Source: Pontibacter harenae
GTDB lineage: Bacteria > Bacteroidota > Bacteroidia > Cytophagales > Hymenobacteraceae
Reading direction: 5' to 3'
Length of the DNA stretch: 64,000 nucleotides
Assembly: GCF_020907245.1 (NCBI RefSeq)
Contig: NZ_JAJJWH010000005.1
Coordinates: 62,001 to 126,000 of the forward strand
The notes under the pieces are model-generated. The model was not told where the DNA came from. It was given only the letters and a program-made list of their open reading frames with translations, and made no database searches. The position numbers and the translations under genes were made by a program. Shown here piece after piece: positions 1 through 64,000 of the stretch. Positions within the stretch are counted from its first letter, which is position 1. Each line of letters opens with the position of its first letter.

Positions 1-90
1 CTGGTAGTTTCCTTTGGTGGGTGCGTTCGTTTGAGCCTGTACCCCAACGCATACGAGTAGCAGGTAAAAAAAGAGTAATGTCTTCTTCAT
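1..90 (-). CDS. Partial exported protein (N-terminus only)
   Basis: The minus strand reads an ATG at position 90 followed by 30 codons running off the left edge. The peptide begins MKKTLLFFYLLLVCVGVQAQ, a typical Sec signal peptide: two lysines, a hydrophobic core and an A-Q cleavage site. Nothing of the mature protein is visible beyond ten residues, so no function can be given. It is divergent from atpD, 479 bases away. Confidence 0.6.
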   Translation of the reverse strand, partial: MKKTLLFFYLLLVCVGVQAQTNAPTKGNYQ

Positions 91-2075
<1,985 letters not shown>

Positions 2076-2088
2076 TTTAATCAGTTCC

Positions 2089-2160
2089 GAGTTCTGAGTC
2101 ACGAGTTCTGAGTTGTTCATCAACCTTTACTCATGACTCAGAACTCGTGACTCAGAACTC
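2089..2160. repeat. Perfect 25-bp inverted repeat between atpD and atpC
   Basis: Arms at 2089-2113 and 2136-2160 are exact reverse complements, separated by a 22-base loop. Each arm is itself built from two copies of the word GAGTTCTGAGT separated by CAC. The element ends 6 bases before the atpC start, so any atpDC transcript would carry a large hairpin just ahead of atpC. There is no T-tract, so it is not a classical terminator. It resembles the other word-built hairpins at 9121-9182 and 25184-25360 in design, not in sequence. Confidence 0.85.
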
Positions 2161-2166
2161 ATAAAA

Positions 2167-2412
2167 ATGTATTTAGAAATAATCACACCAGATAAAAAGG
2201 TTTTTGCCGGTGAGGTGGATGCGGCTCAGTTTCCTGGAACAAATGGTTCTTTTGAGGTGCTGAACTCACACGCGCCTCTCATCAGTACACTTGATAAAGG
2301 CAGTATCCGTATCACAACCAAAAGCGGTTCAGAGTTATACACTGTGGATGGTGGTGTGGTAGAAGTACTCAACAACAAGATCATTGTATTGGCTGAGTCT
2401 GTTACTGAATAG
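2167..2412 (+). CDS. atpC: F1Fo ATP synthase subunit epsilon, short form
   Basis: Epsilon subunit of the ATP synthase central stalk. The 81 residues cover only the N-terminal beta-sandwich domain (MYLEIITPDKKVFAGEV at the start, an EVLNSHAPLIS-type loop, and a VDGGVVEVLNNKIIVLAE strand set). The C-terminal helical hairpin of the usual 130-140-residue protein is absent, and the frame ends naturally just before a strong terminator, so this is not a truncation by mutation. Short AtpC proteins are, as I recall, normal in Bacteroidota. Loss of the helices means epsilon-type inhibition of ATP hydrolysis through those helices is unlikely. It is presumably co-transcribed with atpD, with the inverted repeat in between. 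Confidence 0.92.
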   Translation: MYLEIITPDKKVFAGEVDAAQFPGTNGSFEVLNSHAPLISTLDKGSIRITTKSGSELYTVDGGVVEVLNNKIIVLAESVTE

Positions 2413-2437
2413 TATTTAATATTAGTGAACGATAGTG

Positions 2438-2475
2438 AAAGCGCCTCCTGACAATCAGGAGGCGCTTTTTGTTTT
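2438..2475 (+). terminator. Rho-independent terminator of atpDC
   Basis: A perfect 14-bp stem (2438-2451 with 2455-2468) closed by a CAA loop, followed by TTGTTTT. It lies 26 bases after the atpC stop. Confidence 0.9.
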
Positions 2476-2545
2476 AAAGGCTACACAGAATTAGGCTTTT
2501 ATATTTTCTGCTTATATTTAAGAAATCTTATCACACTACATCATT

Positions 2546-3676
2546 ATGTCTCGCATACAACCTAAAACAACTCCAATATATCAAACATCCGTTTTCACGT
2601 TTCAGGACCTGAACGAACTGGAGCAGTATTTTGAGGAACCAGGGAAACAGTACATGTACACCCGTTACGGAAATCCTAATTCAGACGAGTTGGCAGAAGG
2701 GATAAACAAATTGGAAGGTGGAGCAGGAGCAGTGGTAACCTCTTCGGGTATGTCGGCAATACTAGCAGCTGTTTTTAGCTACTGCCAGGCAGGAGATCAT
2801 TTGCTGTGTGCGGAAGAGATTTATGGCGGCTCTAGTACGTTGCTATCGCAGGAGTTAGAGCGGTTAGGTATAACCGTAACCTATGTGCCAAATGAAGAGC
2901 TGTACGAGATAAGTAATTATGTACAGCCAAACACAAAACTGTTGTTAACCGAGACCATGAGTAACCCGCTGCTGCAGGTAATGGATGTGGATAAACTGGT
3001 ACAGGAGACTAAAAGAGCGGGCATAAAGTTAGTGATAGATAACACCTTCGCAACGCCTATACTTACCAAACCGCTTGCACTAGGTGCCGACATGGTGATT
3101 CATAGCGTAACCAAATACCTTTCTGGCCACAGCGATGTAACAGCAGGTGTGGTAGTGGCAAAAGATGTAGAAGACTATAACAGGGCAAAAAAAGTCATGA
3201 TGGTTTTCGGACTGAATCTGAGTCCCTTCGAAAGCTGGCTTGCCGCTCGAGGATTGAAAACACTTCGCCTGCGTATGCGGCAGCATAGCAGTAATGCGCT
3301 TGCTATCGCTAAATTTCTGCAGCAGCACCCCAAAGTGAAGCAGGTATGGTATCCAGGGTTAGAAAGCCATGCACAGCAGGAGGTAGCCGCAAAGCAAGGT
3401 AATGGTTTATTCGGAGGAATGTTATCGTTTCAGATAAGCGATGAGTTGGAAGACGTAAACAAGTTTATGCAGGAACTGCAACAGATTCCGTTTGCTCCAT
3501 CGCTTGCTGGTGTTAGCACTTCCATATCTCACCCACTGAGTACTTCGCATCGTGCGCTTACACCCGAAAAACAGCAAAAGTTGGGTATAACCTTGGGGGT
3601 AATTCGTTTGTCGGTAGGCATAGAAGAGCCCGAAGAATTGATCTCTGACTTAAAGCAGGCGCTAGAAAAGATATAG
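2546..3676 (+). CDS. Transsulfuration PLP enzyme (cystathionine gamma-synthase/beta-lyase family)
   Basis: A Cys/Met-metabolism PLP-dependent enzyme of 376 residues, family-typical length. Visible features are YTRYGNPN (38-45, substrate/cofactor contacts from the neighbouring subunit), SSGMSAI (66-72, phosphate loop), VIDNTFATP with Asp165 contacting the pyridine nitrogen, and SVTKYLSGHSD with Lys190 as the Schiff-base lysine. A SLG-like C-terminal stretch, IRLSVGIEEPEELI, is also present. The family includes cystathionine gamma-synthase, beta-lyase, gamma-lyase and O-acetylhomoserine sulfhydrylase, and the sequence alone does not let me choose. It appears monocistronic: an atpC terminator precedes it and convergent genes follow. 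Confidence 0.9.
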   Translation: MSRIQPKTTPIYQTSVFTFQDLNELEQYFEEPGKQYMYTRYGNPNSDELAEGINKLEGGAGAVVTSSGMSAILAAVFSYCQAGDHLLCAEEIYGGSSTLLSQELERLGITVTYVPNEELYEISNYVQPNTKLLLTETMSNPLLQVMDVDKLVQETKRAGIKLVIDNTFATPILTKPLALGADMVIHSVTKYLSGHSDVTAGVVVAKDVEDYNRAKKVMMVFGLNLSPFESWLAARGLKTLRLRMRQHSSNALAIAKFLQQHPKVKQVWYPGLESHAQQEVAAKQGNGLFGGMLSFQISDELEDVNKFMQELQQIPFAPSLAGVSTSISHPLSTSHRALTPEKQQKLGITLGVIRLSVGIEEPEELISDLKQALEKI

Positions 3677-3684
3677 TTGAAGGA

Positions 3685-3716
3685 GAGGCTTGGTAGCTTA
3701 TAGGCTGCCAAGCCTC
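3685..3716. terminator. Hairpin between convergent genes, possible bidirectional terminator
   Basis: A 13-bp stem (3685-3697 with 3704-3716, one T-G wobble) lies between the transsulfuration gene and the convergent aminotransferase gene and includes the last codons of the latter. A short T-run (AGTTTTT) follows only after a gap on the plus strand, so termination is plausible but not certain. Confidence 0.4.
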
Positions 3717-4834
3717 CGCTCAATAGTTTTTACTACTTTCTCCAGTTCCTCTTCTGTTAAGTTGCTGCTGCTAGGCAGGCACAGGCCTCGTTCAAAAAGT
3801 TGGCCACTGAGGTTATCGCCGTAGTAAGGTGTGCTCTGGTAAAGCGGCTGAAGATGCATTGGCTTCCAAAGTGGGCGTGCATCAATGTTCTGTTCCTCTA
3901 AGGCAAGCCGTAACTGCCCTGGTGTAATACCAAGTTCAGGATTGATGAGTACAGTTGTAAGCCAGCGGTTAGAGAACACATTTTTGGGTTCTGGTAAAAA
4001 CTCCAACCCTTTCTCGCGGAGGCGCTCTTTATAGAAATTATAAACCTCCCGACGCTCTTTTACTCTTCTCTCTAGAACTTCTATCTGACCACGCCCTATA
4101 CCTGCACTGATATTACTGAGGAGGTAGTTGTAGCCCATGTGGGAGTGCTGATAATGCGGTGCAGCATCCTTGGCCTGGCCTGCCAGGAAGCGTGTATGAT
4201 CAGCAAGTTTCTTATCGTTTGTTACAAGTGCGCCGCCACCAGACGTGGTAATAATCTTGTTTCCGTTAAATGAAAAGATTCCTGCCTGACCTAAGGTGCC
4301 TACTTGATGACCAAAGTATCGGGAACCTAATGCTTCAGCTGCGTCCTCCACTACAGGAATATTATACTCTTCGGCAATGGCCATTATTTCTTTTACTTTG
4401 GCAGGCATGCCATACAGGTGCACCAGCAAAATACAGGACAGCTTTTTGCCCAGGCGCAGGCGCTCTTCAATAGCCTGGCGCAAGGTCTGTGGGCACATGT
4501 TCCACGTTTCGGCCTCGCTTTCTACAAGAACAGGTGTAGCGCCTAGGTATAAAATAGGATTAGCACTAGCCACAAATGTAAATGTGCTACAAAGTACTTC
4601 GTCGCCTGCCTGTACACCAACCGCCTGTAGGGCCAGGTGAATGGCGGCAGTTCCAGAATTAAGCGCAACGGCATGCTGTGCGTTCGTATGCTGGCAGATG
4701 TCGTGTTCAAACCCAGGTATGTTAGGACCTACAGTCGTTACCCAGTTATCTTCCAGGGCCTTATCTACATAGTTCTTTTCATGCCCGCCCATGTGCGGTA
4801 CCGATAGAAAAATACGTCCTGGCTTATAGATCAT
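3698..4834 (-). CDS. DegT/DnrJ/EryC1 sugar aminotransferase (PglE-like)
   Basis: A PLP-dependent aminotransferase that would aminate a nucleotide-linked keto-sugar. The 378 residues carry the fold's landmarks: LNSGTAAIHLAL (59-70), VVEDAAEALGS (161-171, with the cofactor-binding Asp) and SFNGNKIITTSGGG with the likely PLP lysine at 193. The start ATG overlaps the stop of the upstream acetyltransferase by four bases (ATGA), so the two are translationally coupled. With the NeuD/PglD-like acetyltransferase and PglC-like sugar transferase upstream, the set matches the order and logic of UDP-diacetylbacillosamine synthesis (PglE, PglD) and its transfer to a lipid carrier (PglC). The substrate is inferred from context. 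A PglF-type dehydratase is not in the window. Confidence 0.88.
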   Translation of the reverse strand: MIYKPGRIFLSVPHMGGHEKNYVDKALEDNWVTTVGPNIPGFEHDICQHTNAQHAVALNSGTAAIHLALQAVGVQAGDEVLCSTFTFVASANPILYLGATPVLVESEAETWNMCPQTLRQAIEERLRLGKKLSCILLVHLYGMPAKVKEIMAIAEEYNIPVVEDAAEALGSRYFGHQVGTLGQAGIFSFNGNKIITTSGGGALVTNDKKLADHTRFLAGQAKDAAPHYQHSHMGYNYLLSNISAGIGRGQIEVLERRVKERREVYNFYKERLREKGLEFLPEPKNVFSNRWLTTVLINPELGITPGQLRLALEEQNIDARPLWKPMHLQPLYQSTPYYGDNLSGQLFERGLCLPSSSNLTEEELEKVVKTIERRLGSL

Positions 4835-5481
4835 GTTTTTACAACTTTTGCGGGTACGCCTACTGCTGTACAGCCTGCAGGCATAGGTTTAGTTACTACG
4901 GCACCAGCCCCAATTTGGGTGTTGGCACCAACGTTAATGCCTTGTAAAATGGCTGCATTAGTGCCAACATACACGCCTGTTTCCAATACAACGGCTCCAG
5001 AAATATTTACACCAGGCATAACAGACACAAAGTCTTTTAGAATAGCATCATGGCCGATGGTGCAGTTCAGGTTTACGAAAACATGCTTGCCAATGCTGAT
5101 GTTGGTGGTTAAAATAGTGCCTTGTGCTAACACAACACCAGTTCCTAACTGAATATGCTGATACGGCTTAACCTGTACCTGCGGATGCACCAGCGTAGGA
5201 AAACTAATTTTGACATTCAGCTCCAACTGAGTAACGATAGCTCTTTTTATCTGAGGATTCCCGATTGCGATTACCACCTGTAGTTCGTAGTCCGTGGAAG
5301 CCAGCGCTGTAATGGTGCCGAGATAAGGAAAGCAGTTTATCGCTGTGCCAGCCAAAGAAGTATCGTCATCATAAAAGCCCAGAATGTTCCACTGTGCTGG
5401 CTGTGCTTCGTTTAGCTGATGTAGCATGACAAGCATTTCCCGCCCTAAACCACCTGCACCTACTATGGCAATATCTTTCAT
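4831..5481 (-). CDS. Sugar O/N-acetyltransferase, NeuD/PglD family
   Basis: A 216-residue acetyltransferase. The N-terminus is a small Rossmann-like domain (IVGAGGLGREM, residues 6-16). The C-terminal half is a left-handed beta-helix of hexapeptide repeats, with the likely catalytic base His144 in TIGHDAIL and the terminal cap reading AVGVPAKVV. It would acetylate the amino-sugar nucleotide made by the aminotransferase encoded next, whose start overlaps its stop. The upstream sugar-transferase gene ends one base before this ATG. This tight packing indicates a single operon read from about 6.1 kb to 3.7 kb. PglD is the closest functional model; NeuD-type sialic acid acetylation is the alternative. 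Confidence 0.87.
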   Translation of the reverse strand: MKDIAIVGAGGLGREMLVMLHQLNEAQPAQWNILGFYDDDTSLAGTAINCFPYLGTITALASTDYELQVVIAIGNPQIKRAIVTQLELNVKISFPTLVHPQVQVKPYQHIQLGTGVVLAQGTILTTNISIGKHVFVNLNCTIGHDAILKDFVSVMPGVNISGAVVLETGVYVGTNAAILQGINVGANTQIGAGAVVTKPMPAGCTAVGVPAKVVKT

Positions 5482-5482
5482 G

Positions 5483-6091
5483 TTAAGAACTCAGGCTTTC
5501 AAACTTGGGGGCAGTGGTATAACCTGCTGTGTTCACGTCAGCGCCAACTAATACCTTTTGCATTGTTTTGGCTAGTATGAGTACATCAGTTTTAAAAGAA
5601 AAGTGTTCAACATACCAGACATCATACCCAAACTTATTTTCCCAGCTAATAGCATTACGGCCGTTTACCTGTGCCCACCCCGTTATACCTGGCTTTACCT
5701 CATGGCGACGCGCCTGCTGAGGTGTGTAAAGCGGAAGGTACTCCATCAGTAGCGGACGAGGTCCAACCAGGCTCATATCGCCACACAGTACATTAAATAG
5801 CTGCGGAATTTCATCCAAAGATGTTTTGCGAACAAACGTGCCAATTAGGGTAAGGCGGTGGCTATCGGGGAGTAAAAAACCATGGGCATCGCGGGCATCG
5901 GTCATAGTTTTGAACTTATAGATATAGAAAGGCTTGCCCTGCAGGCCAGGACGCTGCTGCTTGAACAGAATAGCGCCTCTGTTTGCAAAAGCCAGAAGTA
6001 CGGCAACAGCGAGCAACATGGGTAAGCTTATAAGCAGTATACCCAGCGCCAACACTACATCTATTAATCGTTTGCCGTATTTCTGATACAT
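5483..6091 (-). CDS. Polyprenyl-phosphate sugar-1-phosphate transferase (PglC-like)
   Basis: A membrane-bound bacterial sugar transferase that starts lipid-linked glycan synthesis by moving a sugar phosphate onto undecaprenyl phosphate. It has one hydrophobic N-terminal segment (about [20 protein letters not shown]), then [18 protein letters not shown] with the Asp-Glu pair, [10 protein letters not shown] and [13 protein letters not shown], all hallmark motifs. The frame can be extended to an ATG at 6142 (219 residues). I prefer the ATG at 6091 (202 residues) because it places the membrane segment right after [11 protein letters not shown] as in the small PglC type, and a -7-like box (TAAATTCG, minus strand) lies in the extension. 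Another minus-strand -7-like box (TACTTTTG) is at 6236-6243. First gene of the Pgl-like operon. Confidence 0.88.
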
Positions 6092-6170
6092 AACCTGGTA
6101 AAGGTGGTACGAATTTACATTTTTATTCTTTTTGAAACACAAACGACCTTGCTTAGATTCAAAACAATGC

Positions 6171-6189
6171 GTTACAGCATGCTGTTAAC
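6171..6189. promoter_or_regulatory. Palindrome upstream of the Pgl-like operon
   Basis: The 12-bp perfect palindrome ACAGCATGCTGT (6174-6185) is flanked by GTT on the left and TAAC on the right, making a nearly symmetric 19-base site in the divergent region between the Pgl-like operon and ispE. It could be an operator; no regulator gene is adjacent. Confidence 0.25.
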
Positions 6190-6257
6190 GTTTCTAAATC
6201 AGCATCTCTAAAGCGTAAAGCATTAGCTTCTTTATCAAAAGTATGTCTTTTTACGTC

Positions 6258-6286
6258 TTGATACTGGTATCTTCTTACGTAATTTG
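6258..6286 (+). promoter_or_regulatory. Possible ispE promoter
   Basis: A TTG at 6258-6260 and GTAATTTG at 6279-6286 approximate the Bacteroidota -33/-7 pattern with 18-base spacing, although the TA of the -7 box is displaced by one base. The predicted start of transcription would be about a dozen bases before the ispE ATG. Confidence 0.35.
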
Positions 6287-6304
6287 CGATTTAAATTATA
6301 AACT

Positions 6305-7114
6305 ATGCTCGACTTCCCAAACGCGAAGCTTAATATCGGCTTATCAATCACGGCTAAAAGACCAGATGGCTTCCATGACCTACAATCTTGTTTTTACCCC
6401 GTGAAATGGTGCGATGCGTTGGAAATACTGCCTGCTACTGAAGAGAAGTTTACTACTTCTGGCTTGCCTGTGCCTGGAGATCCTGATGTCAACCTATGCC
6501 TGAAGGCTTATAGACTACTGAAAAAAGAGCATGATTTACCGCCTGTACACATGCACCTGCACAAGGTTATTCCTATGGGGGCTGGTTTGGGAGGCGGTTC
6601 TTCTGATGCTGCCTTTGTCTTGCGGATGCTGAACCAGCAATTCGAACTAAACCTGAGCGTTGACGAACTTCAGAACTATGCCCGCCAGTTAGGCAGCGAC
6701 TGTGCTTTTTTTATAGAAAACAAACCTGTGATAGCTGTTGAAAAGGGAGATGTTTTTCAGCCTTTCGAGCTCGATTTAAGTGGCTACAGTTGTGTGGTTG
6801 TTTACCCAGGTATACACATTACAACTGCCGAGGCTTATGGAAACGTGTTGCCTAAAGAGCCAAGTTGCGGTATAGGCCTGCTGCTAAAGCAGGATGTAAG
6901 GGTTTGGCCTGATATCTTAAAGAATGACTTCGAAGAGGCTCTTTTTCCAAAATATCCAGAGTTGCCGCAGCTAAAGGAGAAGCTCTACAAGGCAGGTGCT
7001 GTGTATGCCGCCATGACGGGCTCTGGTTCCGCTATTTATGGTTTGTTCAAAGGGGAAGTTCCAGCAGATTTAGTCTTTCCCGATCATTACCTCCTCTGGA
7101 AAGGATTGCTTTAG
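6305..7114 (+). CDS. ispE: 4-(cytidine 5'-diphospho)-2-C-methyl-D-erythritol kinase
   Basis: GHMP-family kinase of the non-mevalonate (MEP) isoprenoid pathway, phosphorylating CDP-methylerythritol. The 269 residues include the N-terminal NAKLNIGL motif with the conserved lysine (Lys8), the glycine-rich ATP loop PMGAGLGGGSSDAA (90-103), the catalytic-type aspartate in GSDCAFF (Asp132), and the C-terminal MTGSGSAIYGLF motif. The start at 6305 is the first ATG giving the family-typical N-terminus. The last 45 bases overlap the convergently transcribed EamA transporter gene. Confidence 0.95.
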   Translation: MLDFPNAKLNIGLSITAKRPDGFHDLQSCFYPVKWCDALEILPATEEKFTTSGLPVPGDPDVNLCLKAYRLLKKEHDLPPVHMHLHKVIPMGAGLGGGSSDAAFVLRMLNQQFELNLSVDELQNYARQLGSDCAFFIENKPVIAVEKGDVFQPFELDLSGYSCVVVYPGIHITTAEAYGNVLPKEPSCGIGLLLKQDVRVWPDILKNDFEEALFPKYPELPQLKEKLYKAGAVYAAMTGSGSAIYGLFKGEVPADLVFPDHYLLWKGLL

Positions 7115-8011
7115 TTTATGTTGCCTTTTAGAATAAGAATCCAGGATAGGGTAGATAAACACACTTAGCAGGATTACGCCAGCTCCATAGTAAAAGTCTA
7201 TCGTCATCTGCTTGTTTTCGTTAAAGATGATCCATGCTAGAATGATGCCATAAACGGGCTCCAGGTTTACGGTCAGGTTCATGGTGTAGGCCGAGATCTT
7301 CTGCATGATGCGCACAGAAGCCGTATAGGCATACACGGTGCAGGCCAGCGCCAATATCAGCAGGTACACGGCATCCATCGTGCTCATGGTTAAATCTACC
7401 CCCTCCACGCCTGTAAATAGCGTCACGTAAAGCGGGAAGAACAAAGCAGTGCAGAGGCAGGCACCAGACATTTCATAAAAAGTGATGGTGGTGGAAGGGT
7501 GTTGCTTCGCCAGCTTTGCGTTGATGATGGTAAAAATTGAGCCCAGAAAGGCAGCGCCTATTGCCATAGCTATACCTATTCTGCTGTCAAACTGTGTTTC
7601 GGAACGGAAAATGATGTAAAGGCCCAGCAGGATGAGCAGAGCCAAAAATATCTCGTGAGGCTTTATTTTTTTCTTTGTGAAAAGAGGTTCTAGCAGTGCT
7701 GTCCAGAGGCTGCAGGTAGCCATACCCACCAAACAGATAGACACAGAAGCCACACGAGCAGAGGCAAAAAACAGGATCCAGTGTGCTGCAATCAAGAAAC
7801 CTACGCCTACCATTTTAAGCACCTTGCCACGGCCCAGCCAGAAAGGCGTTCCACGCTTGTACATAATGCCAGCAAGTGCTAACGCTGTAATTAAGGTTCT
7901 GAGGAAAACCAGCTCCACTTCTGGTATCGTAATCAGCTTGCCTAGTATGGCTGTAAAGCCCCACAAGAAAATGATAAAGTGGAGCTCCAGGTAATCCTTC
8001 AGTCGTGGCAT
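7070..8011 (-). CDS. EamA/DMT-family transporter
   Basis: A drug/metabolite-superfamily permease of 313 residues with about ten hydrophobic segments in two five-helix halves, the usual EamA layout. The first half starts LHFIIFLWGFTAILGKL and the second contains GAAFLGSIFTIINAKL. The substrate cannot be told. Its ATG overlaps by one base with the TAA of the upstream LptG-like gene (TAATG), so it is probably read as the third gene of the tgt group. Its 3' end runs 45 bases into ispE on the opposite strand. Confidence 0.85.
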   Translation of the reverse strand: MPRLKDYLELHFIIFLWGFTAILGKLITIPEVELVFLRTLITALALAGIMYKRGTPFWLGRGKVLKMVGVGFLIAAHWILFFASARVASVSICLVGMATCSLWTALLEPLFTKKKIKPHEIFLALLILLGLYIIFRSETQFDSRIGIAMAIGAAFLGSIFTIINAKLAKQHPSTTITFYEMSGACLCTALFFPLYVTLFTGVEGVDLTMSTMDAVYLLILALACTVYAYTASVRIMQKISAYTMNLTVNLEPVYGIILAWIIFNENKQMTIDFYYGAGVILLSVFIYPILDSYSKRQHKLKQSFPEEVMIGKD

Positions 8012-9087
8012 TAGCGCGGTATGTAGCGGTAAAGTATAAACCCGATGCCTGTGAAAATGGTCGTCGGAATCCAGGCAGCAATCATGGGGTCCAGATCGCC
8101 TACCTGAGCCAGGCTTCGGCTCGTAATTACAAAGATGATGAACACGAAAGCGAGGAAGAACCCAAGGGCAATTTGAAAACCCACACCGCCTCTGGCTTTA
8201 CGGGCACTCACAATCACTCCAATTACAGTCAGGATAATAATAGCAAAAGGATAGCTAAAACGCTCATACTTCTCTACCAGGTAAGTCTCTAAATCGTCTG
8301 CACCACGGCTGCGTTTTTGCTCTATAAAGCGGTTCAATTCTGTCAGTGTCATGGTCTGCTCCAACTTATAAGTGCTTTCGAAGTCTTTGGGGTGCATATC
8401 CAGGGTTGTATCTATAGGTTCGCCTTTGTAGATGGTTTCCTTCTGCCCATTAAATGTTCTGAGCTTGTAATTTGAGATATGCCATTTTTGAGCATCAGCA
8501 TTCCAACTGATCGTGCTTGCGGTTAGCTTTTGCTTTAGATTGGTGTCGTCGATGGTCTCCATCGCAAAATTATAACCAATGTGAGAGTTGTTGTTGTAGT
8601 TCTCCATGTACACATAAGTGTCTGGAGCTATTTTTATATGGATGTTGCGCCCCTCATACACATACTGGCTTTTAGTATATTTTACCTGAAAGGCTACACT
8701 TTCTTTGTTCGCATTTGGTATTACCCAACCTATAAGTACGAAAATAGCGGCGGCAATTATAGATGATCCCATAATGTACGGCACCAGCAACCTCCTAAAG
8801 CTAACACCACTGCTTAGTATGGCAACGATCTCGGTATGCGAGGCAAGCTTAGCTGTAACAAATACAGTGGCAATAAACACTGTAATGGGGCTCAGCATGT
8901 TTGCATAAAACGGGATCAGATTCAGGTAATAGTCAAATATGATCTCGGAGACAGGAACGTTGTTCTTAATAAAGTCATCGTTCTTCTCCGTAAAATCGAT
9001 CACGCAGATAACCGATACCAGTATCAGCACCACAAATACGAAAGTGGTGAGAAACTTATTAAGAATGTATTTGTCGAGTAGCTTCAA
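8011..9087 (-). CDS. LptF/LptG-family permease (lipopolysaccharide export)
   Basis: A YjgP/YjgQ-family inner-membrane protein of 358 residues. Three transmembrane segments at the N-terminus (starting LDKYILNKFLTTFVFVVL) and three at the C-terminus flank a periplasmic domain, as in LptF and LptG, the partners of the LptB ATPase in moving LPS to the outer membrane. The only start that preserves the conserved N-terminus is TTG at 9087; the next in-frame ATG lies well inside the first transmembrane block. It follows tgt after a 105-base spacer that holds a word-type hairpin. I cannot separate LptF from LptG by eye. Confidence 0.88.
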   Translation of the reverse strand: MKLLDKYILNKFLTTFVFVVLILVSVICVIDFTEKNDDFIKNNVPVSEIIFDYYLNLIPFYANMLSPITVFIATVFVTAKLASHTEIVAILSSGVSFRRLLVPYIMGSSIIAAAIFVLIGWVIPNANKESVAFQVKYTKSQYVYEGRNIHIKIAPDTYVYMENYNNNSHIGYNFAMETIDDTNLKQKLTASTISWNADAQKWHISNYKLRTFNGQKETIYKGEPIDTTLDMHPKDFESTYKLEQTMTLTELNRFIEQKRSRGADDLETYLVEKYERFSYPFAIIILTVIGVIVSARKARGGVGFQIALGFFLAFVFIIFVITSRSLAQVGDLDPMIAAWIPTTIFTGIGFILYRYIPR

Positions 9088-9120
9088 CTTTTTAAGTTAA
9101 GAGGTTATAAAGTTTTTTGA

Positions 9121-9182
9121 GTTAGAGATTTAGAGGGTTTAGGAGTTAAAGCGTTAACTTTTTAACTTTCTAAATCTCTAAC
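9121..9182. repeat. Word-built inverted repeat between tgt and the LptG-like gene
   Basis: Outer arms GTTAGAGATTTAGA (9121-9134) and its exact complement (9169-9182) enclose an inner pair AGTTAAA (9144-9150) and TTTAACT (9161-9167). The flanks contain further variants such as GGTTTAGGAG and TTCTAAATCCT. The whole spacer reads like shuffled copies of a short word. It sits inside an apparent operon and has no T-tract on the transcribed strand. Confidence 0.75.
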
Positions 9183-9192
9183 GTTCTAAATC

Positions 9193-10323
9193 CTAAAGCC
9201 TTGTCATCAGTTTCTTTACCATTATGTCTTTCCACTCACGGAAAGTTCCGTTTAGTATCTGTTGGCGTGCCTGTTTTACCAGCCAAAGGTAAAAGGTAAG
9301 GTTATGCACACTGGCAATTTGGCCGCTCAGGTACTCGCCACTGTGAATTAGGTGGCGCAAATATGCTTTGCTGTAGAACGTACTAACATAGCCTCCTAGT
9401 TCAGTGTCGATAGGAGAATGGTCATTCGCCCACTTTTGATTTTTAATGTTAATGACTCCCTGCGTAGTAAATAACATGCCGTTACGCGCATTGCGGGTTG
9501 GCAGCACACAATCGAACATATCTACACCCAAGGCTATATTTTCCAGGATGTTGGCTGGCGTGCCCACTCCCATTAAATAACGAGGTTTGTCGGCTGGTAA
9601 TATATCACAAACCAACTCCGTCATTTCGTACATCATCTCGGCTGGCTCACCTACCGATAAACCACCAATAGCATTGCCCTCGCGCCCGAAGCTGGCAATA
9701 GTCTCAGCCGACTGCACACGCAGGTCTTTGTAGGTGCTGCCCTGCACAATAGGGAACAGCGTTTGGTTATAGCCATACTTAGGCTCTGTGCTGTCAAAAC
9801 GATCGACACAGCGCTGTAGCCAGCGGTGCGTGCGTTCCATCGAATTTTTGGCGTAAGTATAGTCGCAAGGGTAGGGGGTGCACTCATCAAATGCCATCAC
9901 AATATCGGCTCCGATAGTACGCTGCGTATCCATTACATTTTCAGGAGTGAAGTTAAGGGTAGAGCCGTCAATGTGCGACTTAAACTTAACGCCCTCTTCC
10001 TTTATTTTACGTGTGCCAGCTAAAGAGAAAACCTGATAGCCACCGCTGTCGGTAAGTATTGGGCGGTCCCAGCCGTTAAATTTATGTAATCCACCTGCCG
10101 TTTCGAGTACGTTCAGGCCTGGCCGCAGATACAAATGGTAAGTGTTTCCAAGTATGATTTCGGCTTTAATATCATCCTTCAGTTCGCGTTGGTGTACGGC
10201 TTTAACTGTGCCTGCTGTGCCTACAGGCATAAAAATAGGAGTTTCTATGGCGCCATGGTCGGTTTGCACCACACCTGCACGCGCTTTAGACTGTTTATCG
10301 TTGGCTACTAATGAAAATTGCAT
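9193..10323 (-). CDS. tgt: tRNA-guanine transglycosylase (queuosine pathway)
   Basis: Exchanges guanine for the queuine precursor preQ1 at position 34 of GUN-anticodon tRNAs. The 376 residues carry TDSGGYQVFSL (91-101) with the conserved Asp92, the GGLSVGE loop (220-226), and MFDCVLPTRNARNG with the nucleophilic-type Asp271. The region that normally holds the zinc site CxCxxC reads ELGGYVST (308-315), with no cysteines, although the histidine of the HNLTFY motif (His340) is present. I recall that other Bacteroidota Tgt proteins also lack the cysteines. First gene of a minus-strand group with the LptG-like permease and the EamA transporter. Confidence 0.95.
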   Translation of the reverse strand: MQFSLVANDKQSKARAGVVQTDHGAIETPIFMPVGTAGTVKAVHQRELKDDIKAEIILGNTYHLYLRPGLNVLETAGGLHKFNGWDRPILTDSGGYQVFSLAGTRKIKEEGVKFKSHIDGSTLNFTPENVMDTQRTIGADIVMAFDECTPYPCDYTYAKNSMERTHRWLQRCVDRFDSTEPKYGYNQTLFPIVQGSTYKDLRVQSAETIASFGREGNAIGGLSVGEPAEMMYEMTELVCDILPADKPRYLMGVGTPANILENIALGVDMFDCVLPTRNARNGMLFTTQGVINIKNQKWANDHSPIDTELGGYVSTFYSKAYLRHLIHSGEYLSGQIASVHNLTFYLWLVKQARQQILNGTFREWKDIMVKKLMTRL

Positions 10324-10420
10324 AGTTGTAAATAGTTAGTGCTGTTATAAGCAATAATAGCACCAACAAAGAGGCAGCTAATTACTGCCAAAATTTTGAT
10401 ATTAGTTTAAAAATAATCGG

Positions 10421-10454
10421 CAAAGATACAAACTCCTCTGTCACAAAACATCAA
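10421..10454 (-). promoter_or_regulatory. Candidate promoter of the tgt group
   Basis: On the minus strand the -7 box TATCTTTG (10421-10428) matches TAnnTTTG exactly. A TTG 23 bases upstream (10452-10454) could be the -33 element; another TTG lies at 15-base spacing. Transcription would start about 90 bases before the tgt ATG. Confidence 0.5.
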
Positions 10455-10614
10455 GATTTATTAAATCGGTAAAGGATTCGGAAATGGTGTTTTAATGGCT
10501 AATTTTGATTGTTGGCTACTGCTATTACCTGAAAGCTGTTTCAAAAAGCTTGTGTGTAATTATGAGTCGCCAAAAAATATTTTCCAACATCAATAATTAG
10601 CAACTAGCATCATT

Positions 10615-11718
10615 TTGGCTACAATAATATTACTGGTGCTGCTCGGGCTTTGTGTACTGGTGCAGCTTTACTTTGCCTTGTTTTATTTCCTTCCGCTTTC
10701 TAAATATACTGATCCCGTTACGGAGGAAAAAAAGCCTATTTCCGTGATTGTAGCAGCACACGACGAACAGGAAAATTTGTACGAACTGCTACCAATGCTT
10801 CTGAACCAGGACTACCCAGAATTTGAAGTAGTGGTAGTAAACGATCGGTCAGAAGACGATACAGAATTTTATCTGTACGAGCTGGAGAGGCAGTTCTCTA
10901 ATTTTAAAGTAGTAACTGTTAAGAAAACTCCAGATTACCTGAACCCTAAAAAATATGCCGTAGCACTTGGTATCAGAGCAGCTAAGTATGAGCATATGCT
11001 GTTTACCGATGCAGACTGCCGCCCTGAAAGAACGGAGTGGATAAACAAAATGCAACAAGGTTATACTACAGGGGTAGATGTTGTACTTGGCTACTCTCCT
11101 TATGCACATATCAAAGGATTTTTAAATCATCTGATCCGATATGAAACCTTACTCACTGGAATGCAGTATCTGTCTCATGCAAACAAGGGGCGTGCTTATA
11201 TGGGTGTAGGCCGAAACCTTTCTTATACCAAAACATGTTTCTTTAGGAATAAGGGGTTTGCATCGCATATCAAATTACTAGGCGGCGACGACGATCTTTT
11301 TGTTCGTGATGCCGCCAACAATAGCAAAGTAAACATTGTTATCGATAAGGAGGGGCAGACCTCTAGTGTTCCTAAAAAGACGTTTCGGGAATGGCTGACC
11401 CAAAAAAGAAGACACTTGTCTGTTGGGAGGATGTATAAAGCATCAGATAAAAGAAGAATTGGCGCCTTTATGGGAGCAAACCTGTTCTTTTATCTGCTTC
11501 TTCTTATTATTCTTTTTATGTATAGTAAATTAGCTATATTAGGCGCGCTAGTTGGCTTAAGGTATTTGACTGTATTTCCTGTGTATGTGCTTTGTGCACG
11601 CAGGCTCAACGAAAAGCTTACCTTACCGCTGCTACTTGTGCTAGACCTTGTCTACTTTTTTAATTATCTGTTCCTCGGAGTATCTGTACTATTGTATAAA
11701 AAAATCAGATGGAAGTAA
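10615..11718 (+). CDS. Family 2 glycosyltransferase, membrane-anchored
   Basis: A 367-residue GT-A-fold glycosyltransferase. One N-terminal membrane segment is followed by the GT2 core: ISVIVAAHDEQENL, VVVVNDRSEDDT, a DAD metal motif in FTDADCRP, GGDDDLFVRDA, and a QKRRH motif (QxxRW-like) before two or three C-terminal membrane segments. The topology is that of transferases that elongate or export surface glycans; the sugar is unknown. The best start is TTG at 10615, which keeps the hydrophobic N-terminus. Its last ten bases overlap the start of the sigma-factor gene, indicating co-expression. Confidence 0.85.
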   Translation: MATIILLVLLGLCVLVQLYFALFYFLPLSKYTDPVTEEKKPISVIVAAHDEQENLYELLPMLLNQDYPEFEVVVVNDRSEDDTEFYLYELERQFSNFKVVTVKKTPDYLNPKKYAVALGIRAAKYEHMLFTDADCRPERTEWINKMQQGYTTGVDVVLGYSPYAHIKGFLNHLIRYETLLTGMQYLSHANKGRAYMGVGRNLSYTKTCFFRNKGFASHIKLLGGDDDLFVRDAANNSKVNIVIDKEGQTSSVPKKTFREWLTQKRRHLSVGRMYKASDKRRIGAFMGANLFFYLLLLIILFMYSKLAILGALVGLRYLTVFPVYVLCARRLNEKLTLPLLLVLDLVYFFNYLFLGVSVLLYKKIRWK

Positions 11719-12317
11719 ATAAGCAATTTTCAGCAAAGGCAAAACACGATTTCAAGTTAATACAGGCTGCGGTCGAAGAAAACGATGAAAAAGCGTATGC
11801 TGAGCTGATGAGCATCTATAAAAAACCTGTATACCATGTGGTGTTGAAAATGGTGCGCAATGCAGACGATGCCGAAGACTTAACGATCGAGGCTTTTGCC
11901 AAGGCGTTTCGTAACCTGCACAAGTTTAACCCTGAGTATGCCTTTAGTACCTGGTTATTCCGCATCGCTACAAACAACTGTATCGACTTTATCCGCAAAA
12001 ACAGGATCAAAACCATGTCTATCGATTCAGCCATCAAGATTGATAATGGCGACGAGATAACGATAGACTTCAAAGACAAGAACCTGAACCCGCAGGAAGA
12101 GGCAATAAAGAACCAGAAAATTGAAATAATGCAGTACGTGGTGGCTAAGCTGCCAGATAAGTACCAGCGCCTGGTTACGCTTCGTTACTTTAACGAGCTT
12201 AGCTACGAAGAAATAGCCACCGAACTAAATGCACCGCTTGGAACTGTAAAAGCTCAGCTCCACAGAGCCCGCGAATTGCTGTATGACATGGTGAAAAACA
12301 AAAAGCACTTGATTTAA
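11709..12317 (+). CDS. ECF-type RNA polymerase sigma factor
   Basis: A sigma-70-family extracytoplasmic-function sigma factor of 202 residues. Region 2 is visible as DAEDLTIEAFAKAFRNL and FSTWLFRIATNNCIDFIRK, and region 4 as LPDKYQRLVTLRYFNELSYEEIATELNAPLGTVKAQLHRAR with a clear helix-turn-helix. Its ATG lies inside the 3' end of the glycosyltransferase gene. No anti-sigma factor is encoded next to it, so how it is held inactive is not evident. A terminator follows 67 bases downstream. Confidence 0.93.
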   Translation: MEVNKQFSAKAKHDFKLIQAAVEENDEKAYAELMSIYKKPVYHVVLKMVRNADDAEDLTIEAFAKAFRNLHKFNPEYAFSTWLFRIATNNCIDFIRKNRIKTMSIDSAIKIDNGDEITIDFKDKNLNPQEEAIKNQKIEIMQYVVAKLPDKYQRLVTLRYFNELSYEEIATELNAPLGTVKAQLHRARELLYDMVKNKKHLI

Positions 12318-12384
12318 CTTTTACATTTGAGTGTGATGGTCTGAATTAATAATTAAAATTAAGGTTAAAGATTGATTACTTGTG

Positions 12385-12422
12385 AAGCCCCTGTTGCCTA
12401 AGAGCAGCAGGGGCTTTATACT
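12385..12422 (+). terminator. Terminator after the sigma-factor gene
   Basis: A 13-bp stem with one wobble (12385-12397 with 12404-12416), a six-base loop and a weak TTATACTTT tail. Confidence 0.65.
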
Positions 12423-12447
12423 TTACGTTATTCCCGTTCTTATTTTA

Positions 12448-12455
12448 TATTTTTG
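12448..12455 (+). promoter_or_regulatory. -7 box upstream of the small membrane protein and rsmG
   Basis: TATTTTTG matches TAnnTTTG exactly and lies 40 bases before the ATG of the next gene. No clear TTG is seen at the -33 position. Confidence 0.45.
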
Positions 12456-12495
12456 CGCAAGTTACTGTTGTTGACACCATACATATATTTAAACG

Positions 12496-12729
12496 ATGGC
12501 CTTTGTGTCAGGTGAAACAATACTTTCTCTTATAGGTAAAGCCAGCCTGTATCTTCGCTTCAGAGATAGGGAGAAGGTTCGGCATGAGCTTGTTAAAAAG
12601 TACGAAGGTCAGTTCCATAACGCTGGTATGGTGCTGCTGTTCGACCTGTTGATGGCTTTACTTGCAGTTGCTGTAGTAGGCTTGTTGGCTGGTACTATAT
12701 TTTTTGTCGCCACAAAGGCTAATTCATAA
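12496..12729 (+). CDS. Small single-pass membrane protein of unknown function
   Basis: A 77-residue protein. The first half is basic and polar (LYLRFRDREKVRHELVKKYE), and the second half is one transmembrane helix (about VLLFDLLMALLAVAVVGLLAGTIFF, residues 46-70). I do not recognise a family. It lies 23 bases upstream of rsmG in the same direction and has a good -7 box, so it is likely real and co-transcribed with rsmG. Confidence 0.65.
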   Translation: MAFVSGETILSLIGKASLYLRFRDREKVRHELVKKYEGQFHNAGMVLLFDLLMALLAVAVVGLLAGTIFFVATKANS

Positions 12730-12752
12730 ATCTTAACTTGTAATTCTTGAGT

Positions 12753-13388
12753 ATGTCTACCTCCATCCGATTATTGCTTTCTGGTTATTTTCCTGATCTT
12801 ACTGAAGACCAACTGCAGAAGTACGAGCAGATGGGGGAGTTGTATAAAGAGTGGAACCAGAAGATAAATGTCGTGTCTCGTAAGGACATGGACCAACTGG
12901 GGGTACACCATATTCTGCATTCGCTCGGTATAGCCAAGGTAGTGCAGTTTCCTGAGCATACCGCTGTGATGGACGTTGGAACTGGCGGCGGTTTGCCTGG
13001 TTTACCGCTGGCCGTTATGTTTCCAGAGGTAAAGTTTCATTTGGTAGATTCTATTGGCAAGAAGATACACGTGGTGCAGGAGATAGCCAGAGAGTTGCAC
13101 CTGCAAAACGTAACAGCATCGCATACCAGAGCAGAGCAGGTGCGCGAAAAATACGACTTTATAGTTAGCCGCGCCGTTACCCGCCTAGCTAACTTTTGGC
13201 CTTGGGTAAGGAACAGCTTTAAAAAGTCTGACCTTGAAACGAAAGGCTTATACTATCTGAAAGGAGGCGATTTGGAAGAAGAAATAGCTGAATCTGGTCT
13301 CGTTGCTGAAACATTTGCCTTAACTGATTACTTCACAGAAGATTTTTTCGAGACAAAGAAAGTCGTATACATACAGTCTAAGCCTTAA
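12753..13388 (+). CDS. rsmG: 16S rRNA (guanine-527-N7)-methyltransferase
   Basis: The GidB/RsmG methyltransferase modifies G527 of 16S rRNA in the 30S subunit using SAM. The 211 residues show the family N-terminus ending in YKEWNQKINVVSRKD, the SAM-binding loop DVGTGGGLPGLPLA, LVDSIGKK, and DFIVSRAVTRL near the active site. An in-frame TTG lies two codons upstream, but the ATG at 12753 is the natural start. The protein has the usual length. Confidence 0.95.
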   Translation: MSTSIRLLLSGYFPDLTEDQLQKYEQMGELYKEWNQKINVVSRKDMDQLGVHHILHSLGIAKVVQFPEHTAVMDVGTGGGLPGLPLAVMFPEVKFHLVDSIGKKIHVVQEIARELHLQNVTASHTRAEQVREKYDFIVSRAVTRLANFWPWVRNSFKKSDLETKGLYYLKGGDLEEEIAESGLVAETFALTDYFTEDFFETKKVVYIQSKP

Positions 13389-13489
13389 AGTAGCGGTTTT
13401 AAGCTGTTGTACAACAGAATGATAGGAGCTTTTTGCAATAGATGAACTTCTTGTTGCTGTAACTCCTGCCTTTCTCTCTGTCTAAATGC

Positions 13490-14455
13490 TTATACTTCAG
13501 GCTTCTGGCCTCCGAGTAAGAACCTGACTGCCCGTGCTTCAGCGTAATAGTATTGATTTCCGTAGCTTTCTGGGAAGCCTACATGCCCGCCGCTATTGGG
13601 TACCTCCAGGTAAAAGTTGGGGTTCTGTCGGGCTTCCTCATAAGGGTAGCAACTCCTGCCTAAAAAAGGATCATTTTTGGCGTTAACAAGTAAAGTAGGC
13701 ACCTGTATGTTCTTAAGAAACTGCTTGGAACTAACGCGGGTGTAGTAATCATCAGCGCTTTTGAAACCATGAATCGGCGCTGTGTAACGTTCATCAAACT
13801 CAGGAAAGGACGAAAGTAAGTTGTAGCCGCTCAAATCAATCTGGTCGGGAAACATCTGCTTCTTATGCTCCAGTTTCTTACCTAGTGTTTTCAGGAAGCG
13901 GCGCGTGTAGACTTTAGAAATATTTTTGGCCGAATCTTTCAAATCGATAGGAGTGGAGAACGCAATAGCTCGCTTTACCTCTTGAGGCACCTGCTCAGGA
14001 TGCTCACCTAAATATTTGAGGGTAATATTGCCTCCAGCACTAAAGCCCGTTAAATAAATGGTGTGGTAGCGGCCTGTGTGTAATGCATACTGTAGTACAT
14101 GTGCCAGGTCGTCTGAAGTACCTAGGTGGTAAGAACGGAGCAGCATATTAGGCTCGCCGCTGCAACTGCGATAGTTCCATGCCAGGGCATCCACGCCTTG
14201 TGCATTCAGAGCCTTAACCATTGCCTGTATATACGGTCTGTGGGAATCACCTTCCAGGCCGTGCGAAAGCACCAGCAAACTCTCAGAGCCAACCCTCGAC
14301 CAGTCCAGATCTATAAAATCCTCGTCGGGTGTTGTAATTCGCTCCCGTGCATACTGTACACCTTCTACTTGCCTGAACAGCCCAGGTATAATTGTCTGTA
14401 AATGACCATTAAACAAATAAAATGGAGCTTTGTACTGAGATGGAACAAGAGGCAT
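13490..14455 (-). CDS. YheT-type alpha/beta hydrolase
   Basis: A 321-residue alpha/beta-fold hydrolase of the YheT/ABHD1-3 group. The nucleophile elbow is TGFSAGGN with Ser139. The acid is likely Asp262 in NAKNDPFL and the base His291 in GGHVGF, giving a complete triad. The oxyanion region LSHGLEGDSHRPYI and the NYRSCSGEPN motif are typical of the group. No signal peptide is seen, so it is probably a cytoplasmic esterase; the substrate is unknown. It is convergent with rsmG. Confidence 0.88.
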   Translation of the reverse strand: MPLVPSQYKAPFYLFNGHLQTIIPGLFRQVEGVQYARERITTPDEDFIDLDWSRVGSESLLVLSHGLEGDSHRPYIQAMVKALNAQGVDALAWNYRSCSGEPNMLLRSYHLGTSDDLAHVLQYALHTGRYHTIYLTGFSAGGNITLKYLGEHPEQVPQEVKRAIAFSTPIDLKDSAKNISKVYTRRFLKTLGKKLEHKKQMFPDQIDLSGYNLLSSFPEFDERYTAPIHGFKSADDYYTRVSSKQFLKNIQVPTLLVNAKNDPFLGRSCYPYEEARQNPNFYLEVPNSGGHVGFPESYGNQYYYAEARAVRFLLGGQKPEV

Positions 14456-14590
14456 AAGAACTGTGTAAATTAAATGGTATGTTGTACTTTTTTAACCTTA
14501 AAATACTTATTTATTATATATGCTGTTTTGATATATCAATATTCCTTTTTCACCGTATGCTGTTAATGTATCTGATAATGTAATACAACT

Positions 14591-14854
14591 ATGAAGATAG
14601 CTCTAAAATTCAAAACTATAGGATTAGCATTCGCTCTTGGTCTTTGTGTGTTCGCGTGCAACCAAGAAGCTCGAAACCAAAGTGGAATGCATGCAGAGGG
14701 AAGCATGGCAAATTCTGAACTACAGGAGGAAAGCCTTGAAACTAAAGACAAAGTTAATAACTTTTCTGCATGGCTACTTGGAAAGCCTGAAAAAGCCAAG
14801 ATCGCTTCTAAACAGGAGTGGGAAGTGGTGCAGTCAGTTCACAAACTGAAATAG
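14591..14854 (+). CDS. Small predicted lipoprotein
   Basis: An 87-residue protein with a lipoprotein signal peptide: a basic N-terminus (MKIALKFK), a hydrophobic stretch and the lipobox VFAC with Cys23. The mature part is short, polar and acidic, with no family that I recognise. It stands alone between the YheT hydrolase and rpsT. Confidence 0.6.
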   Translation: MKIALKFKTIGLAFALGLCVFACNQEARNQSGMHAEGSMANSELQEESLETKDKVNNFSAWLLGKPEKAKIASKQEWEVVQSVHKLK

Positions 14855-15231
14855 ACTGATATCAAGGTTAGTAATTAGAGAAGCAAAGCTATACACCTAA
14901 AGCTTTGAAGCATGGGAGCCGCAAGTAAAAGAGCAACACAGACTTAAAAAGCAAGGCTGTTGATGACCACAAGGTAAGTGTATAGTTGAAGCCTTTTGGT
15001 GATGCTTAGCGACAACTCCTTCTATCTTATGCTTATACAATAGTTGAGTTATATTTATGTCTACTAAAGGTTAATTATTGGTAAAAGCCTGACGAACTGA
15101 ATAATAAATGCTACCTTTGTACAGATAGTCTACACAATATTTTTCTGTGTGCCCTTGGAAATTATTTGTAAAGGGTTTACCTTTGCAAACTCATTTAAGA
15201 ACGGAACAAAGAATTAATTTTATAGAATAAC
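14855..15231. other. Leader region of rpsT without a gene
   Basis: No open frame or RNA gene is recognisable in the first 250 bases. The last 120 bases contain two copies of the -7 box TACCTTTG (15112-15119 and 15178-15185); the second belongs to the promoter described separately. Confidence 0.4.
15155..15185 (+). promoter_or_regulatory. rpsT promoter
   Basis: TTG (15155-15157), a 20-base spacer and TACCTTTG (15178-15185) form a perfect Bacteroidota-type promoter. Transcription should start near 15192, giving a leader of about 40 bases. A second exact -7 box at 15112-15119 may be an upstream start. Confidence 0.75.
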
Positions 15232-15495
15232 ATGGCTAACCATAAGTCGGCATTAAAGAGAATTAGAGCGAATAACGCTAAACGTCTTCGTAACAGATAC
15301 CAGGCGAAAACCACTCGTACCTTTGTAAAGAAGCTGAAAAACACGACTGATCAAGCCGAGGCGCAAGAGCTGTACAAGACAGTTTCCTCTATGCTTGACC
15401 GTCTGGCTAAGAAAAACATCATCCACAAAAACAAAGCTGCTAACAACAAGTCTAAGTTAGCTAAGTTTGTAAACAGCCTGGCTACAGCAGCTTAA
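15232..15495 (+). CDS. rpsT: 30S ribosomal protein S20
   Basis: An 87-residue, strongly basic ribosomal protein of the small subunit. The sequence shows the S20 signature: ANHKSALKRIRANNAKRLRN at the N-terminus, a central QAEAQELYKTVSSMLDRLAKKNIIHKNKAA region and a helical C-terminus. The ATG at 15232 follows a strong promoter, and the gene ends just before a compact terminator, so it is a single-gene transcript. Confidence 0.97.
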   Translation: MANHKSALKRIRANNAKRLRNRYQAKTTRTFVKKLKNTTDQAEAQELYKTVSSMLDRLAKKNIIHKNKAANNKSKLAKFVNSLATAA

Positions 15496-15518
15496 TTTCT
15501 GTTGGATTCCTAAATCGG

Positions 15519-15549
15519 AAGCCTTACACCGCAAGTGTAAGGCTTTTTA
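15519..15549 (+). terminator. rpsT terminator
   Basis: An 11-bp perfect stem (15519-15529 with 15535-15545), loop CGCAA, followed by TTTT. Confidence 0.88.
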
Positions 15550-15576
15550 TGTTTGCTATAGTTGACGCTTATTAAA

Positions 15577-15960
15577 ATGATGAATAATGAAATAATCATT
15601 TTCCTGACGATTCATCTCATCGTGCCAGCGTTGGGGCTAATCTTCTACCTTCGACTCATTAATATGATAAAAAGAGATAAGGTTAAAGATCCGCCTATCA
15701 TTGACCTAATTTTATCGTTTGCCACATACGGTGGGCTTTTGCTTGTTATCTTGACAACCCTCTTCTGGGAATGGTCAGCGATGGCATCTCTCGGTGCGTT
15801 TTACTTAATCATTTTAGGTCCTATAGTAATGGGAATTATTGCATATAGAAATTACAAGAACAGAAATATCTCCAAGTATCATGAGTGGACACATTGGGCT
15901 GGAAAAGCATACTTTGTCTTTCTTGCAGTGTCAGTTTTCATTGCTTTCATAGTTGAATAA
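15577..15960 (+). CDS. Small integral membrane protein of unknown function
   Basis: About 127 residues with four hydrophobic segments (IIIFLTIHLIVPALGLIFY, LILSFATYGGLLLVILTTLF, LGAFYLIILGPIVMGIIAY and AYFVFLAVSVFIAFIV). The frame extends five codons upstream to a TTG; the ATG at 15577 is preferred. No family is recognised. The base composition is AT-richer than neighbouring genes, which may hint at an accessory origin. Confidence 0.55.
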   Translation: MMNNEIIIFLTIHLIVPALGLIFYLRLINMIKRDKVKDPPIIDLILSFATYGGLLLVILTTLFWEWSAMASLGAFYLIILGPIVMGIIAYRNYKNRNISKYHEWTHWAGKAYFVFLAVSVFIAFIVE

Positions 15961-16341
15961 TCAGGCATGAGTCGCCATGTACGGCTTGTGCCTCACCAGT
16001 TGCCTGTACGAGCCCAGTTCTGGTAGTTCATTTTGCTGATCTTTGCTGCTATAATCTATTAACTCGAAGCTTTTGAGACAAGCTTTGCCTGTCATGGATT
16101 CAACTTGCTTAGGAATTGCAGGTGCGTCATAACAGCCCAAGCGATGCTCTTACAGAATGTATAGTTCAGAAATTGTTTGAGGTGATCGGGTTGCTCTTGA
16201 GTTTGTTCCAGCAGTATTGCTATGTTTGTTTCCAACCATAACAGGAGAGAGCAAGTAGGCGGTCCCAAGAGGGAGATATCAAAAGGTATAATAATGCACA
16301 AGCAAACATATCAACAGAAGGGGCGACAAACTCAGGCGCTC
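15961..16341. other. Unassigned region, possible decayed sequence
   Basis: About 380 bases without a convincing gene. On the minus strand a 69-codon frame (16092-16301) reads in a protein-like way near its end, but it has no recognisable family and no clear upstream part. It could be a remnant of a lost gene or mobile element; I cannot support more. Confidence 0.3.
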
Positions 16342-16384
16342 TAAAAAAAGAAAGCCTGCGACAGAAATCTGCCGCAGGCTTTTT
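16342..16384 (-). terminator. pyk terminator
   Basis: On the minus strand a 10-bp perfect stem (16373-16382 with 16351-16360), extended by an inner CAG/CTG pair, is followed by CTTTTTTT. It lies 20 bases after the pyk stop. Confidence 0.88.
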
Positions 16385-16404
16385 ATGTATAAGTAGTATA
16401 AGTG

Positions 16405-17829
16405 TTATGCTACACTTAGCTTAATCATGTTTGTGCGCTTCATCTCATTCATCGGCATGCTGGCCGTGTTAACGAATACATCGCCAGACTTGATAAAGCC
16501 ACCTTCTAAAAGCGTGTTCTTAATATCAGCAATGGTAGCGTCAGTAGATTCGAACTTGTCGTAGTAGAAGCCACGAATACCCCAAACCAGGTTTAATGTA
16601 TTAAGTAGGTTCTGGTTTGATGTGAACACGAAAATGTCTGACTTTGGACGGTTCTTAGAAAGCTGTAGCGCAGTATAACCTGACTTCGTCATGCCTATGA
16701 TAGCTTTAGCATTTGTATCACGGGCCAAACCGCATGCGTTTGCAACAAGGCTATCGCTCAAGAAGTTTTCAGAAGCAGGATTTACATAAGTTTTGTTAAA
16801 AATGTCTGCACTAGCCTCTACAGTACGTATAGTAAGGCTCATGCTTCTGATGGTTTCTATCGGATAAGCACCAACAGCAGTCTCTGCACTTAGCATTACC
16901 GTGTCAGCACCGTCTATTACCGCGTTAGCTACGTCGTTTGTCTCAGCACGAGTAGGGCGTGGGTTGGTAATCATGCTTTCCATCATCTGTGTAGCTACAA
17001 TAACAGGCTTGCCTGCCTTGTTACACTTCTCTACCAGCATTTTCTGGATCATTGGTACCTTCTCCATGCCAACCTCTACACCAAGGTCACCACGGGCTAC
17101 CATAATAGCATCTGTTACCTCTATAATTTCATCTATGTTAGTGATAGCCTCAGGCTTCTCTATCTTAGCGATAACACGTGTGCTTTTTCCTCGTTCAGCA
17201 ATAATGCGCTTAATCTCGTGAATGTCTTCTGCTTTACGAACAAAAGAAAGTGCCACCCACTCCACATCATTGTCTAAACCAAAGTGCAGGTCTTCTACGT
17301 CTTTCTCCGTCATAGATGGAGCAGAAACTTTAGAGTCTGGTAGGTTTATGCCTTTACGAGGTTTTACAACACCGCCGTAAATAACCTCAGCCTCCACTTC
17401 CATTACTTTGTCTGTGCTAATTACTTTCACCTCAAGCTTGCCATCATCTAATAAGATAGCATCGCCTGGTTTCACGTCCTTTGCCAGATCTTTATAAATA
17501 GTAGAGATTCTTCCCTCTGTCGTTAAAGAACCGTCACAAACAAGTTTTATAATTTGTCCCTCTTTAATTTCGATACCGCCGTTCTCTACATCGCCTAAAC
17601 GGATTTTTGGGCCCTGTAAATCCTGTACAAGGCTAATGTTTTTATTGTTCTTCTTGTTTAGCTCACGTACTTGGTCTATTACTTTTTGGTGCTCAGAGTA
17701 AGCGCCGTGCGAAAAGTTAAGACGAAAAGCGTTTACACCCTCATTCACTAAAGCCAACAGGCGTTCGTAGGTGTTGCAAGCCGGGCCAACTGTGGCCAAA
17801 ATTTTTGTTCTGTTAAACGATACTTCCAT
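16405..17829 (-). CDS. pyk: Pyruvate kinase
   Basis: Converts phosphoenolpyruvate and ADP to pyruvate and ATP in glycolysis. The 474 residues show the N-terminal TKILATVGPA, RLNFSHGAY, the metal/catalytic stretch IAKIEKPEAI, MVARGDLGVEV and the APAT-type loop around VATQMMESMI, then the C-terminal allosteric-type domain (ANACGLARDTNAKAIIGMTKSGYTA). The length matches single-copy bacterial enzymes. The gene starts one base after the stop of the IPExxxVDY-type gene, so the two form an operon ending in the terminator downstream. Confidence 0.97.
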   Translation of the reverse strand: MEVSFNRTKILATVGPACNTYERLLALVNEGVNAFRLNFSHGAYSEHQKVIDQVRELNKKNNKNISLVQDLQGPKIRLGDVENGGIEIKEGQIIKLVCDGSLTTEGRISTIYKDLAKDVKPGDAILLDDGKLEVKVISTDKVMEVEAEVIYGGVVKPRKGINLPDSKVSAPSMTEKDVEDLHFGLDNDVEWVALSFVRKAEDIHEIKRIIAERGKSTRVIAKIEKPEAITNIDEIIEVTDAIMVARGDLGVEVGMEKVPMIQKMLVEKCNKAGKPVIVATQMMESMITNPRPTRAETNDVANAVIDGADTVMLSAETAVGAYPIETIRSMSLTIRTVEASADIFNKTYVNPASENFLSDSLVANACGLARDTNAKAIIGMTKSGYTALQLSKNRPKSDIFVFTSNQNLLNTLNLVWGIRGFYYDKFESTDATIADIKNTLLEGGFIKSGDVFVNTASMPMNEMKRTNMIKLSVA

Positions 17830-17830
17830 T

Positions 17831-18259
17831 TTAAAATATCAGGTTTTCTTTAAACTTGAGTGTTAGCGGATCAAACTGCTTTATGTACTGAACTAATGGT
17901 GTTTTAAGCATCCTTTCAATAGTTTCCTGCGGACACAGTTGCTGCAAGGCTCCCGAAATTTGCAGAATATAATCATACTCCTTTATATCTGGTAGTAGAA
18001 AAGATTTTTTGAGAGGACTAGTGCCAAGGGCCCTGTTCTTACAAAGTCGTACTACACTGTGTTCAGAAATAAATTCATAATTTGAAATGATAAGCCGCTC
18101 TTTACCAGAAAGGTCATAGCAAAGGTCGGTTTTCTTTATCAAGTGTAAATTTAATAGTTTATTTATTGCCCATGCAAGTTTATATTCTTTATATGGCGAG
18201 ACTAGTCCATAAAGATGGAAATTGTAATCGTATTCTATGTCTAAATGAAGTACTCTCAT
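17831..18259 (-). CDS. IPExxxVDY-family protein
   Basis: A 142-residue protein of the small Bacteroidota family named for its IPExxxVDY motif; here the motif region reads LPDIKEYDYIL. The function is unknown. The frame can be extended to a TTG at 18340, but the ATG at 18259 gives the family-like beginning MRVLHLDIEYDYNFHLYG, and the extra 27 residues look like untranslated sequence. Its place between pyk and the divergent acpP-fabF-rnc block is a conserved Bacteroidota neighbourhood, as I recall, which is the main support for the assignment. Confidence 0.75.
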   Translation of the reverse strand: MRVLHLDIEYDYNFHLYGLVSPYKEYKLAWAINKLLNLHLIKKTDLCYDLSGKERLIISNYEFISEHSVVRLCKNRALGTSPLKKSFLLPDIKEYDYILQISGALQQLCPQETIERMLKTPLVQYIKQFDPLTLKFKENLIF

Positions 18260-18355
18260 GCTTAAATCTGTGCAATCTACAAAATAAAGAGCTATGGAAG
18301 CAATTCTTCTGAAAAGGTATAAAAGTTTTGTTATTGCCAAAGAGCGTAATTTTTT

Positions 18356-18386
18356 TTGACATTGTCTGTTGAAAGTTATTTCTTTG
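18356..18386 (+). promoter_or_regulatory. acpP promoter
   Basis: TTG (18356-18358), a 20-base spacer and TTTCTTTG (18379-18386, one mismatch to TAnnTTTG) lie 30 bases before the acpP ATG, giving a very short leader. Confidence 0.55.
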
Positions 18387-18415
18387 CACAGTGTTTTAAT
18401 AAACTATAAGAAAAA

Positions 18416-18652
18416 ATGTCAGAAATCGCAGAAAAAGTAAAAGCTATCATCATCGATAAGCTTGGTGTGGAAGAGTCAGAAGTTACTCCTGAGGCTAGCT
18501 TCACAAATGACCTTGGCGCTGATTCGCTGGATACAGTTGAGCTTATCATGGAATTCGAAAAAGAATTCAACGTATCTATCCCAGATGATCAGGCTGAAAA
18601 TATTGCAACTGTAGGTCAGGCAGTAAGCTACCTGGAAGAGCACGCAAAATAA
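18416..18652 (+). CDS. acpP: Acyl carrier protein
   Basis: A 78-residue acidic carrier of fatty-acid synthesis intermediates. The phosphopantetheine attachment site is Ser37 in [10 protein letters not shown], followed by helix III ([19 protein letters not shown]). First gene of acpP-fabF-rnc, a widely conserved cluster. Confidence 0.98.
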
Positions 18653-18713
18653 CATCCTTCCTTAATCAAATAAGTATAATATTTTTCTACTATCTATCCT
18701 CTACTAGCAGCTT

Positions 18714-19967
18714 ATGGAGCTTAAGAGAGTTGTAGTTACTGGGCTGGGTGCACTCACGCCAGTTGGTAATACCGTTGCAGAGTACTGGAATGGCTTAACT
18801 AATGGCGTGAGTGGCGCAGCGCCTATCACTCGTTTCGATGCGAGTAAGTTTAAAACTCAATTTGCCTGTGAAGTAAAAGGATACGACGCAGAAAAATACT
18901 TCGACCGTAAAGAGGCCCGTAAAATGGACCTTTTCTCTCAGTTTGCAATGGTGGTTGCCGAAGAGGCAGTTAACGATGCTAAGCTGATTGACAGCGGTAT
19001 AGACCCTGATCGCATAGGCGTGATATGGGGTTCGGGCATCGGCGGTTTGCGTACTTTTCAAGAAGAATGCGTGAATTTTGCCAATGGCGACGGTACACCA
19101 CGCTTCAATCCCTTCTTTATCCCGAAAATGATCGCCGACATCAGCGCTGGTCATATTTCTATCAAGTACGGTTTTAGAGGTCCTAACTTTGTAACTGTTT
19201 CGGCATGTGCTTCTGCTACAAACGCCCTGATCGACTCGTTTAACTATATCCGTTTGGGTATGGCCGACGTGATTGTGAGTGGTGGCTCTGAAGCAGCTGT
19301 AACAGAGGCTGGTGTAGGCGGTTTTAATGCCTTGAAAGCCCTTTCAGAGCGTAACGACTCTCCAGAGACTGCTTCACGCCCATTTGACCAGGACCGTGAC
19401 GGTTTTGTGTTAGGTGAGGGAGCAGGTGCACTTGTGCTGGAAGAGTACGAACATGCCAAGGCACGCGGTGCAAAAATATACGCTGAGGTAATAGGAGGCG
19501 GTATGTCTGCCGATGCTTACCACATTACAGCACCACACCCAGATGGTTTAGGTGCATTGAATGTAATGAAAAACGTATTGCGCGATGCTGGTATCAAGCC
19601 TGAGGAAGTAGATTACATTAACGTACACGGTACATCTACACCACTTGGTGATGTAAGCGAGGTTAAAGCTATCCAGACAGTGTTTGGTGACCATGCTTAT
19701 AACCTGAACATTAGCTCTACCAAGTCTATGACAGGACATTTGTTGGGAGCAGCTGGCGCTATTGAGGCAATTGCTTCTATTCTGGCTATCCAGAACAATG
19801 TGGTGCCGCCAACCATCAACCATTTCACAGACGACGAAAACTTTGATCAGAAGCTGAACTTTACATTCAATAAAGCGCAGGAGCGTGAAGTAAAGATTGC
19901 TTTGAGCAACACCTTTGGCTTTGGTGGACACAATACCTCTGTTTTATTCCGTCAAGTGAACGATTAG
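18714..19967 (+). CDS. fabF: Beta-ketoacyl-[acyl-carrier-protein] synthase II
   Basis: Condenses acyl-ACP with malonyl-ACP in fatty-acid elongation. The 417 residues carry the nucleophile in VSACASATNAL, the first catalytic histidine in HGTSTPLGD, the lysine/GHLLGAAGA segment with the second histidine, and the C-terminal NTFGFGGHN glycine loop. The length is standard. Located 61 bases after acpP. Its TAG stop shares one base with the GTG start of rnc. Confidence 0.98.
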   Translation: MELKRVVVTGLGALTPVGNTVAEYWNGLTNGVSGAAPITRFDASKFKTQFACEVKGYDAEKYFDRKEARKMDLFSQFAMVVAEEAVNDAKLIDSGIDPDRIGVIWGSGIGGLRTFQEECVNFANGDGTPRFNPFFIPKMIADISAGHISIKYGFRGPNFVTVSACASATNALIDSFNYIRLGMADVIVSGGSEAAVTEAGVGGFNALKALSERNDSPETASRPFDQDRDGFVLGEGAGALVLEEYEHAKARGAKIYAEVIGGGMSADAYHITAPHPDGLGALNVMKNVLRDAGIKPEEVDYINVHGTSTPLGDVSEVKAIQTVFGDHAYNLNISSTKSMTGHLLGAAGAIEAIASILAIQNNVVPPTINHFTDDENFDQKLNFTFNKAQEREVKIALSNTFGFGGHNTSVLFRQVND

Positions 19968-20707
19968 TGTTTGGGCCTATAAAACCAGTTCTGCGCGTTT
20001 ATCAACGGCTGTTTACCAGAGATGGAGAATTAGTACGTGCTATTGCTGGTATTACAGGAAGCTCTCCAGATAATTTACGTCTGTACAAGCTTGCTCTTAC
20101 CCACACTTCTTTTGCCAGACAGGCAGCAGCGGGAAAACTCGAGACGAATGAACGCCTCGAGTTTTTAGGTGATGCCATATTGGGTGCAGTGGTGGCCGAG
20201 CATCTTTTTAAGAAATTTCCTTACGAAGACGAAGGCTTCCTTACCGAAATCCGATCACGTATTGTTAACCGCGAATCGCTTAACCAGATTGCACTTAAAA
20301 TCGGGTTAAATTTATTGGTTAAAGTTGATACCTCCAGCCATAGTATGCGGCATAAGTCAGTAAATGGCAATGCGCTGGAGGCACTTGTAGGCGCTATTTA
20401 CCTTGATAAGGGGTATGACGACACACGCCATTTTATCCTCAAAAAACTGGTTAAGCCTCACGTAGATATTCATAACCTCGTAAGCACTACAGCTAACTTC
20501 AAAAGCAAGCTTATTGAGTGGGCACAAAGCCAAAACCTAGATATCCGCTTCGACATAGTGAAGCGAAAACAACAGGGCAACACCACCGAGTTTACCTCCG
20601 AAGTACAAATAGATGGTAAACCTATTGCCGTGGGCGCTGGTTTATCTAAGAAAAAAGCCGACCAAGCCGCTGCCGAAAAAGCACTTCAATTCCTCAAAAT
20701 AGAGTAG
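19967..20707 (+). CDS. rnc: Ribonuclease III
   Basis: Double-strand-specific endoribonuclease for rRNA and mRNA processing. The 246 residues contain the signature ERLEFLGDAILG, the second acidic cluster NALEALVGAIYLDKG and a C-terminal dsRNA-binding domain (FKSKLIEWAQ to KKKADQAAAEKAL). The start is GTG at 19967, overlapping the fabF stop by one base; this gives MFGPIKPVLRVYQRLF, a plausible Bacteroidota N-terminal extension, and implies translational coupling. Confidence 0.95.
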   Translation: MFGPIKPVLRVYQRLFTRDGELVRAIAGITGSSPDNLRLYKLALTHTSFARQAAAGKLETNERLEFLGDAILGAVVAEHLFKKFPYEDEGFLTEIRSRIVNRESLNQIALKIGLNLLVKVDTSSHSMRHKSVNGNALEALVGAIYLDKGYDDTRHFILKKLVKPHVDIHNLVSTTANFKSKLIEWAQSQNLDIRFDIVKRKQQGNTTEFTSEVQIDGKPIAVGAGLSKKKADQAAAEKALQFLKIE

Positions 20708-20867
20708 TTTCTGGTTTTATTTTTACCTGGTTCAGAATTTTTGAACGCAGGCATCTTGCTTTTTTAGGAGGAGCATGTGCCTCTGTATGCATTTATTCAA
20801 AAGCCATTTAAATAAATTTGAGTCATAACGTTTAACTTGCTCCTCTATAGTTGCGTTATAATCTCTC

Positions 20868-22751
20868 ATGAAGGAAACCAGATTAAACCTAGCGGGTGCT
20901 GCACTAAACCAAACCCCCATCGATTGGGACCAAAACCTGCAGAATATAAAAGATGCCATTTCAGAGGCACAAGCCAATAATGTTGACATTCTCTTATTGC
21001 CCGAATTGTGCATTACGGGCTATGGCTGCGAAGATCTTTTCCTAAGCCCTTGGGTATCGGAGGTGGCTTTTGAAAAGCTGTTGCAGGTGAAGGAGTGGTG
21101 TGAACAAATTACGGTTTGTGTAGGGGTGCCCGTGCTCATAGACGCTAAAGTATATAATACTGCCTGCGTCATCAAAAACAAGGAGATTGTGGGCTTTACG
21201 GCCAAACAGTTTCTGGCGAATGACGGTGTGCATTACGAACCACGTTGGTTTACGCCCTGGCCTGCGGATGAGGTGAAGGAGTTTGAGATGTTTGGGCAGC
21301 AGTATCCTATCGGAGACATAATTTATGAAGAGCAGGGGGTAAAGTTTGCTTTCGAGATTTGTGAGGATGCCTGGCGACCTAACAGGCCAGCTGAGCGTCA
21401 CATGCCTAAAGGTGTGCAGCTTATACTTAACCCAAGCGCCAGCCACTTTGCTCTAAGCAAAACAGATCTGCGGCACAGGTTGGTAGTAGAGGCTTCTAAG
21501 AAATACCAATGCGCTTACCTGTATGCAAACTTACTTGGTAACGAAGCAGGCCGCATGATTTACGATGGGGAGGTGCTTATTGCCCAAAACGGAAAGCTGA
21601 TAAGGCGTAACGAGCTTCTTTGTTTTAAGAGCGTAGACATGGAAGTGGCTGAAGTTTGCTTTGGAGAGAATCCTGAGATAGAAGAAACCATAGAATATTT
21701 GCCTCCTATAGATGAGTGTAAAGAAGTTATAGCTGCTCTTAGCCTTGCCTTATTCGATTATATGCGCAAAAGCCGCAGTCGTGGATTTGTGTTGTCATTA
21801 AGCGGTGGCGCCGATTCCTCTTTATGTGCTGTAGCAGTGGCCGAAATGGTACGCCGCGGCATAGAAAGCTTGGGTGTAGTGCTTTTTGTTTCTAAGCTTG
21901 GAATGTTTCCTCTGAAGGATGTGGCTTACTTTGAAAACCTGCCTGAAGGAGAGGTACAGAAAGCTATTGTTAATCGATTACTTACCTGTGCCTACCAAGG
22001 TACAGTAAATTCCTCCGACGACACTTATAATTCTGCAAAAGAACTGGCCGATTCGATAGGCGCTGTTTTCTACAACTGGACCATAGACGACGAAGTGGAA
22101 GGTTACACCTCCAAAATTGAGAGCGTGCTGGAGAGGCCGCTGACATGGGAAGAGGATGACCTGACCTTGCAAAATATACAGGCTCGTGTTCGTGCTCCTG
22201 GCATCTGGATGCTGGCCAACATTAAAGGGGCCTTGCTGATGGCTACCTCAAACCGAAGCGAAGCGGCCGTAGGTTATGCTACCATGGATGGCGATACAGC
22301 TGGCGGTATATCACCCATAGCGGGTATTGACAAGGCTTTTATTCGGGAACTGCTGATCTGGATGCAGTTGGAGCTGGGCTTCGAGGGGCTGCAGTATGTG
22401 AACAAGCTACAACCTACTGCCGAACTGCGACCTTCGTCTGAAAGCCAGACAGACGAAAAAGACCTGATGCCTTATGAGATTCTTAACATGATAGAGCGGC
22501 TGGCTTTCTATGACAGACTTTCGCCAGAGGAAGTACATGCTAAGCTCGTAGCTGATAGCATTGCCCCAGCCGATAAAGCCCGAGAGTATATTGTAAAGTT
22601 TTATACGCTGTGGTCCAGAAACCAATGGAAGCGAGAGCGCTATGCACTGTCTTTCCACCTCGATGATTACAACCTGGACCCACGCAGCTGGCTTCGCTTC
22701 CCAATCTTGAGCGGAGGCTTTAGAGAAGAGCTTCAGCAGGTAAGGGGCTAA
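20868..22751 (+). CDS. nadE: Glutamine-dependent NAD+ synthetase
   Basis: Amidates deamido-NAD+ to NAD+, the final step of NAD synthesis. The 627 residues form two domains. The N-terminal nitrilase-type glutaminase has the Glu of LLPELCITGYG (Glu46) and the Cys of FEICEDAW; the C-terminal synthetase has the P-loop SLSGGADSSL and the MATSNRSEAAVGY segment. The domain fusion means ammonia is drawn from glutamine. A hairpin terminator follows before lgt. Confidence 0.96.
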   Translation: MKETRLNLAGAALNQTPIDWDQNLQNIKDAISEAQANNVDILLLPELCITGYGCEDLFLSPWVSEVAFEKLLQVKEWCEQITVCVGVPVLIDAKVYNTACVIKNKEIVGFTAKQFLANDGVHYEPRWFTPWPADEVKEFEMFGQQYPIGDIIYEEQGVKFAFEICEDAWRPNRPAERHMPKGVQLILNPSASHFALSKTDLRHRLVVEASKKYQCAYLYANLLGNEAGRMIYDGEVLIAQNGKLIRRNELLCFKSVDMEVAEVCFGENPEIEETIEYLPPIDECKEVIAALSLALFDYMRKSRSRGFVLSLSGGADSSLCAVAVAEMVRRGIESLGVVLFVSKLGMFPLKDVAYFENLPEGEVQKAIVNRLLTCAYQGTVNSSDDTYNSAKELADSIGAVFYNWTIDDEVEGYTSKIESVLERPLTWEEDDLTLQNIQARVRAPGIWMLANIKGALLMATSNRSEAAVGYATMDGDTAGGISPIAGIDKAFIRELLIWMQLELGFEGLQYVNKLQPTAELRPSSESQTDEKDLMPYEILNMIERLAFYDRLSPEEVHAKLVADSIAPADKAREYIVKFYTLWSRNQWKRERYALSFHLDDYNLDPRSWLRFPILSGGFREELQQVRG

Positions 22752-22770
22752 ACTTATTTAGTTTAGCTAC

Positions 22771-22810
22771 AATAGCCTCATCTGACTTCGGCGGGTGAGG
22801 CTATTTATAT
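22771..22810 (+). terminator. nadE terminator
   Basis: A 10-bp stem (22771-22780 with 22796-22805) with a 15-base loop, followed by an AT-rich tail. The T-tract is weak. Confidence 0.55.
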
Positions 22811-22859
22811 ATAGGCACTTTGCATACAGCTTTACGTTTTTTCCATATTCTATTTATCG

Positions 22860-22867
22860 TAACTTTG
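22860..22867 (+). promoter_or_regulatory. lgt -7 box
   Basis: TAACTTTG matches TAnnTTTG exactly, 20 bases before the lgt ATG; no exact TTG at -33. If used, the leader would be only about 14 bases. Confidence 0.4.
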
Positions 22868-22887
22868 GAGGGAATAGAATCAACCTT

Positions 22888-23730
22888 ATGAGTATTTTAA
22901 ACTATATAACCTGGAACGTAGATCCTGAGATTTTCAGCTTTGGCTTTTTGTCAGTTAGGTGGTACGGACTATTTTTTGCGCTGGCATTTGTATTTGGGCA
23001 AATTATCATCTCCAAAATATATGTAGCCGAAGGCCGCACCGAGGGCGATGTAGATCTGCTGACACTTTATATGATTATCGGAACCGTAGTTGGCGCTCGT
23101 TTAGGCCATACATTGTTCTATGATCCTGATTATTACCTGAGTAACCCGCTGGAGATTCTGATGATCTGGAAAGGTGGCTTGGCGAGCCACGGTGCCACTA
23201 TAGGTATATTGTTGGCTCTTTGGATGTTCAGCCGCAAGTATAAGTTCGATTATATGTGGGTGCTGGATCGTATTGTGATTGTGGTGGCTTTGGGCGGTTT
23301 CTTTATTAGGATGGGTAACCTGATGAATTCAGAAATTTTCGGAAAACCTACCGACTTACCCTGGGGATTTATATTTGAGCGAAGTATGCAGTACTCTCAT
23401 GTTCCGCGCCACCCTACACAGTTATACGAAGGTTTAGTTGCGCTTCTGCTTTTCGTGCTTTTGTATTGGTTATGGAAGAAGTATAAAAGTGCCCTGCCTA
23501 GAGGCTTACTCTTTGGAATATTCGTGACGGTTTTGTTCACGTCTCGTCTGCTCATAGAGTTTTTAAAAGAAAATCAGGAAGCATTTGAAGACGAACTGAT
23601 ACTTAATATGGGCCAGTTGCTAAGTATACCGCTTATTCTTGCTGGGTTATTCATCCTGTTCAGGGTGTGGCAGAAGCCAACATCCGTATTGCCTGGCGGC
23701 AGGCTAACAGCAGCAAACAGTAAAAAGTAA
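22888..23730 (+). CDS. lgt: Phosphatidylglycerol-prolipoprotein diacylglyceryl transferase
   Basis: Attaches diacylglycerol to the lipobox cysteine of prolipoproteins at the inner membrane. The 280 residues have about seven membrane segments, the RWYGLFFALAF motif, GARLGHTLFYDPDYY, the Lgt signature GGFFIRMGNLMNSEIFGKPT, and the H-G-A segment WKGGLASHGATIG. A GTG-initiated extension to 22795 is possible but overlaps the upstream terminator; the ATG at 22888 gives the family N-terminus. The C-terminal tail is basic. Confidence 0.95.
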   Translation: MSILNYITWNVDPEIFSFGFLSVRWYGLFFALAFVFGQIIISKIYVAEGRTEGDVDLLTLYMIIGTVVGARLGHTLFYDPDYYLSNPLEILMIWKGGLASHGATIGILLALWMFSRKYKFDYMWVLDRIVIVVALGGFFIRMGNLMNSEIFGKPTDLPWGFIFERSMQYSHVPRHPTQLYEGLVALLLFVLLYWLWKKYKSALPRGLLFGIFVTVLFTSRLLIEFLKENQEAFEDELILNMGQLLSIPLILAGLFILFRVWQKPTSVLPGGRLTAANSKK

Positions 23731-23745
23731 TACAATAAGTGATAT

Positions 23746-23787
23746 ACAACAAAAAGGGCTGCTAGCATTAGCGGCCCTTTTTGTTGT
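23746..23787. terminator. Bidirectional terminator between lgt and the convergent gene
   Basis: A long stem of about 19 bp with one wobble (23746-23764 with 23769-23787) around a GCAT loop. It has A5 on one side and T5 on the other, so it can act on both strands. Confidence 0.88.
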
Positions 23788-23801
23788 ACCTGAGGTTAAG
23801 C

Positions 23802-24647
23802 TTAGTTGAGGCTGTATCTGTACAAATTGCCACCTTCGCTAGTTATTATCAGCGTGTTCGCATCTTCAAAAGCAACGGCTTCGGTTTGGCCTGTGCCTGG
23901 GAAAGAAATGTCTTGGTAGTCTTGTTCATAAAACGTAGCAATATTGCTCACGTTGTTAAACAAGTGTAACTTCCCTTCGCTCAGCAGTACTACCTGGTCG
24001 CCTGCAGGGCTAACATCGGCACTGGTTATAAGGCTATTGATGTTTATTTTTCCGATAAGCTTTGCCTGGTGCTGACCTGGCTGGTCTGGCAAGCGATATA
24101 CCTTGGCTGTTTCACCTCTGCCCCTGTCTTTGCTGATAATGTATAGGCTTCCGCCGTGCCAGAAAATAGCTTCAGAATCAAAATTCCTGTCTTTCTTTTT
24201 AGGTGGAAACTCTTTCTGATCTTCATAACTGAAGCGTATAGCTTGAAGCTTGTTTAAGTTATTCAAGGGAGCTTTATAAACGGCGAGTTCTTTTCGTTTA
24301 TTAGCGTTATTGCCTGTGTCGGCAATGTAAATATTCCCTTGCGTGTCGCTCGAGAGGTCTTCCCAATCTACATTTGGCAACGATAGTTTATGCGTTTGCT
24401 GTATGTTGCCTTTGCTATCTATTTGGTAGAGGTATGGTTTATTGCCTGCATCGTTGTGTGTAAGGTACTGCTCTTGTTCGGGCAATTTAAGTATACCAGA
24501 GCTTTCCTCTACTTCTTTAGGTAAAGAGGCTAGCTTAGTCAGCTTTTCGGTTGCCTCTTGAGGACCTTTAAATTTATTACAAAATGCAAAAAACATAATA
24601 GCCACTAGCGTAGCAAGTATAAAAGCAATCTTAATCATAAGCTTCAT
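23802..24647 (-). CDS. Exported beta-propeller-like protein (SdiA-regulated-like)
   Basis: A 281-residue protein with one hydrophobic N-terminal segment ending AFCNKF. A cysteine is present, but phenylalanine at -1 is not a canonical lipobox, so lipidation is uncertain. The body contains SSGIL, THNDAGNKPYLYQID, DWEDLSSDTQGNIYIADTGNN and DSEAIFWHGGSLYIISKDRG, a pattern of repeated beta-blades seen in SdiA-regulated/YjiK-like and phytase-like propellers. No catalytic role can be assigned. It stands alone, convergent with lgt. Confidence 0.6.
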   Translation of the reverse strand: MKLMIKIAFILATLVAIMFFAFCNKFKGPQEATEKLTKLASLPKEVEESSGILKLPEQEQYLTHNDAGNKPYLYQIDSKGNIQQTHKLSLPNVDWEDLSSDTQGNIYIADTGNNANKRKELAVYKAPLNNLNKLQAIRFSYEDQKEFPPKKKDRNFDSEAIFWHGGSLYIISKDRGRGETAKVYRLPDQPGQHQAKLIGKININSLITSADVSPAGDQVVLLSEGKLHLFNNVSNIATFYEQDYQDISFPGTGQTEAVAFEDANTLIITSEGGNLYRYSLN

Positions 24648-24770
24648 GGGGTAGTAATTATGAGCGCGATACTGATTAACGTGAACCTACGTTAGCACGG
24701 TTTCATATATAGAAGCAAAAAATGTTTTAGTTTCATCCTAAAGATCAGGATAAACATCGTAAATAGGTAA

Positions 24771-25169
24771 ATGGACATCAGGAAGATAAAAGAAACGTGC
24801 TTGTATGTAACAGACCTGGAACAAACAAAAGAGTTCTACACTGGCAAGCTTGGGTTCGAATTGATAGGAGAGGTACCTGGTAGGCATGTGTTTTTTAGGG
24901 CAGGTGCATCGGTGCTGCTTTGCTTTATTTCTGAAGTGGCGAAAGAAGGGAAGACTTTGCCGCCACACTTTGGCTCTGGTAACTTACACCTGGCATTTGA
25001 AGTGGCAAAGTCTGATTATCAGCCTTGGAAAGACAAAGTAGAGGCAGCTGGTATAGCTGTTGAGCAGGAGTATGACTGGGGCGGTGGCTTCCTATCTTTT
25101 TACTTCCGTGACCCCGACGAACACCTGTTGGAATTAGTGATGGAAGGAATGTGGGAGCGGGGAGGATGA
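24771..25169 (+). CDS. VOC-family (glyoxalase/bleomycin-resistance fold) protein
   Basis: A 132-residue protein with the paired beta-alpha-beta-beta-beta units of the vicinal-oxygen-chelate fold: TCLYVTDLEQTKEFYTGKLGFEL in the first, HLAFEVAK and YFRDPDEHLLELV in the second. The His of NLHLAFE and the Glu of LLELV are in the usual metal-binding places. The family covers glyoxalase I, dioxygenases and antibiotic-binding proteins, and nothing here selects one. Confidence 0.85.
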   Translation: MDIRKIKETCLYVTDLEQTKEFYTGKLGFELIGEVPGRHVFFRAGASVLLCFISEVAKEGKTLPPHFGSGNLHLAFEVAKSDYQPWKDKVEAAGIAVEQEYDWGGGFLSFYFRDPDEHLLELVMEGMWERGG

Positions 25170-25183
25170 GAGTTAAGAATTAT

Positions 25184-25360
25184 GAATTAAAAATTAAGAA
25201 TTTCGATAAAGCGTAATGACCTAAGCGGTTTTTTGTGCTAACGCTGCTACAGCCACAATTTTAAGGAAGAGTAAAAACAAATCGAGGAGCAGTATTGCTC
25301 CTCGATTTGTTTAAGCACTTTAGCAGGTACCTCATTTTCTAATTTTTAATTTTTAATTAA
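25184..25360. repeat. AT-rich word-type inverted repeat around a terminator
   Basis: The left side (25184-25201) reads GAATTAAAAATTAAGAAT, preceded by related words (GTTAAGAATTAT). The right side (25334-25360) contains two copies of AATTTTTAATT. The arms are imperfect complements of each other. They enclose the perfect terminator stem at 25275-25312. Confidence 0.6.
25275..25312. terminator. Bidirectional terminator between the VOC and M28 genes
   Basis: A perfect 17-bp stem (25275-25291 with 25296-25312) with loop GTAT. The genes on both sides point toward it. Confidence 0.85.
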
Positions 25361-25365
25361 TGCAA

Positions 25366-26670
25366 CTACTGCCTCACCTGCGATTTATCTACACGAGAAG
25401 GTGTAGCGGTGCCATTCACGATGCTTTGAGAAGCTAGGGCAATTGCTCTGATCATGTTGGTAAGGTGTGGCATGTTCAGCATCTCAAATTCATCTTTCAC
25501 GGTGTGGTAAGTTTTATCCTGGTCTATCTGCACCGAAGAAATGGTATGAGCAGGCACACCCAAACGAGCCAAAGTGGCGTTGTCAGAGCGGTAGAATAGG
25601 TTCTGCTCAGGATATGGGTCTGGGTGTATGCTGTAGCTTGTTCCTTCCAGGCTTTTCTGCATCAGTTGGCCCATATCCGATCTTTCAAAGCCTGTGAGGT
25701 AGGCGCTGTTTGGTCCGAACTTAGAGGGTTTGCCCACCATCTCAATGTTAAACATAGCTACAATCTGATTTGGATCGAGTTGCTCTGAAAAGTATTTGGA
25801 ACCATAGCCTCCTATTTCTTCGGCAGTAAAAGCTACAAATAGCAGCGAGCGCTCAGGCTTGCCTTGCTTCTTATAATAATCCGCCAGCATCATCATGGCA
25901 GCTGTGCCAGAAGCATCATCGTCGGCTCCGTTGGCAATGCTATCCCCATCAACAGCTTTGCCTATACCTATGTGATCGTAGTGGCCAGAGAAAACAACAT
26001 ATTCATCTGTGCGCTTACCCTCAATCATGCCTCCCACGTTTGCAAGCGGCAACTGCTCCACGTTACTCGAAAGATTAATGGTATAACTGCCAGGGGTAAA
26101 CTGGTCTGTAAGCAGGTAAACTTTGCTGGCCTCTTTGCCCAAATCCGTTTTAACGGAGCTGCGGGTAAAGTAGCGCTGGAAGTTTTTAAAAGCTTGCTCG
26201 TGGCTTGGGTGTACTAAAACTAAGGCTTCTTCCTGCAAGCTTTGCGCTTTCATCAGTTCATCGCGCAGGTTAGCACCTTCTTTTATGGTAACTATTTGTC
26301 TTTGCTTGTCGGCCTGCCAGTTTAGTTGGGCTTGAGAGGTGCTGGCAAAGGCATTTTCAGGAGAGATGGTTTTACTGTTTAGCTGCGCCTGCACTTTGCC
26401 AGGCTTAACTCTGAATACCGTAAACTCCTGTTCGTAGTGAGCGTTACCAGGCAATGGCTTTAAGCCAATGCGCTTAAACTCTTGTGCTATAAAGTCTGCG
26501 GCTTTGTCTATACCTGGTGTAAAGGTAGAGCGGCCCTGCATATCATCGGCACTTAGCGTTTTAATAAGGCGCGTGGTTTCTTTTTCTGTAATGCTGGTAA
26601 CTTTTTGGGCAACAGCAGTGCTGCTAAAGCCAAGGGCTAAAGCGACGGCCCAAAGTTTATACTGTTTCAT
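25366..26670 (-). CDS. Exported M28-family zinc peptidase
   Basis: A 434-residue peptidase with a signal peptide (AVALALGFSSTAVAQ). The zinc-binding and catalytic residues of family M28 are visible: SGHYDHIG (His and Asp), NGADDDASGT (bridging Asp), FTAEEIGGYGS (Glu base and ligand) and LGVPAHTIS (final His). An inserted region before the catalytic core contains a PA-like segment. It would act as an aminopeptidase in the periplasm or at the cell surface. The start ATG at 26670 gives the signal peptide directly. Confidence 0.92.
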   Translation of the reverse strand: MKQYKLWAVALALGFSSTAVAQKVTSITEKETTRLIKTLSADDMQGRSTFTPGIDKAADFIAQEFKRIGLKPLPGNAHYEQEFTVFRVKPGKVQAQLNSKTISPENAFASTSQAQLNWQADKQRQIVTIKEGANLRDELMKAQSLQEEALVLVHPSHEQAFKNFQRYFTRSSVKTDLGKEASKVYLLTDQFTPGSYTINLSSNVEQLPLANVGGMIEGKRTDEYVVFSGHYDHIGIGKAVDGDSIANGADDDASGTAAMMMLADYYKKQGKPERSLLFVAFTAEEIGGYGSKYFSEQLDPNQIVAMFNIEMVGKPSKFGPNSAYLTGFERSDMGQLMQKSLEGTSYSIHPDPYPEQNLFYRSDNATLARLGVPAHTISSVQIDQDKTYHTVKDEFEMLNMPHLTNMIRAIALASQSIVNGTATPSRVDKSQVRQ

Positions 26671-26726
26671 TAGAAGCTATACTTGGTGTGGTTGTTTAAC
26701 TTTATACCGTAAAGTTTAGATTGGCA

Positions 26727-26759
26727 TAAAGATATAATAAACTTTAGAATTGCACCCAA
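26727..26759 (-). promoter_or_regulatory. Possible promoter of the M28 peptidase gene
   Basis: On the minus strand TTG (26757-26759), a 22-base spacer and TATCTTTA (26727-26734, one mismatch to TAnnTTTG). The predicted leader is about 50 bases. Confidence 0.4.
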
Positions 26760-26927
26760 TATAGCTGAAATATGGAAAATCAGGTTTAGACGAACCTGTT
26801 ACCGCGAAGTAGCTTGGTAGTTATGAATGCTTTGGAGTTACATCCAAACAGTTTTTTATTTAATGTAAAATACTCCTTTCTCTGTGGCTGCTTTAGGAAA
26901 AGGAGCTAACACTATAAGCCTTTATAC

Positions 26928-27788
26928 TTAGTCGAGATGTTTTTTGATAAAATCCACGGCTAACCTATGAGCTTCTTCGGCGGCCTCTCGGTCGTAGTTT
27001 GGGTTACTTGGGTTGGCAAAGGCATGCACCGCATCATACATTTTTATAGTTACGTCTTTGCCTGCTTCCTGCATCTTCTGCTCAAACTCCTGCACTACTG
27101 CTGGTGTAATGGAGTTGTCCTGTGCAGCAAAAATACCTAACACGGGAGCTTTTAGCTTTTTAAGTCTTTCCACGTTCCGCTCGGGCATACCATAATAAAT
27201 GACAGCGGCCTCTGCCTTGTCACCTGCCAGTATTGCCGATTGCAGCGACCAGCCACCACCGAAGCACCAACCGATGGTCGCAATATCAGGGTCTTTACCT
27301 GCATGAGCAATGGCTCCGTTAATTATAGCCTGAGCTCTATCTTGGGTAACGCCTTGCATTATTTGGGCAGCATGTTCTCGCTCAGTAGCAACTTTTCCGT
27401 CGTAGAGGTCCAGTGCCAATACATTCACATTTCCCAGTTCTTTGTAAAGCCGTTCCGCCTCTTGCACGATGTAGTCATTCAGGCCCCACCACTCGTGTAT
27501 CACCAGCAGGTAATTATCTGTTTTCTTTGCAGCCTTTATTTCATAGGCCATGCCTGTTTTTCCGTCTGGTGTCTTAAAGCTGACCTTTTTCCCCATTTTG
27601 CTCTGCAACGTGAAGGGTAGCGGGTTTGCATGCTTGGCTTTAAAAGTCGGATCCGTTCCGAGCATGGCAAACAGGGTGGTCGCCTCGGTGCTGTCTGTAG
27701 CTGTTGGTTTTACGCAGCATGCCAGCTGTGCACGGGCAAAGCCGTTAACCAGCAGGCAGAGAGTAACAAGAAAAATACAATTCTTCAT
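26928..27788 (-). CDS. Exported dienelactone-hydrolase-family protein
   Basis: A 286-residue alpha/beta hydrolase with a signal peptide (residues 1-20, ending FARA). The dienelactone hydrolase triad is complete: Cys175 in GWCFGGG, Asp224 in AAQDNSI and His255 in YDAVHAF. The IHEWWGLNDY segment near residues 97-106 is also typical. Enzymes of this family often act as carboxylesterases rather than on dienelactone, and export makes an esterase role more likely. It is separated from the NYN gene upstream by 38 bases and may be co-transcribed with it. Confidence 0.88.
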   Translation of the reverse strand: MKNCIFLVTLCLLVNGFARAQLACCVKPTATDSTEATTLFAMLGTDPTFKAKHANPLPFTLQSKMGKKVSFKTPDGKTGMAYEIKAAKKTDNYLLVIHEWWGLNDYIVQEAERLYKELGNVNVLALDLYDGKVATEREHAAQIMQGVTQDRAQAIINGAIAHAGKDPDIATIGWCFGGGWSLQSAILAGDKAEAAVIYYGMPERNVERLKKLKAPVLGIFAAQDNSITPAVVQEFEQKMQEAGKDVTIKMYDAVHAFANPSNPNYDREAAEEAHRLAVDFIKKHLD

Positions 27789-27826
27789 ATAGCCTTATTA
27801 TATAATGATGAGAGCCTCATAACTGC

Positions 27827-28654
27827 TTACTCCTTAGTCGCTTTCTTTTCTAGTTTCTCTTTTTCAGGTTGCTTCTTGCGTCTTCTGCTAATTCGTTTCA
27901 CATATACAGCCGTAGAGCCTTTATCTCCTTCTTTTCGGATAGTAAAGCTTTCTTTGTGCGCTTTTATCAGTTGAATTAACTGGCTGTAGCCAAAAGTACG
28001 GGAGTCGAATGCTGGGTCTAACTGGCGAAGGCTGTTGCCCATAGCGCCCAAGTGCGCCCAGCCGTCTTCGCCAGCGGCCATGCTAAAGGCTTCTTTCAGT
28101 ATTGGCAACGGGTTTAGCTTTTGTTGTTCTTGTCCGTTACTGTTATCGCTTTCGCTTTCTTGCGTCTTGTCGGCTACGGCAACTTTACCATCATCTATCG
28201 TATCCACCAGGTTTTCTGTGTATATAAACACATTACAAGCGTTTACAAAAGGCTTCGGTGTTTTGCGTTGCCCTATACCCATCACAAAAATACCTGCCTC
28301 CCGAATGCGAGTGGCCAAACGGGTGTAGTCGCTGTCGGAGGAAACGATGCAGAAACCATCTACCAATTCGCTGTGCAGCAAGTCCATGGCATCTATGATC
28401 AAAGCAGAGTCGGTGGCGTTTTTACCTACAGTGTAGCGGAACTGCTGTATGGGCTGGATGGCGTGGTTGTTCAGGCACTCTTTCCAACCGTTCATCTGGG
28501 GAGTGGTCCAGTCGCCGTAAATACGACGAATAGTGGTGGCACCGTAGCGTCCTGCTTCGGCCATTAGTTTTATAATCAGGCTTGGTTGCGCATTGTCGCC
28601 ATCAATGAGCATAGCCATGCGCTGCTGTTTTTTATCTGGATAAGGGTTCTTCAT
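27827..28654 (-). CDS. NYN-domain protein with OST-HTH/LOTUS domain
   Basis: A 275-residue protein. The N-terminal NYN (PIN-like) nuclease domain shows the acidic residues in LIDGDNAQPS, KNATDSALIIDAMDLL and CIVSSDSDYTRLATRIREAG. The C-terminal part (about 175-260) is an OST-HTH/LOTUS domain (LKEAFSMA to TFGYSQLIQLI), followed by a very basic tail. The pairing suggests RNA binding and RNA cleavage, possibly in RNA turnover; the substrate is unknown. It reads away from the DUF1028 gene and toward the dienelactone hydrolase gene. Confidence 0.88.
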   Translation of the reverse strand: MKNPYPDKKQQRMAMLIDGDNAQPSLIIKLMAEAGRYGATTIRRIYGDWTTPQMNGWKECLNNHAIQPIQQFRYTVGKNATDSALIIDAMDLLHSELVDGFCIVSSDSDYTRLATRIREAGIFVMGIGQRKTPKPFVNACNVFIYTENLVDTIDDGKVAVADKTQESESDNSNGQEQQKLNPLPILKEAFSMAAGEDGWAHLGAMGNSLRQLDPAFDSRTFGYSQLIQLIKAHKESFTIRKEGDKGSTAVYVKRISRRRKKQPEKEKLEKKATKE

Positions 28655-28866
28655 GTAAGAAAGTTTTGCGGCTACTGAAAAAGCCAGCTTTAGGTTGTTA
28701 TGTACTCTTATACTTTAGTTTTAAGAGCAGGTTGTGGTTAGGGGCGCCAGAGCCATCAGGGGCTTGTTTACCAGGCGAATAATGTAACAAATAGTTTGCA
28801 GGTAGGGCTATCAGAATAAATTTCCTTATTTTTAGGGTACATCATTAACAATAGCAAACAAGCTAC

Positions 28867-29871
28867 ATGAAGAAACGTAATTCGGTACTTTATACAATAA
28901 TCATGATTTTTTTAGGAGCTTTGACTACGGCAAAGGCACAGGTTTACAAAGCAGAGGAGCCGCTGGCGCATACTTACTCTATCGTTGCCCGAGATGCAAA
29001 AACAGGCGAAATGGCCGTGGGCGTGCAAAGCCATTGGTTCTCGGTAGGTACGGCTGTGCCTTGGGCTGAGGCTGGTGTAGGCGTGGTAGCTACACAATCT
29101 TTTACAAATAAATCGTTTGGCCCCAGAGGGTTAGAGTTGCTAAAAGAAGGTAAAACTCCTGAAGAAGCGCTGGCTATACTTTTAGCTGACGACGAAGGTC
29201 GTGAAGTGCGGCAGGTGGCGATATTGGATGTGCAGGGCAGAGTAGCCACTCACACAGGCAAGCAATGTATACGTTATGCGGGGCATATCACAGGCAAAGA
29301 TTTTTCGGTGCAGGCCAACATGATGCTTTCCGACAAAGTATGGCCTGCCATGGCGAAGGCTTTTGAGCAGAATGCCAACAAGCCGCTGGCCGAGCGTGTG
29401 CTACTAGCCATGCAGGCAGCCGAGCGTGAAGGCGGCGACATCAGAGGTAGGCAATCGGCGGCATTGGTAGTTGTGCCAGGTAAATCTACAGGTAAGCCTT
29501 GGGACGACAGAACAATTGACCTACGCGTAGATGACCACGAACTGCCGCTTGACGAACTTGCCCGCCTGCTGAAAGTTTACCGCGCTTACGAACACATGAA
29601 CAACGGCGATTTAGCAGTAGAAAAAGGACAGATGCAGCAGGCAATGCAGGAATATGGCAAAGCGGAGGAAATGTTCCCGAACAACCTCGAAATGAAATAC
29701 TGGCATGCTATTACACTGGCTAACAACGGTAACATAACCGAAGCTACAAAACTACTTGGTGAAGTGTACAAGAAAGACAAGAACTGGAAAGAACTGACAT
29801 CACGTTTGCCAGAAGTTGGTTTGCTCATGCTCAAGCCACAGGATTTGGAACGTGTGCTGCGTATAAAGTAG
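28867..29871 (+). CDS. Exported DUF1028-family protein with TPR-like tail
   Basis: A 334-residue protein. A signal peptide (residues 1-24) is followed by a DUF1028 domain, recognised from HTYSIVARDAKTGEMAVGVQSHWF, GVGVVATQSFTN and the GNxM-like QANMMLSDKVW. The domain has an Ntn-hydrolase-like fold in known members, but its reaction is unclear. The last 100 residues (AVEKGQMQQAMQEYGKAEEM and what follows) look like two TPR helices rather than the peptidoglycan-binding tail seen in some relatives. Probably periplasmic. A terminator lies just downstream. Confidence 0.87.
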   Translation: MKKRNSVLYTIIMIFLGALTTAKAQVYKAEEPLAHTYSIVARDAKTGEMAVGVQSHWFSVGTAVPWAEAGVGVVATQSFTNKSFGPRGLELLKEGKTPEEALAILLADDEGREVRQVAILDVQGRVATHTGKQCIRYAGHITGKDFSVQANMMLSDKVWPAMAKAFEQNANKPLAERVLLAMQAAEREGGDIRGRQSAALVVVPGKSTGKPWDDRTIDLRVDDHELPLDELARLLKVYRAYEHMNNGDLAVEKGQMQQAMQEYGKAEEMFPNNLEMKYWHAITLANNGNITEATKLLGEVYKKDKNWKELTSRLPEVGLLMLKPQDLERVLRIK

Positions 29872-29906
29872 CAAAAGCTTTTATAAGTTGAAAGCATTGA
29901 TCGCAG

Positions 29907-29944
29907 CGGCTATACTTGTACTACAGGTATAGCCGTTTTTTTTT
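29907..29944 (+). terminator. Terminator after the DUF1028 gene
   Basis: A 9-bp perfect stem (29907-29915 with 29927-29935), an 11-base loop and nine T residues. Confidence 0.85.
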
Positions 29945-29974
29945 GTTTAGCTGGCAAAACTGATGTTAGCTTTG
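29943..29974 (+). promoter_or_regulatory. Promoter of the TonB-tail protein gene
   Basis: TTG (29943-29945), a 21-base spacer and an exact TAGCTTTG -7 box (29967-29974). The -33 element begins inside the T-tract of the preceding terminator. Leader of about 36 bases before the ATG at 30017. Confidence 0.6.
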
Positions 29975-30016
29975 CTTGATGAAGCGTGACTTTGGTGAAG
30001 TAAACAACTAATTTCA

Positions 30017-30835
30017 ATGTACATGAAAACACTTGTAACTATTTTATTTGCCCTGGTTCTTCCGTTCGCAGCTTCAGCGACTGCTCAGGTGGGAGATAGG
30101 ATTATCTGGAAAGGTGACACGTTGATGCTTTATTCCAATCCGCTTGAGTTACGGCAGGATATTGGCTCTTTGAGGCCCGTACTGTTCGCTAACAGAGAAG
30201 CAGGAATGAGTACTGGTTGTTGGCGCGGTTACGTAGCAGAGTGGAAAATTATCGATGACGAGCTCTTTCTGACTAACATCTATAGTTGCAATTACCATGA
30301 AGACAAAGTTAAAGCAGATTTACAAAAGGTTTTTGGGCCTGAATATGTAAATGGCAAAGTTAAGGCCACATGGGTAACAGGCGAACTGCTGATTCCGAAG
30401 GGCAAGCTTATTCATTATGTGCACAGTGGCTATGGTTCATTTTATGAAAAAGAACTCGTCCTGACTTTTAAAAATGGGCAGCTAACGGATCAACAAGAAT
30501 ATGATAATTCTAGATCGCATAAGTCAGTTTACAGCCAAAATGAAGACAGCCTGCAAAGCTTTATTTACAGCAACATTAACTGGGCGAAGCTGCTAATGCA
30601 GAAAAGCGACGATGTTCGAGTGATTGTCTCTTTTCAAACAGGTGATAAACCGCAGCCTAGCAATTTGAAAATCGTTCGTAAATCCGCTAATGAGGCGTTC
30701 AATCAAGAAGCCCTACGTGTGGTAAAAATGCTTCCTGATTGGGATGTGTACTACAGGCGAGGCGAAGTCGTGTCTGTGCCCTGGATCATGCCTATCATCT
30801 TTAGTGCTGAAAATAAGGCAAAATATGGCCGCTAG
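30017..30835 (+). CDS. Exported protein with TonB-C-terminal-like domain
   Basis: A 272-residue protein with a signal peptide (ending ASATAQ). The middle is not recognised. The C-terminal 80 residues (VIVSFQTGDKPQPSNLKIVRKS, NQEALRVVKMLPDW and SVPWIMPIIF) follow the pattern of the TonB C-terminal domain that contacts outer-membrane receptors. However, the proline-rich spacer and N-terminal membrane anchor of true TonB proteins are absent. Such TonB-tail proteins are common in Bacteroidota, and their role is unknown. Confidence 0.7.
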   Translation: MYMKTLVTILFALVLPFAASATAQVGDRIIWKGDTLMLYSNPLELRQDIGSLRPVLFANREAGMSTGCWRGYVAEWKIIDDELFLTNIYSCNYHEDKVKADLQKVFGPEYVNGKVKATWVTGELLIPKGKLIHYVHSGYGSFYEKELVLTFKNGQLTDQQEYDNSRSHKSVYSQNEDSLQSFIYSNINWAKLLMQKSDDVRVIVSFQTGDKPQPSNLKIVRKSANEAFNQEALRVVKMLPDWDVYYRRGEVVSVPWIMPIIFSAENKAKYGR

Positions 30836-30935
30836 GTGTACTATGTATGGCTTAGTAACCGAGATTTGTCTAATTCCTCGCAACGATTTAGTATCTTAAG
30901 GCTCCAAACTAAAATCTAATCTATTTCACCCTTTT

Positions 30936-32336
30936 ATGTTACTGAAAAACAGCTTACGCAACATAATGGCAGGGGTGGCCATGTTAGCTGCTGTGCCTGC
31001 TATGGCGCAGCAAAACTACGCTTCCGATTCTGCTACTATCCGAAAAATTTACAATAATGCCTTAACCAGTACCAAGAGCTACGAAGACCTGCGTTACCTT
31101 ACCAAAAAGATAGGTGCACGCTTAAGCGGGTCTCCACAAGCCGCTGCTGCTGTGGAGTGGAGCCGCCAGCTAATGGAGGAAATGAACCTGGACCGTGTGT
31201 ATCTACAGGAAGTGATGGTGCCGCATTGGGTTCGAGGTGACAAAGAAATCGGCCGTATTTATAACTCAAAACAAGTCGGTTCCTTAGATGTGAACATTGC
31301 TGCTTTGGGTGGTTCTGTGGGCACAGGCGAGCAAGGTTTAAGTGCGGAGGTAGTAGAAGTGAAAAGCTTCGAAGAGTTGGAGAAGCTTGGTAAGAAAAAC
31401 GTGAAAGGCAAAATCGTTTTCTTTAACCGCCCATTCGATAATACCGAGATTGTGACGATGAGAGCTTACGGTGGTGCTGTAGACCAACGTGGCGGCGGCC
31501 CTGTGGCAGCGGCCAAGCTTGGTGCAGTAGGTGTGCTGGTGCGCTCCATGACAAACGACATACAGGATGTGCCGCACACAGGTGGCACACGCTATGCCGA
31601 TGGTGTAGAGAAAATACCAGCCGCTGCTATCAGCACAAAGGGAGCAGAGCAACTGAGCAGCCTTCTGAAGAACGATCCTAACCTGAAGTTCCACATGCGG
31701 ATGACGAGCGAAACGCTTCCTGATGTGCTTTCCTATAACGTGATTGGAGAAATAAGGGGAACTGAGAAGCCCGATGAAATCATCGTAGTAGGTGGCCATC
31801 TAGATTCCTGGGATATTGGCGAGGGCGCACACGACGATGGTACAGGCGTTATGCAGTCGATTGAGGTGCTACGTCTGTTCAAGGATTTGGGAATCAAGCC
31901 TAAGCGTACGATCCGTGCCGTAATGTTTATGAACGAGGAAAACGGTACACGTGGTGGTCGTAAGTATGCAGAAGAGGCGAAGGCAAAAGGTGAGAAGCAC
32001 GTGGCGGCTATTGAGTCGGATGAAGGAGGTTTCACTCCAAGAGGATTTGGCTTAACAGGTAATGAGGCGCAGTATGCAAAACTTTTGACTTGGAAACCAT
32101 TACTGGCTCCTTACGGTCTGCACGACTTGGAGAAAGGCGGCGGCGGTGCCGACATTAATCCATTGAAAGGACAAGGTTCTGTTGCCCTCATCGGCTATCT
32201 GCCAGACTCACAACGTTATTTCGACTATCACCACACGGAGATTGATGTTTTCGAAAACGTAAATCGCCGTGAAATGCAATTGGGTGCCGCTTCTATGGCC
32301 TCTCTTGTTTACCTTATCTCGCAGTACGGATTGTAA
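30936..32336 (+). CDS. Exported M28-family metallopeptidase (carboxypeptidase Q-like)
   Basis: A 466-residue peptidase with a signal peptide ending AVPAMAQ. A PA-type insert (about 130-240) is followed by the M28 core with GGHLDSWDIG, AHDDGTGV, NEENGTRGG, AIESDEGG and HHTEIDVF, giving all five metal-binding positions. The arrangement matches carboxypeptidase Q/PGCP-type dipeptidases, which act on exported dipeptides. It is distinct in sequence from the M28 protein encoded at 25.4-26.7 kb. A very strong terminator lies beyond its end. Confidence 0.92.
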   Translation: MLLKNSLRNIMAGVAMLAAVPAMAQQNYASDSATIRKIYNNALTSTKSYEDLRYLTKKIGARLSGSPQAAAAVEWSRQLMEEMNLDRVYLQEVMVPHWVRGDKEIGRIYNSKQVGSLDVNIAALGGSVGTGEQGLSAEVVEVKSFEELEKLGKKNVKGKIVFFNRPFDNTEIVTMRAYGGAVDQRGGGPVAAAKLGAVGVLVRSMTNDIQDVPHTGGTRYADGVEKIPAAAISTKGAEQLSSLLKNDPNLKFHMRMTSETLPDVLSYNVIGEIRGTEKPDEIIVVGGHLDSWDIGEGAHDDGTGVMQSIEVLRLFKDLGIKPKRTIRAVMFMNEENGTRGGRKYAEEAKAKGEKHVAAIESDEGGFTPRGFGLTGNEAQYAKLLTWKPLLAPYGLHDLEKGGGGADINPLKGQGSVALIGYLPDSQRYFDYHHTEIDVFENVNRREMQLGAASMASLVYLISQYGL

Positions 32337-32340
32337 AATT

Positions 32341-32394
32341 GAGGAATTGGAAGATTTGAAAATTTGAAGATGTGAGAATAAGTAAAACTCTCAC
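32341..32394. repeat. Short word-type repeat after the M28 gene
   Basis: Tandem-like words (GGAATTGGAAGATTTG, AAAATTTGAAGATG) are followed by the small inverted pair GTGAGA (32372-32377) and TCTCAC (32389-32394). It is weaker than the other word-built elements in this window. Confidence 0.4.
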
Positions 32395-32395
32395 G

Positions 32396-32445
32396 CCTAT
32401 AAAAGAAAGGCCGCTGTAGCAATACAGCGGCCTTTCTTTTATAGG
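32396..32445. terminator. Perfect 23-bp bidirectional terminator
   Basis: Arms 32396-32418 and 32423-32445 are exact complements around a GCAA loop. It lies between the convergent M28 and QueA genes; runs of A and T inside the arms serve both directions. Confidence 0.9.
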
Positions 32446-32505
32446 GCTCGTAGTGCCTTCCATACCTGCGAGCGTGTGGCATGTAATGATCCGATAGTAA
32501 TTTTA

Positions 32506-33717
32506 CTACGGCAGCAGCAAAGAGCTATCGCCATAGCTTAGGAAGCGGTAATCGTTTTCCAGGGCGTGCTGGTATACTTTGCGCCAGTTGTCGCCGATCA
32601 GGGCTGAAACTAGCAGCAGTAGCGTGCTCTCTGGTTGGTGGAAATTCGTGACCAAACCATCGCACATCCTGAAGGTATATCCAGGCGCGATGATGATTTG
32701 CGTGCTGGCATGCAGGTGCTCTGTTCCCTGCTGCTGCATGTATTGTAGCAAAGCCTCTAAAGCAACTTCAGAAGTTGGAGGGTTCGATGTTTCGTAGGCC
32801 TGCCATTGCGTTACGTGGAGTTCCTGTAAGGGCAGATTTGGCTGTTCAGATACTTTCACACCTAACCAATAAATACTTTCTAAGCTGCGCATGCTGGTGG
32901 TGCCTACAGGTATGATAGGTTCACCCTGCTGCTTTAGCAGCCTTTCGAGTACAGCCTTGGTGATGTACAGTTGCTCGGCGTGCATTTCGTGCGCCTCCAT
33001 CACCTCCGCCTTCACTGGCCTGAAAGTGCCAGCGCCCACGTGCAGTGTTAGGTAAGCGGTTTCTATCCTTTGCTCCTGAAGCTTCGCCATGACGCGGTCT
33101 GTAAAATGCAGTCCTGCGGTAGGGGCGGCCACAGCGCCTTTTTGGTTAGCGTAAATGGTTTGGTATCGAGTTAAGTCGTCGGGGGTGAGGTCGCGGTTGA
33201 AGTAGGGTGGCAGCGGCAGTTTTCCGCATTGTTCCAGAACCTCCGCAAAAGTTAGCTCGGCAGGTTCCCAGGTAAAATGTATAAGGAAATGCCCATCTTG
33301 CTGTGCCTCGCGTTCGGCTGTTAGTTTGCCGCCCTCAAAATTTAAGTGCAACACACCTGATTTCCAACGTTTATTATTACCTACCAAGCACTTCCAGGTG
33401 CAACTGCTAGTTTGCTGCATAGCCAGCTGTACCTCGCGGTGCGGCTTTACTGGTTCCAGGCAAAATATCTCTACAATTCCACCTGTTTCTTTCTGGAACA
33501 GCAGCCTTGCCTGCACCACTTTGGTGTCGTTAAAAAAGAGCAAGGTCTGAGGCGGCAGCAATTGTGGCAGCTGTGTAAAGGTGTGGTCAGCGATCTGGCC
33601 CTGGCGGTAGTGCAGCAGCTTCGACTGGTCGCGCTCGGGCAGCGGAAATTTGGCAATACGGTCGTCTGGCAGCTCGTACACAAAATCTTTTATAGCCAGT
33701 TTTTTTGGGTCGGTCAT
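32506..33717 (-). CDS. queA: S-adenosylmethionine:tRNA ribosyltransferase-isomerase, long form
   Basis: Transfers and isomerises the ribosyl group of SAM to preQ1-tRNA, making epoxyqueuosine. The 403 residues (ATG at 33717; a TTG one codon earlier is less likely) show FVYELPDDRIAKFPL, FFNDTKVVQARL, GAVAAPTAGLHFT, LHVGAGTFRPV, VGTTSMRSLE and VTNFHQPESTLL, all QueA motifs. It is about 50 residues longer than the classical 340-350-residue enzyme, with extra sequence around residues 285-330. I recall a longer QueA-like paralogue being common in Bacteroidota, so whether this is the true QueA or that paralogue is uncertain. Tgt of the same pathway is at 9-10 kb. Confidence 0.85.
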   Translation of the reverse strand: MTDPKKLAIKDFVYELPDDRIAKFPLPERDQSKLLHYRQGQIADHTFTQLPQLLPPQTLLFFNDTKVVQARLLFQKETGGIVEIFCLEPVKPHREVQLAMQQTSSCTWKCLVGNNKRWKSGVLHLNFEGGKLTAEREAQQDGHFLIHFTWEPAELTFAEVLEQCGKLPLPPYFNRDLTPDDLTRYQTIYANQKGAVAAPTAGLHFTDRVMAKLQEQRIETAYLTLHVGAGTFRPVKAEVMEAHEMHAEQLYITKAVLERLLKQQGEPIIPVGTTSMRSLESIYWLGVKVSEQPNLPLQELHVTQWQAYETSNPPTSEVALEALLQYMQQQGTEHLHASTQIIIAPGYTFRMCDGLVTNFHQPESTLLLLVSALIGDNWRKVYQHALENDYRFLSYGDSSLLLP

Positions 33718-33741
33718 CAATGCGGGAATCTAGTACTGCTG

Positions 33742-33749
33742 CAAAGGTA
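33742..33749 (-). promoter_or_regulatory. -7 box of the queA promoter
   Basis: The minus strand carries an exact TACCTTTG, placing the transcription start about 20 bases before the ATG. No TTG is found at a fitting distance. Confidence 0.45.
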
Positions 33750-33831
33750 CAGACTTCTTCTCTTTTAGAGCTACTATCGTTCCATCATCTGGTCCTTATT
33801 CCACTGCTTTTAAGAGTTATAGTTGCCCGCT

Positions 33832-36800
33832 TTACCTTATAATCAGCACTGTTCCTGAGATAGGTTTCTCGTCTATGCCGAGGTCAATCATATAATAGTA
33901 AGCTGCTACAGGTAGTTCTTTTCCGTTGTGCAGACCGTTCCAAGGTTCTTTGTATCCCTTAGATTCAAAAATGCTGGCTCCCCAACGTGTAAATATTTTC
34001 ACAGTACAGTTAGGGTACTGCTCAATGTTCTTAATCTCCCATACATCGTTAATATGATCATGATTAGGCGTGATGGCGTTAGGAGAAACAATGCGCTGTA
34101 ATACAGTTATCGTTACTTCATCTGTAAAGCTACAGCCTGCCTCCGTAACTACGGTTACAGTATAGGTCGTCGTTTCTTTAGGCTTGGCAACAGGGTTGGG
34201 TATAGTTGGGTCTGATAAACTTGCCTCAGGAGCCCAGTGGTAAGATACGCCACCTGTTGCGGTTAGCTTGTATTGGTTGCCCAGCAGTATTAAAGCATCT
34301 TCCCCTGCGTTTGCCGATGTTTGTTCTACACTGGCTGTAACTTTAGCTCTGGAAGAACTGGCACACCCTAGTTTATTTACCACTTGTGCATAAAAATCGG
34401 TAGTAGTTGCTAGTGGGTTTGTTTCCAAGGTAGTGCCTCTGTGTATCAGGTTGCCCCCTGAAGGCTGGTCGTACCACTCTACCGTCGCATCGGTAGGAAA
34501 GGCAGTAGCTACTAAAGATGCAGGCTGACCTGGGCAGGTTAACACGTTTAGTGCTTTCGGTGGATCTGGTACAGCTTCTACCACTACCTTCGCAGCCACA
34601 CTTTCGTGCTGCTGGCAAGGGGCAGAAATAACTGTTCTTCTGAACCAGGTGGTGCGGTCGAGCGGGCCTGCAGTGTATGTAGCAGCTGTGTTATTGCCTG
34701 CAGCGGGTGAAAAGCCAGCGATGGCGCTGGTGGTGCTAGATTCCCACAAATAAGCATATATGCCGTTGCCTCCCGTTGGCACAGAACCATTTAAGGTAGC
34801 AGGCCTTTCTCCTCTACAAATAATTTGTGGGCTGCTGATAGTATTGTTTGCTAAGGGTAGATTAACTGTTACTTTAACGATGTTGCTCTCAGACACCATA
34901 CATGGGCTGGAGAAAGTTTTCCTTCTGTACCAGGTAGTGGCAGACATGCGTTCAGGCTGGTAGTCTTGCTTGTTGTTCAGGCCAGGAGCAGGCTTATAGG
35001 TTAAGTTGTCTGTGCTGTACTCCCAGGTATAAGTATACTGGTTACTACCTCCTACAGGTTGTTCGCCTTTAAGTAAAGCAGGTGCTGCGTTTAGGCAAAC
35101 CACTTGGTCGGAGCCAACTTTGTTATTTGTAATGATAGGGAGTACTGTAACTTTAACAGGATCGGAAAAATGGAAGTTGTTGGAGCAGTTACTGGCAATA
35201 GCTTTCCTTCGGAACCAGGACGTATTGGAAACGGAAGTTGGAGTGTACTCTTTCTGGTTGTTTATGCCTGGGGCGGCAGTAAAACCATTCTGTCCATTTG
35301 TTGTACTCACCTCCCAAAGGTAGGTAAATGAGCCTTTGCCTCCTGTTGGTTGGGTTCCCGTAAGTTTGGTGGCTGGTGCGCCCATACAAATTATCTGTTC
35401 CGATGAAATTGCGTTACTAGCAATCTTCTCACTTTTAACTTTTACCTCTACCGTTTGGGAAACAGTGGTGCTGTCGTCACAGGTAACAGTCGTGACCAGA
35501 AGATCAATTTTAAAGGAAGGCTGTTGCAGTGCATTACAATCAACTAGCCAGTTGAAGGAAGATTTGACCTGTCCTACGCCTCTTTGTATGGGAAATGAAA
35601 TTTGTTGTGTGTTCAAATCAAAGTTAAGTCCTCTTGCTGAAACAAAGATGCTGTCATTGTCTGGATCCGCCCCAAACACATCAAACTGTAGCAAATCGCC
35701 TACTTCTACTTCAAACACTCTCCTGGCCGTTGACAAAGACATATGAGGGGGCTTGTCAGGTACAGGTTCAATCATAAAACCAATCCGTACTGAATCCTGC
35801 TGTGGCAAACCACAGCCATCGTCTCCGTTATCGCTTGCAATCAAATCCATATAATAAACTTTGCCCTGCGTATCGAAACAATTATCGAAGCAGAGGGAGG
35901 CTCTAAGTGAATCTGTGCCAGGACCATTGTTTACGATGCCGCTGGATTGACCCGAAACAGTAAAATATGTCTCAGTGAAATTGACGGGTTTGGCTGTGAA
36001 CTTTAGCGGTTCTGCTCTATCGGCATCTGTATAAGTAATTGTTATGCAGCGCGGGTCTGCTTGCTTTATGCGGATTACCTCCCCAACATAATAGTTACCA
36101 GGAGTGTTTTTTGTTTTGGCAAGAATGACTGGTCTATAGTTGCTCGGGCATTCTTTTACCAGCAACTGAAATTCTCTTCGCACTTCCCCAATCTTCACGC
36201 CTTTTCTGAATTCCTGTGTGCGCACAGCAAATACATAAAGCCCTTTGTTGGTGGGCCTAACTGTGAGCATACCAGTTGTTCTGTTAATATTTAGTCCTGG
36301 TTCGCCTGCTATTTGGTTTTCCTGATTGTAGCCCGATAACCACCTAACTGTAGGGTAAGGAGCAGGCGAGGCAACAGGGTTAACCAGTGTTTCGGTGCTA
36401 TAGCCGTTTATGGGCGTTGTTAAGTCATATACCAGTGAGTCACCGTCAGTGTCTAATGTTTTAAAGTTGTAGTAGAACAACTCACCCTGGCAGGCATAAT
36501 CTGTTATAGGAGGGGAAAGGTTTGGGGTGGAATTTACAAAAGGTGTGTTGTTTTTGATAACAGCAGGAAATTCCATATAAAATGTCTGCCCTGCAGCACC
36601 AGGTTCTACAATATTGATAGCAGTGTTGTTACGGCAGCATCTTTCCCACACCACATAGTAGCCTTGGGGAGAGTTAAATATAGCAGGATCTAAAAAGATG
36701 TCTTTATAATAAAGCATTCTGCTAGTCTTCAAATCATTTGTCGTACAGGCAATGTTTGTATAGTTCAGCCGCTCCTGTCGTATTAGCGGAATGAAGAAGT

Positions 36801-37023
36801 CCTGAATACGAGTGTTGGAGCCTTTCTCAAAGATAGACACGTAAATGGAGTTATCCTTCGCGTTAGGGCTCCCGTTAATTTCATCGAAGTACAGGTTCAA
36901 GGAAAGCCTGTAGTTGTAATCCACCAAGTGCTTCAGTTCAAACTCTCCACCTACCAAATGTGTAGCAAAAGATTGAAAACTGAAAGCAAGAAATATAAAT
37001 AGAAGGAGTATACGTGTTTTCAT
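33832..37023 (-). CDS. T9SS-secreted surface protein with gliding-motility-associated C-terminal domain
   Basis: A 1063-residue exported protein. After a signal peptide (ending SFQSFA) comes a large N-terminal region beginning THLVGGEFELKHL, a start shared by many Cytophagales surface proteins, with cadherin-like segments (LDTDGDSLVYDL, GADPDNDS). From about residue 535 there are three 'A' modules, recognisable by a QIIC start, a TYxWE core and WFRR/WYRR, then one 'B' module (TVEWYDQPSGG), one Ig/PKD-like module (GGVSYHWAPEASL) and the gliding-motility-associated CTD (about 975-1063: ITPNHDHINDVWEI, KIFTRWGASIFESKGYKEPWNG). The last four modules parallel those of the 4031-residue protein at 44.3-56.4 kb. 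It has no adjacent PorP/SprF gene, so it may share that one. Confidence 0.88.
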   Translation of the reverse strand: MKTRILLLFIFLAFSFQSFATHLVGGEFELKHLVDYNYRLSLNLYFDEINGSPNAKDNSIYVSIFEKGSNTRIQDFFIPLIRQERLNYTNIACTTNDLKTSRMLYYKDIFLDPAIFNSPQGYYVVWERCCRNNTAINIVEPGAAGQTFYMEFPAVIKNNTPFVNSTPNLSPPITDYACQGELFYYNFKTLDTDGDSLVYDLTTPINGYSTETLVNPVASPAPYPTVRWLSGYNQENQIAGEPGLNINRTTGMLTVRPTNKGLYVFAVRTQEFRKGVKIGEVRREFQLLVKECPSNYRPVILAKTKNTPGNYYVGEVIRIKQADPRCITITYTDADRAEPLKFTAKPVNFTETYFTVSGQSSGIVNNGPGTDSLRASLCFDNCFDTQGKVYYMDLIASDNGDDGCGLPQQDSVRIGFMIEPVPDKPPHMSLSTARRVFEVEVGDLLQFDVFGADPDNDSIFVSARGLNFDLNTQQISFPIQRGVGQVKSSFNWLVDCNALQQPSFKIDLLVTTVTCDDSTTVSQTVEVKVKSEKIASNAISSEQIICMGAPATKLTGTQPTGGKGSFTYLWEVSTTNGQNGFTAAPGINNQKEYTPTSVSNTSWFRRKAIASNCSNNFHFSDPVKVTVLPIITNNKVGSDQVVCLNAAPALLKGEQPVGGSNQYTYTWEYSTDNLTYKPAPGLNNKQDYQPERMSATTWYRRKTFSSPCMVSESNIVKVTVNLPLANNTISSPQIICRGERPATLNGSVPTGGNGIYAYLWESSTTSAIAGFSPAAGNNTAATYTAGPLDRTTWFRRTVISAPCQQHESVAAKVVVEAVPDPPKALNVLTCPGQPASLVATAFPTDATVEWYDQPSGGNLIHRGTTLETNPLATTTDFYAQVVNKLGCASSSRAKVTASVEQTSANAGEDALILLGNQYKLTATGGVSYHWAPEASLSDPTIPNPVAKPKETTTYTVTVVTEAGCSFTDEVTITVLQRIVSPNAITPNHDHINDVWEIKNIEQYPNCTVKIFTRWGASIFESKGYKEPWNGLHNGKELPVAAYYYMIDLGIDEKPISGTVLIIR

Positions 37024-37740
37024 GTAGGCGCTTAATAGTAGTAGACTATCGGGTTTAGCAGAGCTTGTATTTGTTTGTAATCTGATAAAAGGCTTTAGGT
37101 AAAAGATAAAAGAAACCGTGAGTACTGTCTAGGACATACCTGTTGTACCCAACTAGTTCGTGTGTCCTTAGTGCCTAGCAAGAATTTTTTGACTAGTAAT
37201 GCAGCAAGTTGGCTTATATAAACTTAGCCTTGTAAGTTGATGTATGTTTTGCCAGAGCGTTGCATAGCAGAAACAGTTTCTCATTTTACAGAGAAGGGAA
37301 AAAGGGGAGGAGCGAAAAACAAAAGTGACTTTGTTTTTCGAGTTTGTGTACTTCATAGTATCTAGTAGTAAACCTGGAAGATTAACAGCGTTAGCAGCCT
37401 TTAATTTGCCAGAAAGGGTAAAAGAAACGGAGTATGTTCCGTTTAAATATTGCTATTGTAATATATAAAATATATTACTTAGAAGATGTTAAAAAGTTTT
37501 ACTTTTTGAAGAAGTTTTTAAGCAACACCAATATTTTTATTTGTACAAAAAAATACTGTTTCGCAGAACAGAAAATCAAAGCTTAAGAACTAGAAGAAAG
37601 GCTTAGAATGCTACTCTTGTTTTCTGAAAGCCAATTAGCTTCAAAATTCAGAATAGGAGAATCATGAGTATAAAAGTGATTTTTAACTCTAGGGCAGGTG
37701 TGATAGGGGAGCTTAGATAGGAAGTTTACTTGCAGGGGCT
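37024..37740. other. AT-rich intergenic region upstream of the 1063-residue protein gene
   Basis: No gene is recognised. It must contain the promoter for the minus-strand surface-protein gene, but no exact TAnnTTTG box was found by eye. The AT content is visibly above that of flanking genes, with stretches such as TAATATATAAAATATATTA near 37,460. Confidence 0.4.
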
Positions 37741-38154
37741 TTAATTTTCAGTTGCATCCTGGGTTTCGTCTTCCAAGTCGTCCAGCTCCAGCTCCAGGGC
37801 ATGTACCGATATTTGAATTTCGCGCATGGCCAAGGCTAGAGAAGCCATCAACAGGATGGTGCTTAACCCAAAGATATACTGGCCTATTTCCAAGTATCCA
37901 GCAAAAAGGATAAACATGCACAGTACACAACCAAAAATACTGGCGATGCCAAAGGCCTGCATGTTACGGATCAGCACCAGGCGGGTGCGCAGGTTCTTAA
38001 TTTGCCCATACACCAGATGGCTGTGCGTAGAGGCATAGCGGCTTTTTAAACTTCGGATAAGGTTGGCTAATGCCATAAAGCGGTTGGTGTAAGCCAACAG
38101 CAAAAGCGAAATAGCTGGGAAAAGCAGGGCGGGGGTTGTTAAGGTAATTTCCAT
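37741..38154 (-). CDS. DUF2721-family membrane protein
   Basis: A 137-residue protein with three hydrophobic segments (LLFPAISLLLLAYTNRFMAL, FGIASIFGCVLCMFILFAGYL and IFGLSTILLMASLALAM) and a polar, acidic tail. The segment order and the NRFMALANLIRSL motif after the first helix fit the DUF2721 family, whose function is unknown. It begins 26 bases after the next gene upstream, so the two are likely co-transcribed. Confidence 0.7.
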   Translation of the reverse strand: MEITLTTPALLFPAISLLLLAYTNRFMALANLIRSLKSRYASTHSHLVYGQIKNLRTRLVLIRNMQAFGIASIFGCVLCMFILFAGYLEIGQYIFGLSTILLMASLALAMREIQISVHALELELDDLEDETQDATEN

Positions 38155-38180
38155 AAATCCGAATGATGGCTGTTCCTGTA

Positions 38181-38717
38181 TTACTGAATGCTTTTTATAA
38201 AATCTTCATCAAGTGGCTCATCATCGTCCTCGTCAGACGTAGCATTAAAATCTATCTCCTGCAGCAGCGCAAGTCCTTCCAGCATCAGTTCGTCCAGTTC
38301 TTCTTTAGAGCCAGCGTCTAACGTTCCTTCAAACAGGGCCAGTATTTCCTCTCGCTGCTCATTTACAAATATCTCGTGGTAGAGGTTATCGAAAAGAGCA
38401 ACTTTGGGCTGTATGGTTTTATCGATTTCTTTGACACTCTTAGCTTTAACTGCCTGTTGTAGCAACTGCAGTACTTCATGCGTATTTTCGTTATCTGCCA
38501 ACCGCACAAGAACCTTCACGAAAGCTATTGCTACTCCCAGGCGCACCATTTCAAAGCTAAAGTGTAATTCATCTGTAACACGGCCCTGCTGCTGACGTGA
38601 AGCTTTAAAAGCCTGCTCAAGTTTTTGATACACAGCTATGGCTGAGGTCGGGAAAACATTTGGTTGTTCTGGGGCAAAGGCAGTCTCAAGAAGTAGGGCA
38701 AAGCTTTTGGCGCTCAT
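38181..38717 (-). CDS. Hypothetical helical protein
   Basis: A 178-residue, mostly alpha-helical protein without a signal peptide or membrane segment. The C-terminus is very acidic (NATSDEDDDEPLDEDF). No family is recognised. A good promoter lies directly upstream, and the DUF2721 gene follows at 26 bases, so it is probably expressed and in an operon with it. Confidence 0.6.
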   Translation of the reverse strand: MSAKSFALLLETAFAPEQPNVFPTSAIAVYQKLEQAFKASRQQQGRVTDELHFSFEMVRLGVAIAFVKVLVRLADNENTHEVLQLLQQAVKAKSVKEIDKTIQPKVALFDNLYHEIFVNEQREEILALFEGTLDAGSKEELDELMLEGLALLQEIDFNATSDEDDDEPLDEDFIKSIQ

Positions 38718-39263
38718 AGGTAGTTATGCTTTAGTGGCAAGTGTACAAAGGTACTATTTTATAGTTTCTTTCTCCAAGGCAGCTTTATAAGAGAGAGGCA
38801 AGTCCTAGAAATGTTCTTTCAGTGTAGAATATGGTCGGGAGAATTAAAGAAAACGCACCATGCTTTTCCGCCTTTCATCAAGCTTCGAGACCTGTTCACT
38901 TTCTCACTTACTTACCAATGGCGCAACTTCTTCTTTTTCAGAAACTTTGGAGTTTACTATGCGTTCACCTTTTTGTAACTAACTATAAACCTGTGCTATG
39001 CTTCTGTTAAAACTGTCTAATTCTATTCTTGTCAGACTTGTGTTTCTATAGTTGTGCCAGGATAAAAACTACCTAATTGAAGCCTCTATTCAAGCTTTTA
39101 CAAATTTATTTCATGTCTACAAAGGCCAAATGTAGTTTGATTTAATCGTCAGCCAATACCTGCATTTGCATTTGGTAAAGAAAAGATAACATGACTAAAC
39201 GGAGCATTTTACGTTTAGCCTTATAATTTTATATTAATATTTTTTCACCATTAAAAACAAACT
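38718..39263. other. Divergent intergenic region before the nuclease gene
   Basis: Apart from the minus-strand promoter at 38747-38777, nothing is recognised. A weak plus-strand -7-like box (TACGTTTA, 39210-39217) could serve the nuclease gene. Confidence 0.4.
38747..38777 (-). promoter_or_regulatory. Promoter of the 38.7-37.7 kb operon
   Basis: On the minus strand TTG (38775-38777), a 20-base spacer and an exact TACCTTTG (38747-38754) precede the ATG at 38717 by about 30 bases. Confidence 0.7.
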
Positions 39264-42200
39264 ATGAAGCATTTGTTACAAACCTTTTATGTCTGTTGTT
39301 TTGTGCTTTCCCTCGGAATAGCGATTCCTGCAGCAGGACAGAGTGTTTTTATCAACGAAATTCATTACGACAACGCCAGTACCGATGCGGGTGAGGCTAT
39401 TGAAGTGGCTGGGCCTGCTGGTACAGATCTAACGAGTTGGAGCCTTGTCTTGTACAACGGTAATAACAGCGCGCCCTATAATACGCGGCAACTGGAAGGA
39501 GTGCTTGCTGACCAGAGCGGCGGTTATGGTTTTTATGTAGCTAATTATCCTACTAACGGCTTACAGAATGGAAATCCAGATGGTGTTGCTTTAGTAAATG
39601 GCAGTGGCGAGGTAGTGCAGTTCCTAAGTTACGGAGGCACAATCACGGCAGCAAGTGGTCCCGCTGCTGGCTTAACCAGTACTGACATAGGTGTGGCAGA
39701 GGGGGGGGCGACTGCGGTTGGCTATTCGCTACAGCTAACAGGTACAGGTAATGCTTACACCGATTTTACCTGGGCTTCTACTGATGCTCCCAACACATTC
39801 GGTGCTGTAAATACAGGACAGAGCATTGGAACAGGAGGAGGCGGTGCTGACCCTGGTACCGACCCAGAAACTGACCCTGAAACAGATCCTGACCCTGTGA
39901 CAGATCCAGAGCCAGCTACTACGCTTGTGTTCATCAACGAAATACATTACGACAATGCTGGTACTGACACAGGAGAGGGTGTAGAATTGGCAGGCCTTGC
40001 AGGTACTAACCTTACAGGCTGGCAACTGGTGCTTTACAACGGGAACAACGGTTTAGAATATAGCGCTATAACTCTAACGCAAACTATACCAAACCAACAA
40101 GCAGGCTTTGGTACCATATTCTTGTCTATTGCTGGCCTGCAAAATGGCGGACCCGATGGGGTAGCTCTGGTAGATGCCGATGGCAATGTTGTTCAGTTTC
40201 TGAGTTACGAAGGTACCTTTACTGCTGCCAATGGTCCTGCGGCTGGCTTAACCAGTACTGATATTGGTGTTACAGAGGGTAGTAGTACGGAAGTGGGCGC
40301 TTCACTTCAACTAATAGGTACAGGATCGGCCTACGAAGATTTTACCTGGGCCTCTGACGTGGCAGCAACTTATGGTGCCGTAAATAATGGTCAGACGTTT
40401 CTGCCTTTGCAGGATATCGTTTTCATCAATGAAATACATTATGATAATGATGGTGCTGATACAGGTGAAGCCATTGAAATAGCTGGGCGTGCAGGTACAG
40501 ATCTTACTGGCTGGAGCTTGGTTTTGTACAACGGCAACAACGGCGCTTCTTACGGTACATCAGCACTTTCGGGTACTATTCCAGACCAAACAAATGGCTT
40601 TGGCTTTGTAACCGTAACTTATCCTTCTAACGGGCTGCAAAACGGCTCTGCCGATGGAGTGGCCTTGGTTAATCCTGATGGGGAGGTAGTTCAGTTCTTG
40701 AGCTACGAAGGCAGCTTTACGGCTGTAGGAGGACCTGCCGATGGTTTAACCAGTACAGACATTGGTGTGGAGGAAGCTGGTTCAACGCCTCTTGGCTATT
40801 CTTTACAACTAACAGGAGCTGGCTTTACTTATGAAGTCTTTACCTGGAGCGGCCCCACTACGAACACATTTGGCGGGCTTAATGTAGGTCAGGACTTTGG
40901 CGGCGGCACAACTGAGCCAGATCCAGACCCAGAGCCGCAACAAGTAACTATTGCCGAAGCCAGAGCAATGCCGCTTAACTCTTTGGTAATTGTAAGCGGA
41001 ACTTTAACCGCTGCTAACGAACTGGGAGGTCCTGCTTATATACAAGATTCAACTGGTGGCATTCCTATTTTCGATGCCCAAGTACACGGCCCAGATGCTT
41101 TTGAAATAGGCGATTCTATACAGGTAACGGCCTCAGTTGGTGCCTACAATGAAATGGTACAGTTGGTGGATGTAACAAATGTAGAGAGCTTTGGCCCTGC
41201 TACAACTCCTGTTGCACCTGTAGTAGTAAGCATTTCTGACATTACAAGTGCACTCGAAGGCCAACTGATTAGGATACCAAATGCTACCTTTACAGATACA
41301 AAAGGACTACTTTTCCCTGAAAGTAACTATTTTATTAAAAATGGCACAGATAGCTTAGAACTGCGGATTGACGGAGATGTAGAAAGCCTGGTGGGCAGGG
41401 AAATTCCTGATGATGCTGTGGCAGTCACAGGTGTGTTAGGGAGCTTTAGAGGTACCCTGCAGTTGCTGCCTCGTTTTATAGAAGACTTGCCTGGCACTAC
41501 AGAATATGTGCCAGAAGGTACCAATATTCCTATAACTAAAACGCTCGATGTCATGACCTGGAACATGGAATTCTTTGGTTCTACTTTACCCACTTTCGGT
41601 CCAGCGGATGTGCAGTTACAGCTACAGAATGCCGTTAGATTAATTGATAGCGTTGATGCCGACATTATTGCAGTGCAGGAAATTTCTGATGAGAACCTGC
41701 TGCAGCAATTGGCAGATATGCTAGGTTATGAGCGTGTTTGCTCCGACCGTTACTCTTATTCTTTCCAAGAATCAGATGGGACATTCCCAGAGCAAAAGCT
41801 TTGCTTCCTGTACAACCCAGAGGTAATTACTTTTGTAGACGATAGAGTAATTTTCGAGGCTTTGTATGACTCCGCTCGTGTAGGTTACAGCACAGTTTTG
41901 GATGGTTACCCAGTTGGAAGTCCGTCTTCTTTCTGGTCTAGTGGCAGGTTGCCTTATATGATTACCGTAGATGCCACAGTGGAAGGCGTAACAGAAAGGT
42001 TCAGGCTAGTGAACATTCATGCTAAGTCAGGCGCAAGTGGCAATGACCTAGAAAGAAGAAGGTTTGATGTGCAGGCGCTGAACGATACGCTGGATCATTA
42101 TTACCCGAATGATAACATTATTTTACTCGGAGACTATAACGATGATGTGGATGAATCTATCGGAGGCGGACTCACTACATACAGCGAATTTGTAGAGGCT

Positions 42201-43115
42201 GAAAATTTCAGAGTGGTTACAGCTGCTTTAAGTGAGACAGGCTTACGTACTTACATCACCCAGGACAACGTTATCGACCATATTGCCATTAGCGATGAAC
42301 TGTATGACAACTACGTGTCAGGCTCTGCGGCTTTGGTTATACCTTTCTCCTACATCTACAATTACGGCAATACCACATCAGACCACCTCGCCGTAGTGAC
42401 CCGTTACGAACTGTCGGAGCCGCTTACGCTTGATGCGGGCACAAATCAGATCGTTTACCGAGGCTATGCACCTGCTGGCTGTGCTACCTTAACTGCCAGT
42501 GCAGCCACAGGCGGTTATCCTGACTATACCTACACCTGGAGCACTGGGCAAACAGGAGAGTCTATTCAGGTGTGCCCTGAGCAGACAACTGTATATACCG
42601 TTACTGTTACAGATGCCAGAGGCAACACTTTTACAGATTCTGTGCAGGTATGTGTGGTTGACGTAAGCTGTGGCAACGTCAGAAATCCAAAAGTACAGGT
42701 GAATTATAAAGCATCTGGAAAGTCTGACAAAAGCAGAACACTGTGTGTACCAGAATACACTGTTCCTGTGCACCTGGCCCTTGGAGCTACCTTAGGAGAT
42801 GGCAACGTGACTACCTGTGAGGGCAAGCCTGTACCTGTAGAGGAATTCAATCTGGAAGAATTTATCCTATCCTTTACAGCGTATCCTAATCCTGTTCAAG
42901 ACTACCTGCACGTAATCTTCGAGAAGCTGCAGGATAGTGATGTAGAGTTTGTTTTCTACAACAGCTTTGGGCAGGAAGTTTACAAGAAGTCGCATTTTGT
43001 TCAGAACGGAGAGATCGACCTTGATGTAAGAAAGATACGCCTGAGCAGAGGAATAAACTACCTGAAGGTAAACAGCAAGTACGGCAGCAAAACGTTGCGA
43101 ATAGTTAAGTTCTAA
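39264..43115 (+). CDS. ExeM/NucH-like extracellular endonuclease with T9SS sorting domain
   Basis: A 1283-residue exported protein. After the signal peptide (ending AAGQ), three lamin-tail-like modules begin FINEIHYDN (near 28, 222 and 386), separated by an Asp-Pro-Glu-Thr linker after the first. An OB-fold-like segment follows (about 563-735), then a DNase I-like endonuclease/exonuclease/phosphatase domain (about 758-1050). Its active-site motifs are intact: WNMEF (766-770), VQEIS (Glu806), NIHAKSG (His919), GDYND (956-960) and SDHLAV (Asp1040, His1041). An SprB/Ig-like module and a type A T9SS tail (AYPNPVQDYLHV to the C-terminal TLRIVKF) complete it. The layout matches ExeM/NucH extracellular nucleases. 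A run of eight G (39701-39708) lies in the first module. Confidence 0.9.
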   Translation: MKHLLQTFYVCCFVLSLGIAIPAAGQSVFINEIHYDNASTDAGEAIEVAGPAGTDLTSWSLVLYNGNNSAPYNTRQLEGVLADQSGGYGFYVANYPTNGLQNGNPDGVALVNGSGEVVQFLSYGGTITAASGPAAGLTSTDIGVAEGGATAVGYSLQLTGTGNAYTDFTWASTDAPNTFGAVNTGQSIGTGGGGADPGTDPETDPETDPDPVTDPEPATTLVFINEIHYDNAGTDTGEGVELAGLAGTNLTGWQLVLYNGNNGLEYSAITLTQTIPNQQAGFGTIFLSIAGLQNGGPDGVALVDADGNVVQFLSYEGTFTAANGPAAGLTSTDIGVTEGSSTEVGASLQLIGTGSAYEDFTWASDVAATYGAVNNGQTFLPLQDIVFINEIHYDNDGADTGEAIEIAGRAGTDLTGWSLVLYNGNNGASYGTSALSGTIPDQTNGFGFVTVTYPSNGLQNGSADGVALVNPDGEVVQFLSYEGSFTAVGGPADGLTSTDIGVEEAGSTPLGYSLQLTGAGFTYEVFTWSGPTTNTFGGLNVGQDFGGGTTEPDPDPEPQQVTIAEARAMPLNSLVIVSGTLTAANELGGPAYIQDSTGGIPIFDAQVHGPDAFEIGDSIQVTASVGAYNEMVQLVDVTNVESFGPATTPVAPVVVSISDITSALEGQLIRIPNATFTDTKGLLFPESNYFIKNGTDSLELRIDGDVESLVGREIPDDAVAVTGVLGSFRGTLQLLPRFIEDLPGTTEYVPEGTNIPITKTLDVMTWNMEFFGSTLPTFGPADVQLQLQNAVRLIDSVDADIIAVQEISDENLLQQLADMLGYERVCSDRYSYSFQESDGTFPEQKLCFLYNPEVITFVDDRVIFEALYDSARVGYSTVLDGYPVGSPSSFWSSGRLPYMITVDATVEGVTERFRLVNIHAKSGASGNDLERRRFDVQALNDTLDHYYPNDNIILLGDYNDDVDESIGGGLTTYSEFVEAENFRVVTAALSETGLRTYITQDNVIDHIAISDELYDNYVSGSAALVIPFSYIYNYGNTTSDHLAVVTRYELSEPLTLDAGTNQIVYRGYAPAGCATLTASAATGGYPDYTYTWSTGQTGESIQVCPEQTTVYTVTVTDARGNTFTDSVQVCVVDVSCGNVRNPKVQVNYKASGKSDKSRTLCVPEYTVPVHLALGATLGDGNVTTCEGKPVPVEEFNLEEFILSFTAYPNPVQDYLHVIFEKLQDSDVEFVFYNSFGQEVYKKSHFVQNGEIDLDVRKIRLSRGINYLKVNSKYGSKTLRIVKF

Positions 43116-43130
43116 AACTCAATACTTTTA

Positions 43131-43170
43131 AAAAGGAAAGCCCAGCAAATCGCTGGGCTTTCCTTTTTTA
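43131..43170. terminator. Bidirectional terminator between nuclease and PorP/SprF genes
   Basis: A perfect 16-bp stem (43131-43146 with 43152-43167), loop AAATC, and further T residues on the plus strand. Both flanking genes end toward it. Confidence 0.88.
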
Positions 43171-43225
43171 CACTCAACTGAATTGAAATAGTGTTTTAAA
43201 TCACACTTGGCAATGCTCTAGGATT

Positions 43226-44248
43226 TTACCAAACCCATTGTGAGTTTGTTTCCCTGTTCCTGTTGTTAAGCTTAAATCCTAAAACTACTTCATGGCTGCC
43301 CGCGCTGTATTTATTTAGCTCAGAAGTGGTGAAGTCGTAGGAGTAGGCTAGGTCGAAGAGGTCGCCTATGCTGGCACCAGCCAGGACAGCCACCGCATCT
43401 TGATGGCGGTACGAAAGGCCTGCCCAGTACTTCTGGTCATACATCAGCTTTGCGTTTAAATCCAGTGCCACTGCGGAGGTGCTTGTTTTCTTCAACATAA
43501 GCGACGGGACAAAGGCTAGCTCTTTGCTGAAGTGCATACGCATACCAGCCGTAGCATAGTAGTGCGCCTGTCGCAACCTGTGGAACTGTGCAGCGTCGCC
43601 GTTGCCCTGCTGCGCCGGGTCCTGCTTGTCAGGCACTAGTTGCGTACCTGATAAACCGATGTAAAAATCAGGACTGTACAACCAGAAACCAACACCTAAA
43701 TCCAGCTTAGCAGTGTTAGGTACAGCGCCAGTCAGGTAAGCATCGTTGGTATCGAAATAAATGGCATCGCCTGTTTTAACGCTATAGTTCGAGAGGCCTG
43801 TAGATATACCGCTCGATAGGTTGATGTAGCGAGAAATTGGCAGGTGGTAAGCATAGCTCACGTTAAACGTGCTGGTGTTTAGTAAGCCTGCTTTGTCTAC
43901 CTGCGCAAACATACCGATACCGTGGTGCGGCGATACAGATCGCAGGCTGTTTTTGTTTGTAAACCCGTACCTGTTTATCCTTCTGGACTTCGGGTTACTC
44001 GTTCGGCGTGGCTGCCCGAGCATGGTGTGGGCAGACGCATAAAAGCTTTTCGGTGCCCCCTCTAGTCCTATCCATTGGGCTCTGTAGCCTGTCCTAATAT
44101 CGGCATAGTTTTCTATGCCGCCCACCGCTGGGTTGTGCAGGTAGTTGTTTAGTACGTATTGTGAGTACTGCGGACGTTGTTGTGCCATGGCAGCGCCTAC
44201 GCTTAAAACAAAAGCTATGATAGTGGTAATTGTTAAGTTCTTCTTCAT
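43226..44248 (-). CDS. PorP/SprF-family T9SS outer-membrane protein
   Basis: A 340-residue outer-membrane beta-barrel protein with a signal peptide (ending GAAMAQ). The family start is clear in QRPQYSQYVLNNYLHNPAVGGIENYADIRTGYRAQW, and the rest alternates beta-strands (GISTGLSNYSV, DLGVGFWLYSPDFYIGLSGTQL, KYWAGLSYRH). In Flavobacterium johnsoniae, SprF is required to secrete the adjacent giant adhesin SprB, and other PorP/SprF proteins pair with their own type B-CTD cargo. Here the gene follows the 4031-residue protein by 7 bases on the same strand, so this pair is most likely a cargo and its dedicated outer-membrane partner. Confidence 0.93.
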   Translation of the reverse strand: MKKNLTITTIIAFVLSVGAAMAQQRPQYSQYVLNNYLHNPAVGGIENYADIRTGYRAQWIGLEGAPKSFYASAHTMLGQPRRTSNPKSRRINRYGFTNKNSLRSVSPHHGIGMFAQVDKAGLLNTSTFNVSYAYHLPISRYINLSSGISTGLSNYSVKTGDAIYFDTNDAYLTGAVPNTAKLDLGVGFWLYSPDFYIGLSGTQLVPDKQDPAQQGNGDAAQFHRLRQAHYYATAGMRMHFSKELAFVPSLMLKKTSTSAVALDLNAKLMYDQKYWAGLSYRHQDAVAVLAGASIGDLFDLAYSYDFTTSELNKYSAGSHEVVLGFKLNNRNRETNSQWVW

Positions 44249-44255
44249 GGCGCTG

Positions 44256-47200
44256 TTATTTTACAAGTGTTACACTTCCTGAAATCGGTTTATCCTGGTC
44301 CGTAAGGCGGATGATATAGTAATAAGCTGCCACTGGCAAGGCTTTACCGTTTTTGGTGCCGTTCCATGCCTCCTTATAGCCCTTCGACTCGAACACCTTT
44401 TCGCCCCAGCGGTTGTAAATTTCCACACTGCAGCTTGGGTAGTATTCAATGTTCTTAATGATGAACTTGTCGTTATGGTCGTCGCCGTTGGCGGTAATCA
44501 CGTTGGCTGGAATAACAGAGTACAGTACCGTTACCGTAACTTCTGCTTCAGCAGTACAGCCTTCTGCTGTTGTAACCGTAACCTTGTAAGTGGTAGTCTT
44601 GGTAGGGCTGGCTGTTGGTGTGGCGCTGTTTGCATCAGAAAGACCCTCAGCAGGTGACCAACTATAGCTTACACCTCCCTGAGCCTCTAACTGCACCGAC
44701 TCACCTTCCTGAATTGTTACATCACCGCTTACTATAGCTTTTGGCATTACTACTATGGCTTTTACCTCCAGGCGGCTAGCGCTGCTGCAGTTATTCTCAT
44801 TGATGGTTTGCACATAATAACTGGTGCTGGCACTAAGGGCAGGCGTTGTAAAGCTGGTGCCTGTAAACAGCTTGTTACCTCCCTGTGTCGCATCGTACCA
44901 TTCAACTGTAACATTAGCGGCTACTGTAGCTGTAAAGGTAACAGAACTGCCAGGGCAGGTGCTAACATCGGCTACAGTTGGTAAAGCTGGCTGCGGTAAC
45001 ACGTCAATCTTAACAGCGGCACTGGTGCTCTCGTGGCAATCGCCAGAGCTAACCACACGCTTAAACCAAGTCGTTTGCGAAAGGGCCGTAGACTGGTAAT
45101 CGATTGTGTTGTTGGTGCCTGAGGCAGGAGCGAAACCTGCGTTGGCGCTCTCTGTGCTCATCAACCAAAGGTAAGTGTACTTGCCGCTGGCACCTGTAGG
45201 AGCAGCGCCTGTAAGTGTAGCTAACTGACCGCCGCAGATGCTTTGGTTGCTTGCTGCAATCGTGTTGTTCTGGATCGGATCGTTTGGTACTACTTCGATC
45301 TTCACCTCGTTGCTGGCAAGTTCTCCGCATAAATCTGATACAATTACTCTGCGGAACCAGGTAGTTTGCTGCAGTGCTGCAGGCTGATAATCGGCTTTGT
45401 CTGCACTTGCGATGGTAGTGAAAGAGGTACCATTCAAGCTCATCTCCCAACGGAAAGTATAGGTTTGCACTGTGTCAGCTGGCGTGTCTCCTGTAACAGG
45501 AGCAGGGGCAGTGTTGTAGCAAACTTCAGCTGATGTGGTTGCTATGCTGTTGCTGGCAATCGGCTGTACCACTTTCACCTCCACTACATTCGACTCTTGG
45601 CTGCAACCTCCTGTGTGGGCCATTCTTCGGAACCAGGTGCTGTTGCTCAGGTTGCCAGGGCTGTAGCTTGCTGCTGTAGCGCCTTGAATATTGCTGAAGT
45701 CGCTGCCGTCGCTGCTGCTTTGCCACTGGAACGTATACTGGTTGTCGTTGCCAGCCTTAGCGCTTGTGCTGCCTAAGGTGGCCGCTGTTGCGCCTGCACA
45801 TATAGTTTGTGCGCCTGCTAGCTGGTTCACGATTGGCTTGCGTAGTTTAATTTCCACTACGTTACTGTAAAGTGCATCGCAGGTACCGCCTGTTACTTTA
45901 CGGCGGAACCAGGTTGTTTTATTAAGCGCCTCAGGTTGGTAATCTGCTTCTGTAGCGCCCGCTATAGCTGTGTACGTACCGTTCGCGCCTGTCTCACTTT
46001 TCTCCCATTGGAAGCTATAGTCGCCGTTGCCTCCCGAAAGAGTAGCTGTAGTCAGGGCTTCTGCTGTTGCACCTACACATATTTCCTGATTTCCTGCGAT
46101 GGTGTTTACGAGCGGCTGCGCTAGCTGTAATTCTATTGCTTCGGAGGTGCTGGTACAGGTAGCGGTTGTTACAACACGTTTAAACCAGGTTCGTTCGCTG
46201 ATGCTCGTGGTATAGCTGGCCTCCGTAGCACCTGCTATTTCTGTAAAGCTGGTGCCGTCGCTGCTCATTAACCATTGATAATTATAGCTGCTGTTGGCTG
46301 GGCTGTCGCTGCTGAGCGTAAAGTTGGTGCCTACACAAACAGGAGCAACTGCTTTCAACACGTTATCGGCTATGGCTGGCGCAACCGTTATGGTTACAGT
46401 GTTACTAAACATCTCACCACAGTTGCCCGTTGTAATCACACGGCGATAAGTCCAGGTGCCAAGCGCTAAGGCTTCAGTTGGTTCATACTCTTCGGTGCTG
46501 GCTACTGTCTCAAATTCTCCTCCGTCCAGGCTGCGTTCCCAGCGGAAGGTCAAGCTGCTAACATCGCCATCTATAGGTTTGCTGCTGGTGAAGCGGCTCG
46601 GTACGCTGTTCTCGCAAAGGCTGGTGCTGGCAGTAGAGATCTCGTTCGTGATGCCAGGCACCACCTCTATCTCCACCACCTCGCTCACTAATTGCTGGCA
46701 AGCACCTGAACGAGCTATACGTCTGAACAGTACTGGTTCCGTAACAGGAGAGCTGAAAGTATAGCTTTGCTCGTCGTTCGTGCCTGGGGCAGGATTGAAG
46801 TTTGTCGCATCATCTGCCTGTGCCCACTGCCATTCGTATGTATAAGCTCCGCTTCCGCCTGTCGGCTCGGAGCCAGAAATCATGTTAGGTATAGCTCCTG
46901 CACAAACTGCGCCATCTGTATAGCTAATGCTGTTGTTGGCCAGCACAGGTTGTACTTCCACAAAAACAGTATTCGACATAGCCTCACAAGTTCCTGTGCG
47001 TACCTCACGGCGGAACCAGGTAGAGGTGCTAAGTGCAGCAGGAGTATAATCCTGAGCTGTTGCACCCTCAACTACTGTGAAACCTGTAATGCTGCTCTCG
47101 GTGCTGGCGTACCACTGATAGCTATAGTTGGCATCACCGTTTCCAGTTAATTCCGCAGGTGTGCCCGTGCCACAAAGGGTCTGGTCGCCCGAAATAGTGT

Positions 47201-50200
47201 TATTAGCCAGGGTGCTTCCTACTTCTATTGTCACTTCGTTCGAGATAGAGGTACATCCTCCTGAGCTAACCACTCTTCTGAAAGTAGTTGTTTGAACTAA
47301 GGCTGTCGGTGTATAATGCTGCTGATCATTCGTGCCCGCTGCTGCTGCAAAGGCTTCGTTGCCTGTGCGCTGTTCCCACACAATGCTATAGCTGCCGTTA
47401 CCGCCTGAGATGCTACCAGTAACTTCACCCGCAGTTCCTCCTGTACAAATGGTTGCCATGGACGCTGCGATGCTGTTGCTGATGGCAGGAGCTATCGTTA
47501 CGTTTACCGCAGCTTTCGGACCTGCACAGCCTAAGGCGTTTACAGCCTCTACATAGTAAGTGGCATCTGCATTTAAAACCGCTGTTTCGTAAGTCGCACC
47601 CGTGTGCAGCAAATGGCCGCTGGTGTTGTACCACTTGTAGCTTAGCCCCTGTGCTGGATTTGCAACAGCAAGCGAAGCAGTTTGGCCTGCACACGTAGTG
47701 GCGTCAGCTGCAACAGGGGCAACAGGCGTTGGTGTTACTTCTATTTTAATGACGTTAGATTCAGCGGTACATCCTTCTTCTGAGTAAACCACTCGCTTAA
47801 ACCAGGTGGTTTGGTTAAGAGAAGTTGGCGTGTAGCTTTGGGAAACAGTGTCGGTTACAGACTCAAAGCCTGTGGTGGCACTGGTGGTGCTGGCGAACCA
47901 TTCGTAGGTGTAAACACCGCGGCCTCCGCTTGGTTTGGCTCCCGTTAAGGTACCTGGTGAACCGCCTTCACAAACAGCTGCCTCTGGTGTTGTAATATTA
48001 CCTGCTACCAATTCTGGCAACACTGTAGCCGTTACAGCACTACGGTTGCTCGTGCAAACTGACTCACCTGCAAGAACAGCCTCCACATAAAGCGTTGTAG
48101 TTACTGTCAGGCTTTCGATGGTGTAAGCAGTGCCTGTGGCTAAGACAGTGCTAGAGCTGTTGCTGCTGTACCAATTGTACGTATAAGCTTCATTAGCATC
48201 TTCTACAGATAAGGTTACACTGCCACCTGAACAGGCAGCCGCATTGGCTACCACTGGTGCTGCAGGAGCTGTTACAACTGTTACCTTTACTACATTGCTC
48301 ACTGCTTCCTGGCAAGTAGCTCCTGATGCTTTTCTGCGGAACCAGGTGTCTTGCACAAAGCTGCCTGTCGGGTTGTAGTTCTGCGCGTTGTTTGTACCTG
48401 GAGCAGCTGTATAATCCGTGCCGTTTTGGCTAATCTCCCACACGTAAGTATAAGCGCCGCCGCCGTCAGTTGGTTTGGTACCCGTTATAGTGGTTGGGGT
48501 GCTGCCACTACAGATAATCTGCTCACCGCTGATGCTGTTGTTGGCCAAAGGTGGCGTTACTGTTACGGTAACTTCCGTACGATCACTTGTACAACCTGTA
48601 GCACTTGTAGCTTCAACATAATAAGTGCTGGTAGCCGTAAGATTAGCAGCTGTAAAGGTATCACCTGTATAAAGCAGGTCTCCTGTTTCGCTGTACCACT
48701 TGTAAGTATAAATACTGCTGGCTGTAGCTGTTAACGTTGCACTGCCGCCGCTGCAGGTGGTGGTCGTACCACTTATCTGTGGAGCCGCTGGCAGCATTTC
48801 TGTCTCAATCTTTACAATGTTAGATGCAGCTGAGCAAGTACCATCTTTTACTTCCCGCTTAAACCAGGTGGTTTGTGTAAGGGCAGTTGGCTTATAGTCT
48901 TTGGCTGTGGCACCGCTGATGGAGACAAAATCGTTTGGCGATCCTGTTGTGCTGGCAAACCACTGGTAAGTAAGGTCTTCTGAAGAAACATCATCTCCAG
49001 TGATCGTGCCTGGCGCTGTACCCACACAAACAGCCGTCTCTGTTGCCGTGATAGTACCGCCTGCCAACGCAGGATTTACCGTTACTATCACCTCTGTTTT
49101 GCTGCTGGTGCAATTGGTGGTGGCAGCTACAAAGTAAGAGGTAGAAGTAGTAAGGCCTTGAGTTGTGAAACGAGTTCCCGTACCCACTACTGCGCCTGTG
49201 GCATTGTACCAGGTATAGGTCGTGTTTCCAGATGGAGAGCTTACGCTTAGTTCCGTTGAAGCGCTGTAGCAGATGCTTGCATTAGCTACAACTGGAGCTT
49301 GTGGCGATGGCGCTACTGTTACCTTCACTACATTGCTTACATTTTCCTGGCAGCCTGCTGAAGTTACTTTTCTTCTGAACCAGGTGTCTTGAATAAGAGC
49401 TGCGGAAGGTGTATAGTTCAGTTCATCTGTTGTGCCTGTCGCAGTGGAGAAGTCTATTCCGTTTTGGCTGCTCTCCCACAGGTAAGTATAGTCTCCGCTT
49501 CCGCCATTAGGTGTAGTGCCTGTTAAAGCTGCCGCTGCAGCACCGTTGCAGATGGTTTGGTTTCCGCTGATGCTGTTGCTGCTGATAGCAGGCGTTACAG
49601 TAACGGCTACAGCTGTTCTTTCTGAGCTGATGCAGCCATTGCTGTTTACTGCTTCTACAAAATAAGTGACAGAGACAGTGAGAACTGGCGTGGTAAAGGC
49701 TTGGCCTATGTGCAGCAGGTTGCCCGCTGTGTTATACCAGTTATAAGTATCTTCTGTGGCCGTAGCAGTTAATGTTGTCGAGCTGCCACTGCAGATGCTT
49801 GTCAGGCCACTAACTTGTGGAGTGGCTGGCAGCGTTATTACCTCCACTTTTACCACATTTGATCCAGTTTCGCAGCTACCAGTGCTGATCTCTCGCTTAA
49901 ACCAAGTTGTCTGGCTCAGGTTTCCTGGGGCATAGTCTTTAGCAGTAGCCGCGCCGATGGCTGTGAAACCTGTGCTGTTACCTTCTGTGCTGGCAAACCA
50001 TTGATAAGTAAAGTTGTTGTTGCCATCTCCAACCAATACAGCAGCTTCGGTTCCTAAACAGATAGTTTGATTGCCTGAGATGCTGTTGCTGGCGATGCCT
50101 GGAGTGACAGTTATGGTTACTTCGTTTGATACAGTTTCGCAACTCGCAGAGCTAACTTTTCTTCTGAAAGTGGTTGTCTGCTGCAGTGTGCCTGGTGCGT

Positions 50201-53200
50201 AGGCCTCAGCGGTATTTGTACCTGTGGCAGGCTCGAAATTGCCGTTGCCAATACGCTGCTCCCATAAAATAGTATATGTGCCGTCGCCACCCACCAGGTT
50301 ACCTTCTATAGTGCCTGCGTTGCCGCCTTGGCATAAAATAGGAGTGGAAGCGGTAATGGTATTTGTTAAGGCAGGAGTCACAGTTACTGTCGCCTCTGCC
50401 CTTGGGCTAATACAGCCTGTGGCATTTTCTGTCTCTACTGTATAACTGGTAGTAGAAGAGAGAGCAGGAGTTGTAAAGCTGGTACCCGTATAAACTAATT
50501 CTCCTGCTGCATTAAACCAACGGTGCGTGCCGCCTGAGTTGCTTACAGTAAGTATGGTGCTGCTGCCCTGGCAGATTTCAGTTGTGCCTGCTATAGTAGG
50601 AGCAATTGGCTGCTGCTCTACTGCTACCTGCACTACATTAGATTCTGACTCACATTCACCTGACGTTACTATTCTTTTGAACCAGGTGTTCTGGTTTAAA
50701 GCCTCTGGTGTGTATGTTTCGGTAGAGGCTACTAAGGTAAAGCCTGTGGTGGCGCTACTGGTGCTGGCAAGCCACTGGTAAGTATAGCTGCCGTTGCCGC
50801 CTCTAGGTGCTTCACCTAATAACGTTCCAGGAGTTGTTCCGCTGCAAATTTCAGCTTGAGGTGAAGTAACGGTGCCGCCAGCTAATGCAGGATTTACGGT
50901 AACCGTTACTTCTGTGCGGCTGCTGGCACAGTTGGCAGTTCCTGTTGAAGAAGCCTCTGCATAGTATGTAGTTGTAGCTGAAAGTGCAGGCGTGGTAAAG
51001 GTTGTAGCGGTTTCTAAAAGTGTGCCGCTGTTGCTGTACCATTTGTATACAACTCCGTTTGCTGGGGAAGTAACTTGTAAGGTGGCTGTAGCACCTTCGC
51101 ATACAGTAGCGTTGGCTACAACTGGGGCTTCCAAAGCTGATGCAACTGTAATTTTTATGGTGTTGCTGCTAACTTGCTGACAATTGGCAGAACGCACGGT
51201 TCTTCTGAACCACATGTTTTGTGTTACGGCTCCGAGAGGTGTGTAGTGCTGCTCATTATTGGTTCCTGCGGCATCTGCAAAGTCAGTTCCGTTTTGGCTT
51301 GCTTCCCACAGATATGTAAAGTTTCCGTTTCCGCCTGTTGGTGTGCTGCCTGTTAAAGTTGCTGATGTGCTGCCGCTACAGATGGTCTGCTCACCGCTGA
51401 TCGTGTTGTTTGCAACGGCAGGTATAACGATAACAGATACTGTAGTTGAAGCGCTTTCACAACCAGTGCTGTTCTGTGCTACAACTGTGTAGGTGGTGCT
51501 TGTACTTAAAGCTGGAGTTTCGAAAGCTGTACCTGTGTTCACAAGCGAGCCCGCCGTATTGTACCACTTGTAAGTTAGGTTTTGGATCGAACTTGTAACT
51601 GTAAGTGAGGCGGTTTGGTTTGCGCAGATGCTGGCGTTTGCTACAACAGGTGCTACAGGTGCATCCACAACTTCAATCTTCTCTGCGCTTGACTCTATCG
51701 TGCATTTGCCAGAAGTTACAGTGCGTTTAAACCAGGTTGTTTCATTTACAGCTGCTGACGTGTAATTGGCTCCTGTGGCGTTAGGTATAGCGTTAAAACC
51801 TGCTGTTGCACCTGTTTTGCTGGCGTACCATTGGTAGGTATAGTTGCCATTGCCACCAGTTGGAGTTTCTCCTGTAATAGTACCAGGTGCTGTTCCTTTG
51901 CATACAGCGGCAACAGGTGCGGTAATCTGGTCTCCTGCTGTAAGAGGAGGCGTAACAGTTACAACTACCTCTGTTCTGTTGCTAGTGCAGGCAGTTGCTC
52001 CAGAAGCAACTGCTTCAACATAATAGCTGGTAGAAGCATTAAGAGCAGGTGTGTTAAAATTGGAACTAGTGTGGATAGCCTGGCCGCTGGTGCTGCTGGT
52101 GTACCATTTATAGCTTACACCATCGCTTACGTTTTCTACAGACAATGTTACGCCTGCACCAGCACAAACAGAAGCATTTGCTACCACTGGTGCAGCTGGT
52201 AACGGTGCTACCGTTATTTTAATTAAGCCGCTAACAGATTCTTGGCAAAACTGACCCTTTACTTTTCTGCGGAACCAGGTGTTTTGGGTAAAGCTACTCG
52301 AAGGGTTGTAATCTTGGGTATTGTTAGTGCCAGGGGCAGCTGTAAAGTCGGTGCCGTTGGTACTAACTTCCCACAGATATGTATAGGCACCTGCTCCGCC
52401 AGTTGGCTCAGAACCTGTAAGCGTTGCCGCTACATTTCCGTTGCAGATGGTTTGGTTTCCGCTAATGGTATTATTTGCAACAGGTGGTACCACAGAAATG
52501 GTAACAGTTGCTGCTGTACCCTCACAACCTGTTTCGTTTACGGCCACTACAGTATAGGTCGTGTTGGCAACTAGGGCAGGTGTGGTGAAAGTAGCTCCTG
52601 TAAAAGCTAAGTTATCTTCTTTATACCACTTATAGGTATTTCCGTTTCCTGAGGCAGTTAAGGTAGTAGTACTACCGCTGCAGATGGTTGTAGTTCCTAC
52701 TACTTGTGGGGCAGTAGGTAAGCTGGTTACCTCCACTTTTATCACGTTCGATTCTGCGGTGCACTCACCTGACACTATAGTGCGTTTGAACCAGGTGGTT
52801 TGTGCAGGAGCAGTCGGAGTGTAGTCTTTAGAAGTAGCGTTGGCAATGGCTGAAAAGTCTACTGAGTTGGTGCTGCTGTACCATTGGTAGCTGTAGGTGC
52901 TGGCTCCGTTGCCTGTTAGTGTACTTGGGGTGCTGCCAGGGCAGATGCTTTGGCTTCCTTGTATACTGTTGCTGGCGATGGCTGGTGTTACGTTGATGGT
53001 TACTTCATTCGATACACTGGAGCAGCTACCAGAACTAACTTTTCTTCTGAAGGTAGTTGTCTGGTATAGTACGCCTGGTGTATAGTCTGCTTGTGCATTA
53101 TCGCCAGGAGCAGCTGTGAACGTGTTGTTACCAGTTTTCTGTTCCCAAACAATTGTGTATGTGCCGTTGCCGCCTGTTAAGGAGCCGCCAATAGTTCCTG

Positions 53201-56200
53201 GGGCTTCGCCTTCACAAATGCTGGCTTTAGCTACTGCAACAGTGTTAACTAGAGCAGGAGTAACAGATACAGCCACTTCGGTTTTTAGACTGATACAGCC
53301 ACTGGCGCTTTCAGCTTCAACAAAAAAGCTGGTGCTGGCTGAAAGAGCTGAGGTAGCGAAAGTGGTGCCTGTATGAACCTGAGAGCCATTGGAGCTGTAC
53401 CAGCGGTATGTATAACCTGATGAAGCTGTGACAGACAAAGTAGTAGATGAACCACTGCAAATAGAAACTGTACCTGCTACAACAGGTGCTGCTGGTAAGG
53501 CTTCCACATTTACTTTCACCACATTAGACTCAGCTGTGCACTCTCCAGAGCTAGCTACCCTTTTAAACCAGGTAGTTGCGCTCAGGCTTTCTGCTGTGTA
53601 ATCTGCTGCTGTTGCTTGGCTTATTTCTGCGAAACCTGCTGTGCTGCTTGTGGTGCTGCTGTACCATTGGTAAGTATAGTTGCCATTTCCGCCTGTGGCT
53701 GCCGATCCTGTTAATTTGCCTGGTGAAGTATCTGTACAGATAGTTGCCTTTGGTGTGCTTATACTTCCTGCTGCCAATGCTGGCGTTACGGTAACAGTTG
53801 CTTCAGTTCTGCCGCTGGTGCATTGAGAGGTTGTGAAAGCCTGTACAAAGTAAGAAGTGGTGGCTTGCAAGGCAGGAGTCGTATAGCTGATTCCTGTGGC
53901 AAGTTCCAGTCCTCCAGCGTTGTACCATTTGTAAGTAATGCCTGCTGCTGCATTGCTGACTGTTAGTTGTGCCGTAGCACCTGAGCAAATGGCAGTATTG
54001 GTTACTATAGGTGCATCAGGCAGAGGTGCTACGGTAACTTTAACTTCAGCACTAACGCTTTCCTGGCAGGTTCCGCTACTTACCTTTCTTCTGAACCAGG
54101 TATCTTGAGTAAGAGCTGAGGAAGGTTTATAGTTTAGTTCATCTGATGTGCCTGTTGCAGTGGAGAAATCTGTTCCGTTCTGGCTTACCTCCCATTGATA
54201 GGTATAGTTGCCGCTTCCGCCAGCAGGCTGTGAGCCTGTAAGAGTAACTGGGGTAGCGCCGCTGCAGGTGGTTTGGTTTCCGCTGATGCTGTTGTTGCTG
54301 ATAGCAGGCGTTACAGTAATAGCTACAGCTGTTCTTTCTGAGCTGATGCAGCCATTGCTGGAAAAAGCCTCTACATAATAAGTGGAGTTACTGGTGTAGT
54401 TGCTCTTAGCGTAAGTATTTCCTGCATGGAAAGCTGTTCCGCCAGTAGCTACTGTGTACCAATTGTAAGTAAGGCCTGCTTCTGGCGCAGTTACTTCTAA
54501 AGTGGCGCTGTTGCCAGTGCAAATGGTAGCACTAGCAAGCTGGGGTGCCGCAGGAATAGCAAAGATAGTAACGAGCTGCTCCGTTTCTGTGGAAGTGCCA
54601 CACTCGTTACGAACGCTTAATTTAATAGTATAAGTACCTGCTGAGGGAAAAGAGATGTTTGGAGACGCAGAACTGGCTGAGGTGCCTCCTGTAAAACTGG
54701 CATCTTTATCCACCGCCCAGGTATAGGCATTGATGCTGCCACCGTTTGAGTTGAACACAGGCTTGTGCTTGCTGTCGGTGCCGTTGAACGTTAGCGTCTG
54801 TGGGCCGCAGTAACTCTGGCTGGCAGGTAAGACTGCTGTTGGCTCACCTTTGATAGTAATCTGTTTAGACGTTTGGGTGTCGTAGCAGTTATTAGATTTG
54901 GTAGTCAGGGTAATGGTATAGGTGCCTTCTTTTGAAAACCTGAATGTTGGATTTGAGCTTGTCAGGGTTCCGCTGCTAAGGGTGTAGTTAGTGGCAGGAG
55001 AAACAGCCCAGCTATATCCGATGGCGTTCGTAGAGCTGTTGGTCATAGCCACATCGGTGTTTTTACAAAAAGAGGTGGCATTAGCAGGTGTAGAGAAACT
55101 CGCTACTGGCGGCGGTAGCACAACAAACTTTTTAGTTACAACACGCGATCCACAGTTAGGAGTACTAACCATCAAGCTTACATCATACTCTCCAGGAGTT
55201 GAAAATTTAACGCTTGCATTTTCCCAGTTTTCATCCAGAGATACTAACGTCCAGCCTTGGGCGGGCGAAATGCTTCCCGCATAAGTAACACTGCAGTTCT
55301 GTTCCTTAGAAGTAGTATTTGTAAAGTAAACCGTTTCGCCCACACAAATATTTAACTTGCCTGTGCTGAACGTGAAATTTGGAATGGCCTGCTTGCTGAT
55401 CACAATACCTGTTGCTTTTGCCACAGGCGAGGTGCCGCACTCGTTTTCGGCTGTACCCGTTAAAGTAAATGCTCCGTTGGGCTTGCTGCAGGAACTGCTG
55501 GTAAAGGTGTGGGTGATGGCGGCTGGTAACGTTTCCTGAGTAAACTCATACGGAGCAGAGCCATCGTCAAAAGAAAAGGTGTATTTTGTTCCAGCTGTGT
55601 TGCCCTGGTAGTTACTTAACGGGAAACTATAAGTTACAGAGGGAGCCTCGGGTGTTAAGCATGCTGTAGTGCTGGCAGGCTTGCTGATGGAAAAGCTAGG
55701 AGTTCTGGAGTTGATAACCGTGTAGTACTTTGTGCCTACGCAGTTGCCGTTACGGCCACCTAAAGCCGAAACACTTAGTATAAACTTTCCTAGGGTAGTG
55801 TAGGTATGTGTGGCAGTTGTATAAGAGGCGGGTAAGGTTTGCGTGCTTCCATCGCCCCAGTTTATAGTATAGCCAACGTTAGAATCTTTGGTGGTAGACA
55901 TGTTCACCACCGTTAATTTATAACTTGAGTTTGTAGCTGTACCGCAGTTCATGAAGGGAGTATCTGTGGTAGTAGCATCTGCTATGGTAGGGTCAGGCAT
56001 GTTGCCTACCGTAATGTTCATGACCTTCGTGCTTGTACAGCCTGAGACATCTGTTACTGTTAATTTAACAGCAAACGTTTGGCTACCTGTTGATAGCCCG
56101 AAAGCATTAAATTCGTGGTTCGGGTTCTTGTCGCTGCTGGTGTTAAAATCTCCAGCGGCAGGGTCTCCAAAATCCCAGGCATACTTTACAATATTACCCG

Positions 56201-56351
56201 ATGACTGGTCTACGAAAATAACCTTTCCGTTACAGCCGCCTGCCATGTTGTACTTGAAGTCTGCTACAGAGCTGCAGGTTTGTGAAAAGGCATTGTTAAA
56301 GGTGTTGCACAGCAGAAATAATGTGCATAGCAGTGGTAGAATTTTCTTCAT
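44256..56351 (-). CDS. Giant repeat adhesin (4031 aa) with gliding-motility-associated C-terminal domain
   Basis: A T9SS-exported surface protein of 4031 residues in one unbroken frame. Order: signal peptide (1-24); PKD-like domains to about 598 (for example KYAWDFGD, TINWGDGS, TFSFDDGS); then 37 modules of 80-96 residues, 23 of type A (QTIC start, YTYxWE, then TWFRRK, TWFKR or TTFRR) and 14 of type B (ICSGS, YKWY, TSYYVEA); an Ig/PKD-like module (about 3866-3943); and the C-terminal domain (about 3944-4031: NVITANGDDHNDKFII, NRWGEKVFESKGY). Modules follow a higher-order pattern. The length, modularity and the PorP/SprF gene 7 bases downstream match SprB-type adhesins. A cell-surface adhesin role is inferred; binding targets are unknown. 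A minus-strand -7 box lies upstream (56514-56521). Confidence 0.93.
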   Translation of the reverse strand: MKKILPLLCTLFLLCNTFNNAFSQTCSSVADFKYNMAGGCNGKVIFVDQSSGNIVKYAWDFGDPAAGDFNTSSDKNPNHEFNAFGLSTGSQTFAVKLTVTDVSGCTSTKVMNITVGNMPDPTIADATTTDTPFMNCGTATNSSYKLTVVNMSTTKDSNVGYTINWGDGSTQTLPASYTTATHTYTTLGKFILSVSALGGRNGNCVGTKYYTVINSRTPSFSISKPASTTACLTPEAPSVTYSFPLSNYQGNTAGTKYTFSFDDGSAPYEFTQETLPAAITHTFTSSSCSKPNGAFTLTGTAENECGTSPVAKATGIVISKQAIPNFTFSTGKLNICVGETVYFTNTTSKEQNCSVTYAGSISPAQGWTLVSLDENWENASVKFSTPGEYDVSLMVSTPNCGSRVVTKKFVVLPPPVASFSTPANATSFCKNTDVAMTNSSTNAIGYSWAVSPATNYTLSSGTLTSSNPTFRFSKEGTYTITLTTKSNNCYDTQTSKQITIKGEPTAVLPASQSYCGPQTLTFNGTDSKHKPVFNSNGGSINAYTWAVDKDASFTGGTSASSASPNISFPSAGTYTIKLSVRNECGTSTETEQLVTIFAIPAAPQLASATICTGNSATLEVTAPEAGLTYNWYTVATGGTAFHAGNTYAKSNYTSNSTYYVEAFSSNGCISSERTAVAITVTPAISNNSISGNQTTCSGATPVTLTGSQPAGGSGNYTYQWEVSQNGTDFSTATGTSDELNYKPSSALTQDTWFRRKVSSGTCQESVSAEVKVTVAPLPDAPIVTNTAICSGATAQLTVSNAAAGITYKWYNAGGLELATGISYTTPALQATTSYFVQAFTTSQCTSGRTEATVTVTPALAAGSISTPKATICTDTSPGKLTGSAATGGNGNYTYQWYSSTTSSTAGFAEISQATAADYTAESLSATTWFKRVASSGECTAESNVVKVNVEALPAAPVVAGTVSICSGSSTTLSVTASSGYTYRWYSSNGSQVHTGTTFATSALSASTSFFVEAESASGCISLKTEVAVSVTPALVNTVAVAKASICEGEAPGTIGGSLTGGNGTYTIVWEQKTGNNTFTAAPGDNAQADYTPGVLYQTTTFRRKVSSGSCSSVSNEVTINVTPAIASNSIQGSQSICPGSTPSTLTGNGASTYSYQWYSSTNSVDFSAIANATSKDYTPTAPAQTTWFKRTIVSGECTAESNVIKVEVTSLPTAPQVVGTTTICSGSTTTLTASGNGNTYKWYKEDNLAFTGATFTTPALVANTTYTVVAVNETGCEGTAATVTISVVPPVANNTISGNQTICNGNVAATLTGSEPTGGAGAYTYLWEVSTNGTDFTAAPGTNNTQDYNPSSSFTQNTWFRRKVKGQFCQESVSGLIKITVAPLPAAPVVANASVCAGAGVTLSVENVSDGVSYKWYTSSTSGQAIHTSSNFNTPALNASTSYYVEAVASGATACTSNRTEVVVTVTPPLTAGDQITAPVAAVCKGTAPGTITGETPTGGNGNYTYQWYASKTGATAGFNAIPNATGANYTSAAVNETTWFKRTVTSGKCTIESSAEKIEVVDAPVAPVVANASICANQTASLTVTSSIQNLTYKWYNTAGSLVNTGTAFETPALSTSTTYTVVAQNSTGCESASTTVSVIVIPAVANNTISGEQTICSGSTSATLTGSTPTGGNGNFTYLWEASQNGTDFADAAGTNNEQHYTPLGAVTQNMWFRRTVRSANCQQVSSNTIKITVASALEAPVVANATVCEGATATLQVTSPANGVVYKWYSNSGTLLETATTFTTPALSATTTYYAEASSTGTANCASSRTEVTVTVNPALAGGTVTSPQAEICSGTTPGTLLGEAPRGGNGSYTYQWLASTSSATTGFTLVASTETYTPEALNQNTWFKRIVTSGECESESNVVQVAVEQQPIAPTIAGTTEICQGSSTILTVSNSGGTHRWFNAAGELVYTGTSFTTPALSSTTSYTVETENATGCISPRAEATVTVTPALTNTITASTPILCQGGNAGTIEGNLVGGDGTYTILWEQRIGNGNFEPATGTNTAEAYAPGTLQQTTTFRRKVSSASCETVSNEVTITVTPGIASNSISGNQTICLGTEAAVLVGDGNNNFTYQWFASTEGNSTGFTAIGAATAKDYAPGNLSQTTWFKREISTGSCETGSNVVKVEVITLPATPQVSGLTSICSGSSTTLTATATEDTYNWYNTAGNLLHIGQAFTTPVLTVSVTYFVEAVNSNGCISSERTAVAVTVTPAISSNSISGNQTICNGAAAAALTGTTPNGGSGDYTYLWESSQNGIDFSTATGTTDELNYTPSAALIQDTWFRRKVTSAGCQENVSNVVKVTVAPSPQAPVVANASICYSASTELSVSSPSGNTTYTWYNATGAVVGTGTRFTTQGLTTSTSYFVAATTNCTSSKTEVIVTVNPALAGGTITATETAVCVGTAPGTITGDDVSSEDLTYQWFASTTGSPNDFVSISGATAKDYKPTALTQTTWFKREVKDGTCSAASNIVKIETEMLPAAPQISGTTTTCSGGSATLTATASSIYTYKWYSETGDLLYTGDTFTAANLTATSTYYVEATSATGCTSDRTEVTVTVTPPLANNSISGEQIICSGSTPTTITGTKPTDGGGAYTYVWEISQNGTDYTAAPGTNNAQNYNPTGSFVQDTWFRRKASGATCQEAVSNVVKVTVVTAPAAPVVANAAACSGGSVTLSVEDANEAYTYNWYSSNSSSTVLATGTAYTIESLTVTTTLYVEAVLAGESVCTSNRSAVTATVLPELVAGNITTPEAAVCEGGSPGTLTGAKPSGGRGVYTYEWFASTTSATTGFESVTDTVSQSYTPTSLNQTTWFKRVVYSEEGCTAESNVIKIEVTPTPVAPVAADATTCAGQTASLAVANPAQGLSYKWYNTSGHLLHTGATYETAVLNADATYYVEAVNALGCAGPKAAVNVTIAPAISNSIAASMATICTGGTAGEVTGSISGGNGSYSIVWEQRTGNEAFAAAAGTNDQQHYTPTALVQTTTFRRVVSSGGCTSISNEVTIEVGSTLANNTISGDQTLCGTGTPAELTGNGDANYSYQWYASTESSITGFTVVEGATAQDYTPAALSTSTWFRREVRTGTCEAMSNTVFVEVQPVLANNSISYTDGAVCAGAIPNMISGSEPTGGSGAYTYEWQWAQADDATNFNPAPGTNDEQSYTFSSPVTEPVLFRRIARSGACQQLVSEVVEIEVVPGITNEISTASTSLCENSVPSRFTSSKPIDGDVSSLTFRWERSLDGGEFETVASTEEYEPTEALALGTWTYRRVITTGNCGEMFSNTVTITVAPAIADNVLKAVAPVCVGTNFTLSSDSPANSSYNYQWLMSSDGTSFTEIAGATEASYTTSISERTWFKRVVTTATCTSTSEAIELQLAQPLVNTIAGNQEICVGATAEALTTATLSGGNGDYSFQWEKSETGANGTYTAIAGATEADYQPEALNKTTWFRRKVTGGTCDALYSNVVEIKLRKPIVNQLAGAQTICAGATAATLGSTSAKAGNDNQYTFQWQSSSDGSDFSNIQGATAASYSPGNLSNSTWFRRMAHTGGCSQESNVVEVKVVQPIASNSIATTSAEVCYNTAPAPVTGDTPADTVQTYTFRWEMSLNGTSFTTIASADKADYQPAALQQTTWFRRVIVSDLCGELASNEVKIEVVPNDPIQNNTIAASNQSICGGQLATLTGAAPTGASGKYTYLWLMSTESANAGFAPASGTNNTIDYQSTALSQTTWFKRVVSSGDCHESTSAAVKIDVLPQPALPTVADVSTCPGSSVTFTATVAANVTVEWYDATQGGNKLFTGTSFTTPALSASTSYYVQTINENNCSSASRLEVKAIVVMPKAIVSGDVTIQEGESVQLEAQGGVSYSWSPAEGLSDANSATPTASPTKTTTYKVTVTTAEGCTAEAEVTVTVLYSVIPANVITANGDDHNDKFIIKNIEYYPSCSVEIYNRWGEKVFESKGYKEAWNGTKNGKALPVAAYYYIIRLTDQDKPISGSVTLVK
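46944..49832 (-). repeat. Higher-order unit 3 of the giant adhesin (2,889 bp)
   Basis: Eleven modules in the order B-a-B-b-B-a-B-b-B-c-d, where a to d are sub-types of the A module. It is exactly as long (963 codons) as the preceding unit at 49833-52721. The boundaries were taken at the Leu-Pro that begins each leading B module and at the start of the next A module. Confidence 0.75.
49555..49644 (-). repeat. Near-identical tract, copy in unit 3
   Basis: Ninety bases that differ at three positions from 54271-54360, which lies 4,716 bases away in unit 1. It spans a B-to-A module junction (reading SSERTAVAVTVTPAISSNS). Confidence 0.85.
49833..52721 (-). repeat. Higher-order unit 2 of the giant adhesin (2,889 bp)
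   Basis: The same eleven-module order as unit 3 and an identical length of 2,889 bp. Unit 1 (about 52722-54557) is a shorter relative, B-a-B-b-B-c-d with seven modules. The modules differ in sequence between units, so the duplication is not recent overall, although short tracts are nearly identical. Confidence 0.75.
54271..54360 (-). repeat. Near-identical tract, copy in unit 1
   Basis: The partner of 49555-49644, with 87 of 90 bases identical. High similarity continues into the neighbouring A module (around 54121-54190 against 49408-49473). Confidence 0.85.
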
Positions 56352-57123
56352 ATAAACCTGTTTCCCGTTTTGATATAAATATTAGCTAATGTTCTGGGTT
56401 GATAAAATTGTACTTATACTATTTGTATTTTAAACATTATTAACATCTGTAAAGAATGAAATAGGTTAGGTGAAATTTGTAGTAAATACAGATAGTGTGT
56501 ACAATTGATGAATCAAAGTTAGTAGAATACAGCTGTATTAAAAGCTATCTATGTATTAGTTAATGATGATTTAAAGCAGGTTGTGTTAGGTTGTTGAAAA
56601 TGAGTTATAACTTCAAAAATTAATTTTAAATAAAAGTGATATTGTACTAAATTTATAATGGAAGGAAAGTATTGTGCTGCTGATGGATCAATGGAATAGC
56701 ATTAAAAACGTGCTTGTAATTGAAAGTGTGGTATTTTAGAAGGTGTATCAGATAAGTTGGCTGAATAGAGATTTTGATATCAAGGCTACAAGGTAATCTC
56801 TGCAAGAGCATGCAGGCCGATAGTTTATAAATAGCTAAAACCAGCCAGAATGCACGCTGTGCCTCTGAATATTCGTTAGAGTCTTCTGTTCTGGAATTAA
56901 GCAGTTGCTCTTATGTAGTTTAGATATGTGCTGGCAGGGCCAGTTAATCTCAGGATGAAGGAACTAGTATTTCATACTCTACCACTTAAGGGATGGTGGC
57001 TGGCTAGTTCTGATTGAAAAGAGCAGGAGAATGTACTCATCTTGTCGCTAAACGAAGGTAGAAAATACAATACTTTCAATGCTCCTATATGTCTGTATTG
57101 CCTTAGAAACAGTTTAATTCTGC
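56352..57123. other. Long AT-rich region upstream of the giant adhesin gene
   Basis: No gene is recognised in 772 bases. An exact -7 box (TAACTTTG, minus strand, 56514-56521) would give the adhesin transcript a leader of about 155 bases; no TTG at -33 is visible. The sequence is rich in A/T and in direct short words, as expected for regulatory DNA, but no defined operator is seen. Confidence 0.4.
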
Positions 57124-57903
57124 TTACTTTCTGATAGGAATAGACTGTTTTTTTTTAAGCTGCTGAGGTGAACGTTTGTTGCGGGAACTAATATAGTATA
57201 AGGCGAAGCCCGACAGAATAGTTACTACACCTATAACAGAGAAAATACGCAGCAACAGATTTCCGAAATTATCACGGTTTTGATAATCCATGGTGTGTAG
57301 CATCCAGAAGAAGTCGAATACTCGCCATTTGTTATTTCTGAAACTCATAACCTCTCCGCGCTCAGCCGCCACATAAACTGTTGTGTTGGTAGGGTGGTCC
57401 ATGGTAACGGCATAGGCAGGCAAGGGGCTTTCGCGGTATTCGTGATGGTTACCTACATGGCCAGCCGTAAGGTGTTCTACCTGCTTTACCTGTACTTGTC
57501 CTGTAAAACTAGTAAGAGCCATATGTGTGGCCTCTTCCTGGTTAAGCATCGGTCTTAACTTACCTGTAGCAGCTGATGCTAATTGGGTGTGAGGCATAGG
57601 CATGCCATCATGCTGCATAAAGTATACGATCTGGTAAACAGGCTCACCCAGTACGTTAATCAGTTTTATAGATTTAACAGAATCTGGCTGCGGTAGCTGT
57701 TGCAGTATCTGCTGCGGCGAAACCAGGTTCATGTTCACGCTGAAATTGGCAGGAGCTTTTCGTTGGTGATCTCCGTGAATTTCGTCTATGTCGCTCCAAC
57801 TAAAGTATAAGCCACCCATGGTCCAGAATAAGAACTGTATGCCCGTTAGCAGGCCCAGATAACGGTGCGTTTTTCGGATGCGGAGATGAGTTTTTCGTTT
57901 CAT
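57124..57903 (-). CDS. PepSY-domain membrane protein
   Basis: A 259-residue protein with an N-terminal membrane helix (HRYLGLLTGIQFLFWTMGGLYFSW), an extracytoplasmic PepSY-like region (LNQEEATHMALTSFTGQVQVKQVE), and a C-terminal helix (LLLRIFSVIGVVTILSGFALYY) followed by a basic tail. The N-terminal RKTHRYLGLLTG start resembles PepSY-associated proteins often linked to iron uptake or reductases, but no such partner is nearby. It is separated from the DUF2459 gene by 87 bases. Confidence 0.75.
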   Translation of the reverse strand: MKRKTHLRIRKTHRYLGLLTGIQFLFWTMGGLYFSWSDIDEIHGDHQRKAPANFSVNMNLVSPQQILQQLPQPDSVKSIKLINVLGEPVYQIVYFMQHDGMPMPHTQLASAATGKLRPMLNQEEATHMALTSFTGQVQVKQVEHLTAGHVGNHHEYRESPLPAYAVTMDHPTNTTVYVAAERGEVMSFRNNKWRVFDFFWMLHTMDYQNRDNFGNLLLRIFSVIGVVTILSGFALYYISSRNKRSPQQLKKKQSIPIRK

Positions 57904-57990
57904 GCGCTAGGAGTGATAGCTGTAAAAGTACTAGTTTTTCACAAAAGTGGTACACGACTATATAACATCTGCTGGAGAGAACAACATAAC

Positions 57991-58683
57991 CTACCTGTAG
58001 TGCCGCATGATGGCGTAGGGGAAGGGTGCCCACAATGCCGCTTTTGCGCCAGCAGCTTTCAGGCCTTGGTTTACCCAATTGTTGCAGTTCTTCAAGAGGT
58101 AGAACTTTCTATGGGCCTCATAAAAGTTATCATCCCCTGTATACCCTGCCCCTTCAATTAGCATAAACCCTCCGTTTTCGCTTTGGAAGGATGTTAAGAC
58201 GTAACGCACCAGTTCTTGATACTGCTCGGGCGATAATTTTATGGGGAGTTGGTATTTGTTGGGTATGAGCGGGTTTTCGATATACTCTACGTGCATGGCA
58301 GTTTTGGTGGGCCATAAAGCGGCGGAAATTGCCACGCCAGGTGTTAAGTCTTTCCATTCAGGTGTTTCGATATAGAAGCGCCTGTCGCCCCACCCGAAAG
58401 CAACATGTGAGTCGCTGTTGTTGGCAGTGGCGAAATGGTGGAGCGGTAGCTTAGTGCGCCAGTCTATGTGTGGGGTAGCAATAGGCAGTACCAGATCGGT
58501 ATGCACGCCATTGGAGGTGACGAATATTTCAACAGAATCCTGTTGTGCTGCCTGCGCAAAGCCTTCGTTTGCTGCAAAGCTGCTCAATATAAAGCCTAGC
58601 ACAAAGAAGAGCAGGCTAATCCCTAGCAGTACGAGCACTACCCATTTAATGAAATTAGCTACTTTTTTGACTGAAGCATACAT
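57991..58683 (-). CDS. DUF2459/TIGR02117-family protein
   Basis: A 230-residue protein with one N-terminal membrane helix (IKWVVLVLLGISLLFFVLGFIL) and a soluble domain carrying the family pattern VFTSNGVHTDLVLPI-like (here VTSNGVHTDLVLPI), HVAFGWGDRRFYIETPEW, AMHVEYI and NCNNWVNQGLKAAG. The function is unknown; the conserved His, Cys and Asn residues suggest a papain/NlpC-like fold, which is inference. It is divergent from the M14 peptidase gene. Confidence 0.82.
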   Translation of the reverse strand: MYASVKKVANFIKWVVLVLLGISLLFFVLGFILSSFAANEGFAQAAQQDSVEIFVTSNGVHTDLVLPIATPHIDWRTKLPLHHFATANNSDSHVAFGWGDRRFYIETPEWKDLTPGVAISAALWPTKTAMHVEYIENPLIPNKYQLPIKLSPEQYQELVRYVLTSFQSENGGFMLIEGAGYTGDDNFYEAHRKFYLLKNCNNWVNQGLKAAGAKAALWAPFPYAIMRHYR

Positions 58684-58808
58684 ATGTTTACATACGGAAC
58701 TTGCCTGAAGTACAGTGCCTTCATTTAAATAGGATTTGTCAAAATCAGCATTTTTGCGCAGATTGTGCTCTTCTTTTATATAACATCTCTATATCCACCA
58801 AACTAATC

Positions 58809-61358
58809 ATGATAAATACCTTAAAGCGACTCTTCGCTTTTAGTTTGCTGCTACTAAATGTACAACTTGCATGGGCACAGCAATTACAAACACCAGCTCA
58901 GTTTCAGGGCTACCAACTAGGGAAACAGTTTACCACGCATGCGCGCATCGTAGACTATGTACAGTACTTGGCAGCACAGGCACCAAATCGTATAAAAGTA
59001 GAAGAATACGGCCGTACTTACGAAGGGCGCCCGCTTTTACTGGCTTATGTAGCTTCTGATGAGAACCTGCAGCGCCTAGAACAGATACGCGAAAATAACC
59101 TGCGACAGGCGGGCGTGCTTAACGGACAGGTGCAGGGAGACCAGCCTGCTGTTGTTTGGCTAAGCTACAATGTGCACGGTAACGAATCGGTAAGCTCAGA
59201 GGCCGTAATGCAGGTGCTTTACGATTTAGTCAACCCTGACAACGCGCAGAGCAAGAAATGGCTGCAGAACACCGTTGTGCTGCTAGACCCTTGCGTGAAC
59301 CCCGACGGGCGCGAGCGTTATGTGCAGTGGTACAAGCAGGCGTCTAACCAGGGTGGAAATGCCTCGCCTTATGCCTGGGAACACTACGAGCCGTGGCCAG
59401 GAGGCAGACCAAACCACTACTACTTCGACCTTAACCGCGATTGGGCCTGGCAGACACAAATTGAATCGAAGCAGCGCCTGGAGCGCTACAACAACTGGCT
59501 GCCACAGGTGCATGCCGATTTCCATGAAATGGGAGCAGAGTCGCCTTATTACTTCTCGCCAGCGGCCCGTCCGTTTCACGAAAGTATAACCCAGTGGCAG
59601 CGTCAGTTTCAGAACACGATAGGAGATTATAATCGTCAGTATTTTGATAAAAACAACTGGCTGTACTTTACACGCGAAAACTTTGATTTGCTTTATCCTA
59701 GCTACGGCGATACTTGGCCTACCTACAATGGAGCCATTGGCATGACGTATGAGCAAGGTGGTTCTGGCCGAGCAGGTTTGGCTTACAAAAAGCAAGATGG
59801 CGATACCCTTACATTAGTAGATCGTATTGCGCACCACGTGGCAGCCAGTAAAGCAACTATACAGGCATCATCCGAAAAGGCAGATCAGCTGAAACAGGAG
59901 TTTCAGAAGTACTACCAGAATGGCCTTAAAAACCCAGCAGGTGACTACAAGACCTTTGTGTTAAAATACAGCGACAGAAGCGCTGGTAACATCAAAGCAT
60001 TGGTCGACTACCTCGACCGCCAGGGAATTAAGTATGGCTACGCAGGTAAGAACACTTCTGCCAAAGGCTATAACTATAGCACAGGTAAAGAAGAAAGTAT
60101 ACGTGTGGGCGAAAACGATATGGTTGTGAGCATGTACCAACCTAAGTCTACTTTGGTGAAAGTACTGTTTGAGCCAAACACAGGCCTGGAGGATTCTATT
60201 ACCTATGACATTACTTCCTGGGCTATTCCTTATGCCTATGGTATTCAGGCTTATGCCCTGAAGAACAGTATAGAGCCAGGAAAAACACAGTTAGCACAGC
60301 AAGCTGCGCCAGCCATTGCCACAGAACGACCATATGCTTACCTGGCCCGCTGGACCAATCTACAGGACCTCAAGTTCCTGACAGAGCTGATGAAGCAGGA
60401 CGTGAAGGTGCGTATGGCGGAAAAAGCTTTTGAAATTGATGGCGCCAAATACGAGCCTGGTACTTTAATTATTACGAGAACAGGAAACGAACGCTTGAAT
60501 AACTTTGATACTTTAGTTCGTGACTTGGCAAAGCAATATGACATTGCACTGGGCGCAACAACTACTGGTTTTGTTAGCAGCGGTTCCGATTTTGGCTCTA
60601 GCGGTGTTCGTTACCTGAAAATGCCGAAAGTAGCCTTGCTTTCAGGCGAGGGTGTTTCTCCTTATGGCTTCGGCGAAATATGGCACTACTTCGAGCAGCA
60701 GATTGGTTACCCTGTTACGGTGCTAAACACTTCTTATTTCAACTCAGTGCCTTTAAATGAGTTTGACGTGCTGATCTTGCCTGGTGGTTCTTACGGACAA
60801 ATCCTGAATGAGCAGAAACTGGAGCAGGTGCAAAGCTGGGTTAGAGCTGGCGGTAAGCTTATAGCACTAGAAAGCGCAGCAGGCTTCCTGGCTGGTAAGA
60901 AAGGCTTCAACTTACAGAAAAAATCAGACGGCGATGAGGCTAAGTCTAAAGACAAAGAGAAGAACGAAAGCCCATACGCAAACCTGCGTAGCTACGGCAA
61001 CCGTGAGCGCGAAGCCCTTAGCGACGAAACACAAGGTAGTATCTATCAGGTAGACCTAGACAAGACACATCCACTAGCTTTTGGCTACGGCGATTCTTAC
61101 TATGCTCTTATCCGATCAGCCGATACTTTCTCTTACCTGGAAAATGGCTGGAATGTAGGTGTTCTGAAAAAGGATAACTATAGGACAGGTTTTGTGGGTG
61201 CCAACGTGAGAAAGAAACTACAGGATGCACTTATACTCGGAACGCAGGATATGGGCCGCGGTCAGGTAGTTTACATGGCCGACAACCCACTTTTCAGAGC
61301 TTTCTGGCACAGCGGCAAATTGCTGTTTGGTAATGCTGTATTTGTAGTAGGACAGTAA
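58809..61358 (+). CDS. Exported M14-family zinc carboxypeptidase with amidotransferase-like tail
   Basis: An 849-residue protein starting at the ATG at 58809, which begins the signal peptide MINTLKRLFAFSLLLLNVQ; an upstream extension to 58701 has no signal character. The M14 domain shows the zinc motif SYNVHGNES (His and Glu), DPCVNPDGRERYV, DLNRDWAW, HADFHEMG (third zinc ligand) and MTYEQGGS (catalytic Glu). The C-terminal third contains a ThuA/amidotransferase-like flavodoxin fold (VLILPGGSYGQIL and RAGGKLIALESAAGFLAG) without an evident catalytic Cys-His-Glu set. A terminator follows. It probably acts in the periplasm on peptides. Confidence 0.9.
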   Translation: MINTLKRLFAFSLLLLNVQLAWAQQLQTPAQFQGYQLGKQFTTHARIVDYVQYLAAQAPNRIKVEEYGRTYEGRPLLLAYVASDENLQRLEQIRENNLRQAGVLNGQVQGDQPAVVWLSYNVHGNESVSSEAVMQVLYDLVNPDNAQSKKWLQNTVVLLDPCVNPDGRERYVQWYKQASNQGGNASPYAWEHYEPWPGGRPNHYYFDLNRDWAWQTQIESKQRLERYNNWLPQVHADFHEMGAESPYYFSPAARPFHESITQWQRQFQNTIGDYNRQYFDKNNWLYFTRENFDLLYPSYGDTWPTYNGAIGMTYEQGGSGRAGLAYKKQDGDTLTLVDRIAHHVAASKATIQASSEKADQLKQEFQKYYQNGLKNPAGDYKTFVLKYSDRSAGNIKALVDYLDRQGIKYGYAGKNTSAKGYNYSTGKEESIRVGENDMVVSMYQPKSTLVKVLFEPNTGLEDSITYDITSWAIPYAYGIQAYALKNSIEPGKTQLAQQAAPAIATERPYAYLARWTNLQDLKFLTELMKQDVKVRMAEKAFEIDGAKYEPGTLIITRTGNERLNNFDTLVRDLAKQYDIALGATTTGFVSSGSDFGSSGVRYLKMPKVALLSGEGVSPYGFGEIWHYFEQQIGYPVTVLNTSYFNSVPLNEFDVLILPGGSYGQILNEQKLEQVQSWVRAGGKLIALESAAGFLAGKKGFNLQKKSDGDEAKSKDKEKNESPYANLRSYGNREREALSDETQGSIYQVDLDKTHPLAFGYGDSYYALIRSADTFSYLENGWNVGVLKKDNYRTGFVGANVRKKLQDALILGTQDMGRGQVVYMADNPLFRAFWHSGKLLFGNAVFVVGQ

Positions 61359-61379
61359 CTAAACATCCTAAACACTTCG

Positions 61380-61414
61380 ATAAAGCCCTTCTAACAGAAG
61401 GGCTTTATTTTTTT
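61380..61414 (+). terminator. Terminator after the M14 gene
   Basis: A perfect 13-bp stem (61380-61392 with 61396-61408), loop AAC and a T-tract. Confidence 0.9.
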
Positions 61415-61528
61415 AGAAGGACACGATATCCTCTTCTATTGCTTTTGATGCATTATATTTCTTATTAGCTTGGACTACAATTGATAGTGAGGTTTAACAA
61501 AGGAGAGAAATCTCAAACAGACAAAGCA

Positions 61529-62056
61529 ATGGCTACAAAAAAATCTTTTCCGACTTCTGATGAATACGATGCTTTTTTCGAAAATTACATACAGTCTGTG
61601 CAGACGGATGATTTGCTAGATGGCTTGTCGGCAAATTTGGTAACTGTAACTAACCTGATGTTGGAGTTGGAGGAGGAACAGTTGCTACACAGGTATGCAC
61701 CAGGTAAATGGAGCATAAAGGAGTTGCTGGTGCACATGATGGATACAGAGCGTATTTTTGCTTATCGTGCGCTGCGATTTGCCAGGCAAGACAAAACCGA
61801 ATTGCCTGGTTTTGATGAAAATGCCTATGTAGCTCCCTCAAAAGCTGATGCACGAACTATAACTGGTATCTTAACGGAATACGAAGCGGTGAGGCACGCT
61901 ACAATAGAGTTATTCAAGAATTTTGATGAAGAGGCCTTAAACCAAAAAGGAACGGCTAGCGGAAAGCAGGTGTCGGTAAGAGCCTTAGGTTATAGTATAC
62001 TGGGGCACGAAATTCATCACCTAAACATCATCAAGAATCGGTATTTAGTTTCATAG
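61529..62056 (+). CDS. DinB-family protein
   Basis: A 175-residue, four-helix-bundle protein of the DinB/YfiT type. The metal-binding histidines are in HMMDTERIF and in GHEIHHL, the usual three-His arrangement, and HRYAPGKWSIKELL is the family's entry motif. DinB proteins include metal-dependent thiol transferases and damage-inducible proteins; no function can be chosen here. The ATG at 61529 is preferred over an upstream TTG that would add 16 residues. Confidence 0.85.
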   Translation: MATKKSFPTSDEYDAFFENYIQSVQTDDLLDGLSANLVTVTNLMLELEEEQLLHRYAPGKWSIKELLVHMMDTERIFAYRALRFARQDKTELPGFDENAYVAPSKADARTITGILTEYEAVRHATIELFKNFDEEALNQKGTASGKQVSVRALGYSILGHEIHHLNIIKNRYLVS

Positions 62057-62169
62057 CGTTTTCTTCGCTGGCTCAACCTATTTATAAAGTATAAGTGCTA
62101 TATTTAACTTATCTGTAAGATCAGTTCATTAAAGGAATGAGTTGGCCATCATTTAAATCATTAAGAAGA

Positions 62170-62538
62170 ATGGGATTTTTTGATAAGCTGTTTGGGAAAT
62201 CGCAAATCCAGCATGAAGATAACTTAAAAAGTAATGAACCAGAACATGCTGTCATTGTCAGATTTGATTATGGTATTGAAGGGCTTGAACCACTTCACGC
62301 CTTAGAAGATAAGCTTGAAGAGGTATTAGAAGAAAAGGGGGTAGGAGAATATGACGGTCATGAAATTGCAGTGGACTACAGCGACGGATTTCTCTATATG
62401 TATGGTCCAAATGCGGAAATTCTTTTTAAAGCAGTAAATCCGGTTCTAGCTGAAACTGAATTTATGAAAGGAGCAAAAGCAAAGTTAAGGTTTGGTCCGC
62501 CAGAGGACGGAGTTAAAGAAGTTGAAGTAGAAATATAA
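62170..62538 (+). CDS. Small acidic hypothetical protein
   Basis: A 122-residue protein starting MGFFDKLFGK, an N-terminus shared by many unrelated small proteins. The body alternates acidic helix (LEDKLEEVLEEKG) and beta segments (EHAVIVRFDYG, DGFLYMYGPNA, LRFGPPEDGV). No family is recognised. An upstream ATG at 62137 is also possible. Confidence 0.55.
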   Translation: MGFFDKLFGKSQIQHEDNLKSNEPEHAVIVRFDYGIEGLEPLHALEDKLEEVLEEKGVGEYDGHEIAVDYSDGFLYMYGPNAEILFKAVNPVLAETEFMKGAKAKLRFGPPEDGVKEVEVEI

Positions 62539-62694
62539 TAAAATCGTTGGCCAACAAAGCATAAAAGCCACACTTCGGATACGCCTCGTTCGCCTTCTAT
62601 ACAGACCGAAGTGCATGTCAGGGAGGTTCTTAGCGACATATTTAAGAAGCTATAGTTAGTTCTTGTCCTGCTTCCTGAACTTGTGTTTTTAAAT

Positions 62695-64000
62695 ATGCAT
62701 TTCACCCGTAGAAATATAGGCTTACTGTTGGCACCGCTGCTGGCGCTGCTCGTGTGGTGGCTGGCTGCTGGCTTAGCTTTTGAGGCTCGGACAGTAGCTG
62801 CTATCATGGCTTTTTGTCTCGTCTTCTGGATGACGGAAGTTATTCCGCTGTCCATGACGGCTTTTTTAGGGGTACTGTTGGCAGTGATGTTAGGTATAGC
62901 CGAGATCAACACAGCATTTCAGAACCTGGGCCACCCTATTATTCTGCTGTTTATAGGTAGCTTTCTGCTGGCTCGCTCCATGACGCGCCATGGCCTCGAC
63001 AAGCGTATTGCACTTTACATTCTGTCCCGAAAATATTTCCAGAAGAGCCTTTTCAGGTTGTTTTTCGGCTTCTCGTTTATATCGTTTGCCCTGTCTATGT
63101 GGGTTAGCAATTCTGTAACGGTGGCTATGCTGCTGCCCCTGATGCTGGGTGTAACAGAACTGGTACATCAGCCAGACAGTAAAACAAAAAGCCCTGCTGT
63201 TTACTTTCTGCTAGGTATTGCTTATAGTGCATCCATAGGCGGCATCGGCACTATTATCGGTTCTCCGCCTAACCTGATTGGGGTGAATTATCTGGCGGAG
63301 CAAGGCATACGCATCGATTTTCTGCAGTGGATGCTCCTGGCTCTTCCGATTGCTGTGGTTATGTATATTTTCCTGTTGCTGTACATGCGCTTTTTCCTGC
63401 GTAAATCAGATTTCAACAAGGCAGCTGTGCTTGCTTACGTTGCCCAAGAGTATCGCCAAGGCAAGAAGGTTTCTAAAGGCGAGCTTGTAACAATGGGTGT
63501 TTTCTTATTAGCTGTGGTATTATGGTTGGCGCCTGGTGTTTTTAACCTGCTGGGGCTACAGACTGCCTACTCGTTTATGACCACCTATTTTGCCGAGAGC
63601 ACAGTAGCGGTGTTAGCTGCTTTGCTTTTGTTCTTGATTCCTCCAGGAAATGAGAATGACGGCAGGGGTACACTTACTGCCGAAGACCTGGTGAAGATAG
63701 ACTGGGATACAATTCTCTTGTTTGGAGGCGGGATGGCCTTGGGGCAACTGGTTGTTACCTCTGGCCTTGCCGACGTGATTGGACTTGCCATTACAAGTGT
63801 TATCGATCCAGGGGCTCAGCTTTTACTCGTGTTTGTACTGGTGTTGCTGGTACTTTTCTTAACAGAAGTCAGTTCTAATACCGCTATCGCCATTACGTTT
63901 GTGCCTATTGTGATCGGTGTGTTGCACGGGCTAAACCTGCCTTTGCTGCATCCTGTGTTAGGAGTAGTAATAGCCTGTAGCCTTGCCTTTATGTTGCCTG
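62695..64000 (+). CDS. DASS/SLC13-family anion transporter (3' end missing)
   Basis: The first 435 codons of a divalent-anion:Na+ symporter, cut by the window edge. The protein begins MHFTRRNIGLLLAPLLALLVWW and has many membrane segments. The two repeats carry the ion- and substrate-binding signatures: SNSVTVAMLLP with GSPPNLIG in the first, and SSNTAIAITFVPI in the second. Relatives carry dicarboxylates, citrate or sulfate with sodium; the substrate cannot be fixed. The ATG follows a spacer of about 156 bases with a short inverted pair (62571-62578 and 62616-62623). Confidence 0.9.
   Translation, partial: MHFTRRNIGLLLAPLLALLVWWLAAGLAFEARTVAAIMAFCLVFWMTEVIPLSMTAFLGVLLAVMLGIAEINTAFQNLGHPIILLFIGSFLLARSMTRHGLDKRIALYILSRKYFQKSLFRLFFGFSFISFALSMWVSNSVTVAMLLPLMLGVTELVHQPDSKTKSPAVYFLLGIAYSASIGGIGTIIGSPPNLIGVNYLAEQGIRIDFLQWMLLALPIAVVMYIFLLLYMRFFLRKSDFNKAAVLAYVAQEYRQGKKVSKGELVTMGVFLLAVVLWLAPGVFNLLGLQTAYSFMTTYFAESTVAVLAALLLFLIPPGNENDGRGTLTAEDLVKIDWDTILLFGGGMALGQLVVTSGLADVIGLAITSVIDPGAQLLLVFVLVLLVLFLTEVSSNTAIAITFVPIVIGVLHGLNLPLLHPVLGVVIACSLAFMLP

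Follow-up and report, generated by a model that had tools for sequence, protein, structure and literature searches.

The 64,000-nt stretch of Pontibacter harenae DNA analyzed here (the window) comes from a 4.85-Mb draft genome in 112 contigs that is 87.65% complete. It contains a single uninterrupted 12-kb gene encoding a giant protein of 4031 aa, followed 7 nt past the giant's stop codon by a 340-aa ORF of the PorP/SprF family (Table 1). Both genes lie on the minus strand, the giant first and its carrier second. The first-pass annotation of this sequence had recognized the pair, leaving out its strand, and had read it as a T9SS adhesin with its PorP/SprF partner, on the precedent of SprB and SprF in Flavobacterium johnsoniae. 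This reading depended on a gliding-motility-associated C-terminal domain (CTD), which is borne out: the CTD scored 57.5 bits against TIGR04131 (cut-off 35) and 85.7 bits against CHU_C PF13585 (cut-off 27), and the carrier scored 226.7 bits against TIGR03519 (cut-off 90.55) and 224 bits against PF11751 (cut-off 22.3). The type A CTD (TIGR04183) was absent from the giant's matches at E ≤ 1. Chance does not account for an ORF of 4031 codons that encodes a periodic array of domains. Scans for promoters and terminators returned counts near those of shuffled sequence.

Table 1 Features of the locus, with positions counted in the window
Feature	Position	Strand	Evidence
Gap corresponding to the second carrier gene (PorP2) of three or more relatives	33721..33831		L080/L194, L086/L195, L081/L196
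Orphan protein of 1063 aa with a type B CTD and modules AAAB, lacking a carrier gene of its own	33832..37023	minus	TIGR04131, 65.7 bits
1283-aa protein with lamin-tail (3 stretches), endonuclease/exonuclease, and type A CTD (Por_Secre_tail)	39264..43115	plus	Family search
PorP/SprF-family outer-membrane carrier, 340 aa	43226..44248	minus	TIGR03519 and PF11751
C-tail of carrier, 13 residues without cysteine	43229..43267	minus	Cys-Pro at the corresponding position in relatives
Giant T9SS type B substrate, 4031 aa	44256..56351	minus	Uninterrupted ORF, ATG start
Type B C-terminal sorting domain of giant (TIGR04131), residues 3950–4030	44262..44504	minus	Profile match and predicted structure
Ig/PKD-like domain of giant ahead of CTD, residues 3874–3944	44520..44732	minus	K319L-like_PKD, residues 3877–3942; model pLDDT 92.9
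Last B (Ig_7) module, residues 3791–3873	44733..44981	minus	Module profiles
Cell-proximal run of seven diverged A modules, residues 3139–3790	44982..46937	minus	Nearest solved relative RemA
Seven-module block 3, residues 2520–3138	46938..48794	minus	Module profiles
Four-module block 2, residues 2174–2519	48795..49832	minus	Module profiles
Seven-module block 2, residues 1565–2173	49833..51659	minus	Module profiles
Four-module block 1 (B A1 B A2), residues 1211–1564	51660..52721	minus	Module profiles
Seven-module block 1 (B A1 B A2 B A3 A4), residues 600–1210	52722..54554	minus	Module profiles
N-terminal head of giant with PKD-type domains, residues 25–599	54555..56279	minus	PKD_4 (4 stretches), PKD (5 stretches)
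Hydrophobic, signal-peptide-like stretch of giant, residues 1–24	56280..56351	minus	Judged by eye

The giant has a mass of about 418 kDa and a pI of 4.65, with Thr, Ala, and Ser abundant. In a sequence search, the best solved-structure match of its head (residues 1–599) was the PKD domain of ColH, and most of the head is common to many paralogues and to the relative in genome G004, at 32–42% identity. In the model predicted for the CTD, a three-residue helical turn accompanies four strands of at least three residues each, which agrees with the published prediction of a four-strand sheet for CTDs of type B (PMC12618676).

Profiles built from the giant's own repeats, with A modules counted above 50 bits, resolved residues 600–3873 into 23 A and 14 B modules placed end to end, exactly the numbers first proposed. 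The first-pass annotation had held that these modules are not the SprB repeat and might form a separate class of T9SS surface filament. Its first statement is right for the whole giant, which stays below the cut-off for the SprB repeat (PF13573, 21.3 vs. 28 bits), and we rejected that repeat as the unit of the array; taken singly, 11 of 23 A modules do match the SprB repeat weakly (E ≤ 0.1), and 15 of 23 match Ig_7 at the same threshold. The second statement was supported neither by a profile search of the modules nor by a structure prediction. In the profile search, the B module is Pfam Ig_7 (PF19081), and the A module is a diverged relative of it (hhalign, A profile vs. a single B module: probability 95.9). 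RemA of F. johnsoniae has A modules too, and among 198 genomes sampled from the phylum they occur in 44, the giant's own included (33 of 103 genera). The structure prediction was run on a B-A-B-A stretch (pLDDT = 94.7), for which eight GhpA entries occupied ranks 1–8 both in Foldseek (best E = 1.3e-18, TM = 0.72) and in VIA-align 2 (Z = 17.2 to 14.8; best 321 residues at 3.5 Å); the first row other than GhpA in VIA-align 2 was Robo1 (Z = 13.7 at 9.6 Å). Because B is Ig_7, A recurs in RemA and across the phylum, and the B-A-B-A stretch matches the GhpA shaft, the giant does not form a separate filament class; its own genome holds eight further adjacent CTD–carrier pairs. Each of the 37 modules contains exactly two cysteines, so that one disulfide per module is likely.

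GhpA of Aureispira sp. CCB-QB1 (PDB 9flp and seven more entries) was also the best solved-structure match of both the whole giant (E = 4e-124) and the module profile (E = 6e-176). The two proteins have in common a long Ig-like shaft of the same fold and arrangement and a match to the type B CTD, GhpA residues 5802–5889 matching the CTD part of a profile made from the C-terminus of the giant and its relatives (74.9 bits). They differ in length (5898 residues in GhpA vs. 4031) and in the WFRR motif, which is missing from the GhpA stretch over the A position in the excerpt printed by HMMER (domains 1–3). On the strength of these matches and of the leading ranks in both fold searches, the giant could be thought to build a multimeric, GhpA-like grappling hook that catches other cells. 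We consider this very unlikely, however, since its head (residues 1–599) found only PKD-type entries and no GhpA at E ≤ 1 in the sequence search, and since the hooks of Aureispira work with a type VI secretion system (PMC11205867), whose VipB (PF05943) had no match in the 87.65%-complete genome. RemA (PDB 8gl6) shares modules of the A (WFRR) type with the giant and matches its cell-proximal A run (E = 1.5e-19), but RemA has a type A CTD and goes with PorV (PMC12618676), unlike the type B giant.

Modules 1–29 of the giant form a 7-4-7-4-7 higher-order repeat with a period of 11 modules, or about 962 residues. Modules of the same type at lag 11 are 51.6% identical on average, a value reached in 1 of 10,000 within-type shuffles; the signals at lags 4 and 7 over both module types were weaker (222 and 771 of 10,000 shuffles). 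The lag-11 signal was confined to A modules (55.5%, 0 of 5000 shuffles as high), and no higher-order repeat was seen in B modules at this lag (46.7%, 2535 of 5000 shuffles as high). In the tree of A modules, the A3 group (modules 6, 17, and 28) has a support of 100/99, with 12 of 20 inner branches open. A recent expansion of the array at the DNA level was not supported: direct repeats of at least 60 nt are only 61–75% like their reference copies, and the average for lag-11 modules is as low as given above.

Four relatives with the same carrier clade and locus show how variable such arrays are: 2430 aa with 13 A and 7 B modules in G004, 4136 aa with 10 A and 35 B in G007, 3119 aa with 8 A and 25 B in G017, and 4655 aa with 11–12 A and 40 B in G018. 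The giants of G007, G017, and G018 retain only the last ~95 residues of the head. The CTDs of three relatives (G004, G007, and G017, the ones measured) are nevertheless 57–68% identical to that of the giant. The head and the array thus turn over, and what persists is the CTD with its carrier. The array itself illustrates the growth of such fibres by duplication of multi-domain blocks, head and array changing and CTD and carrier staying. G018, which might have been taken to lack a giant, does have one: its 4655-aa giant adjoins the carrier in reversed gene order, with the carrier upstream (L199, G018:C18:60500-80400, positions 696–14663), and forms a further Pontibacter pair besides the 69 A/B-module pairs compared with the window's below.

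The genome encodes SprA (2425.6 bits, over the cut-off) and GldK (470.8 bits, cut-off 350), the latter with its neighbors in the frame, in a gldK cluster at C64, and also a GldJ-like protein with a match below the GldJ cut-off. The cysteines of its GldK lie at 51, 218, and 262, with one more near the N-terminus; one of these may correspond to Cys343 of F. johnsoniae GldK. In total, we counted 11 PorP/SprF genes and 13 type B CTDs, which make nine adjacent pairs (9 of the 11 PorP genes); the window's giant is the longest protein among them. The nearest named relatives of its carrier, from P. silvestris and an uncultured Pontibacter, are 53% identical to it, and the search for its relatives included 38 other genomes, 24 of them from the window's own genus. 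The carrier had no match among solved structures and matched nine records in a plasmid collection, all at <60% identity.

We compared CTDs with carriers in 80 stretches around PorP homologues from 24 further genomes of the genus (69 best matches and 11 more distant ones), in 12 stretches from the own genome, and in the window. These gave 94 distinct CTD proteins, 89 of them with a carrier just downstream. CTD identity is strongly and positively correlated with carrier identity over the 89 pairs in 25 genomes (r = 0.959); re-pairing inside genomes gave a mean r of 0.111 and a maximum of 0.454, with 0 of 2000 re-pairings as high as the observed value. Inside genomes (148 comparisons, 88 pairs, one cut-off protein being left out), the correlation with the carrier was highest for the CTD (r = 0.937), followed by the preceding 100 residues (r = 0.897) and the N-terminal 200 residues (r = 0.675), and the partial correlation was 0.896 for the CTD when the N-terminus was allowed for and 0.348 for the N-terminus when the CTD was allowed for. 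In only 27 of the 89 pairs did CTD and carrier share their nearest neighbor in other genomes. Joint inheritance of neighboring genes would likewise make their similarities correlate, with no contact between the products, and since the two genes of these 89 pairs range from an overlap of 4 nt to a spacing of 93 nt, CTD and carrier genes travel together. That linkage and co-duplication of neighbors explain the whole correlation, with no partner recognition, nevertheless strikes us as improbable: the N-terminus is equally linked but follows the carrier much less, and cognate specificity has been shown in F. johnsoniae, where type B CTDs need their own SprF-like shuttles, some of which are static (PMC12618676). 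SprB is known to bind SprF (PMC9143113).

The window holds a second type B CTD protein, of 1063 aa, that lacks a carrier. Its counterparts in G004, G007, and G019 (L080, L086, and L081) are followed 4–6 nt downstream by a carrier and then by a gene that we take to be queA-like; in the window, the presumed queA-like gene comes 111 nt after the 1063-aa gene with no carrier between them. Because relatives hold a carrier at this place, the second carrier gene, PorP2, has probably been lost from the window's locus. Neither the 1063-aa gene nor PorP2 is present at L030. Within the genome, the orphan CTD is closest to that of the giant (57%) and then to that of L021 (55%), and the PorP2 proteins of the three relatives are closest to the L021 carrier (51–55%). 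Conversion of the orphan CTD by that of the giant after the loss of PorP2 was not supported, the like pair of CTDs in G004 and G007 being 55% and 56% identical compared with 57% here. Orphans that share one carrier are known (PMC12618676).

The giant and its carrier are of a known kind, a type B adhesin with a carrier of its own, and this assignment is well supported. What is unusual is that the carrier lacks the tail cysteine of its clade. Among the same 89 pairs, a cysteine is present in the last 20 residues of 69 of the 70 carriers of A/B-module proteins, the sole exception being the window's carrier, and in 0 of the 19 carriers of other type B proteins; the count leaves aside PorP proteins that are unpaired, and the compared carriers were drawn as matches to the window's carrier. 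The 69 other A/B-module pairs resemble the window's in their related CTDs and carriers, with the carrier just downstream in 69 of 69, but all 69 keep the cysteine, and the number and order of their modules vary widely. The split is not strict, because two of four Mucilaginibacter carriers lack the cysteine (L036 and L037, vs. L035 and L038 with it) and L025, an unpaired PorP from the own genome, carries one. We found no statement on such a split in the excerpts of PMC12635249, PMC12618676, and PMC9143113 (subscription literature lay mostly outside our scope).

In a carrier tree built without the tail (93 sequences, two cut-off pieces having been dropped from 95 rows), the window's carrier belongs to a clade of five with a support of 100/99. 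Because the other four members have the cysteine, its absence here is most likely a derived loss. Searching 50 genomes from the genus, the own one included, gave 42 matches, of which 30 were taken as loci, the 30th being that of the window; the tail cysteine is present at all 29 others, 18 of which come from 17 genomes new to the set. No relative exceeded 57% identity in this search, so that the loss is known from one draft genome of the completeness given above. A frameshift as the cause of the odd tail was rejected on reading the DNA, given that the last four residues, QWVW, agree with those of relatives in the same frame. The window's carrier has the longest terminal branch of its clade (0.62 vs. 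0.18–0.34), and four or five residues of its tail are changed. These two features, together with the probable earlier loss of PorP2 from the locus, would fit a carrier decaying under relaxed selection, with the giant depending partly on another carrier such as that at C90 (L021). We think this quite unlikely, however, as the carrier ORF is intact and scores far over its cut-off, QWVW is kept, and the reading frame of the giant is intact over all its codons.

The meaning of the tail cysteine is best approached from SprF. The window's pair resembles SprB–SprF in having a giant type B CTD protein directly followed by its PorP/SprF-family carrier, and differs from it in having Ig_7 and Ig_7-like modules with no SprB repeat over the cut-off. 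It also differs in the tail, which in SprF carries Cys-X-Cys and here lacks any cysteine. This motif in the periplasmic C-tail of SprF is dispensable for SprB export and needed for gliding through a disulfide to GldK, changing either cysteine abolished gliding, and a weak residual contact with the track is retained without the disulfide (PMC12635249). SprF has two tail cysteines; a single one serves in PorG of Porphyromonas gingivalis (PMC12635249), and by analogy the single Pontibacter cysteine may link the carrier to GldK.

A second point of comparison is the gene after the carrier. By OmpA profile, no PorE-like gene adjoins the window's carrier, the next gene being the convergent nuclease gene. 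A PorE-like gene follows 5 of 19 tail-less and 0 of 38 cysteine-bearing carriers counted (Fisher test: P = 0.0028, a value that is too small because the rows are related). From the 20 rows without a cysteine, L195 (475 aa, not a carrier) was dropped, and ten of 40 downstream stretches, with <80 aa of the carrier inside, were left uncounted (L157, L158, L164, L165, L168, L170–L172, L181, and L182); the OmpA profile found no matches on these ten. At L023, a further tail-less carrier precedes a protein whose OmpA match falls below the cut-off. In the static Fjoh_3952–Fjoh_3951 system a type B protein is held rather than moved (PMC12618676), as we propose for the giant, but a PorE-like gene is present there and none follows the window's carrier.

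Taken together, we consider it likely that giant and carrier make up one surface system of the SprB–SprF kind, a secreted and carrier-anchored rod that is probably not track-driven. The giant would enter the periplasm through Sec and pass out through the SprA translocon, and the adjacent PorP/SprF protein would take its type B CTD, stay bound, and so anchor the chain. The 37 Ig-like modules, with one cysteine pair each, and the PKD-type domains would form a long thin rod with the PKD head at its far end, probably an adhesive fibre; the adhesin role, already given as an inference in the first-pass annotation, is one that we infer as well. This rod would be held and not driven along the gliding track, because the carrier lacks the tail cysteine kept by nearly all its relatives and has no adjacent PorE-like gene. 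The static state taken by itself we hold tentatively, as somewhat less than an even prospect. The giant could instead be a SprB-like gliding adhesin that its carrier drives along the track through another contact: type B CTD, SprF-family carrier, GldK, and a GldJ-like protein are all present, a PorE-like gene is absent from beside the carrier, and the residual track contact of SprF offers a precedent. We regard such gliding as unlikely, because 69 of 70 comparable carriers have the cysteine that this one lacks, because loss of either cysteine stopped gliding in SprF, and because the GldJ match is below its cut-off.

A broader reading would join these observations. Pontibacter type B carriers would fall into classes readable from sequence, with the tail cysteine present in those of Ig_7/A-B adhesins and absent from those of other substrates; the giant would have been uncoupled by loss of the cysteine, and the orphan would borrow a carrier. 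We offer this as possible, though on balance doubtful. If it is true, a single tail cysteine couples the carriers of Ig_7/A-B adhesins to a moving track that contains GldK, a moving gliding adhesin has become a fixed or freely drifting surface rod, and a neighboring adhesin has lost its carrier gene and now borrows one. Should the tail-cysteine rule hold, a few carrier residues would tell motor-driven from merely held T9SS adhesins by sequence, and the window's locus would be a natural loss of the motor link. The split of 69 of 70 vs. 0 of 19 and the carrier-less 1063-aa neighbor would serve as test cases for carrier choice and crosstalk.

Several further observations were made at the locus and elsewhere. 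The 1283-aa gene is convergent to the carrier gene and sits between the giant pair and the orphan; at L030, no gene of this size lies between the carrier and the next two small genes. The window encodes on its minus strand a DUF2721 protein (37741–38154) and an unnamed 178-aa protein (38181–38717); by eye, likenesses of both occur near the L030 carrier, and of the 178-aa protein in L029 and G018. In the own genome, a 1373-aa frame with Ig_7 and A modules at C22:6762-8048 lies outside the TIGR04131 matches and is possibly a type A substrate. On C1, at about 203000–205400 (L025/L201), the PorP-like protein with a tail cysteine comes directly before a GldJ-like lipoprotein with a sulfatase-modifying-factor fold; this site is separate from the gldK cluster at C64. 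In Pontibacter genomes, several PorP homologues with an identity near 39% have a stop inside the matched stretch (e.g., G019:C1:275183). At L084 (G023 contig 73, 4177–7940) and L223, the upstream neighbor of the carrier is an 839-aa protein without a CTD match, and the CTD is matched by a 94-aa open frame next to the carrier, possibly a broken pair. Three tandem adhesin–carrier pairs occur at L077 and L083 (G024 contig 11), and two of their CTDs are 89% identical.
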